Shown one piece after another: positions 1-37,894 of a stretch of DNA of 37,894 nucleotides. This stretch comes from Candidatus Zixiibacteriota bacterium (GTDB lineage: Bacteria; Zixibacteria; MSB-5A5; GN15; PGXB01). Location of the stretch: contig JBFMEF010000128.1 of the NCBI GenBank assembly GCA_040753495.1, forward strand, positions 1-37,894. Direction: 5' to 3'. The notes beneath the pieces were generated by a model. The model was not told the DNA's origin. It saw nothing but the letters and a program-made list of their open reading frames with translations, and searched no databases. Numbering within the stretch: the first letter of the stretch is position 1; every line of letters starts with the position of its first letter. The translations under genes were made by a program, and so were the position numbers.

Positions 1-2
1 GG

Positions 3-98
3 CACTTTTTTGCCGATAATTTGTTTAAATGGCAGGTTCAGAATCCTCAATATAAGGAACGGCTTTACGGTCGTGTGATATTATTGGCTATTTGCTAA
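3..98 (+). CDS. Possible C-terminal end of an upstream gene (partial)
   Basis: Frame 3 is open from the window edge to a TAA at 96-98. It encodes about 31 residues, beginning HFFADNLFKWQ and ending RVILLAIC. The composition (aromatic, charged, then a hydrophobic end) looks protein-like, and the stop lies 54 bases before the next gene on the same strand. The fragment is too short to assign a family, and frame 1 is also open until a TGA at 76-78, so this could be chance. If real, the gene may belong to the same transcription unit as the cytochrome operon. Confidence 0.35.
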   Translation, partial: HFFADNLFKWQVQNPQYKERLYGRVILLAIC

Positions 99-152
99 CG
101 AATCTGCCTGCTTAATTGGTTTCTTTACTTAAGGCATAAAGGAAGGCATATT

Positions 153-1085
153 GTGCCGGTAAATTCCGAAGTAGCAGAAAGTAAGCAAATGGCGCGGGAA
201 ATGAAAAGCCGGGCTTCCGGACGCCGTATAATTCTCTGGACAGTCTATCTGCTCTCTTTTGCCGTTCTCGTTGTTCTCTTCATCGAGGGGTACTCCTACT
301 ATTCCACTCCCTATGCGGAACGTCCCCGTCATGAAGATTACCGGATATTCAAGCCGGCCGGAAGCAGAGGATTGACCTACGGAATAATCGGCTCGGCGAT
401 GATGCTCCTGATGCTGGTCTATTCGCTTCAGAAGCGGCTTAGCCTCTTTGGGAAAAACCGAACCCTGCGTCCCTTTCTCGATTTTCATATCTACATGGGG
501 GTAGTAGGACCGCTTTTTATTGTTCTGCATACTTCTTTCAAGGTTCAAGGGCTGGTGGCGGTCAGTTTCTGGTCGATGGTGGCGGTGGCGCTCAGCGGCT
601 ATTTCGGGCGATATCTCTACCGTCAGATTCCCCGCAATATACAGGATAATGAACTCAGCCTGAGCGAAATGGAAGAGAGTCTTGAAGCGCAAACCCGGTT
701 GCTGAAGGAGCGATTTGGCATCGAGGAAGAGAAGCTGAAATTCCTCTCCTCCCTGTTCGAGCAGGAGCTGGAACCTCGGGGGAAAGGGACCGTCATGTCG
801 GTGCTGCGACTTCTCTTTGACGATATCCGTCGGCCACTGATAAAGAGCCGCATCCGGCGTCGGCTGACGGAAACTCTCAATCTTGGAGGTCGCAGTTTTG
901 AGGAGCTGTATAGTCAGCTTTTCAAGCGGGCGCTCTTGCACCGCAAAATCGCCGCTCTCTCAAATGTGCAAAGAGTCTTTCATTACTGGCATGTAATACA
1001 CAAGCCGTTCGCCATTATTATGTATATTATTATGTTCATCCATATCGGAGTGGCGGTTTGGACCGGATATGGCTGGGTCAGGTGA
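153..1085 (+). CDS. Membrane cytochrome b-like protein, first gene of multihaem operon
   Basis: 310 residues from a GTG start preceded by AAAGGAAGG. Five hydrophobic segments are visible, at about residues 27-48, 75-92, 111-127, 134-152 and 285-305. A long charged helical insert (about 160-270) separates the fourth and fifth. His112 and His126 lie in one helix and His283 and His297 around another. Both pairs are 14 apart, the classical spacing for two bis-histidine b haems in cytochrome b folds. No CxxCH is present. I infer a quinol-oxidising or quinone-reducing inner-membrane subunit that passes electrons to the multihaem cytochromes encoded 6 bases downstream. I cannot name an exact family. 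A non-haem membrane anchor is the alternative. Confidence 0.75.
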   Translation: MPVNSEVAESKQMAREMKSRASGRRIILWTVYLLSFAVLVVLFIEGYSYYSTPYAERPRHEDYRIFKPAGSRGLTYGIIGSAMMLLMLVYSLQKRLSLFGKNRTLRPFLDFHIYMGVVGPLFIVLHTSFKVQGLVAVSFWSMVAVALSGYFGRYLYRQIPRNIQDNELSLSEMEESLEAQTRLLKERFGIEEEKLKFLSSLFEQELEPRGKGTVMSVLRLLFDDIRRPLIKSRIRRRLTETLNLGGRSFEELYSQLFKRALLHRKIAALSNVQRVFHYWHVIHKPFAIIMYIIMFIHIGVAVWTGYGWVR

Positions 1086-1091
1086 GGGACA

Positions 1092-2795
1092 ATGACTGAG
1101 ATCATTTCAAAATTTCCGTTTTTTATCCGGCAAGCAAGCTTGCTCCTCATTGCCGGGATGCTCCTGATTTCCGTTGCCCGGGCGCAGATTTCTCCCGGCG
1201 AACTGCACCGCTCACATTCTTTTCTTGAGGGGGTGGATAACTGCAGCCAGTGCCATGGCAGCTCGACCGAACAGATTCCCGCTAAATGCCTCGCCTGTCA
1301 TACTGCAATTGCCATCAGGCAGGCTGAGCAGAAAGGACTGCACGGTAATCCGGATTATAAAGAATGTCAACTCTGTCATGTGGAGCATCAGGGAAAAGAT
1401 TACGAGCTTATCTATTTCAAAGGCGGGGAGAAAGCCTTTGACCACTCGGAAACCGGCTTCCTGCTGGAAGGGAAACATGCCGCCGCCGATTGCCGGAAAT
1501 GTCATCGCAAAGAATTGCTGCGCGATAAAGAGGCTTTAGAGAAAGACAAGTTTGACCTTGCCAAGACATATCTGGGGCTGAATCGCGCCTGTAACAGTTG
1601 CCACTTTGACGAGCACCGAGGGCAGCTGTTGTCCGATTGCTCAAAATGCCATAATCCATCCGGGTGGAAACCGGCCCGGGGATTCGACCACAGCCAAAGC
1701 GGATATCCTCTGCTTGGAAAGCATGCCGCCGTTCCCTGTGAAAAATGCCATCCGGTCATAACCGATAAGACCGTCACTCATGATAAATCATACACTAAGT
1801 ATGCCGTAATCCCCCATTCCCAGTGCACCGACTGCCATCAGGATGTCCACAAAGGACGGCTCGGGCCGGTCTGCCGGAATTGCCATACCCCCGACGGCTG
1901 GCGCACGGTGAGCACCGCCAATTTCGACCACAGCCGAACACGGTATCCGCTGGAGGGGAAACATAAAAATACCGCCTGCGAAAAATGCCACAAGCCGCGT
2001 CAGACAGCAGCGCTTAAGTTTGCCGCCTGTCTTGATTGCCATAATGATTATCATAAAGGGGAATTCGCCCATCGCGCCTCACAGGGAGCCTGTGAAGAAT
2101 GCCACACGGTTGCCGGCTTTACCCCGGCCAATTTTCGCCTGAGCCAGCATGACTCCACCGATTATCCCCTCACCGGAGCGCACCTGGCTGTCCCCTGCGT
2201 TGCCTGCCATATTGTCACCGACCGTGCCACCCAAATCAGAAGCCACCGCTTTCAATTCAATCCTATCCGATGTCTGGTCTGTCATGCCGACCCGCACCAT
2301 GGAGCGGTAGATAGATTTGTCAGTAAAGATGGATGCGAATCCTGCCATATCGAGGAATCCTGGGCAAAGCTCTCCTTTGACCACAGTCTGACAGAATTCG
2401 CTCTGGAGGGAAAACATCAGGCTACCCCTTGCGTTAAATGTCATCATAGGGAGAAGAAAGGGAGTGACGTCCATATCGCCTTCGCCTCCAAGAAAAAACT
2501 CTGCCAGGACTGCCATGATGATATTCACCGGGGGCAGTTTGCCGCCGCTGACTCGCCCGGCAATACCGACTGTACCCGGTGCCATACACCCAGTAACTGG
2601 ACGGCAGAAAAATTCGTGCATAATCGCGATTCGCGATACAAACTGGAAGGGGCGCATCAAAAAGTCCCCTGTACCAAATGTCATATACCGGTAATGAAAG
2701 ATGACAAACTGTTTGTTCAATATAAACCGCTGGATACAACCTGCGTTTCCTGCCATGGCGGAGCGGAATTTGACGAAAGGAAAATGCGACTATGA
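1092..2795 (+). CDS. Exported 20-haem c-type cytochrome
   Basis: 567 residues with an N-terminal signal peptide (hydrophobic stretch about 12-30, ending near A-R-A-Q). I counted 20 CxxCH haem-binding motifs and no other recognisable domain. A unit of the form F-D-H-S-x-T-x-Y/F-x-L-x-G-K-H followed by CxxCH recurs about six times, giving a tandem-repeat haem wire. There is no lipobox, so a periplasmic or secreted soluble protein is likely. The start has GAGGGACA in front of ATG. The gene begins 6 bases after the cytochrome b gene and overlaps the next gene by four bases (ATGA), showing one transcription unit. The inferred role is electron transfer between the inner-membrane cytochrome and the outer membrane. 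Confidence 0.9.
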   Translation: MTEIISKFPFFIRQASLLLIAGMLLISVARAQISPGELHRSHSFLEGVDNCSQCHGSSTEQIPAKCLACHTAIAIRQAEQKGLHGNPDYKECQLCHVEHQGKDYELIYFKGGEKAFDHSETGFLLEGKHAAADCRKCHRKELLRDKEALEKDKFDLAKTYLGLNRACNSCHFDEHRGQLLSDCSKCHNPSGWKPARGFDHSQSGYPLLGKHAAVPCEKCHPVITDKTVTHDKSYTKYAVIPHSQCTDCHQDVHKGRLGPVCRNCHTPDGWRTVSTANFDHSRTRYPLEGKHKNTACEKCHKPRQTAALKFAACLDCHNDYHKGEFAHRASQGACEECHTVAGFTPANFRLSQHDSTDYPLTGAHLAVPCVACHIVTDRATQIRSHRFQFNPIRCLVCHADPHHGAVDRFVSKDGCESCHIEESWAKLSFDHSLTEFALEGKHQATPCVKCHHREKKGSDVHIAFASKKKLCQDCHDDIHRGQFAAADSPGNTDCTRCHTPSNWTAEKFVHNRDSRYKLEGAHQKVPCTKCHIPVMKDDKLFVQYKPLDTTCVSCHGGAEFDERKMRL

Positions 2796-4036
2796 AACTT
2801 GTAATGACGGCTATAGCGCTTTTTTCCGGTCTCTTTGCGGTGGTCGTGGTCAGCCAGACCGGAGACAATCCGCACGGGAAACTTCAATGGGACTGTCAGG
2901 ATTGCCATACCTCGGAATCCTGGAAACTGCTTCGCGAACCGATGGCTTTCAATCATGCTGAAACCGGCTTCCTTCTTGAAGGAGCGCATGGCGCGGTTCC
3001 TTGTATCGCCTGCCATAAAGAGCCGGTCTTCAGTCATGTCGGCGTCAGTTGCGCCGACTGCCATACCGACCATCACCAGGGACAATTGGGGCTTGCCTGC
3101 CAGAACTGCCATATCCCCCGCGACTGGCAGAATCGCCAGGACCTGCTGTCGCTTCATGCCCAACGGGGATTTCCGCTTGTTGGAATTCATGCCGTTGCCG
3201 ATTGTGAATCGTGCCATCGCGGGCACCAGCGTCAGGAGTATGCCGGCACCCCGACCGACTGCCAATCTTGCCACGGCTCACTTTTCGCCGCCACTTCCAA
3301 TCCGAGCCATTCCCGGGCCGGATTTTCGATGAACTGCGAGCCATGTCACAGCGCCGCCGGCGGCACCTGGGATAACGCCACCTATACTCATCCAGCGACT
3401 TTTCCTCTGACCGGCGCTCATGCGCTTCTGGAATGTATGGTCTGCCACAGCGAGACTTTTGCCGGAACTCCAACCGATTGCTATGACTGTCACAGCGATG
3501 ATTATATGGCGGCAGCGAACCCGAATCACGTTCAGGGCAGTTTTCCTCAGACCTGTAAGGTCTGCCATTCGACTGTCGCCTGGCAGCCGGCATCATACGA
3601 CCATAATGCCACCGGATTTCCTCTCACCGGGCGGCATCTGACTGTCGCCTGCGCCGATTGTCACACGTCCGGTTATACCGGCACCCCAACCGCCTGTGTC
3701 GCCTGCCATCAGGATGATTATGACGCCACTACCGACCCCAATCATGCGGCGGCTAATTTCCCGACCGATTGCCAGACCTGCCATTCCACTTCAAACTGGA
3801 GTGGAACCACCTGGGACCATGACGGCTTGTATTTTCCTATCTACTCAGGAGCGCATGCCGGAAAGTGGGATAACTGCGCCGATTGCCATATCAACCCGAC
3901 CAATTTTGCCAGTTTCGAATGTATCAACTGCCATGAACATAATCAGACCGATATGGACAACAAACATTCGCAGGTGAATAACTACCAGTACGCCAGCGCC
4001 GCCTGCTATGGCTGCCATCCCCAGGGGAGACATTGA
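2792..4036 (+). CDS. Exported 16-haem c-type cytochrome
   Basis: 414 residues with a signal peptide (about 1-22). I counted 16 CxxCH motifs. The N-terminal third shares the H-x-x-T-G-F-x-L-x-G-x-H unit with the preceding 20-haem protein. The C-terminal part uses a variant in which G-T-P-T-D-C-x-x-C-H alternates with D-P/A-N-P-N-H segments. The family resemblance at both protein and DNA level suggests the two cytochromes arose by duplication. The start codon overlaps the previous stop (ATGA) and the stop overlaps the start of the barrel gene (TGATG), so translation of the three is probably coupled. It is likely the partner that sits in, or docks at, the neighbouring barrel. Confidence 0.9.
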   Translation: MKLVMTAIALFSGLFAVVVVSQTGDNPHGKLQWDCQDCHTSESWKLLREPMAFNHAETGFLLEGAHGAVPCIACHKEPVFSHVGVSCADCHTDHHQGQLGLACQNCHIPRDWQNRQDLLSLHAQRGFPLVGIHAVADCESCHRGHQRQEYAGTPTDCQSCHGSLFAATSNPSHSRAGFSMNCEPCHSAAGGTWDNATYTHPATFPLTGAHALLECMVCHSETFAGTPTDCYDCHSDDYMAAANPNHVQGSFPQTCKVCHSTVAWQPASYDHNATGFPLTGRHLTVACADCHTSGYTGTPTACVACHQDDYDATTDPNHAAANFPTDCQTCHSTSNWSGTTWDHDGLYFPIYSGAHAGKWDNCADCHINPTNFASFECINCHEHNQTDMDNKHSQVNNYQYASAACYGCHPQGRH

Positions 4037-5646
4037 TGCCTCGCTTCATTCCAGTGCTGATAATTCTTCTATTTGGCGCGGCGCCGCTGCTTTCTGCCTC
4101 TGAGACAAAGTTCCGGGTCAAATATCTCTCGGTGGAGAATCTCTATATCGATGGCGGCCGCGCCGACAGCCTGTCAGTCGGAGACAGACTGAGCGTCAAG
4201 GGTTCTGCCGGCGCGACGGCGGAATTGGAAATCGTCTATGTCGCCGAGCATTCGGCGTCGTGCCGGATTCTATCGTCATCTGGAACAATTTCCGCCGGCG
4301 ACGTCGCCATTCTGGTTTCCCGGGCGGCTCCGCCGCAAACCGCAGCGCCGACCGTATCGACACCGCTGCCGGCTGACACGGTCATTTTGCCAGTCGAGAA
4401 GGAGACTTTTTCGCCACGACCGCCATCACAACTTGCCGGGAGCATCTCGCTTCTATTTTATCACTACGATGACAATGGTCGCGCCGGTCTTGATTTCACC
4501 CAGAGCACCGCCCGCATCAATCTCAAGGCGCGGCGGCTTCTGGGTGAAGAGTTGACTCTTTCCATCCGCTCCCGGGGTCGCTATGATAACCGCCGTCGTT
4601 CTCCGGCGCCGGAAGTCTCCCGTCATTCCTGGGAAAACCGTCTCTGGGAGTTCTCGCTCAGTTATGAAGATAACGCGGCGCCGTTCAATTTTGCAGTAGG
4701 GAGAATTCTCCCCCGACGGGCCGGAAGTATCGGCTATATTGATGGCATTATCATTGAAGGACGGCTCAAAGAGAATTGGCGTATCGGTCTTCTGGGCGGA
4801 GTCTATCCCGACTGGTTATATAATAATCCGCGCGCTTCACTGAATCGAGGCGGCGGTTACATAAATTTCACCCTGGGTGACCATCCGGGGCTACTTATCG
4901 ACCAGACCATTGCCGCTCTCGGGGAGTACCATGGGAGAACGGTTAATCGCAACTATTTGCTGGTGCAGGGGCGAATCAATTTCGTTTCGCGCTTTGGATT
5001 GTATCATACGGCTGAAATCGATATCAATAACGACTGGAGAAAAGAGAAAAGCGGCAAGACCGTCTCTCTTTCGAATCTCTATATCAACAGCTTCTACAAT
5101 CTGAGCGGCTCACTCCGGGTGGGGATGAGTTACGACAACCGTCAGAACTACTGGAGCTACGAAATAAGAACGTTGATTGACAGTCTCTTTGATGACCGCA
5201 TCCGTCAGGGAGCCCGCGCCCGATTTGATTGGAATCTCCTGCGGCGGTTTCGTCTCGGGGGAGCCTTTGGTTTCAATGAACGAAGCGGCGACCGGCGTCC
5301 GACCTACACCTACGCCGCCGATATCAGCCGCCACGGTTTCTGGAGGGGGAAACTTTCCGCGGCGATTCTTGCCTCCGGCTTCAATGGCGCATTTGAGAAA
5401 GGAACAAATTACTCCCTGAGGCTCGGATTCCATACCGCTCGTTTCGGGCAGCATGGAATCACCCTGGGACGATATCTGTACAAACCGTCTTCCGGCGGCG
5501 CCTATCGAACCAATCAATGGGGGGAGTGGCGCAGCGACTTCAGTTTCTCAGGCAACTATTTTGTGGGGGCGGCGTTCCAACTGGATGACGGCGATGACAT
5601 CAGAGGGTGGCGCGCCCAGGGTGAATTGGGATATCGTTTCCGTTAA
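4036..5646 (+). CDS. Outer-membrane beta-barrel protein, candidate porin of the cytochrome conduit
   Basis: 536 residues from ATG at 4036, overlapping the upstream stop as TGATG. A TTG three bases earlier is in frame but less likely. A signal peptide (about 1-20) precedes a small beta-rich domain (about 25-100, with a G-D-R-L-S-V stretch). A Pro/Ala/Thr linker follows (about 100-135), then about 400 residues of alternating polar/aromatic beta strands that are Arg-, Tyr- and Gly-rich and end in G-Y-R-F-R. This is typical of an outer-membrane barrel. Position directly after two multihaem cytochromes suggests an MtrB/PioB-like role holding a cytochrome across the outer membrane. No direct MtrB motif was seen, so the function is inferred from context. 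Confidence 0.75.
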   Translation: MPRFIPVLIILLFGAAPLLSASETKFRVKYLSVENLYIDGGRADSLSVGDRLSVKGSAGATAELEIVYVAEHSASCRILSSSGTISAGDVAILVSRAAPPQTAAPTVSTPLPADTVILPVEKETFSPRPPSQLAGSISLLFYHYDDNGRAGLDFTQSTARINLKARRLLGEELTLSIRSRGRYDNRRRSPAPEVSRHSWENRLWEFSLSYEDNAAPFNFAVGRILPRRAGSIGYIDGIIIEGRLKENWRIGLLGGVYPDWLYNNPRASLNRGGGYINFTLGDHPGLLIDQTIAALGEYHGRTVNRNYLLVQGRINFVSRFGLYHTAEIDINNDWRKEKSGKTVSLSNLYINSFYNLSGSLRVGMSYDNRQNYWSYEIRTLIDSLFDDRIRQGARARFDWNLLRRFRLGGAFGFNERSGDRRPTYTYAADISRHGFWRGKLSAAILASGFNGAFEKGTNYSLRLGFHTARFGQHGITLGRYLYKPSSGGAYRTNQWGEWRSDFSFSGNYFVGAAFQLDDGDDIRGWRAQGELGYRFR

Positions 5647-5661
5647 AGACAGGCAATAGTT

Positions 5662-7011
5662 ATGGAGCAGCTCTATATCTGGCTTTTTGCGCTCGGTCTA
5701 ATATTGGTGGTCTTTGTCCCTTACCTGCTCAAATTCCGCCGCAGTCAGAAAGAAACGGAACATCGCAGGAATGAGGCCAAAGAACTGGGAATAGACCGTC
5801 CACGGGCGCAGTACCCGCAGGTCAACCGCTCTCTGTGCATAGGATGCGGCTCATGTGTGCAGGCCTGCCCGGAAGGAGATGTGCTGGGCGTGGTTTGGGG
5901 AGCGGCCGAGGTCATCAATGGCGAAAGATGTGTCGGTCATGGCTTCTGCGAAATGGTCTGCCCGGTGGGAGCGATTAAGGTTGGCTTGGGGGATATTAAG
6001 AGCCGTCCTGACATTCCGGTGTTGAGTGAAAAGAATGAAACAACCGTTCCGGGATTGTATATTGCCGGTGAGTTGAGCGGTATTTCCTTAATTCGTCACG
6101 CCATATCGCAGGGAAAAATGGTGGTTGATGAAATCGCGCGTCGCCGGGGAAAAGAACCGTGGCAGGATGGATATGATGTAGTCATTGTCGGCGCCGGGCC
6201 GGCCGGATTAAGCGCCGCATTGAGCGCCATCGCTTATGGACTCCGCTATCTGGTTCTTGAGCAGAGTGATGTCGGCGGCACCATCAGCCATTATCCGCGC
6301 CGCAAACTGGTTATGACTCAGCCGGTCGAAATCCCGCTCTACGGTTGGCTCAAGAAAGAAGAGTACTCCAAGGAGTTCCTGCTGGACGCCTGGTACGATA
6401 TCATCAGCCGCTTTCAGGTCAATATCGCGACGGGGCAGAAGGTGGAGCGGATAGAACGACTTGACGACCGCTTCCAGATTAAGACGGCGGCGGAAAGTTT
6501 CCGCGCTGAGGCGGTCGTGCTGGCGATGGGACGTCGCGGCTCTCCCCGGAAACTGGACGTACCCGGTGAAGAATTGCCTAAAGTGATGTATCAGCTGGTC
6601 GATGCCCAATCGTACAGCGACAAGGCTATTCTGGTGGTCGGCGGCGGCGACAGCGCCGTGGAAGCCGCAGTCGGGCTGGCACGGCAGAAAGGGAACCAGG
6701 TGACTATTTCTTACCGCAAGAAGAGCTTCTTCCGCATCAAGAAAAAGAACGAGGAAAAGTTAAAAGAATTGATTAAAGAGAAAAAAATCAAAGTGCTCTT
6801 CGAATCGCAAGTAAAGGAAATTCGACCCGACTCAGTAGTCCTGACAACCCCCCAGGGGGAGACTGAAATCCCTAACGAATTTGTCATTATACAGGCCGGG
6901 GGGATTCCTCCGTTTGAGATGCTTCGTCAGTGCGGCATTGCCTTCGGGGGAGACGCTATCAGTTTTGTTGAAGCCGACCGGCGCTTCTATCAGCCGGCCG
7001 CCACAGCTTAA
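5662..7011 (+). CDS. Membrane-anchored ferredoxin/FAD NAD(P)-linked oxidoreductase
   Basis: 449 residues. An N-terminal membrane helix (about 4-24) is followed by two 4Fe-4S motifs: Cys59-Cys62-Cys65-Cys69, then Cys90-His93-Cys96-Cys100, where His replaces the usual second Cys. A thioredoxin-reductase-like flavoprotein domain follows, with FAD motif G-A-G-P-A-G at 177-182 and a second nucleotide-binding motif G-G-G-D-S-A at 327-332. The redox CxxC of true thioredoxin reductases is absent. The segment V-P-G-L-Y-I-A-G-E, which normally closes the FAD domain at the C-terminus, sits before it at about 129-137. It is the last gene of the cytochrome operon (15-base gap) and probably links NAD(P)H or ferredoxin to that chain at the cytoplasmic face. 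Confidence 0.85.
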   Translation: MEQLYIWLFALGLILVVFVPYLLKFRRSQKETEHRRNEAKELGIDRPRAQYPQVNRSLCIGCGSCVQACPEGDVLGVVWGAAEVINGERCVGHGFCEMVCPVGAIKVGLGDIKSRPDIPVLSEKNETTVPGLYIAGELSGISLIRHAISQGKMVVDEIARRRGKEPWQDGYDVVIVGAGPAGLSAALSAIAYGLRYLVLEQSDVGGTISHYPRRKLVMTQPVEIPLYGWLKKEEYSKEFLLDAWYDIISRFQVNIATGQKVERIERLDDRFQIKTAAESFRAEAVVLAMGRRGSPRKLDVPGEELPKVMYQLVDAQSYSDKAILVVGGGDSAVEAAVGLARQKGNQVTISYRKKSFFRIKKKNEEKLKELIKEKKIKVLFESQVKEIRPDSVVLTTPQGETEIPNEFVIIQAGGIPPFEMLRQCGIAFGGDAISFVEADRRFYQPAATA

Positions 7012-7022
7012 GTTCTTTCCCC

Positions 7023-7316
7023 TTAATATCCCTCATCAATACCGGTGTGATTTTTAATAATATTGTCCACTTGTTCCAGGGTGAAAGTGGTGAGCAATGT
7101 AACTTTGGCTTCATGACGGAAGGCGTGCGGCACCACCGCCCGAGCCTCTTCCTTGCTGTCGGCATCAACTATGATCCAGGCTTTGTGCTCGCCGTCTTCA
7201 CACCCCCATTCGGCATTCGCCAGGAAGTGAGACCCGGTGGCGAGGAAAACCTTGATAACTTTGGCGCATGCCACAATCTCTTCCTCGTGGGGAACCTCAA
7301 TCAGGTATTTCGGCAT
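7023..7316 (-). CDS. Small conserved-looking hypothetical protein
   Basis: 97 residues, starting MPKYLIEVPHE, with AAAAAGGAGCTGAAGAACT directly before the ATG on the minus strand, a good ribosome binding site. It is soluble with no signal peptide. It has a compact alpha/beta look, with a hydrophobic strand at the start, a central W-G-C-E-D-G-E-H-K-A-W-I-I segment and a helical end. The pattern resembles small ferredoxin-like dimeric domains with a short metabolite- or stress-related role, but I cannot assign a family or function. It converges on the cytochrome operon with only 11 bases between stop codons. Confidence 0.75.
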   Translation of the reverse strand: MPKYLIEVPHEEEIVACAKVIKVFLATGSHFLANAEWGCEDGEHKAWIIVDADSKEEARAVVPHAFRHEAKVTLLTTFTLEQVDNIIKNHTGIDEGY

Positions 7317-7569
7317 AGTTCTTCAGCTCCTTTTTCTCTCTATCTGATTAGAAATACAATTATTAAACGAAATAAGCGGGAAAATCTTGGAGCCTAAATT
7401 CGGTCGGGAAATTCTTTCCGGCGGTTGGAAAAAACCGCTGCCGCAAATAGATTCTGCTCTTGGCGCGCGCCATGAAAACAGATGAACCAGTCTTTCTTCT
7501 CCTTGATTTATTTACTCCAGACGGCATCGTCGCGGTCGTATCAATTTTGATTCTCATTGAATCTGCAAA

Positions 7570-8868
7570 ATGTCGCACAGGTCATATTTAAGGTCCACCC
7601 CGATATCGCGGCGCACCTTCTTGACTATCAGCGCAGGTGCGGTCGCCGCACTTTCCGGAAATGACCTTTTTGGAGGAGAAATGAGCAAAGGAAGCACTAT
7701 CCTGATACTGGGGGGAGGTTTTGGCGGCATTGCCACCGCCTGGCATCTGCGGGGGGCTCTCTCATCAGAACATCAAGTAGTGGTTGTGAGTAAGACCCGT
7801 TCCTTCCAGGTTGGGGCGACCAAGACCTGGGTGATGCTGGGTCACGCCGCCGAGGAGAAAGTCAGTCGCTCTCTTGACGCCCTCGGCTCCCACGGGATTC
7901 GTCTTCTCCATACCGAAGTCGATAGAATCGACCTTTCCAATATGCAGGCGATAACCCGCGACAGTCGCCTCACTGCCGACTATATGGTGATTGCGCTGGG
8001 GGCGGAATTGGATATGAGCCTTATTCCGGGACTTTCCGGTGCCGCCGAGACTTTTTATACCCGCGAGGGGGCAATACGGCTAAGGGGAATTCTCAAGGAG
8101 TTCAAAGGAGGGCGAATTGCAATTATCATTCCTCGTCTTCCCTTTCAATGCCCCCCCGGTCCATATGAAACCGCTATGTTAATTGACTCTTATCTGGAAG
8201 GGCGCAATTTGAGGGGCAAATCGAGCATCGATATCTACACCGTCGAAAAAGCGCCGATGGGCACGGCCGGTCCGGAGATTGGGAAGTTCATCATTGGTCT
8301 TCTGGAGGAGCGCGGTATCGGTTTTCATCCGCAAAGCCAGATTCAGGAAGTTGACGGTTCGGGAAAGACGGTTCTGCTTGCCGACGGGACAAAAATCCCA
8401 TACGACCTGCTCATCGCCATCCCGCCCCATTCGGCGCCGCGGGCAGTACGGGAAAGCGGACTGGCGGCGCCATCCGGTTGGATTCCGGCCGACCCTATGA
8501 CTTTGGAATTGGCTAACTCACCCCGACCCGGGAAGATATATGCCATTGGGGATGTGGCATCAGTCCCCCTTCCCGGGCGTTTTGCCCCCGATGTTCCTTT
8601 GGTTTTGCCCAAAGCCGGCATATTTGCGGAGCGACAGGGCAGAGTGGTGGCCTCACGGATTGCCGCTGAGATTCTGGGGAACGGAAAGGGGGATAGTTTT
8701 GACGGAAAAGGATTCTGCTATATCGAGATTGGGGATGAGAAAGCGCTCCGGGGAGAAGGCTCCTTTTATGAGATGCCCCATCCCGTTATGAACCCCCGCA
8801 CTCCCGACCATATCCAGTTCGCCGAAAAGAAAGCCTGGGTCGAATCCTGGATGGCAACCTATTTGTAA
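7570..8868 (+). CDS. Sulfide:quinone-reductase-like FAD oxidoreductase with Tat-type signal
   Basis: 432 residues from ATG 7570. Residues 13-18 (S-R-R-T-F-L) followed by an Ala/Gly-rich hydrophobic stretch form a twin-arginine signal. The FAD-binding motif G-G-G-F-G-G is at 48-53. A G-D-V-A motif and a pattern of strands match the pyridine nucleotide-disulfide oxidoreductase superfamily, closest in feel to sulfide:quinone oxidoreductases and flavocytochrome c flavoproteins. A Cys in P-F-Q-C-P-P-G-P-Y-E is in the right area for a catalytic Cys. An in-frame ATG at 7681 (residue 38) has a strong GGAGGAG site, while ATG 7570 has none obvious, so a 395-residue cytoplasmic form is possible. The substrate is not proven. 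Confidence 0.75.
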   Translation: MSHRSYLRSTPISRRTFLTISAGAVAALSGNDLFGGEMSKGSTILILGGGFGGIATAWHLRGALSSEHQVVVVSKTRSFQVGATKTWVMLGHAAEEKVSRSLDALGSHGIRLLHTEVDRIDLSNMQAITRDSRLTADYMVIALGAELDMSLIPGLSGAAETFYTREGAIRLRGILKEFKGGRIAIIIPRLPFQCPPGPYETAMLIDSYLEGRNLRGKSSIDIYTVEKAPMGTAGPEIGKFIIGLLEERGIGFHPQSQIQEVDGSGKTVLLADGTKIPYDLLIAIPPHSAPRAVRESGLAAPSGWIPADPMTLELANSPRPGKIYAIGDVASVPLPGRFAPDVPLVLPKAGIFAERQGRVVASRIAAEILGNGKGDSFDGKGFCYIEIGDEKALRGEGSFYEMPHPVMNPRTPDHIQFAEKKAWVESWMATYL

Positions 8869-8954
8869 GTTCCTGTTTTCAGCTCACTATTTCAGTAGAA
8901 GTCGGTCCAAGACTTCCTCAATCGCTTGTAATCCGGCCTCTATTTATTTCCTTC

Positions 8955-8982
8955 TTGACAAAACGGATAATAATGGTATTCT
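8955..8982 (+). promoter_or_regulatory. Candidate sigma70 promoter for the secreted-protein operon
   Basis: TTGACA at 8955-8960 and TATTCT at 8977-8982 are separated by 16 bases. The downstream gene starts at 9092, giving a 5' leader of about 100 bases. The -35 is exact and the -10 matches four of six positions. I looked for a riboswitch in the leader and saw no convincing core. Confidence 0.45.
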
Positions 8983-9091
8983 TAAGTGATATTGTGTGAT
9001 ATAGATGAACAAAGTGTATAGGTACTGCGTCTTTCTTACTGATTAAAATATACCTCTTCACCGCAAGCCTCAAGCTGGGAGTAGAGCAACA

Positions 9092-9532
9092 ATGCGCCAT
9101 AATCGAGCACAAACCGCCTTCTTCTTCTGCCTGGCGGGTTTGATTTTTTTAATTGGCTCGGTCGCCCTGACCGCCGAGCCTGGCAGAACTCATTTTGTCG
9201 ACCTTGATGGGGATGGATTTGACGACAATGCGACCGACAGCGACAATGACGGTATTCCCGAATTCAGCAAGCAGCCATCATCCGGTTCTCAGGTATCTGA
9301 CAACGATTCCGATTTTAAATCTCTGGCCGATTTTTCCCTGCCCGGCTTGACCGCCACAGAAGAAACTTCTACCTCCGCAAAATTCAAAGGACTGCAATTT
9401 TCCGCCCGCTCTCTGATGCGCAACCGATGCAGTCTTGACTCTGATGCTGCTTTCGGTCCCGGAAACGGCATCGGGATGAGCAGTATGTCGGGAGGAATGG
9501 TCTGTGCCGGAGGAGTATGTCAACCTCGTTAA
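9092..9532 (+). CDS. Small secreted protein with calcium-loop motif and Gly/Met/Cys tail
   Basis: 146 residues with a signal peptide (about 8-29). Residues about 36-56 carry D-L-D-G-D-G and D-S-D-N-D-G-I-P stretches, resembling the Asp-rich calcium loops of thrombospondin type 3 or EF-hand-like repeats. The rest is Ser-rich and of low complexity. It ends in a Gly/Met/Ser-rich segment with a C-A-G-G-V-C pair near the C-terminus. The next gene starts inside its last 16 bases, implying coupled translation and a shared role with the outer-membrane barrel. The family is not recognised beyond the calcium-loop motif. It could be an envelope or surface-associated metal-binding protein. Confidence 0.75.
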   Translation: MRHNRAQTAFFFCLAGLIFLIGSVALTAEPGRTHFVDLDGDGFDDNATDSDNDGIPEFSKQPSSGSQVSDNDSDFKSLADFSLPGLTATEETSTSAKFKGLQFSARSLMRNRCSLDSDAAFGPGNGIGMSSMSGGMVCAGGVCQPR

Positions 9533-10662
9533 GAAGATTTCGAAAATATCTCTTTACGGTTCTGCTGACCGTATCGTCGGTTATTTTCGCCCTTGATGCC
9601 TCGGCCGACTTGAAAGTAGATTTCAGCAGCAGCGGCGGTTACACCGAAAATCTCCTGAGCGATTCCAGCGCCATTAAGGACTCCTATTCTACTGTTCGCG
9701 CTTCGATTAACTATTATCCCTTTTCCAAACTGGAATTGAACATAAATAACGGTTATACATATTATGGCAAAACCTCCGACCTGAGCAATTTTGTAGGCGG
9801 GGTCGGACTGCGCTTTATTCCGACAGCGGCCAATTCCCGCTTCTCACTTCTGGTCAACGGCGCCTTTTCATCCCAGGCTTACCGCGATTCTTATTCTCAA
9901 TTCAATACCGACAACTATGATTTCGGTCTCTCCTTAGGGTACCGTCTTTTTTCCCGCCTCCAACTCCGCAGTGGAGTCTCTTACAATTCGCTGATATATA
10001 CCAATTATGTGGGAGCCGACAAGAAGACTTTCAAGTTATTCGCCGGCTTCAATGCCACCCTTCCGGGAAATTTCAGCCTGGACGTTGAGTCCGGTTACGC
10101 GACCATGGGATATAAACGGATTCGGGAGTCTATCCGGTTCATATATATCTATAATCCCTTCACGCCGATAGATTCTTCCTGGACCGATGACCGCCTCAAA
10201 TCATTTTATATTTCACCTCGACTTTCACGCCAGCTCGGCGCCAAAACGGGGGTGAGCGTGATGTACACCTACCGCGATTTCTCTAATTTTGACGGCCGCG
10301 TTGTCTGGGGAATAGCCACTGGTTTTATCTCTCCCTGGGCGTCCATTTATGACGGGCAGGCTGTTTCGGCCACAGTCAAAACCTACCTTCTGCCGCATTT
10401 CATCACCAGTTTCGGCGCCGGATACTGGGATAAGAACTTCTTCACCACCGCCGAGAATGGAACCTATATAAGGGGTCGCGCCAAGCCGCGACGCGATTTT
10501 CAATCCCGCTTCTATTTCAGTCTGCAAAGACCAATTGTCTTTCGTTCCGGACTGATTCTGGAGCCGAATTTGCAGTTGGAGTACGGCGACAACCGCTCGA
10601 CGCACGGTCTCTACAATTACAATCTAACCGCCATTACTTTCGGATTAAATATCAGACTTTAG
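9517..10662 (+). CDS. Outer-membrane beta-barrel protein, function unknown
   Basis: 381 residues with a signal peptide (hydrophobic about 12-30, ending A-S-A-D). The mature part is almost entirely alternating beta strands rich in Tyr, Phe, Ser and Asn, with many S-x-G-Y-x pairs, and ends in F-G-L-N-I-R-L, typical of an outer-membrane barrel. The ATG lies within the end of the preceding gene, with GGAGG only three bases upstream, an unusually tight spacing that suggests translational coupling. It sits between two secreted proteins and may anchor or export them. No specific porin family is recognised. Confidence 0.75.
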   Translation: MSTSLRRFRKYLFTVLLTVSSVIFALDASADLKVDFSSSGGYTENLLSDSSAIKDSYSTVRASINYYPFSKLELNINNGYTYYGKTSDLSNFVGGVGLRFIPTAANSRFSLLVNGAFSSQAYRDSYSQFNTDNYDFGLSLGYRLFSRLQLRSGVSYNSLIYTNYVGADKKTFKLFAGFNATLPGNFSLDVESGYATMGYKRIRESIRFIYIYNPFTPIDSSWTDDRLKSFYISPRLSRQLGAKTGVSVMYTYRDFSNFDGRVVWGIATGFISPWASIYDGQAVSATVKTYLLPHFITSFGAGYWDKNFFTTAENGTYIRGRAKPRRDFQSRFYFSLQRPIVFRSGLILEPNLQLEYGDNRSTHGLYNYNLTAITFGLNIRL

Positions 10663-10707
10663 AGGTAATTTGAACCAATGCAAAAATCAACATGTGAGGG
10701 AAGGGCG

Positions 10708-12084
10708 ATGACTTTCAAACTTGCAACTTGGCTTCCTACCGCCATCCTCTGTCTCCTTCTGTCAGCCGCAGCCGTGGTGGCGGAAGAAAACTACTGTCTG
10801 GCAAGACCGCGTCTGGCATTTGAGCCGGCGCCGCCGCTGGTGGAGCTTCTGGCGGAAACTATGGGGCATCCCAATTATCAGGGACGTCTGCGCATTTATG
10901 TCGCGGAGCCGCTGTCCCGCTGGGAGGCGTATGACTATCAGCCGTATCATTACGGCTTCCTTGATTTCGCCCTCGATATCCCGCTTTCGCTGGCGTACGA
11001 CGAATCTCGTGCCGATACGATTCGCTGGGACGGCAATGCCGCCGGATTTAACAATCTCTCGGCCAATAATCTGATTGTGATAGCGGCCATTTTCAATGGC
11101 GCCGGGTACACCGCATATTCATATTCCGGTTATCCCTTCACCGCCTACAATGTCGATGCCGCGGCAGCCGCCAAAATCGATAGCCAGTGGAGCAACACGG
11201 TCAACGCCAACTACTCCCATACTGTTTTTATCGAAGAAGGCACCGGCACCTGGTGTCCATACTGTCCGCCTATGAGAGACGCTCTGAGCCAGATTTACGA
11301 ATCGCAACAGTATCCTATGTTTTTCGTGGCGATGGTGGAAGACATGAACGCCAAAGCCCAAGCCCGGGTCTTTAATGACTACAATATTGGCGCTTTCCCC
11401 TCGGCTTTTTTTGACGGCGGGTACCGCGTCTATGTCAACGGCGACCCCTTTCCTTCTCAGTACATTCAGCGGATTGCCCAGTGCGGCGCTCGCGATGCGC
11501 ATCGCTTCGATCTCTCCGTCTCAATGGACTGGGTCAGCGCCGGTGTCATTGATGTCGGTTATGTTCTTACCAATCGGGAAATAATCAATACCAAGCCGAC
11601 CACGCCTGAAACTCCCACCGGGATAGCGCAAGGCGCCATAAATAAACCATACAGTTTCAAGACAGTTGGCGACGACCCCGATGGGGACCGTCTGGAGTAC
11701 CGCTTTTACTGGCAGTCGGGCGACACCTCGGGCTGGTATGGAATGCATAATCCCCTGGACACCTGCACGGCGTCGCACTCCTGGGGTGCTACCGGCATTC
11801 AGTATGTAGCGGTGCAGTCACGTGACGAATATGGCATGCTCAGCAACTGGTCATCCACCAAGCAGGTTCAAATTTTTCCATATGTTGCCGGTGACGCCAA
11901 CGGGAACGGGACGGTCAATATTCTCGATGCCACCTCCATCATTTCATATCTTTATAAGCAGGGTCCTGCGCCCAATCCGCTGGAAGCGGGAAACGCTAAC
12001 GGAGTCGGTGTCATTAATATTCTGGATGCCACCTACCTGATAAGTTATCTTTACAAAAGCGGTATGCCGCCGGTTTATTTGTAA
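10708..12084 (+). CDS. Secreted thioredoxin-fold protein with dockerin-like C-terminal repeats
   Basis: 458 residues from ATG 10708, chosen because AGGGAAGGG precedes it and it begins directly with a signal peptide (MTFKLATWLPT...). An in-frame ATG at 10678 would add ten residues. A redox-like C-P-Y-C-P motif follows an E-E-G-T-G-T-W stretch, as in Omp28/thioredoxin-like secreted domains. A beta-rich, Ig-like segment comes next. The last 60 residues are two dockerin type I-like repeats (G-D-A-N-G-N-G...N-I-L-D and a weaker copy), each followed by Y-L-Y-K. The second loop has N and V where the first has D and N, so it may bind calcium poorly. It is the last gene before the terminator at 12103. 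Confidence 0.8.
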   Translation: MTFKLATWLPTAILCLLLSAAAVVAEENYCLARPRLAFEPAPPLVELLAETMGHPNYQGRLRIYVAEPLSRWEAYDYQPYHYGFLDFALDIPLSLAYDESRADTIRWDGNAAGFNNLSANNLIVIAAIFNGAGYTAYSYSGYPFTAYNVDAAAAAKIDSQWSNTVNANYSHTVFIEEGTGTWCPYCPPMRDALSQIYESQQYPMFFVAMVEDMNAKAQARVFNDYNIGAFPSAFFDGGYRVYVNGDPFPSQYIQRIAQCGARDAHRFDLSVSMDWVSAGVIDVGYVLTNREIINTKPTTPETPTGIAQGAINKPYSFKTVGDDPDGDRLEYRFYWQSGDTSGWYGMHNPLDTCTASHSWGATGIQYVAVQSRDEYGMLSNWSSTKQVQIFPYVAGDANGNGTVNILDATSIISYLYKQGPAPNPLEAGNANGVGVINILDATYLISYLYKSGMPPVYL

Positions 12085-12102
12085 GCCGAATTTTGAGATA
12101 TA

Positions 12103-12137
12103 AAAAGGGGAGCATCGATTTCCGATGCTCCCCTTTT
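12103..12137. terminator. Bidirectional Rho-independent terminator
   Basis: A perfect 15-base inverted repeat, AAAAGGGGAGCATCG at 12103-12117 and CGATGCTCCCCTTTT at 12123-12137, has a five-base loop. The stem is flanked by A-runs on one side and T-runs on the other, so it can act in both directions. It lies between the convergent ends of the dockerin-tailed gene (stop at 12084) and the exported protein gene on the minus strand (stop at 12183). Confidence 0.92.
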
Positions 12138-12182
12138 CTTATTAACCCAGAGGGAGGCGATATGGAGGCAGGCTATCTCCGT

Positions 12183-12836
12183 TTATCCCCGCTCTTTTGC
12201 CTTCCCTTTCGATTTTTCCTTTTGCTTGTCGGAGGAGTCTTTTCCCTTATTCTTCTCCTTCTTGTTCCCTTCGCTCTTGGCTTTCTTGATTTCCTTATGA
12301 ATGGCGACAAAATTCTTGCCTTCGCCGCGCCATTTGATTACCTGCTCCGGCGATAGTTTGTAATATTCCGACGCCAGACGAAGGTTGACCAGATTGATTA
12401 TATCGACGTCATTGAGAACGATGGTTCCCCAGCGCGACTTCTCCCGATTGCGGAAATGCCCCAGTGCCCGGCCATAGGGCGGGCCCGGGTCTTCCTTAAC
12501 CTTTACATAATAAATTTCCGGACTCAGCTTGAAATGCAATGTTATATCCATCCAGGGTCGACCGAGAAGGCGCATGTCGATAATTATTGAGGGATGAACA
12601 TCGGCTTTTCGGGCGATATAGAAGATAACCGGGAGCTCCTCGTCGGGAATTCTTTTCTCTCGCGCCGCTATAATCTCTTTGTCCGGCACACGGTAATGGT
12701 CACCAACCGCAAGATAGAAGCTCTTTAATCCGTCATCATCGGCCGTTATGCCGAAGCTGACATCGGCGTTTATACCAGATGACAATAAGGGAATCAGCAC
12801 CAGGTTAAAAAGGGCGGAAACGAATAATCTGCGCAT
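12183..12836 (-). CDS. Exported hypothetical protein with lysine-rich tail
   Basis: 217 residues, with AAGGAG six bases before the ATG. A signal peptide (about 1-24, ending I-N-A-D) precedes a folded region (about 25-180) with mixed strands and helices. The final 35 residues are almost all Lys, Glu, Gly and Ser (KKEKNKGKD-like). The protein would be periplasmic or cell-surface, and the basic tail could contact lipopolysaccharide, peptidoglycan or nucleic acid. I do not recognise the family. Its start faces csaA, so the 160 bases between them must hold two divergent promoters. A TATAAT-like sequence is visible there, but I cannot assign a -35 with confidence. Confidence 0.75.
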   Translation of the reverse strand: MRRLFVSALFNLVLIPLLSSGINADVSFGITADDDGLKSFYLAVGDHYRVPDKEIIAAREKRIPDEELPVIFYIARKADVHPSIIIDMRLLGRPWMDITLHFKLSPEIYYVKVKEDPGPPYGRALGHFRNREKSRWGTIVLNDVDIINLVNLRLASEYYKLSPEQVIKWRGEGKNFVAIHKEIKKAKSEGNKKEKNKGKDSSDKQKEKSKGKAKERG

Positions 12837-12996
12837 CTCTTGCTCCTTATAGTAGAACGAATTTTGCAGAACCGGCGACTTCGATATTGGTCTTAAAGGT
12901 CACTGTCATATATATTATATCGGTATCGTTCGACCTCGATTGGAGGAAAATATGAAGATTCTTAATAAATTGTAACTCATTGTAATTGGAGAAGTT

Positions 12997-13341
12997 ATGG
13001 AAAAATCCGGGACTATTTCCTGGGATGATTTTGCCCGCTTGGAACTGCGCGCCGGCACCGTGGTGCGGGTGGAGGACTTTCCCCAGGCGCACAAACCGGC
13101 ATACAAACTCTGGGTCGATTTGGGCGACCTGGGAATCCGCCAATCAAGCGCTCAACTGACAAAACTGTATAAAAAGGAAGACCTGATAGGACGTCAGGTA
13201 ATAGCCGTTACCAACTTTGCCCCGAAGAACATTGCCGGCTTCAAATCAGAACTGCTGGTGACCGGATTTGTCTTTGACAATGGCGATGTGGTCCTGGCAC
13301 AGCCGGAGAGAAAGGTTCCCAACGGGAGTCTTCTGGCTTAG
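12997..13341 (+). CDS. csaA: CsaA-type tRNA-binding-domain protein
   Basis: 114 residues, the usual length for CsaA. It starts after GGAGAAGTT. The fold is a single OB-type tRNA-binding domain like that of methionyl-tRNA synthetase C-termini. Visible signatures are W-D-D-F-A-R-L-E-L-R-A-G-T near the N-terminus, Q-S-S-A-Q-L-T mid-protein, and V-A-V-T-N-F-A-P-K with a final V-P-N-G-S-L-L-A. CsaA is a homodimeric protein with proposed chaperone or export-related roles; RNA binding is inferred from the fold. It appears monocistronic: the next gene, for haemerythrin, starts 114 bases on with its own binding site. Confidence 0.9.
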   Translation: MEKSGTISWDDFARLELRAGTVVRVEDFPQAHKPAYKLWVDLGDLGIRQSSAQLTKLYKKEDLIGRQVIAVTNFAPKNIAGFKSELLVTGFVFDNGDVVLAQPERKVPNGSLLA

Positions 13342-13455
13342 GCGCGGCGGTCGACCGAATCCTCATTTTTTAAGCAAGACTTTCCGATATATCAGATATT
13401 GCGGCTAACTGCGCTCATTTCTGATTAGACGGGGCTTAGAAGAGGAGACGAGATT

Positions 13456-13866
13456 GTGGCGTTCGTCAAATGGGTAAAGGATTTCAGCATCGAGGTCGTC
13501 GGTATCGACAATCAGCACAAGCGAATGGTCAGCATGATCAACCGGTTACACAAGTCAATCCCGGCCGGGGCAGTGGATTCGGAAATTGACCTGGTATTGA
13601 AATCGCTGGTCGATTATACGCAATACCATTTTGCCGCTGAAGAAGAGTTGATGCAAGAGATACAGTTTCCGGATTATCAGCGGCATCGGCGATTGCATCT
13701 TGACCTGACGGCGCAGGTGACCGACATGATGGTCACCCTTAAGCATGGAAAAGAGCTGACGGTATTTGAGCTGATTACATTCTTGAAGAGATGGTTAGTA
13801 GAGCATATAATCAAAGAAGACCGAAAGATTGGCGATGCCATCGCTGCCAGAGTCGGGAATGCTTAG
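13456..13866 (+). CDS. Bacteriohaemerythrin
   Basis: 136 residues from a GTG with GAGGAG upstream. It is a four-helix haemerythrin with all diiron ligands in place: His21 (D-N-Q-H), His58 and Glu62 (Y-H-F-A-A-E-E), His77 and His81 (R-H-R-R-L-H), His117 and Asp122 (E-H-I-I-K-E-D). Haemerythrins bind O2 reversibly at a non-haem diiron site and are used by micro-aerobic bacteria for O2 storage, delivery or sensing. There is no attached signalling domain, so this is a stand-alone soluble form. It fits the low-oxygen, cytochrome-rich character of the window. Confidence 0.93.
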   Translation: MAFVKWVKDFSIEVVGIDNQHKRMVSMINRLHKSIPAGAVDSEIDLVLKSLVDYTQYHFAAEEELMQEIQFPDYQRHRRLHLDLTAQVTDMMVTLKHGKELTVFELITFLKRWLVEHIIKEDRKIGDAIAARVGNA

Positions 13867-13931
13867 TAGTCGAATCAAATGAGATAGCTCTTGCCCTGGC
13901 CGATTGCGCTTCGACTGGCCGTCTTACCTTA

Positions 13932-16625
13932 TCAGGCAATTTCCTTTTCGACTTCCACCGTGGAATCGGTCGGGTCGATAGCGATTTTGAATCCCCTTTT
14001 TTCGAAAACCGAAATCATGGGGCGATTGTCGGCGGTGGTCTGCGCCACGATTTTTTTGAGCTTCCACTTGCGGGCGACATCCATGCAGTAATCGGTCAGC
14101 ATACTCCCCAACTCTTTTTTCTGCCAGGCATCGGCGATTAGAACCGCATATTCGACCGTCTCATGCTCGGGGTCGGCAATCAGGCGCCCCACTCCCAGAA
14201 GTTTCCGTTCCCCTTTCTCTTCAGTCTCGGCGACAATCGCGATTTCGCGGTCATAATCGATATAGCAGAAGCGGGTGGCGACTTCATGCGAATTCCAATG
14301 GAATGAATAGCGGAATCGGGAATAAATGGTTTCTTTGGAGCAGGAGGCAAGAAGCGCCATCCAGAGCGGCTCATCTTCCGGTTTAATAGGTCTGAATGTC
14401 ACTTCCGTGCCGTCTTTTAAATTGATTTTTTTCAGATATTTTTCAGGGTAAGGACGAAGAGCCAAATGGGAATATGGTTCAATCTCCTTTCCGAATATCT
14501 CCAGGTCTATAACCACGCGGGCATCCAGGGCGATTATTTCCTGGGGTGAGGCCATAAGCGGGTTTATATCCAGCTCTTTTATTTCCGGATAGTCGGCGGC
14601 AAGGTACGATAGGCGAACCAGTACTTCTACCAGTTCATCGATATTGACTGCCGGCCGTCCCCGATAACCATTCAGCAAGGGCCATATCTTGAGCGACTCG
14701 AGCATCCGCCGCGCCAGACGTTCATTGAGAGGCGGGAATCCGAGACTCTTGTCTCCCAGAAGTTCGGCGGTTATACCGCCCATTCCGACCAGCATAACGG
14801 TTCCAAAGACCGGGTCTTTCTTAATGCCGGCGATTAACTCGACCGAGTCGCGAATGTCAATCATAGGCTGAACTGTTACGCCTTCAATGCGCGCTTGAGG
14901 CCTCTGGCTTTTGGCCGCAGCAACAATCTTCTCGAAAGCGGCGCGGACCATCACCTCATCATCGAGATTGAGCGCCACTCCGCCGACATCAGTTTTATGG
15001 GTAATATCCGGAGAGAAAATTTTGAGAACCACCGGGTAGCCGATTTTATTGGCAATCCGCACCGCGTCATCGGATGTCGCCGCCGGCAGGGGTCGAGTCG
15101 TGGCAATGCCGTAAGATTCCAGTAGCGATTTGGAGACTTCTTCAGACAAGATTTCATTTCTTCCAAAATGCTTGGCGACAAAAGCCTCCCGATTCTTTTC
15201 CCGGTCGGCAAGAAACTGAATGTTGATATCCCGGGGAGTTTCATACAGAATTTCCAGATTCCGGCCATATTCGACCAGCGTCATGAATGCCCGTACCGCC
15301 TGCTCCGGGGTTTGATAGGTAGGCACGCCGCTATCGATAAGAATCTGAATTCCCTCCCGCATCGAGCCGCCCCCCAACCATGCCGCCAGAATCGGTTTTT
15401 TAGATTCCATCGCCAGTTTTCCGACCACTCTGGCCGTGGCGGCAGGATTGGTCATCGCCTGCGGAGTCAGAATAACCAGCGCGGCATCGACCCCGAAATC
15501 ATCCAGCATAATCTGCATTGCCTTCTCAATCCGTTTGGAGTTGGTGTCTCCCAGGACATCGACCGGGTTTCGATGTGACCAGGCCGCCGGGAGCGTCTCG
15601 TTCAGTCTGGCAATGGTCTCATCCGCAAGAACTGCCAGACTTCCCTTCTCCTGAATCAAGGCATCAGTCGCCATCACCCCCGGTCCGCCGGCGTTGGTGA
15701 TAATTCCCAATCTTGAGCCGCGAGCGACTTTGTTGCGACCCAGAAGTTCGGCGCAGTCGAAGATCTCCCCGATATCATAGACCCTTGTTACTCCGACCCG
15801 CTGAAAGGCGGCGTCAAAGACAGCATCTTCCGATGCCATCGCTCCGGTGTGGGAGGCGGCGACCTGCGCCGATTCCGGGAATCGTCCCGCCTTATACGCC
15901 AGTATCGGTTTGGTTCGGGCGAAAGCGCGCGCCGCCGTCATAAAGCGTCGCGCAAAACTTATCGACTCGATATAAAGAATTATCGCCTTGGTGTTGATAT
16001 CCTCGCCGAAATAGTCAATCAGGTCGCCGAAGCCGACATCGAGGGTATTCCCGATAGAGATAAAATGAGAAAATCCGATTTTTCCTTCAATCGCCCAATC
16101 GAGAACCGACGTGCACAGCGCGCCCGATTGCGAAATAAAGGCGACATTTCCGGCTCTGGGCATACCGGAAGCAAAACTGACATTCAATTTCAGGCCGGGG
16201 ACAATAAAGCCGAGGCAATTGGGACCGATAATCCGCATACCGTCAAACTTAGCCGCTTCCCGGCTGACCTGCTCTTCCAGCGCCCGCCCGACAGGACCGG
16301 TCTCCTTGAATCCCGCGGACATAATAATCACTCCCCGAATTCCGGCTTGGCCCGCTTCTCTAACCGCCTGAGGGACCTCTTCTGCCGGAGTGCAGATTAC
16401 CGCCAGGTCGGGGACTTTAGGGAGCGATTTAACGTTCGGGTAGCATTGAATTCCCAGCACCGCTTCGCTTTCGGGATTGACCGGATAAACGACTCCGCGA
16501 AATCCGCCGCCTACCAGGTTGCTCAGAACTTTTCCCCCGACGCTGTTGGGATTGATGGTGACGCCGAGCAGGGCAATGCGCCTGGGGTTGAAGATGCGGT
16601 CGAGGCTGTTTATTCGTTCTGCCAT
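13932..16625 (-). CDS. Acyl-CoA synthetase (NDP-forming)-type protein fused to GNAT acetyltransferase (Pat-like)
   Basis: 897 residues from ATG 16625, which has GGAG nine bases upstream. A GTG three codons earlier sits too close to that site. Domain order: CoA-binding Rossmann (about 10-135), succinyl-CoA-ligase-like flavodoxin domains (about 150-460) with the S-H-T-G-A phospho-histidine motif near residue 259, an ATP-grasp lobe (about 490-700), and a C-terminal GNAT acetyltransferase (about 730-890). This architecture is that of bacterial lysine acetyltransferases of the Pat/PatZ/YfiQ type, which acetylate and silence acyl-CoA synthetases. Some homologues are instead ADP-forming acetyl-CoA synthetases, so catalysis by the N-terminal part remains possible. 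It is transcribed alone. Confidence 0.88.
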   Translation of the reverse strand: MAERINSLDRIFNPRRIALLGVTINPNSVGGKVLSNLVGGGFRGVVYPVNPESEAVLGIQCYPNVKSLPKVPDLAVICTPAEEVPQAVREAGQAGIRGVIIMSAGFKETGPVGRALEEQVSREAAKFDGMRIIGPNCLGFIVPGLKLNVSFASGMPRAGNVAFISQSGALCTSVLDWAIEGKIGFSHFISIGNTLDVGFGDLIDYFGEDINTKAIILYIESISFARRFMTAARAFARTKPILAYKAGRFPESAQVAASHTGAMASEDAVFDAAFQRVGVTRVYDIGEIFDCAELLGRNKVARGSRLGIITNAGGPGVMATDALIQEKGSLAVLADETIARLNETLPAAWSHRNPVDVLGDTNSKRIEKAMQIMLDDFGVDAALVILTPQAMTNPAATARVVGKLAMESKKPILAAWLGGGSMREGIQILIDSGVPTYQTPEQAVRAFMTLVEYGRNLEILYETPRDINIQFLADREKNREAFVAKHFGRNEILSEEVSKSLLESYGIATTRPLPAATSDDAVRIANKIGYPVVLKIFSPDITHKTDVGGVALNLDDEVMVRAAFEKIVAAAKSQRPQARIEGVTVQPMIDIRDSVELIAGIKKDPVFGTVMLVGMGGITAELLGDKSLGFPPLNERLARRMLESLKIWPLLNGYRGRPAVNIDELVEVLVRLSYLAADYPEIKELDINPLMASPQEIIALDARVVIDLEIFGKEIEPYSHLALRPYPEKYLKKINLKDGTEVTFRPIKPEDEPLWMALLASCSKETIYSRFRYSFHWNSHEVATRFCYIDYDREIAIVAETEEKGERKLLGVGRLIADPEHETVEYAVLIADAWQKKELGSMLTDYCMDVARKWKLKKIVAQTTADNRPMISVFEKRGFKIAIDPTDSTVEVEKEIA

Positions 16626-16784
16626 AATTGTCACTCTCCAGAAACTCTGAACAGCAATGTAATTAAAATGCGGTCCTTAAGCAAATGGCGGCAACTACGC
16701 TGCCGAGTGCGCTGAAATGAAAGTGACTTCCAGCTGATTGTTTCTTCCAGGAGCAGTTCAAAAGGCAGATCGAAAAATTCCCAA

Positions 16785-18728
16785 TTATTTTCCCTTCAAG
16801 CCGGTCTTTCGTGTATAGGTCAATAGCCCCCCCAGCTTAAGCAGTTCTTTTTGACGGGCGGTGAGATTCACCTTTGCCTTAAAACTGAATCCCTTTGATT
16901 TGTTGGTGATGGTGAAGTTCATTCTGTCCACGGAGTCAAGGCAATCAGAAATTTCCAGAATATCTCCCTGGCTCAAACGGTCATAATCTTTCTTGTCTTC
17001 GAACAGTAACGGCAGTAAGCCGAAATTGATGAGGTTGGAGTGATGAATCCGCGCGAATGATTTGGCAATCACTCCCTTGATTCCGAGATACATCGGCGCC
17101 AGGGCGGCATGCTCGCGCGAGGAGCCCTGCCCGTAGTTCTCACCCCCGACAATGAACCCGCCGTTTTTCTCTCTGGCGCGGGCGCTGAAGGTCGGGTCGA
17201 GCCGATAAAAAACGAACTCGCTGATTTTCGGGATATTGGAACGGAACGCCAGAATCTCGGCCGAGGCCGGCATGATATGGTCGGTACTGATATCATCTTC
17301 AACTTTTATCAGTATCTCGCCGCTGATTTGGTCCTGAAGAATATCTTTGGGAGCAGCCGGTACAATATTGGGCCCTCTGCGGATTTCCAATCTGGCGGCT
17401 TCATCCACCGACGCCGGCGGCACCAGATTGGGATTATCCTGATTAATACGTGACGGCAACTCCGACTCCGGCGCTTTCAGATTCATCGTCCTCGGGTCGG
17501 TTATGACACCGGCGATAGCGGTTGCGGCCGCCGTTTCGGGGCTGACCAGATAGACCTGGTCATCTTTCAGGCCGCTTCTTCCGCGGAAATTTCGATTTAT
17601 CGCCCGCACCGAATTTGTGCCGGGCGCCGGGACATGGCCGGTCCCGATACAGGCGCCGCAGGTCGGCTCGGCGACATTGACCCCGGCTTTGAGCAGGTCG
17701 GTCAGAAATCCTTCTTCCGCCAGAAGTTCCAGCGCCATCCGGCTTGCCGGATGTATGATAAAATTGACCTCAGGATGAACCTGCTTTCCTTTCATTATCT
17801 TCGCCACCGCCTTCAGGTCGGCATAAGCGCCATTGGTGCAACTCCCGACAATCACCTGCTCCACTTTGGTGCCCGCAACGTCACTGACCGGCACAACTTT
17901 GTCGGGAAGCGAGGGAAGCGCCACCAGCGGCTCGATACGGGAGAGGTCCAGCTCCATCCGGTCATCATACTGAGCATCTTTGTCCGAAAGCATCTCTCTC
18001 CAATCCCCGGGACGCCCGATACGGGCAAAGAAATCGCGGGTGATTTCGTCACTGGGGAAAAGGCTGGTCGTGGCGCCTAATTCTGTTCCCATATTGGTGA
18101 TGGTAACTCTCTGCTGGGCGTTGAGGGTTTTGACTCCGGGACCGGAAAATTCATAAATATTCCCCAATCCTCCGCGAATGGTGATTCTTCGAAGCATCTC
18201 CAGTATAACATCTTTAGCGCTTGACCAGGGTTTGAGTTCTCCGGTCAAGTAGATGTTGACAATTCTGGGCATGACAAAATTGTACGCCCCGCCCCCCATG
18301 GCGACGGCAACATCAAGCCCCCCCGCGCCGATAGCAATCATCCCGACTCCGCCGCAGTGCGGGGTATGGCTGTCGGCCCCGACCGCCGTTTCCCCCGGAA
18401 CCGCGAAATGCTCCAGATGAATCTGATGGCCTATGCCGTTCGCCGCTTTGGAATACCAGACGCCGAATTTCTTAGCCGCCGACTGCAGATAGAGATGGTC
18501 TTCCATATTCTCCGGCTTGACCTGAAGAACATTGTGGTCGGCGTAGCAGACCGCCAAACGGGCCCCAATACGGTCGATTCCGATCGCCTCAAAATGGAGA
18601 AATACCTGCGTACCGGTAATATCCTGCACCAGCACCTGGTCGATTTTGATACCTATTTCCGACCCGGGTTTCATTTCACCGGAGACCAGATGCGACTCGA
18701 TTATTTTATGCGCCAATGACTTGCCCAT
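16785..18728 (-). CDS. Aconitate hydratase, Aquifex-type
   Basis: 647 residues from ATG 18728, preceded by AGAGGATTGT. A TTG 18 bases upstream is in frame but would include the binding site. Iron-sulfur ligands are visible as Cys297 (G-S-C-T-N-G) and Cys357 and Cys360 (T-C-G-A-C-I-G-T-G). Substrate-binding G-A-D-S-H-T and the swivel-domain G-E-N-Y-G-Q-G-S-S-R-E are present. The length is shorter than AcnA (about 890) and matches the Aquifex-type aconitases. It catalyses citrate to isocitrate in the TCA or reverse TCA cycle, with a labile 4Fe-4S cluster. It appears monocistronic, with a -10-like TATAAT close upstream. Confidence 0.95.
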   Translation of the reverse strand: MGKSLAHKIIESHLVSGEMKPGSEIGIKIDQVLVQDITGTQVFLHFEAIGIDRIGARLAVCYADHNVLQVKPENMEDHLYLQSAAKKFGVWYSKAANGIGHQIHLEHFAVPGETAVGADSHTPHCGGVGMIAIGAGGLDVAVAMGGGAYNFVMPRIVNIYLTGELKPWSSAKDVILEMLRRITIRGGLGNIYEFSGPGVKTLNAQQRVTITNMGTELGATTSLFPSDEITRDFFARIGRPGDWREMLSDKDAQYDDRMELDLSRIEPLVALPSLPDKVVPVSDVAGTKVEQVIVGSCTNGAYADLKAVAKIMKGKQVHPEVNFIIHPASRMALELLAEEGFLTDLLKAGVNVAEPTCGACIGTGHVPAPGTNSVRAINRNFRGRSGLKDDQVYLVSPETAAATAIAGVITDPRTMNLKAPESELPSRINQDNPNLVPPASVDEAARLEIRRGPNIVPAAPKDILQDQISGEILIKVEDDISTDHIMPASAEILAFRSNIPKISEFVFYRLDPTFSARAREKNGGFIVGGENYGQGSSREHAALAPMYLGIKGVIAKSFARIHHSNLINFGLLPLLFEDKKDYDRLSQGDILEISDCLDSVDRMNFTITNKSKGFSFKAKVNLTARQKELLKLGGLLTYTRKTGLKGK

Positions 18729-18757
18729 ACAATCCTCTGAAATCAATTCACTGCAAT

Positions 18758-18763
18758 ATTATA
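18758..18763 (-). promoter_or_regulatory. Candidate -10 element for aconitase
   Basis: The minus-strand sequence TATAAT lies about 30 bases before the ATG at 18728, which would place the transcription start near 18751 with a leader of about 23 bases. No good -35 is seen at 16-18 bases, so an activator may be needed. Confidence 0.35.
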
Positions 18764-18882
18764 TCGTAGTTACAGTTTTACGCATCCAGGTACTTCAGGA
18801 TTGAAAATTATATTCTGACAATTGCGTTATTATAGGTCTGAATCGTGACGACTCGATGACCTTTATTCAACAACCTCAAGCT

Positions 18883-20463
18883 CTACCTCAAGAGTATCAT
18901 CTTCTTGGTCAGACTGAATTCATCTGATGAGAGACGATAGAAATAGATTCCAGAAGGAAGAGGCTTTCCCAGATAATCATGGGCATTCCAACTGACACGA
19001 TTTACGCCGCGCGCCGGTATCCCTTCAAATGGTGCCGCCACTTTCTGTCCGAGAAGATTATATATCGCCAGTTCTAAATATCCGGGACGGACAATAGAAA
19101 ATTCAATGACTGTCTCGGCGTTGAAAGGATTGGGATGATTTTGCTCCAGGATGAACGCTTCGGGAAGGGGGTGCGATATGTCCGGAATATCGCTGTGCAG
19201 TGAATCGGGAAGATTCAGGATGTAGCGCAGATCTGTGAGGGAACTGAGACGGTCGCTCCCTTGTCCGATACCCAGTTTCACCAGCACATACTGGCTGTCG
19301 CCGGCGGGGAAATCGATAGGCCCAAAGGTTCCAACAAAATGGGGATTCCCGGCGATAGTCTGCAAATCGCCGGTCCCGGTGACCGGGTCGCCGGGGTAAC
19401 TGAATTTGGTCCCGTTGGCTAAAGGCAACCCATTCCGTCGCAAACCCCTCATCAGGTTATAACTCTCCTCGGCGCTCTGCGGGTCATCGCCATTGGGATA
19501 ACTGATAAAAGAACTGAACGCAAGATTCTTGAATCCCGGCAGTCTGGCTCCAAAGAAATAGGCGGTATCGTCCATTGAACTAATAATCGGTCCATACAGC
19601 ATCTTCACTCCGATTGCCGGAGGCGCGCTGCCATAGACAGCATCGCTGTTGGTAGCGTTATAAGAAAAGATGATGCCGGAGAGGGTGTCGCATCCAGTCA
19701 GGTCGTCCTGAGTTCCTCCGATATCCGGGTCGAGAAATATGGAAAGATAGAAATCGGAGATATTCTCGGTTGACCTGTTGAAGAGACGATATTCCAAGTA
19801 AATGATTCTTGAGCGCGAGGTTGACTCTGACGCCCAGGTCAACTGACGCACTTCTATCCCCAGCGGGGCGCTGGAGCCGGCGGTAAGATTATGCGTAGAG
19901 GGATTGGCATCATTGTAAACGGAGAACAGGGTCTGATTGCCCAGAAGCAGCGGATTGCTGCTTCCATCGACCGGCGCCCCCTGTGACAGAGGCCACTCCA
20001 GGTAATCGGTATTTGGGTTGCTCTGCATGCTGTCGGAGTACAGCTTGTAAACGCGAAAGGCGGTTACAGTGTCGGCGTCGGAGATATATGTGTTTCCCTC
20101 CATCGGACCGGGCCAGAATTCCGTGCCGAATTCAGCAACCGCGACGCGCGTTTCTCCCGAGACTTTTCCCCCCAGCCAGAGACCACCCGAAAATAGCGGA
20201 GATTTTATTTCGGTTCCGTTTTCAATTTGAGCGATACTGAAATAAGGATAAAATGTCCCATAGTCATATCCAAAATGCCCCGAAATATCTCGTCCGAACA
20301 GCCCCCGGTTAGTGATGAACATCAAGATGGAATTGGCATTGATGAAACTCTCATTGTCAACCAGCCTCGGTTTCAAGTTGGATGGGAGATTTCCCCCCGA
20401 AGCAGCTGAAAAAAAAGCCACGATTAACAAACAAACGGCGATTACATTAACTATTGATTTCAT
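18883..20463 (-). CDS. Secreted protein with FlgD-like/T9SS-like C-terminal sorting domain
   Basis: 526 residues. ATG 20463 has GAGGAGG upstream on the minus strand. A signal peptide spans about 1-23. The central region (about 25-430) is a large beta-rich domain with many Asp, Asn, Gly and Tyr residues and no enzyme motif I recognise. The last 85 residues begin P-E-A-F-I-L-E-Q-N-H-P-N-P-F-N and continue through Y-N-L-L-G-Q-K-V, L-P-S-G-I-Y-F-Y-R to a basic end. This is the FlgD_ig/Por-secretion-type tail common in FCB-group exported proteins. It predicts surface display or type IX-like secretion. The cargo function is unknown. Confidence 0.85.
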   Translation of the reverse strand: MKSIVNVIAVCLLIVAFFSAASGGNLPSNLKPRLVDNESFINANSILMFITNRGLFGRDISGHFGYDYGTFYPYFSIAQIENGTEIKSPLFSGGLWLGGKVSGETRVAVAEFGTEFWPGPMEGNTYISDADTVTAFRVYKLYSDSMQSNPNTDYLEWPLSQGAPVDGSSNPLLLGNQTLFSVYNDANPSTHNLTAGSSAPLGIEVRQLTWASESTSRSRIIYLEYRLFNRSTENISDFYLSIFLDPDIGGTQDDLTGCDTLSGIIFSYNATNSDAVYGSAPPAIGVKMLYGPIISSMDDTAYFFGARLPGFKNLAFSSFISYPNGDDPQSAEESYNLMRGLRRNGLPLANGTKFSYPGDPVTGTGDLQTIAGNPHFVGTFGPIDFPAGDSQYVLVKLGIGQGSDRLSSLTDLRYILNLPDSLHSDIPDISHPLPEAFILEQNHPNPFNAETVIEFSIVRPGYLELAIYNLLGQKVAAPFEGIPARGVNRVSWNAHDYLGKPLPSGIYFYRLSSDEFSLTKKMILLR

Positions 20464-20784
20464 AATCTACTTCCTCCTCTATAATAGAAGTTTGACGCAG
20501 TTTCAGCCGTAATGTTCAACTGAACTTATATCTGCTGATTAAAAGCATCCCGGCAACAAGAATTTTGAGATTCAAATAGTGCACCGTTGTCAAAAGGTTC
20601 AGAGGGCTCAAAAAATCAATCCTTCCGCTTATGTTAATGCCTTGATATACAACGAATTGCGTTATCAGAAAGCAAAATCAGACATTTCTTCCGGTAAGAT
20701 TGAAACTTTTCGTTTTATTTATCGTCTTTTATGTAAAACATAAAAATATTATTGATTTATGATAAAAATGATATATATAACGAT
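20464..20784. other. AT-rich divergent intergenic region
   Basis: About 320 bases between two divergently transcribed genes, with no coding potential that I trust. The half next to the XRE regulator is markedly AT-rich and holds a palindrome at 20727-20745. The half next to the secreted-protein gene contains that gene's GAGGAGG binding site. No terminator, tRNA or repeat was found. Confidence 0.6.
20727..20745. promoter_or_regulatory. Palindromic candidate operator upstream of XRE gene
   Basis: TTTTATG at 20727-20733 and CATAAAA at 20739-20745 form a perfect 7-base inverted repeat around TAAAA. It lies 40 bases upstream of the regulator start at 20785, where autoregulation by a small XRE dimer would be expected. 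The AT-rich background makes chance similarity possible. Confidence 0.4.
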
Positions 20785-20997
20785 ATGGCTATAAAGATTA
20801 ACCTCGATTTGATGCTGGTGAAGAAAAAGATGTCACTTACCGAGTTGGCGTCACGTATAGGAATCTCGGTCACCAACCTTTCGCTTCTGAAAACGGGAAA
20901 GGTCAAAGGAATCCGATTCAGCACCCTCGAAGCAATCTGCCGCGAACTGGAATGTCAGCCCGGTGATATTTTGGAATATGAGCCGGATTTTGTCTGA
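20785..20997 (+). CDS. Small XRE-family helix-turn-helix regulator (YozG-like)
   Basis: 70 residues from ATG 20785. I chose it over an in-frame ATG 33 bases upstream because the family typically begins M-A-I-K-I-N-L-D. The whole protein is a single helix-turn-helix. Helix 2 to 3 is T-E-L-A-S-R-I-G-I-S-V-T-N-L-S-L-L-K, followed by K-G-I-R-F-S-T-L-E-A-I-C-R and C-Q-P-G-D-I-L-E-Y, as in the YozG/Cro-C1 group. Such regulators commonly sit beside membrane-protein genes and repress their own operon. Three small membrane-protein genes follow here on the same strand. Confidence 0.88.
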   Translation: MAIKINLDLMLVKKKMSLTELASRIGISVTNLSLLKTGKVKGIRFSTLEAICRELECQPGDILEYEPDFV

Positions 20998-21004
20998 ATC
21001 CGGC
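20982..21004 (+). other. Hairpin overlapping the XRE stop codon
   Basis: GCCGGATT (20982-20989) pairs with AATCCGGC (20997-21004) around a seven-base loop that contains the first two bases of the TGA stop (20995-20997). The T-tract after it is only ATTT. It could be a weak attenuator or terminator that lowers expression of the downstream membrane genes relative to the regulator, or an mRNA 3'-end stabiliser. Confidence 0.4.
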
Positions 21005-21046
21005 ATTTGCAGAAGAGTCTAAATAACATTTTCGGGAGTTACGACT

Positions 21047-21649
21047 ATGGAAGAGAATAAGTACAAGCTGGCCGGTTACCTGGCAATCGTGCAAGCGATA
21101 CTGTTTCCGGTTTCGATTGTCTTGGCAATTCTGGAAATGGTGGCAGCGAAAGAGCTCTTTAACATTAGAAGACCATTTATTGGTCCCACCGACCTGCTCA
21201 TGGTAACTTTCACCGTAATTGCAGTCTACACATTGCTTAAGTTCCGCCAATTACTTCATGAGCGTTACCAGTACCACGACCTTGATCTTTTGATAATGAT
21301 ATCAATCTGGTGGGCGATAATGTTTCAAGCGATAGGATTGGGGCTTGCCATTATTACTTCGATTCTTTGGCCGGTTGACAAGGTTTTGTTTGTCCTGGTC
21401 TATCTGGTCTTTATGACTGGCGCCATGGTGACAATCGGCATTGTCGATATTCTGATTGCGGTTAAACTTCTCAGGATTAAAGAGAATTTTGGCGAATACA
21501 TTCGCGCTTTTGCCTATATCACCATGGCGGCGGGAATCTGCGAAGTCACGGTTCTTCTCTCTCCGATGGCGCTGGTCATGGTACCGGTTTCCGCCATAGT
21601 CCTGGCGCTGATATTTTTCCGCGACCAGCAGGAAGTGGAGTTTGTGTAA
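21047..21649 (+). CDS. Multi-pass membrane protein, function unknown
   Basis: 200 residues after TTCGGGAGTTACGACT. Five to six hydrophobic segments are visible (about 8-32, 47-62, 82-106, 110-135, 148-168, 173-192), joined by short charged loops such as K-F-R-Q-L-L-H-E-R. There is no signal peptide cleavage site or known motif. The arrangement regulator then membrane protein resembles the widespread XRE plus DUF2975-type pairs, but I do not see the DUF2975 sequence signature itself. It may sense or respond to envelope stress, which is speculative. Confidence 0.75.
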   Translation: MEENKYKLAGYLAIVQAILFPVSIVLAILEMVAAKELFNIRRPFIGPTDLLMVTFTVIAVYTLLKFRQLLHERYQYHDLDLLIMISIWWAIMFQAIGLGLAIITSILWPVDKVLFVLVYLVFMTGAMVTIGIVDILIAVKLLRIKENFGEYIRAFAYITMAAGICEVTVLLSPMALVMVPVSAIVLALIFFRDQQEVEFV

Positions 21650-21694
21650 GAACCCAGACCGTTCCGAATGACGGGATAATTCGGAGGTGATTAT

Positions 21695-21970
21695 ATGGAT
21701 ACAGCAACAATCATTCTGATTATCGGTGCGGCGGCGGCATTAATCTGGCATGTGGTCGCGACTATTATGATTTATGATAATCTCCGCAAGCGGGGAGAGA
21801 AAGTGAGCTTTATTCTGCTGAGGCTTCTTTCCCCCTCGTATGCGGGCCGATACCGGGAGCTAACCAGGGAAGAGACGGGAAAGACCGGGCCGCTGTTCTT
21901 TCACTATGTTTTTTCCATCAATGCCCTTTTGCTCTTCATAGTGTTGGCGGTAATTGTGCGGGAGGTCTGA
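21695..21970 (+). CDS. Small membrane protein, tandem paralogue 1
   Basis: 91 residues, starting after an unusually complete Shine-Dalgarno GGAGGTGAT. It has an N-terminal membrane helix (about 5-28), a basic central segment containing K-R-G-E-K-V-S-F, a soluble R-Y-R-E-L-T-R-E-E-T-G stretch, and a C-terminal helix (about 68-90). It aligns end to end with the next gene, sharing I-Y-(D/N)-x-L-(R/K)-K-R-G-E-K-V, (R/K)-x-L-T-R-x-E-T-G and Y-x-F-S-I-N. Function is unknown. The strong binding site suggests high expression. Confidence 0.8.
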   Translation: MDTATIILIIGAAAALIWHVVATIMIYDNLRKRGEKVSFILLRLLSPSYAGRYRELTREETGKTGPLFFHYVFSINALLLFIVLAVIVREV

Positions 21971-21981
21971 TACAGAACTCA

Positions 21982-22257
21982 ATGGACCCTGAAACTATCA
22001 TCTTCGCATCCCTGACACTGGGCGCGCTAATCTGGAACGGAATCGCCGGTATGATGATATATAATTATCTAAAGAAGCGCGGCGAGAAAGTGAATTTCAT
22101 GTGGTTGAAAGCGTATGGCCCAAGGTATGCCACCAGATACAAAGCACTAACCCGTCAGGAGACAGGGAGTATCGGCGTTTTATATTATCATTATCTCTTT
22201 TCAATCAATCTGGCGCTTGTCTTTGGATTGATTACTATTTTTGTTCATCGCCTGTAA
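21982..22257 (+). CDS. Small membrane protein, tandem paralogue 2
   Basis: 91 residues, the same length and two-helix layout as its upstream paralogue, starting 11 bases after that gene's stop. GGAGGT lies further back than usual and overlaps the end of the previous gene, suggesting translational coupling. The paralogues have diverged most in the membrane helices and least in the K-R-G-E-K-V and L-T-R-x-E-T-G segments, which are probably the functional cytoplasmic part. Its 3' end overlaps the convergent ACR3 gene by 23 bases. Confidence 0.8.
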
Positions 22258-23299
22258 AGTATTTCTTGCGAAAATAGAGCGCCACGTTAACCAATCCGAT
22301 GAGCACAGGGACTTCCACCAGCGGTCCCACCACGGCGGCAAACGCCACGCCCGATTTTATTCCGAAAACCGCCACCGCCACCGCTATGGCCAGTTCGAAA
22401 TTGTTGGAAGCAGCGGTGAAACTGAGCGTGGTGGCAATGCGGTATCTCGCCCTGGCTTTGCGACTGAGGTAGAAACTGACAAAGAACATCACCACAAAAT
22501 AGATTAGAAGCGGGACGGCAATGAGAAGAACATCAAGCGGAATCGTGACAATAAGCTCTCCTTTAAGCGAAAACATCACGAATATGGTAAAAAGGAGCGC
22601 TATCAATGTAAGGGGACTGATGCGGGGAACAAACTCCCGATGATACCATTCTTTCCCTTCTGCCCTGACCAGAAATAGACGGGTCAGCATGCCGGCAATG
22701 AACGGAATGCCGAGATAGATAAAGACCGATTCGGCGATTTCGCTTATGGTGATATCGACCGCGACCCCTTGCAGACCGAACAAAGGGGGAAGTTTGGTGA
22801 CGAATACCCAGGCAAAGATAGAATAAAAAAGGACCTGAAAGACAGAATTGAAAGCGACCAGACCGGCAGCGTACTCCGGGTCCCCCTCGGCCAGGTCGTT
22901 CCAGACTATCACCATGGCGATACATCGAGCCAGACCGATAAGAATCAAGCCCACCATATATTCGGGCTGGTTATGAAGAAAAGCGATAGCGAGAAGAAAC
23001 ATCAGTGTCGGTCCAATAACCCAGTTTTGAAGAAGGCTCAAGCTGAGAACTTTGAAATCGCGAAAGACCCGCCCCATTTCCTCATAGCGGACTTTCGCCA
23101 GCGGGGGATACATCATCAGAATCAAGCCGATTGCAATCGGAATATTGGTGGTTCCGACCGAGAATCTGTCCCAGAATCCGGCGATTTCCGGGTAGAAGTT
23201 TCCGATGCCCACTCCGAGACCCATCGCCAGGAAAATCCAGACAGTCAGATACCGGTCGAGAAAGGCAAGACGCTTGGGGCTCGATACAGCAGGAGACAT
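22235..23299 (-). CDS. acr3: ACR3-family arsenite efflux permease
   Basis: 354 residues from ATG 23299, which is nine bases after GGAG. A TTG at 23305 is too close to that site. About ten membrane helices are visible. The family motif around the conserved arsenite-binding Cys is present as [18 protein letters not shown]3 proteins extrude As(III) and Sb(III) using the proton gradient. The gene begins three bases after the arsC stop, so arsenate is reduced by ArsC and the product exported here. It is the last gene of the arsenic block. Confidence 0.93.
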
Positions 23300-23301
23300 C
23301 T

Positions 23302-23748
<447 letters not shown>

Positions 23749-23796
23749 CGCGTTTTCTCTTGGTCACTGTTACACCACCCAAAGATGCAAAGGTGC

Positions 23797-23814
23797 CCCA
23801 CCGCTTGCGGTGGG
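23797..23814. repeat. REP-like GC palindrome
   Basis: CCCACCGC TT GCGGTGGG is a perfect 8-base inverted repeat around two bases (effective loop CTTG), in an otherwise plain intergenic stretch. The extended form, GGTGCCCCACCGCTTGCGGTGGGT, looks like the short palindromic repeats that occur in many copies in some bacterial genomes. I see only this copy in the window, so repeat status needs a genome search. Confidence 0.45.
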
Positions 23815-23867
23815 TAGTCAATAGTAAGAATCCCGTCTTCAAAACCCATCCAAAATGTCACTTCTCT

Positions 23868-23882
23868 TCAAAATGATTTTGA
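23868..23882. promoter_or_regulatory. Palindromic candidate operator before arsC
   Basis: TCAAAAT G ATTTTGA is a perfect 7-1-7 inverted repeat, between the arsG-like stop (23911) and the arsC start (23748). Its size and symmetry suit a dimeric repressor such as ArsR or Fur-type proteins, but no matching consensus is established here. Confidence 0.35.
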
Positions 23883-23910
23883 TGATATCTCATTTAGCAC
23901 CGACACGGTA

Positions 23911-24603
23911 TCAAATCATCATCCCCAATATATATATCAATGAATAATAAATCCCGACCGCGATAAAGATGATACCGGTTATCCGCCGCATCCATTTTTC
24001 AATCAGGGTCATTTTGTTGAAGAGTTTTCCCAGCGAGCCGGCGCTGAAGGCTATTACGAAGGCAAATATCAGAACGGGAAGGCCTGTCGCGATGCCATAG
24101 ATTGAGGGAAGCAGCACCGATGAATTATTCTTCACCGACAGCGGGATAAGACTTCCAAAGAAAAGCGCCGCCGATACGGGACAAAGCGAAAGCGCAAAGA
24201 GAAAACCGAGCGCGGCCGCGCCCCAAACTCCCCCTCTCTCGGCCATTTTCTGAGATTTTTCCCCGGCGCCGAGGCTCGCCAGGCGCAACGGGATTATATC
24301 CAGCACTATCAGCCCGACCAGAAACAGCAGCGGCCCGAGGATTTTATTCATGTACTTCTGAAGGAAATTTGAAATGCCCGGTATCGAAAGAATTCCGGCG
24401 ATGACTACAACTGCCAGAAGCAGGTATGCCAGCATCCGTCCGACCGTGTAGGCCGTTCCGTTGATGAGGACCTGGCGGCTGCTACCGACTTTCCGCCCAA
24501 GGAAGGAAATCGCCGCAATATTGGTCGCCAGCGGGCAGGGAGAAATGGAGGTCAAGACGCCGAGCCAGAAAGCGGAGCCAAAGGCGAGCCAAAAAGAATC
24601 CAT
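23911..24603 (-). CDS. arsG: ArsG-like permease (DsbD/CcdA-type membrane protein)
   Basis: 230 residues with six membrane helices and the DsbD/CcdA-type Cys-Pro motifs S-I-S-P-C-P-L near the N-terminus and L-S-L-C-P-V-S mid-protein. The ATG overlaps the previous stop as TAATG, so it is translationally coupled to the arsF-like gene. Proteins of this type beside ArsF-like proteins are described as ArsG, a permease for trivalent aromatic arsenicals. The name comes from family and context as I remember them, not from a search. A thiol-electron carrier of the CcdA kind is the alternative. Confidence 0.75.
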   Translation of the reverse strand: MDSFWLAFGSAFWLGVLTSISPCPLATNIAAISFLGRKVGSSRQVLINGTAYTVGRMLAYLLLAVVVIAGILSIPGISNFLQKYMNKILGPLLFLVGLIVLDIIPLRLASLGAGEKSQKMAERGGVWGAAALGFLFALSLCPVSAALFFGSLIPLSVKNNSSVLLPSIYGIATGLPVLIFAFVIAFSAGSLGKLFNKMTLIEKWMRRITGIIFIAVGIYYSLIYILGMMI

Positions 24604-25073
24604 TATTCTTCTTTCAGGAAATCGTTTACTTCATCACGGATATAGATGCTGAAAGAGTTTTTGCTGTTCAGATATTCCCAGACCTTCTCCAGATTCTTCC
24701 AGCGCGCCTGTTTGCCGTCATGCATATCGACCAGCACCACCGACCTGGTATAGAGATTGTAATCTTCAAGGAAGTGCTGGTTACTGTCGAGGTCGGTGTT
24801 GACCACCTGCCAGAGAATTCTCCCGTCCGATAACTCCTTCTGAAAGAGGGAGTCGAGCGACTCTTTGGTGTACTTTTCTATTTTGATGCAGGAGGCGCAG
24901 CGGCGGTTGCCGTGAAAATAGAATGCCAGAAGTTGATGCGACGAATCCGCCGGCACAATGGAGGAATCGACCAAAACTGACGCTGTTTCGGTCGCTTTTT
25001 CCTGCGCCAGAGTCGTTGCCGCTCCCACCAGAAAAATGAGAGTCAGGATGAAAATTAGCAGGTTGCGTTTCAT
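24603..25073 (-). CDS. arsF: ArsF-like exported thioredoxin-fold protein
   Basis: 156 residues from ATG 25073 (AAGGGAAATTGT upstream). A longer form from 25103 would lack a binding site and delay the signal peptide. Signal peptide about 1-23. Cys59 and Cys62 (R-R-C-A-S-C-I-K) form a CxxC in a thioredoxin-like context, followed by an alpha/beta domain with V-V-L-V-D. It is reported under names such as nitrophenyl compound nitroreductase subunit ArsF. In the known arsEFG system, ArsE and ArsF reduce nitroaromatic arsenicals and ArsG exports the product. It sits between a small thioredoxin gene and the arsG-like gene. Confidence 0.75.
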   Translation of the reverse strand: MKRNLLIFILTLIFLVGAATTLAQEKATETASVLVDSSIVPADSSHQLLAFYFHGNRRCASCIKIEKYTKESLDSLFQKELSDGRILWQVVNTDLDSNQHFLEDYNLYTRSVVLVDMHDGKQARWKNLEKVWEYLNSKNSFSIYIRDEVNDFLKEE

Positions 25074-25095
25074 ACAATTTCCCTTTCCCAGTATC

Positions 25096-25329
25096 TTATG
25101 CAATCAGTTTTTTGATTTCATCTATCGAGGGGACCTTCCCGGAGAGTTTGACTGTTCCATCAACAGCCAGAGCGGGGGTCATCATGACGCCGAATTTCAT
25201 TATTTCCTGGATGTCGGTTACCTTCTCCAGCGAGTATTCCAGCCCCAGTTCCTTTGCCGCCTTCTCGGTCTCCTCAGCCAGTTTCTTGCATTTGGGGCAT
25301 CCGGTGCCAAGTATCTGGATTTTTTTCAT
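25096..25329 (-). CDS. Small thioredoxin-fold protein (redox-active disulfide type)
   Basis: 77 residues, a minimal glutaredoxin/thioredoxin fold with Cys11-Pro-Lys-Cys14 in G-T-G-C-P-K-C, and the cis-Pro strand M-M-T-P-A-L-A-V-D. It is cytoplasmic, with no signal peptide. It is the third gene of the arsenic block and 22 bases upstream of the arsF-like start. It could be the ArsE partner of ArsF, or the thiol donor for arsenate or organoarsenical reduction. The assignment to ArsE is inference from size and position. Confidence 0.85.
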   Translation of the reverse strand: MKKIQILGTGCPKCKKLAEETEKAAKELGLEYSLEKVTDIQEIMKFGVMMTPALAVDGTVKLSGKVPSIDEIKKLIA

Positions 25330-25345
25330 CGTTTATCCTTTACAT

Positions 25346-26641
25346 TTATCCGAAAAGCCTGCCATAAATTATGCCGCTTATTGTCGCCATAATTATTACC
25401 AGCGAGACATAAACCACAGTCTTTTTGGTGCCTATGATAGAGCGAATCACCAGCATACTGGGAAGCGACAATGCCGGGCCGGCTAAAAGAAGCGCCAAAG
25501 CGGGTCCTTTTCCCATGCCGCTTCCCAGTAGCCCCTGAAGTATCGGCACCTCGGTCAGGGTGGCAAAATACATGAAAGCGCCAACCACTGAAGCAAATAG
25601 ATTCGCCCAAAGAGAATTCCCACCGACCAGCGAGACTATCCAGGACGATGGAATCAATCCTTCATTTCCGGGACGTCCCAGAAGCGCCCCGGCAATGAGA
25701 ACGCCGAACAGGAGAAGGGGAAGAATCATTTTGGCGTAACCCCAGGTCGAATCAAACCAGTCGCGAGCCTCCCCTCTTGATGTCGATGTGATAAGAGATA
25801 TTCCTATCACGGCGACACCGAAAGGAATCATCGGTTCATTTCGGAAGATTATCGCGAGGATGGCGGTCGGAACACCGACCAGAGCGGTCTTCCACCATTC
25901 CATCTTAAACCAGATGACAAGGACCATTCCCAGACCAATGGCGAATAGAGCCGTAATTACCCACTTGACCGAATAGACCAATTGATAGAATCCAGTAGCC
26001 CCTTCGCCCCAGTTGGCGAAGACCAGAATTCCGACCAGCAGTCCGAAGTAGACGGCATTCTGCCAGAGGGGGCGGCTTCTGGTATCTTGCGGCATTGCCA
26101 TCTGGCCACTTGCCTTCTCCAACTCTTCCTTGCGGAACAGAAAGTGCATGATAAGTCCTATTATGACGCTGAATAGAACCGCCCCGACGGCCCGCGCTAT
26201 CCCCATTTCCAGACCGAGAATGCGGGCTGTTAAGATAATTGCCAGAACATTAATAGCGGGACCGGAATAAAGAAACGCGGTCGCGGGACCGATACCGGCG
26301 CCCATTTTATATATTCCGGCGAAAAGAGGAAGAACCGTGCAGGAGCAGACCGCCAGAATGGTTCCGGAGACTGAGGCAACACCGTAGGAGAGGAATTTGT
26401 TAGCCCGGGCGCCGAGATATTTCATAACGGAAGCCTGACTGATGAAAACCGAAATCGCCCCGGCGATGAAAAATGCCGGTATCAGGCAGAGAAGAACATG
26501 CTCGCGGGCGTACCATTTGACCAGATAGAGCGCTTCTTTGATAGCGTTATCGAACCGGAGGTTTCCCACCGGGAGATAGAACGCCGCCAAAAATATGGCG
26601 ACAATCAACGCCAGCGGTTTCCATTCGTTTTTCCATTCCAT
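25346..26641 (-). CDS. arsP: ArsP/DUF318-type permease
   Basis: 431 residues, with about ten membrane helices in two homologous halves. The signature C-S-C-T-V-L-P-L-F-A-G is followed by a helix with S-G-P-A-I-N. The second half repeats it in degenerate form (T-L-T-E-V-P-I-L-Q-G, A-G-P-A-L-S-L-P). A charged loop (about 170-190) separates the halves. ArsP proteins export trivalent organoarsenicals such as methylarsenite and roxarsone derivatives. The broader DUF318 family includes permeases of other soft metals. The gene starts 14 bases after arsR, so it is under ArsR control. The specific substrate is not provable from sequence. Confidence 0.8.
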   Translation of the reverse strand: MEWKNEWKPLALIVAIFLAAFYLPVGNLRFDNAIKEALYLVKWYAREHVLLCLIPAFFIAGAISVFISQASVMKYLGARANKFLSYGVASVSGTILAVCSCTVLPLFAGIYKMGAGIGPATAFLYSGPAINVLAIILTARILGLEMGIARAVGAVLFSVIIGLIMHFLFRKEELEKASGQMAMPQDTRSRPLWQNAVYFGLLVGILVFANWGEGATGFYQLVYSVKWVITALFAIGLGMVLVIWFKMEWWKTALVGVPTAILAIIFRNEPMIPFGVAVIGISLITSTSRGEARDWFDSTWGYAKMILPLLLFGVLIAGALLGRPGNEGLIPSSWIVSLVGGNSLWANLFASVVGAFMYFATLTEVPILQGLLGSGMGKGPALALLLAGPALSLPSMLVIRSIIGTKKTVVYVSLVIIMATISGIIYGRLFG

Positions 26642-26655
26642 AGATAAGTACCGCG

Positions 26656-26982
26656 CTAACGAATCTTTATGACCTGAAGATGTTCATCGGCGGTGGTGCG
26701 AAGCACCTGCTCCACGCAGCCGAAAAAGTTCAGTATGCAGGGGACCTTGAGATAATAGAAAACCTGCGCGCCGCGACGCTCATCGCGGACAATACCGGCA
26801 TTTCGCAATACCGCCAGATGCTTGGAGATGGTGGAAACGTCATCGCCGACCATCTCCGTCAATTCATTCACCGACCGCTCTTTTTTCGAGAGCTGGTCAA
26901 CTATAAAAAGCCGGGTGGGGTGAGACATTGCCTTGATTATCGCCGCCCGCGCCTCATATTTTGCCAGGGTTTTGGTATCCAT
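26656..26982 (-). CDS. arsR: ArsR/SmtB-family metalloregulator
   Basis: 108 residues after AAGGAATATAAA. Winged helix-turn-helix with recognition helix V-S-T-I-S-K-H-L-A-V-L-R and wing R-R-G-A-Q-V-F-Y-Y. It lacks the CVC motif that binds arsenite in the E. coli R773 ArsR. Its only cysteines are Cys82 and Cys89 (V-P-C-I-L-N-F-F-G-C) at the end of the fold, so metalloid binding probably uses a C-terminal site. It is the first gene of the arsenic block and should repress it from the operator at 26996-27013 or nearby. Confidence 0.93.
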   Translation of the reverse strand: MDTKTLAKYEARAAIIKAMSHPTRLFIVDQLSKKERSVNELTEMVGDDVSTISKHLAVLRNAGIVRDERRGAQVFYYLKVPCILNFFGCVEQVLRTTADEHLQVIKIR

Positions 26983-26995
26983 TTTATATTCCTTG

Positions 26996-27013
26996 TTTGG
27001 TCATTTTGCCAAA
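26996..27013. promoter_or_regulatory. Candidate ArsR operator
   Basis: Inverted repeat TTTGG (26996-27000) and CCAAA (27009-27013) with an 8-base spacer, lying between the predicted transcription start (about 27015) and the arsR ribosome binding site. An additional direct TTGGCAA repeat overlaps it on the minus strand. The position would block transcription initiation or clearance. Confidence 0.45.
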
Positions 27014-27021
27014 TTGCCAAT

Positions 27022-27050
27022 ATTATAAGTGGTGACCGGAAAATTGTCAA
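27022..27050 (-). promoter_or_regulatory. Consensus sigma70 promoter of the arsenic operon
   Basis: On the minus strand, TTGACA (27045-27050) and TATAAT (27022-27027) are separated by exactly 17 bases, a perfect consensus. The start site would be near 27015, giving a leader of about 33 bases to the arsR ATG. Such strength implies the operon is normally held off by repression. Confidence 0.9.
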
Positions 27051-27171
27051 GAAGCAATTTAGAATAATTCTTAAAACCAAGCACGAAAGAAGCTTGCCAA
27101 GAATCTGCCTCTGACATATGGGAGTTGAAAAAAGAGCGAAGGGCGGAGTCGCGGATATGAAGTGGAGACGA

Positions 27172-30100
27172 TTACGTCTCCACCTCAGTCTTTTTGCCGA
27201 ATGTCAAATATAGCGCCGGAAGCACCAGCAAGGTCAGGGCGGTGGATGTCAAAATGCCGCCGATGACAACGGTCGCCAGAGGGCGCTGCACTTCGGCGCC
27301 GACTCCGGTGGAGATTGCCATCGGGATAAACCCAAAGGCGGCAACCAGAGCGGTCATCAGGACGGGCCGCAGACGGGTCAACGCGCTCTGACGAATGGCG
27401 CTGAGAATCTCCTCGCCATCGGAGCGGAACCGCTTGATAGTCGAAACCAGCACCAGACCGTTAAGAACGGCGATACCCGAAAGAGCGATGAAGCCAACGC
27501 CGGCGGAGATGGAAAACGGCATCCCCCGCAGCCAAAGGCTCAAGACTCCACCCAATGCCGCCAGCGGCACGCCGGAGAATATCAGCGCCGCATCGCGCGC
27601 CGATTTATATGTCCAATATAGTAAACCGAATATCAATAAAAGAGCAATCGGCACGACTATCATCAAACGCGTCCTTGCCCGCTCCAGATTCTCGAACTGC
27701 CCCCCCAGTCGGACAAAATATCCCTGCGGCAAAGTTATCTCCTCGCGCAACCGTTCCCGTAATTCCGAAACAAAGGAGCCAATATCCCGACCTCGAACGT
27801 TACATTGCACCACTATCCGCCGCTTGCTCCATTCGCGAGTTATCGTTCCGGGACCTTCATCCAGGCTGACTTCTGTCACCCGGTCAAGGCCGACAAGGCT
27901 GCCGGCGCCGGAGCGGAGGACAACTTTCTTAATATCCTCGACTCCTTGAAATCGGGAGGTGTCGGTCCGGACGACAATCTCGAATCGTTTCTGTCCTTCA
28001 AAGAGGTCGCCGACCGTGATTCCCCCGATTGCTTCAATAGCGGTCAGGACCTCATCAGCAGTCAACCCGAATCTGGCGAGTCGCTGACGGTCAACCTCGA
28101 GCCGAAGCTGCGGCTGACCGGTCAACTGCTCAATGGAGACATCAGCGCTTCCCGAGATGGTCTCCACCAGGGCGGCTATCTCTTCCGCTTTTTCCTCGAG
28201 AATCAACAAGGAATCACCGAAAAGCTTTATCCCGATATCGGAGCGGATACCGGCAATCATCTCGTTGACCCGCATCTCAATCGGCTGCGTGAAAATCCGA
28301 TTCTGACCCGGCAGGTCGGACAACTCTTTATCGATAGCGGCGACCAATTCTTCCTGAGTTTTCGCCTTTTTCCAATTTTCTCGCGGTTGGAGCGCCATGA
28401 ACATATCGGAAAGTTCCAGCCCCATCGGGTCGGTCGAAAGTTCGGCCGTACCGGTGCGGGTCCAGATATGCTTAATTTCATCGGGGAATTTGTCCAGAAG
28501 TTCTCTTTCGATGCGGCTGTTAAAGGCAACTGATTCTTCCAGAGAAATTCCGGCGAGCCGAACAAGATTAATGACAATTGTCCCTTCACCGAGGCGCGGG
28601 ACGAATTCAGCGCCAAGGCGGGTAAAAATCAGCAGTCCGACAATAATAAAGCCGGCGGCGCCAAGCAGAATTTTCTTGCTGTGACGAAGAGCCATATCGA
28701 GGAGGGGGGAATAAAGCTGTTTAAGCCAGCGAAGGAAGAAAGGTTCCTCGGTTTGGCGGGTTTTTTTCAGAAGAACGCCAATCAGCGCCGGAAGAACGGT
28801 AAAGGAAAGCAGAAGCGAGCCGCTCAAGACAAAGACTACTGTCAGCGCCATCGGGCGAAACAGTTTCCCCTCGATTCCCTGCAGGGTAAGAATCGGCAGA
28901 TAGACAGTAATGATTATCAATTCCCCAAAAAGCGTCGGTTTGCGGACTTCGAGGATGGCATCACGAATTACTTGCAGGCGATTGGAGGATTCCCCGCTCT
29001 GGGACAGCCGCCGCACCGAGTTTTCCACCTGGATTACGGCATTATCGACCGCCAGCCCAAAATCAATTGCCCCCAGGCTCATCAGGCTTCCGGCAATACC
29101 GGCGCGGGACATCATATCAAATGCAAAAAGCATGGAAAGCGGAATGGCTGATGCCACAATCAGACCGGCGCGAAGATTCCCTAAAAAGATAAAGAGAACC
29201 GCAATCACCAGAAGAGCGCCGTACGTCAGATTATGCTCAACCGTGCTCAGGACATGCTTGACCAGTTCCGTTCTCTCATAAACCGGGATGACATCAATAC
29301 CGGCCGGAAGGGTTGTCCTGGATTCCTCGAGACGTTGCGCCAGTTGCCGGGTGATATTGGCCGGATTCTCGCCGGTTATCATAAAGCCCAGCCCCAGGAC
29401 GGCCTCCCCTTTTCCATTAAGAGTGGTTGCCCCCAACCGGATTTCATGCCCCACCGCCACTTCCGCAACGTTCTTTACGGTTATAGGGATTCCCTTGCGG
29501 CTTGCCAGAACGACGTTTTCGATATCGGCGATATCTTCAGCAACGCCGATACCGCGAATCAGAGTCATCTCACCGCCCCGGGAGACCTGCCCGCCCGGGA
29601 CATTGCGCATCTCTTCTTGAATGGTCGCAACAACAGCATCAACCGTCAACGAATACTGCGCCAGCCGGGAGGGCTCGATTATGACCAGATATTGCTTCTC
29701 AAAACCGCCCCAGCTGTTAATTTCGGCGACACCGGGGACCGATAACAGCTGCGGCTTGATATTCCAATCCTGAGCGGTGCGCGCCGCAGTGATGTCGTCT
29801 GATTTGCTGACAACTATATAGTGAAAGATTTCGCCCAGGCCGGTCGAAACCGGGCTGAGTTGCGGGGCGCTGACTCCATCGGGCAAGTCCACCGCGATCA
29901 GGCGTTCACTTACCTGCTGGCGAGCCAGATAGAGGTCAACGCCATCTTGAAAAATCGTAGTCACCTGGCAGAGCCCATACTTGGTGACAGAGCGGACCTC
30001 TTCCATCCCGGAAAGACCGGTCAATGCCTGCTCGATAGGGAAGGTGACCAGCCGTTCAATATCTTCGGGAGCCCATCCCGGCGCGGCAACGTTTACCTGC

Positions 30101-30240
30101 ACCAGAACCGGAGTGGTGTCGGGGAAGGCGTCGAACGGAAGACTCCAGAGAGCCACCAGCCCTATGAGGCAGAGCAGCCCGGCCAAGGCAAGGACGGCAT
30201 AGCGGTACCGAAGAACGAATTCGACAATATATGAAAGCAT
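27172..30240 (-). CDS. czcA: CzcA-type heavy-metal RND efflux pump
   Basis: 1022 residues from ATG 30240. A TTG at 30252 overlaps the upstream stop and adds four residues. The domain plan is typical RND: one N-terminal helix, porter domain, helices 2-7, second porter, helices 8-12. Helix 4 carries Asp393, Asp399 and Glu406 in D-F-G-L-A-V-D-N-A-V-I-Q-V-E-N. This is the proton-relay pattern of the divalent-cation (CzcA/ZneA) group, not the CusA copper/silver one. It exports Zn, Co, Cd or Ni from the periplasm when coupled to an adaptor and outer-membrane factor. It lies 8 bases after the adaptor gene. Confidence 0.9.
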   Translation of the reverse strand: MLSYIVEFVLRYRYAVLALAGLLCLIGLVALWSLPFDAFPDTTPVLVQVNVAAPGWAPEDIERLVTFPIEQALTGLSGMEEVRSVTKYGLCQVTTIFQDGVDLYLARQQVSERLIAVDLPDGVSAPQLSPVSTGLGEIFHYIVVSKSDDITAARTAQDWNIKPQLLSVPGVAEINSWGGFEKQYLVIIEPSRLAQYSLTVDAVVATIQEEMRNVPGGQVSRGGEMTLIRGIGVAEDIADIENVVLASRKGIPITVKNVAEVAVGHEIRLGATTLNGKGEAVLGLGFMITGENPANITRQLAQRLEESRTTLPAGIDVIPVYERTELVKHVLSTVEHNLTYGALLVIAVLFIFLGNLRAGLIVASAIPLSMLFAFDMMSRAGIAGSLMSLGAIDFGLAVDNAVIQVENSVRRLSQSGESSNRLQVIRDAILEVRKPTLFGELIIITVYLPILTLQGIEGKLFRPMALTVVFVLSGSLLLSFTVLPALIGVLLKKTRQTEEPFFLRWLKQLYSPLLDMALRHSKKILLGAAGFIIVGLLIFTRLGAEFVPRLGEGTIVINLVRLAGISLEESVAFNSRIERELLDKFPDEIKHIWTRTGTAELSTDPMGLELSDMFMALQPRENWKKAKTQEELVAAIDKELSDLPGQNRIFTQPIEMRVNEMIAGIRSDIGIKLFGDSLLILEEKAEEIAALVETISGSADVSIEQLTGQPQLRLEVDRQRLARFGLTADEVLTAIEAIGGITVGDLFEGQKRFEIVVRTDTSRFQGVEDIKKVVLRSGAGSLVGLDRVTEVSLDEGPGTITREWSKRRIVVQCNVRGRDIGSFVSELRERLREEITLPQGYFVRLGGQFENLERARTRLMIVVPIALLLIFGLLYWTYKSARDAALIFSGVPLAALGGVLSLWLRGMPFSISAGVGFIALSGIAVLNGLVLVSTIKRFRSDGEEILSAIRQSALTRLRPVLMTALVAAFGFIPMAISTGVGAEVQRPLATVVIGGILTSTALTLLVLPALYLTFGKKTEVET

Positions 30241-30248
30241 AGGGCGTC

Positions 30249-31742
30249 TCAACTGGTCGGCTCAAGGCCGCAGCAACCGGCGCCAATGCTTGATTTCTTC
30301 AATTCGGTTTTCAACAGAAACGCCCCGTCAACCACCACCTCATCCCCCGGCTCAACCCCGCCGCTCAACTGATAAAAGGGACCTTCCGCTTCCATCGGAT
30401 TCACTTTCCGCGGACGATAGCGGTCAACCGCCTCCTTGACAAAAACGACATTGCAGCACCCTTCCCATTGCACGGCATCTTTCGGCACTAGGACTACATT
30501 CTCCTCGCCGGCTTGAATTATCGATGCCGTGCCAAATTCGCCGGCGCGAAGAGGCATATCCGCATCTTTTACCCGGGCACGCACCTTGCCGGTTCGGGTT
30601 TCCGGGTCAAGATAGTTCGAGACCCAGATAATCCGGGCGCCGACATGTTTTATGCCCCGTCCATCAGAAGAAAAAGTTAAATCCTGTCCGACCCGCACCG
30701 TTCGCAACTGCTCTTCGGTGAGACGGGCTTCAATCCAGACCGCGGACGGGTTCGCCAGCAGCGCAAAGGGTCGTCCCGGCTCCACCAGGTCGCCATGCTG
30801 GGCGATGCGCTCCACCATTATTCCTGATGATGGCGCCCGCAAAGCAAACTGATTCGAAATCGCTTCGCTTCCGGTCAAATTGTCGATATCGTCATCGGCG
30901 ATTCCCGCTGCCAGCAGCAAGCCGCGCGCCGCCAAGTATTCCGACCGCACTTTCTCAAATTCCGCCTGAGCCCGCTCAAACTCGCCATCGCTGATAAGAG
31001 CGCGCAACTTCAATTCTTCAAAGCGGCCAAACTCTTTCGCTTCCGCTTCCAGAGCCGCTCTCCTGCTAAGATATTCCCCCTGCAGAAAAGCGATTTCGGG
31101 AGAGCTGAGAAGCGCCAGAATCTGTCCCGCCGAGACGATATCGCCCGGGGAGACCATCCAGCGCGTTACCGTGGCTGGAACCGTGGTTGTAATCACCCGC
31201 GATTCGGTTTCGTCAAAGACAACCTCCGCAGGCGCTTCAAAGGCGATTACTCGCTTCGTCTCGCGAACTGTCTGGACTGTCAAGCCGGCCCTCTCCGCTG
31301 TCTCGGCGGTGGCAAACTGGATAATGGCATCGTTGGTGGCGCAGATATCCCGATTGGGGCGGAAGAAAAGAGAGATTGTGATATCGTCTCTTCTCTGGCT
31401 TCGAAGTTCGGCTTGAAGCGCCAGTTCCTGCGGAAATTGCAGGCGCGGATTACAGAGCCGGCACTGTGATTCGGGCAAGTCGTGCTCCACGCACCAGTCG
31501 CCATTGGCTTTAAATTGCTCGATTAAGGCAGGATTACAGCGGGTACATCCCGATTCCGGCACGGCGTGTTCCCGGCACCAATCAAGGGTTCCGGATTCGA
31601 CCGGGAAATTCAAGCTGTCCGTCACCGTGGCGTGGCTGCTATGGTCGTGAGGTTCTTCTTTCTTTAAGGCAAAACTCAGAATCACCGCGATTAACGCTAC
31701 CCCGGCAACGGAAAGAAACATATTTCTAAAATTGGTTTTCAA
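30249..31742 (-). CDS. czcB: RND adaptor (membrane-fusion) protein with Cys/His-rich N-terminus
   Basis: 497 residues from TTG 31742, fixed by AGGAGG seven bases upstream. The N-terminal hydrophobic segment (about 8-26) is a signal or membrane anchor. Residues about 55-71 and 83-99 are two copies of W-C-x-E-H-x-x-P-E-S-x-C-x-x-C-N-P, a likely metal-binding module of two small fingers. A typical HlyD/CzcB body follows: barrel-sandwich halves around a coiled coil rich in Ala, Glu and Arg (about 230-300), then beta domains. It bridges the CzcA-like pump to an outer-membrane channel. The Cys/His repeats may hand metal to the pump. Confidence 0.88.
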   Translation of the reverse strand: MKTNFRNMFLSVAGVALIAVILSFALKKEEPHDHSSHATVTDSLNFPVESGTLDWCREHAVPESGCTRCNPALIEQFKANGDWCVEHDLPESQCRLCNPRLQFPQELALQAELRSQRRDDITISLFFRPNRDICATNDAIIQFATAETAERAGLTVQTVRETKRVIAFEAPAEVVFDETESRVITTTVPATVTRWMVSPGDIVSAGQILALLSSPEIAFLQGEYLSRRAALEAEAKEFGRFEELKLRALISDGEFERAQAEFEKVRSEYLAARGLLLAAGIADDDIDNLTGSEAISNQFALRAPSSGIMVERIAQHGDLVEPGRPFALLANPSAVWIEARLTEEQLRTVRVGQDLTFSSDGRGIKHVGARIIWVSNYLDPETRTGKVRARVKDADMPLRAGEFGTASIIQAGEENVVLVPKDAVQWEGCCNVVFVKEAVDRYRPRKVNPMEAEGPFYQLSGGVEPGDEVVVDGAFLLKTELKKSSIGAGCCGLEPTS

Positions 31743-31871
31743 TTTAACTCCTCCTCATACAAAGGATGCCAAAAATGTTCCGCAAAAGTCTCCTGATAGA
31801 ATCAGGAAGCAATCGCCTCGGGGAAAAATATCTCTGGAAAATGCCGCAACTAAGGGCGGCGCAATGATGAA

Positions 31872-32189
31872 TTAAAGAAGGTTCTGAGGGGGATGGAACA
31901 CCGAGCTGTACCATTCCTGACGGCACTTGGAAAATGCTTCTAAGGAAGTCCAGGAATGAAGCGCCGGCAACGCCGTTATTGACGTCACATTCGATTCAAT
32001 CATCGTCAGCACTGGCGGGCAGCTGACACAACCGCACCCGGGCAGACATTCCCCCTGACAGCAGTCATGGCAGTCATCACTGGCCATTTCCGACATCCCT
32101 GCAGTAAACAGAGTCAAAGAAAGAAGGAATAGAACCATCAGAAGAACCCGCCTGGGGCGTTCTATTATTTGCTGATGAGACAATTTCAT
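31872..32189 (-). CDS. Small exported Cys-rich protein of the RND operon
   Basis: 105 residues from ATG 32189 (TTG six bases upstream is in frame). A hydrophobic signal (about 15-34) precedes a cluster of cysteines (D-D-C-H-D-C-C-Q-G-E-C-L-P-G-C-G-C-V-S-C) that looks like a metal-binding knot. The rest is polar, with a final F-H-P-P-Q-N-L-L. Small proteins with Cys clusters and H-P-P ends accompany many metal RND operons. The Cys density suggests a periplasmic metal buffer or sensor. No clear ribosome binding site is present. It is the first gene behind the promoter at 32244-32272. Confidence 0.75.
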   Translation of the reverse strand: MKLSHQQIIERPRRVLLMVLFLLSLTLFTAGMSEMASDDCHDCCQGECLPGCGCVSCPPVLTMIESNVTSITALPALHSWTSLEAFSKCRQEWYSSVFHPPQNLL

Positions 32190-32243
32190 GGTCAATCGGC
32201 TAACCGGTCATTATAAAGTGGAACAGTCTAATCTATTATACGA

Positions 32244-32272
32244 ATTATAACACTATTTGTCGTCTTTTTCAA
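32244..32272 (-). promoter_or_regulatory. Sigma70 promoter of the metal RND operon
   Basis: On the minus strand, TTGAAA (32267-32272), a 17-base spacer and TATAAT (32244-32249). The downstream TTATA-ATTCG-TATAA inverted repeat around 32233-32249 overlaps the -10 and is a candidate operator for a metal-responsive repressor. Leader to ATG 32189 is about 50 bases. Confidence 0.8.
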
Positions 32273-32356
32273 GCAATAAATTAGCCGTTTCCGGGAAGTT
32301 TCACGGGGGCCAGTTTGATATTGTAATATATTTGGGGATAATCGCTTAACTGAAAC

Positions 32357-32408
32357 GGCGGCGGCTTCTAAACCCTCGATAAGGGATTAAACTTGCTCAG
32401 CCGCCGCC
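32357..32408. other. Long two-tier hairpin, likely terminator or structured RNA
   Basis: GGCGGCGGC (32357-32365) pairs with GCCGCCGCC (32400-32408), and inside it TAAACCCT (32369-32376) pairs with AGGGATTA (32382-32389-ish) with one A-A mismatch around CGATA. It lies about 33 bases after the stop of the 32441 gene on the minus strand. No good T-tract follows on either strand, so Rho-independent termination is uncertain; it may protect the 3' end or be an unknown structured element. Confidence 0.5.
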
Positions 32409-32440
32409 CTGAAAATGGTAATTACCGCGTCTTCAATAAA

Positions 32441-32665
32441 TCATTTAGCTCCGGAGCGCAGCGATTCTCGTATTTGCCGCAATAAAAGCGCCATAACAAA
32501 GATTATCAGGATCGCCGAAAATTCGAGGAGCCGTCCCGGCTGATATGGCAACCAGGAAAACTTATAACCAAAGATATTCAATACCCAATCGAAGATGGCA
32601 ATGATAAAAAGGAGCGATGCCGCGATAAAGAAGAGACGCGACAGGAAACTTGAGAACTTGTCCAT
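32441..32665 (-). CDS. Small two-helix membrane protein
   Basis: 74 residues from ATG 32665, with GGAGG eight bases upstream. A TTG 15 bases earlier contains that site. Two hydrophobic helices (about 8-31 and 43-62) are separated by a short aromatic Y-K-F-S-W-L-P-Y-Q-P-G-R loop, and a basic C-terminus R-Q-I-R-E-S-L-R-S-G-A-K lies in the cytoplasm. No family is recognised. It follows the lipoprotein gene with a 15-base gap and is probably co-transcribed with it, the two forming a small envelope operon. Confidence 0.75.
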   Translation of the reverse strand: MDKFSSFLSRLFFIAASLLFIIAIFDWVLNIFGYKFSWLPYQPGRLLEFSAILIIFVMALLLRQIRESLRSGAK

Positions 32666-32680
32666 ACCTTTTACCTCCAA

Positions 32681-32965
32681 TCAGAGTCCGGCTCTGGGAA
32701 TAGTTATAACATCAGGATGCATCTGTTTTGAAACCCATTTAACCCGCACCATACGAACAGTTCCGGCATCATCCTGGAACCACAATTGCGCCCAGCCGGG
32801 GTACTGCTCGGTGCTGGTCACCCCGCGGAGCGAGCCGTATTCAATCGGGACATTGCCAAGCGGCACCAGGCCGCTCATTTCCAGGTCAGGATTGGCTTTT
32901 TCGCAGCCGGTCAGCGCCAGAAGGGTCACCACGACGAGCAAAAGCATCGCAGAAGAACCTTTCAT
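32681..32965 (-). CDS. Small lipoprotein
   Basis: 94 residues from ATG 32965, preceded by GGAGG and CTT. The N-terminal hydrophobic stretch ends in a lipobox L-T-G-C at about 18-21, so the mature protein starts at Cys21 and is lipid-anchored, followed by E-K-A-N-P-D-L-E. About 70 residues of beta-rich mature domain contain W-A-Q-L-W-F-Q-D-D-A-G-T and V-R-V-K-W-V-S. No known family recognised. It is the first gene of a two-gene unit with the small membrane protein. Confidence 0.85.
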   Translation of the reverse strand: MKGSSAMLLLVVVTLLALTGCEKANPDLEMSGLVPLGNVPIEYGSLRGVTSTEQYPGWAQLWFQDDAGTVRMVRVKWVSKQMHPDVITIPRAGL

Positions 32966-33398
32966 AAGGACCTCCATTTTTTTGAAGAGAAAGGATGATT
33001 TCTTGAGAAAGCGGTCAAATTCGGCTGACGCGGTCCCGCTTAAAAAGAAAAGGACCTTCTCGCCTCCGAACGCCTGGGAATCCGGCTGTCAGATAATAGA
33101 CTTCGTTGCTCGGCGAATACCAGATTATTCAGATGACTTTGCTTACGGCTGTGAACTTGAGCCGCGATTTCTCAACCTACCACCAATAAATACGGTTTCA
33201 AGATTCGGTCAAGGGGAAAAATAATCGCCGCCGGGTCATAACCGGGTATTGACTCTCTCGAGAAAGTTGGACAAAGAATGAAAATCTTTTCAGTCTTTAA
33301 GAATTCACTGCCTCAAAAACGGATGCAAAAATTTTGAAGAGAGATTTATTTATGACCGTTGAGTCAAACCGAGAAATCGTTTATAATGGAGAATAGTT
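32966..33398. other. Intergenic region upstream of ada and of the lipoprotein gene
   Basis: About 430 bases between divergent genes. I see no gene I can support; an open frame continues across it but has no start of its own or recognised motif. It contains a near-perfect 16-base palindrome (33252-33267, ACTCTCTCGAGAAAGT) and the ada promoter at 33359-33387. The remainder shows no repeat, tRNA or riboswitch. Confidence 0.55.
33359..33387 (+). promoter_or_regulatory. Candidate promoter of ada
   Basis: TTGAGT (33359-33364), exactly 17 bases, then TATAAT (33382-33387). Transcription would begin about 33394, only about five bases before the ATG at 33399, leaving the GGAG at 33388-33391 outside the mRNA. 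The match is strong but implies an almost leaderless message. An upstream promoter is the alternative. Confidence 0.6.
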
Positions 33399-34487
33399 AT
33401 GAAACAGTTGCCATCCGCATCTACGATGTACCGGGCAGTCCTCTCCCGGGATGCCAGTTTTGAAGGGGTTTTCTTTATCGGGGTCAGGACGACCGGAATT
33501 TTCTGCCGTCCTACCTGCGGCGCCAAAAAGCCGAAAGCGGAGAATATTGAATATTTCGGAACCCCTCAGGAGGCCCTCTTCGCGGGCTATCGCCCCTGCC
33601 AGAGATGTCAACCTCTCGAAAAAAGCGGGGCGGTTCCGGAACTGGTGCGAAGGTTAAGCGAGATGATTGAACGGTCGCCAGCCGTAAAAATAACCGGGGC
33701 GGAACTGCTGAAGTCCGGCATTGACCCCTCAACCGCGCGCCGCCAGTTCCAAAGGTACTACGGGATGACCTTCCATGCCTATCATCGCGCCCGTCGGATG
33801 GGAGCAGCGCTGCGACAAATACGGAACGGCGAATCGGTCATCGGGGCGCAGATTGACCACGGTTTTGAATCAGCCAGCGGATTCTGGGAAGCCTTCAAGA
33901 ATGTTTTCGGGGCTCCCCCCAGAGAAGCGGAGAAGATAGATTGTCTCTATGCGAAATGGATTGATACCCCCCTGGGGGCCATGCTGGCACTGGCTGATGA
34001 CAGAGGGCTTCACCTTCTCGAATTTGTTGACCGCCGGGGGCTGGAAAAAGAGATTCTGCAACTGCGCAAGAAGACCGGCGCCTATATCGTTCCCGGCAAT
34101 AATCGCTTTCTGGACAAAATCTCTATCGAATTGAAAGATTATTTCGAGGGCCGGTTGTTCCGATTTGATATTCCTCTGGTAATCAGCGGGTCAGGATTTG
34201 AAAGGGATGTCTGGAATCTTTTGCGGCAGATTAAGCCGGGTGAAACCTGGTCCTATGCGCAGCTGGCGTCTAAGCTGGGAAATCCAAAAGCATCGCGGGC
34301 GGTGGGGCGCGCCAATGGCCGCAACCGTCTTGCCATTGTCATTCCGTGCCATCGTGTCATTGGCGCCGATGGCAGCCTCAGCGGGTACGGCGGCGGTGTC
34401 TGGCGGAAAAAGCGGCTTCTGGAGCACGAGCGAACATCCTTTCAGCCGTCAACCCCAGAGCGCTCGAAACTGGCGCAGTTGCGATAA
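33399..34487 (+). CDS. ada: Ada: methylated-DNA repair protein and transcription activator
   Basis: 362 residues, the usual Ada length. The N-terminal zinc domain has Cys36, Cys40, Cys67 and Cys70 (F-C-R-P-T-C...P-C-Q-R-C), of which the first takes a methyl group from phosphotriesters. An AraC-type helix-turn-helix follows (about 80-175). The C-terminal O6-methylguanine methyltransferase domain has active site I-P-C-H-R-V (Cys317) and the helix-turn-helix R-A-V-G-R-A-N-G-R-N. It repairs alkylated bases and activates its own regulon. Its 3' end overlaps the NAT gene on the other strand by 39 bases. Confidence 0.95.
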   Translation: MKQLPSASTMYRAVLSRDASFEGVFFIGVRTTGIFCRPTCGAKKPKAENIEYFGTPQEALFAGYRPCQRCQPLEKSGAVPELVRRLSEMIERSPAVKITGAELLKSGIDPSTARRQFQRYYGMTFHAYHRARRMGAALRQIRNGESVIGAQIDHGFESASGFWEAFKNVFGAPPREAEKIDCLYAKWIDTPLGAMLALADDRGLHLLEFVDRRGLEKEILQLRKKTGAYIVPGNNRFLDKISIELKDYFEGRLFRFDIPLVISGSGFERDVWNLLRQIKPGETWSYAQLASKLGNPKASRAVGRANGRNRLAIVIPCHRVIGADGSLSGYGGGVWRKKRLLEHERTSFQPSTPERSKLAQLR

Positions 34488-35273
34488 TGCCTCGGCGGAA
34501 ATTTCCGCGGGAATGCCGAAGCGGTCTGCGATGGCCTCAATGAGGGCACCGGCATCAGCGAGCATCTCCGTTCTGAAATCTCTTCCCGAAAACTGAGTAA
34601 GGGTCAGGTTGCGGATAATAGTGGAGCCGTTATCATGGAAACGGACCAGGGCGACAGCATTCATAAATGGCGCCTGCTCAGCAAAGGAGCCGGCGATAAC
34701 TTCATCAAAGTACCGCAACTCCCGCGGTTCCGGTTTCACCAGGTAGCCATGTTTCCGTTCTCCGTGACGGTACAGCTCCAGATGCTGCCTGCCGTCGGTT
34801 TGACGCGGTTTAAGGATATATTTTTCGTACCCTAATTCGATTACATAATCTTTGGCGAGAAAACAGGGCATCGGCTCCCAGAACGGGGCGGCATAGCCGA
34901 CATCTACAATGAATTCTCCTTCTTCAAGGGAAACGATACTGACCATATGACTGTCGGGCGCCGCTTTTTCGACAGAGATGTCGGCCGAGCAGAGTTTTAT
35001 TCTGTAACCGAGAGATTGCAGCAATCGATAGAGATGGTAGTTATTATTGTAGCAGGTCCCGCCCAGATTATATTTCTCTATTCCCTCCAGGAAACGCTCC
35101 AGAGGGAGAACCGACCGAAGCGGCGACCGCCTGTGATGATACAACTTGGAGATATTTTCGAAGGGAACACGCTTCAAGTGGGCTCGGGTCAGTCGGGAAA
35201 GCGCTTTTAGCCCGGGGCTTTCCCGATTGACACCGAGAATCTGCAGATAGCGGTCAAAAAGCGATTCGCTCAC
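34449..35273 (-). CDS. nat: Arylamine N-acetyltransferase
   Basis: 274 residues from a GTG. The Cys-His-Asp triad is complete: Cys74 (G-G-T-C-Y-N-N-N), His109 (D-S-H-M-V) and Asp124 (I-V-D-V-G). P-F-E-N at 37-40 is another NAT signature. NATs transfer acetyl from acetyl-CoA to arylamines and hydrazines. Native substrates in bacteria are often unknown. No clear ribosome binding site precedes the GTG. It starts 19 bases after the trihaem cytochrome stop on the same strand and may be co-transcribed from the FNR-like promoter. It overlaps the end of ada convergently. Confidence 0.93.
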   Translation of the reverse strand: MSESLFDRYLQILGVNRESPGLKALSRLTRAHLKRVPFENISKLYHHRRSPLRSVLPLERFLEGIEKYNLGGTCYNNNYHLYRLLQSLGYRIKLCSADISVEKAAPDSHMVSIVSLEEGEFIVDVGYAAPFWEPMPCFLAKDYVIELGYEKYILKPRQTDGRQHLELYRHGERKHGYLVKPEPRELRYFDEVIAGSFAEQAPFMNAVALVRFHDNGSTIIRNLTLTQFSGRDFRTEMLADAGALIEAIADRFGIPAEISAEALSQLRQFRALWG

Positions 35274-35292
35274 AGCTGGAGTCGCGCACTGT

Positions 35293-36171
35293 TTATTTTG
35301 CCGATGCCGCTCTCAGGACGGTCTGAGCGTAGGCGGCTGGAATATGCACCAGGTGACATTTGGAGCAACTCTCCTGACCGAGCATTCTTAGTTTCCCCCC
35401 GACCGCCCCCGGGTCAACCGGGTCTGCCGAGAGCAGCCCTCTAAGCTCTCCGAAAGCAGAGGTGATATCTTGGCTGACATAATATTTCCGTTCGGTCTCA
35501 TGACAAGCCTGGCAGGTATGAGCCATAGCGTTAAAGCGGGCTTCGAATCCGGCGAGATTCTGGCGGGCATTTTCTATCTCCCCTTCCGTCAGGTCAATCC
35601 CGATGCCGGTCATATTTGATTCCATCATCAGCATCAGTTGACTGAACGAAACCTCTTCTCCGCTCAGGGGGTCCTGGGCGCTTACAGAGCTGAAGTCCCC
35701 CCAATGAAACTTATGCTGCGCCATCGGCATATAAATCTGGTGGCAGCCGTTACAGCTTTTTCCCAGAGCCTCCATGGCACCGAAAACTTCTTCCATTTTT
35801 CCTGATTGGAGCGCCCGTCCCAGTTTTTCCACCGGCTCCGATGGAAATCGCTCTTGCCACTCCGGAACCATAGCGGCGACTTTCGCATACTGGCTCTTGA
35901 ACCGGTCATAATTGCGTGCCGCTTTTTCCGGGTCGTTCTGCTGCAGGTCAACCATGATTCCCGATAGCGGCGTGGACATCTCGTGCATCGCAAACAGGTA
36001 TGCCGGCATTGCGCTTGCCGGCGGATAGAAGGCATCCAGTGATGCCGGAAGCCCCGTCGCGGGAGCCGTGGGAGCAGCCGGCGCAACCGCATCGCCTCCG
36101 GTCACCGCCAGTGCCAGGAAGGTGAAAAACAGACCGATACCAATGCCTACCAGGATGATTTTCTTCAACAT
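35293..36171 (-). CDS. Exported trihaem c-type cytochrome
   Basis: 292 residues from ATG 36171, with GGAGG eight bases upstream. A TTG 15 bases earlier contains that site. An N-terminal hydrophobic segment (about 3-23), without an evident cleavage motif, is followed by an Ala/Pro-rich linker. The rest is helical. Haem motifs: Cys140-x-x-Cys-His144, Cys220-x-x-Cys-His224, Cys269-x-x-Cys-His273. The spacing suggests two four-helix cytochrome c'-like modules followed by a third haem near the C-terminus. A small periplasmic electron carrier for anaerobic respiration is likely. An FNR-like site lies upstream. Confidence 0.88.
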   Translation of the reverse strand: MLKKIILVGIGIGLFFTFLALAVTGGDAVAPAAPTAPATGLPASLDAFYPPASAMPAYLFAMHEMSTPLSGIMVDLQQNDPEKAARNYDRFKSQYAKVAAMVPEWQERFPSEPVEKLGRALQSGKMEEVFGAMEALGKSCNGCHQIYMPMAQHKFHWGDFSSVSAQDPLSGEEVSFSQLMLMMESNMTGIGIDLTEGEIENARQNLAGFEARFNAMAHTCQACHETERKYYVSQDITSAFGELRGLLSADPVDPGAVGGKLRMLGQESCSKCHLVHIPAAYAQTVLRAASAK

Positions 36172-36223
36172 CCCAAAATCCTCCAAACGATTAGATTGTT
36201 AGTTTTATTCGCCGAACAGCGAT

Positions 36224-36265
36224 ATCATAGGCCTACATAACATATATTTCATTGATTTAAGTCAA
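36224..36265 (-). promoter_or_regulatory. FNR-like activator site with matching -10
   Basis: On the minus strand, TTGACTTAAATCAA (36252-36265) matches TTGAT-N4-ATCAA at nine of ten positions. TATGAT (36224-36229) follows after 22 bases, the geometry of a class II FNR/CRP-family promoter with the box centred near -41.5. Start near 36217, leader about 46 bases. Other family members (Dnr, HcpR-like) could bind. Confidence 0.7.
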
Positions 36266-36363
36266 AATCAAGGATTAATTGCAATATTATTGCGATTTTA
36301 TGGAGAAATTGAGATATCTCTTTGAAATATAAAGAGATAGACTGCCTATATGGCTACCGTGAA

Positions 36364-37878
36364 TTAATTAAGAAGAGACGCGCGGAGCTCGGAATCGGCG
36401 CTTTTGCCGTGCCGGATGACTATTTCAGGGACAATTTCGATATCTTCTGCTCGGGTGCGAAAGTTGACAATACAGGCGCGAAGAAGAAAACTCTGATTGA
36501 TGACGGCGTTAGAGACAAAAATCTCGCCGCTCTTTTTCAGGCGGACCAGGATTTCTTCATTTAGTTTATTGAGATATTCGGCGATTTCTTTCTCATTTTT
36601 CCGGTCTTTCAGGTCTGCCGGCAGATAACGAAAGGTGCTTATGCTCAGGTTCTGAGTGAATGTCTCAATCAGCGGCTCTCGCTCAAGAAGGCGAAACATC
36701 TTTTGAGAGAGTCTGATATTCTCCCTAAGCATGCTGGCATAGCCGCGCCGTCCGACCTGTTTGAGCGCCAGCCAGACCTTGAGGGCACGAAATCCGCGCG
36801 AATTCTGCAAGCCGTAATCGAAATAATTGAGCGCTTCTTCGCCGAAATGATAGTATGGTGGATGGTATGAGAAGGCCTCGCGCAGTTTCTGGCTGTGGCG
36901 CACCAGAGCGCAGCCGGCTTCCAGAGGCGCATAGAGCCACTTGTGGGGGTCCACCGCCACCGAATCGGCGCGACTTAAGCCGCGAAGAGCCGGGTCAACA
37001 TCGTCGAGAATGGCGGCAAAGGCGCCATAGGCGCCGTCGACATGAAACCAGATTCCATATTCCTCACAGAGTTCAGCCATTTCGGGAAGCGGATCGATGG
37101 CGCCGGTGCTGACCGTTCCGGCCGAGCCGACCACCAGCATCGGCATATCGCCGTTTGTTCTATCATATTCGACCAGTCTTTTGAGGTCGTCCAGTAACAG
37201 CCGCTGCTTTGAATCGGTTTTAACCCAGCGGATGGAATCGGTGCCGAGTCCGAAAAGGTCGGTTGCTTTATGAATCCAGGTATGGGTTTCGACAGAGGCA
37301 TAGACTCGCAGCGGTTTTGCTGAGGTCGCCAGCATCCCTTCGGCGCGAATATTTCCCGCTGCCATAGCCGCCCGGGCGGCAAGAAAACCGACAAAGTTCG
37401 CCATATTCCCGCCGCTGACCAGAAGTCCCCCGCAGTCTGCCGGATAGTTCAGCAGTTCAGCAATCCAGCGAACTGTCTGCGCTTCAATCTCGGTGGCGAC
37501 CGGCGCCAGTTGCCATGCCCCGACATTCGGATTTACCGCTGCCGCCAGAAGGTCCCCCAGCATGCCGATGGGAGCGGCCGACGAGGTAATGTATCCCCAG
37601 AAGCGGGGATGACCGTTAAAAAGAGAGTATGATATCAATTGCGCCGTAATATTTCTCAGCAATTCTTCCGGGTCGGCGCCATCGAGAGGCAAGGAATCGC
37701 GGGAATGAAGGATGCGGCGCAACTCTTCCGGCGAAAAATCGGTAGTCACCGGGCGATTTTGAATATCTCCCAGAAAATTCGATATCTGGTCAATCAGTTC
37801 ATAGCCGAGGCGACGAAACTTCTCCGGAGCAATATCAATCGGCGTCGTCGCTTTATCTTGCACTATACTCTTTTCCAT
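36364..37878 (-). CDS. PLP-dependent group II amino-acid decarboxylase
   Basis: 504 residues, close to the family length of about 480-510. The Schiff-base lysine is Lys313 in D-P-H-K-W-L. Asp281 (H-V-D-G-A-Y) pairs with the PLP ring nitrogen. His199 (E-T-H-T-W-I-H-K-A) stacks on the cofactor. The G-H-P-R-F-W-G-Y motif near 89-96 is typical of aromatic-L-amino-acid, tyrosine and glutamate decarboxylases. Substrate cannot be assigned, but an aromatic amino acid is the most usual match. The ATG has no clear ribosome binding site and lies 16 bases from the window end. Confidence 0.9.
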   Translation of the reverse strand: MEKSIVQDKATTPIDIAPEKFRRLGYELIDQISNFLGDIQNRPVTTDFSPEELRRILHSRDSLPLDGADPEELLRNITAQLISYSLFNGHPRFWGYITSSAAPIGMLGDLLAAAVNPNVGAWQLAPVATEIEAQTVRWIAELLNYPADCGGLLVSGGNMANFVGFLAARAAMAAGNIRAEGMLATSAKPLRVYASVETHTWIHKATDLFGLGTDSIRWVKTDSKQRLLLDDLKRLVEYDRTNGDMPMLVVGSAGTVSTGAIDPLPEMAELCEEYGIWFHVDGAYGAFAAILDDVDPALRGLSRADSVAVDPHKWLYAPLEAGCALVRHSQKLREAFSYHPPYYHFGEEALNYFDYGLQNSRGFRALKVWLALKQVGRRGYASMLRENIRLSQKMFRLLEREPLIETFTQNLSISTFRYLPADLKDRKNEKEIAEYLNKLNEEILVRLKKSGEIFVSNAVINQSFLLRACIVNFRTRAEDIEIVPEIVIRHGKSADSELRASLLN

Positions 37879-37894
37879 GTTTTGTTGGGCTGTC

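Follow-up and report, generated by a model that had tools for sequence, protein, structure and literature searches.

The five genes at positions 153-7011 of the DNA analysed here, a stretch of 37,894 nucleotides from Candidatus Zixiibacteriota (hereafter the window), probably encode a complete trans-envelope electron conduit, which resembles the predicted porin-cytochrome conduit PCC3 and is provided with a cytoplasmic electron-input module of its own. The gene set, the haem motifs, the conservation, the module rule of one cytochrome, the two-part organisation and the topology of the cytochrome b were computed, and cofactor loading, electron donor, localisation, direction and final acceptor are predicted.

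Genomic organisation of the operon

The five genes, like all features inside them given below, lie on the plus strand, and a check of the open reading frames showed that neighbours are no more than 15 bases apart or overlap slightly (in order a 6 bp gap, a 4-bp ATGA overlap, a TGATG overlap and a 15 bp gap), as stated in a preliminary description of this DNA. They encode a cytochrome b of the inner membrane (153-1085, 310 aa, five TM helices), a 20-haem cytochrome c (1092-2795, 567 aa, Sec signal peptide), a 16-haem cytochrome c (2792-4036, 414 aa, signal peptide), an outer-membrane beta-barrel protein (4036-5646, 536 aa, with a possible alternative TTG start at 4033) and a membrane-anchored ferredoxin/FAD/NAD(P) oxidoreductase, the flavoenzyme (5662-7011, 449 aa). 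The two cytochromes contain exactly 20 and 16 CXXCH motifs, in agreement with the 36 haems counted earlier. The gene after the flavoenzyme (7023-7316) is on the opposite strand. The window starts at a contig end, and another contig of the same genome (C35) overlaps its first 221 bases with 218/221 identical, ends in the same gene start as the window's first gene and gives the likely upstream genes; because of this overlap and the shared gene start, position 153 is very likely the start of the operon.

Further downstream, a Tat-signal flavoprotein (7570-8868) is related to flavocytochrome c sulfide dehydrogenase and type III SQR (Pfam FCSD_central above its cut-off, the NCBIfam SQR model below its own). 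A conserved role for this neighbour was rejected, as among the fetched operon loci only that of the same-genus genome G078 has it. The window also holds a signal-peptide protein that is probably an outer-membrane barrel (9517-10662; weak GSU2204 family match, 15.7 bits against a cut-off of 350) and, on the minus strand and recognised by eye only, a region resembling arsenic and metal resistance loci (22235-31742), with permeases, an ArsC-like protein and an RND pump with its adaptor.

Conservation across phyla

A single scan of 84,980 species genomes returned at least 570 relatives of the inner-membrane protein. We read 92 loci, namely the best 80 of these at least 570 relatives with duplicates removed and loci of the host phylum added, and 49 of them were uncut by contig ends. 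Within this sample all five genes were present in 44 of the 49 uncut loci, assigned by record titles (MAGs can be misbinned) to Zixibacteria, Calditrichota, Ignavibacteriota, Acidobacteriota, KSB1 and Bacteroidota, plus further MAGs. Inspection added a 45th full set in Latescibacterota (L106), and loci of Neomarinimicrobiota (L143) and Margulisbacteria (L096) carry all five genes near contig ends. The set occurs in at least seven phyla and in three gene orders, with the flavoenzyme last, first or second. The same genes turn up, usually side by side, in phyla that are far apart, so their grouping is not due to chance. The preliminary description had proposed a search for the same gene order elsewhere and would have been refuted by homologous operons that lack the barrel or the cytochrome b in most genomes; the 44 complete loci keep both. 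In a tree of the membrane protein the Zixibacteria fall into separate clades alongside other phyla, and this split suggests transfer between phyla.

One locus labelled Ignavibacterium sp. (L064, DYGG01000004.1) belongs to a same-genus relative of the window genome, and its label is probably wrong since the phylum set of the window genome is full of Zixibacteria. A full set with 23 and 40 haems lies on plasmid pEMTOL02 of Emticicia oligotrophica DSM 17448 (L144, 8947-20745), behind a cytochrome c biogenesis gene (CcsA). Plasmid searches otherwise gave only distant two-haem-b proteins, mostly beside 2Fe-2S and short cytochrome genes, and no relative of the 20-haem cytochrome outside Emticicia. 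In loci L045-L048 (genomes G032, G034, G073 and G036), a protein distantly related to the cytochrome b (24-30% identity) is encoded in a multihaem operon of different make-up, together with a large flavoprotein and proteins of 3, 6 and 10 haems.

Of 133 genomes of the host phylum, 27 have the cytochrome b and 29 the flavoenzyme, with both in 27 (Fisher p 3e-26, not corrected for relatedness), and the barrel was found in the same 29 genomes as the flavoenzyme. In the two genomes with flavoenzyme only, it lies together with the barrel near contig ends, and these loci look contig-broken. Five loci (in G017, G025, G026 and G027, and a second one in G028) have a related barrel but neither cytochrome b nor flavoenzyme; all but that of G026, at which no modular cytochrome was found, hold only this barrel and a relative of the 16-haem protein (the modular cytochrome, described below). 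Furthermore, locus L111 splits the set, with modular cytochrome and barrel apart from cytochrome b, 20-haem cytochrome and flavoenzyme. The operon has, therefore, two separable halves, in which the modular cytochrome goes with the barrel and the 20-haem cytochrome with the inner membrane, and this pairing supports the order of electron flow that we propose.

A predicted entry module at the inner membrane

The inner-membrane protein matched no family above cut-off, the nearest being Pfam Ferric_reduct (E 0.049, under cut-off), and a PDB profile search with it gave no match. Alignment and hydropathy yield five hydrophobic segments, with the N terminus inside by the positive-inside rule and a basic loop of about 120 residues (153-276) on the cytoplasmic side. 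The motifs HX13H on TM3 and WX3HX13H on TM5 are each present in 91 of 93 relatives, and SGXXG on TM4 in 92 of 93; the TM3 motif is preceded by W in 80 of the 93, and by F in the window protein and likewise in some relatives. Judging from these motifs, the protein probably binds two b haems, through H112/H283 on the cytoplasmic side and H126/H297 on the periplasmic side.

The product of the fifth gene had been described as a membrane-anchored iron-sulfur flavoprotein, which is borne out by Pfam matches to Pyr_redox_3 (7e-52) and Fer4 (6e-12) and by an N-terminal TM helix followed by a K/R-rich stretch, an arrangement that places the remainder in the cytoplasm. Its ferredoxin domain (5815-5991) has two cluster motifs, CxxCxxCxxxCP and CxxHxxCxxxCP; the His that replaces Cys in the second is kept in 60 of 63 relatives, and a His-ligated (Cys3His) FeS cluster is probable at this site. 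The core of the enzyme is closest to YpdA and thioredoxin reductase (TrxR), and an NAD(P)-type glycine motif is conserved. With hhalign, the main domain (residues 170-423) matches TrxR 16-260 (E 3.5e-25), and residues 120-138 match TrxR 271-289 in a single-pair comparison (E 1.4e-5, probability 80). The latter segment (6019-6075) corresponds to the FAD-binding C-terminal motif of the fold, here ahead of the Rossmann domain, and a circularly permuted thioredoxin-reductase fold, a reading that rests on this short match, is probable. No CXXC was found in the flavoprotein part, so the flavoenzyme is not a disulfide reductase; identity with thioredoxin reductase was ruled out on the missing redox CXXC and the permuted domain order.

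We hypothesise that NAD(P)H would reduce the FAD of the anchored flavoenzyme in the cytoplasm. This enzyme, docked on the large basic loop of the cytochrome b, would hand electrons via both of its FeS clusters to the haem b on the cytoplasmic side, and the second haem b would relay them over the inner membrane to the 20-haem cytochrome. We favour outward flow from NAD(P)H, as the flavoenzyme faces the cytoplasm and always accompanies the cytochrome b. The window genome has other multihaem genes, which fit an organism active in extracellular electron exchange and do not fix the direction. Against the conduit reading, a path from NAD(P)H to the outside skips complex I with its proton pumping and would run down the membrane potential, which makes it odd as a main respiratory route.

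Alternatively, the cytochrome b could exchange electrons with quinones, the flavoenzyme being an accessory. He et al. propose such an exchange for the same membrane-protein motif (PMC5566968), expression of one PCC3 membrane protein rose in Sideroxydans CL21 when the organism was able to oxidise iron (PMC12442390), and the alternative keeps its standing, since PCC3 as described has four genes and no flavoenzyme. However, in the host phylum the cytochrome b always comes with the flavoenzyme (27 of 27 genomes), which stays adjacent across the three gene orders, and we consider a quinone link unlikely. A distinctly more doubtful possibility is a small-scale reductase of ferric iron or other oxidants, similar to an NADPH oxidase, that would serve iron assimilation, redox balance or oxidant removal rather than respiration. 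The two-haem-b layout is like that of the ferric reductase transmembrane domain (compare the weak Ferric_reduct match), direct coupling to NAD(P)H conserves no energy and one carrier, Emticicia oligotrophica, is an aerobe, but 36 haems, or as many as 73 in a single protein, would be costly for minor housekeeping, and a wire of such length suggests solid acceptors or partners at a distance.

Putative haem wires and an outer-membrane barrel

The first cytochrome has 20 haems in 36 of the 44 complete operons, at 28.4 residues per haem in the window (25.9 in the 16-haem protein). Its distant PDB profile relatives are MtrA and the dodecahaem GSU1996, and its score with the DmsE/MtrA model, 51 bits, is below the cut-off of 192.2. 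The AlphaFold2 model (pLDDT 51) was set aside and gives no wire geometry. The nearly fixed length would suit a fixed distance, the periplasm, and by analogy this protein is likely to be a periplasmic wire.

The 16-haem cytochrome consists of a seven-haem N-terminal cap (CXXCH spacings 36, 16, 16, 35, 19 and 25) and three three-haem modules, two of 72 aa (3434-3649, spacings 33, 15 and 25; 3650-3865, spacings 32, 15 and 25) and a terminal one (3875-4036; 35, 15 and 28). The haem number of the modular cytochrome follows 7+3n, with modules of about 72 residues and spacings of about 33, 15 and 25; n is 3 in the window and reaches 22 among relatives, giving 73 haems. By a tolerant criterion the cap is present in 59 of 67 modular cytochromes, and 36 of the 44 operons have a haem count equal to 1 modulo 3 (p 5e-11 if all three remainders are equally likely, a significance inflated by shared ancestry). 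A simple reading of the modules as tandem PpcA was not adopted, as their CXXCH spacings follow another order than in PpcA. Loci L159, L160, L162 and L163 have two genes, a modular cytochrome of 27-48 haems and a barrel, with no cytochrome b or flavoenzyme nearby, and six others (L127, L134, L069, L084, L087 and L092) have an extra 10-haem cytochrome gene between modular cytochrome and barrel. Compared with known systems, the modular cytochrome is likely an outer-membrane or extracellular wire.

The preliminary description would have been undone by a failed barrel prediction; the AlphaFold2 model of the fourth protein, built with 17 sequences, has 22 strands at residues 132-534 and a mean pLDDT of 80.2. 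The model also contains the extra domain noted earlier, an N-terminal beta domain at residues 25-95 (4108-4320, conserved in A3), tied to the barrel by a Pro-rich linker that is of low confidence or disordered. Foldseek matched general outer-membrane porins and ushers (prob 1.00, weak TM-scores), MtrB was not among the top 50 matches listed, and Pfam and NCBIfam gave no MtrB family match. Moreover, nearly all barrel relatives end in an aromatic or hydrophobic residue, as outer-membrane proteins should.

We propose that the 16-haem cytochrome, in or on the 22-strand barrel, would take electrons through the outer membrane, and that the number of three-haem modules (3 here, up to 22 elsewhere) would set the reach of the wire. 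The cytochromes might instead act as a capacitor, periplasmic or at the surface, that buffers electrons, with the barrel in another role, and the literature does also explain large haem counts as charge storage. Such a store, however, needs no barrel and no modular chain of up to 73 haems, and the modular cytochrome is constantly accompanied by a barrel, also where a locus has just two genes; we regard a store as very improbable.

As for the conduit that we favour, the preliminary description had arranged the operon as a route from NAD(P)H or quinol to the outer membrane; its parts proved to be conserved, while its function, localisation and direction we infer. More tentatively, and with somewhat less than even confidence, the operon could stand for a cross-phylum class of conduits in which the haem wire is fed directly by NAD(P)H instead of quinol, via a permuted FeS-flavoenzyme and a two-haem-b relay, with three-haem duplication setting the length: an NADPH-oxidase-like design, wired outward and widespread. 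If so, predicted long-wire conduits would not be limited to a few iron-oxidising Proteobacteria and would be present in many poorly studied phyla, and the cytoplasmic entry point would tie electron transfer at the surface to NAD(P)H. It follows from the 7+3n rule, as a testable prediction, that the length of the wire should be tuned in whole three-haem modules, and the cultured carrier E. oligotrophica DSM 17448 opens the predicted PCC3-type mechanism to experiment.

Comparison with known systems

PCC3 was predicted in 2017 in Proteobacteria by He et al. (PMC5566968) and named again in Gallionellaceae (PMC10734462) and Sideroxydans CL21 (PMC12442390); it remains a predicted conduit, and these papers describe it as a four-gene cluster of Alpha-, Beta- and Gammaproteobacteria only. 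The operon shares with it a barrel and a five-helix membrane protein of about 300 aa, and the haem counts of its two cytochromes fit those of the approximately 20-haem multihaem cytochrome (MHC; 21, 24 or 27 haems in Gallionellaceae) and the large variable MHC of PCC3, the former predicted to be periplasmic and the latter extracellular. The PCC3 membrane protein has two WX3HX13H motifs and SGXXG, which the motif set of the window cytochrome b matches, and He et al. read such motifs in the PCC3 and PCC4 inner-membrane proteins as two b haems (PMC5566968). The 28.4 and 25.9 residues per haem fall inside the PCC3 range of 22-39, and the variable MHC has up to 85 haems in PCC3 and 16-73 in the window family. 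On the other hand, the variable MHC is the larger one in PCC3 and the smaller one in the window (16 vs 20), and the Gallionellaceae extracellular haem numbers (10-18, 26, 28, 29, 33, 35) do not follow 7+3n. PCC3 porins are mostly, not all, large, with up to 42 predicted strands, whereas the window barrel has 22.

The preliminary description had not recognised the combination as a characterised system; four of the five parts do match the predicted PCC3 (PMC5566968), and the flavoenzyme is absent from it, no ferredoxin/FAD gene being described there. Because this FeS-flavoenzyme is a fixed fifth gene, we treat the operon as a PCC3-like variant and not as a member, the likeness being one of motifs and described features.

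MtrCAB, MtoAB and PioAB share the idea of a barrel with a multihaem conduit, and MtrA is a distant PDB relative of the 20-haem protein, but their subunits are decahaem; membership of MtrCAB was rejected on the DmsE/MtrA score (51 bits against 192.2) and on the barrel having no MtrB family match. The Geobacter Pcc (OmbB-OmaB-OmcB), compared by description only, likewise joins a porin with periplasmic and outer cytochromes. Excerpts of two reports record a Geobacter-like pcc in Ignavibacteriales and a C. abyssi homologue, and describe no two-haem-b protein with an FeS-flavoenzyme for this type (PMC4245776, PMC6137239). The GSU1996 nanowire (PMC10138318) also has head-to-tail three-haem domains in one chain, but it has four domains with 12 haems, fewer than the 16-73 of the modular protein, and is described as periplasmic and without a barrel. 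The flavoenzyme has the FAD and NAD(P) domains of thioredoxin reductase and YpdA, from which it differs by its permutation, the added ferredoxin domain and membrane anchor and the missing redox CXXC. The two-haem-b transmembrane relay recalls NOX and ferric reductases, with separate polypeptides here in place of the NOX fusion. We found no description of the exact five-gene set in the open-licence literature, and what is new with respect to the PCC3 papers is the flavoenzyme as a fixed fifth partner, the 7+3n module rule and the range of phyla.
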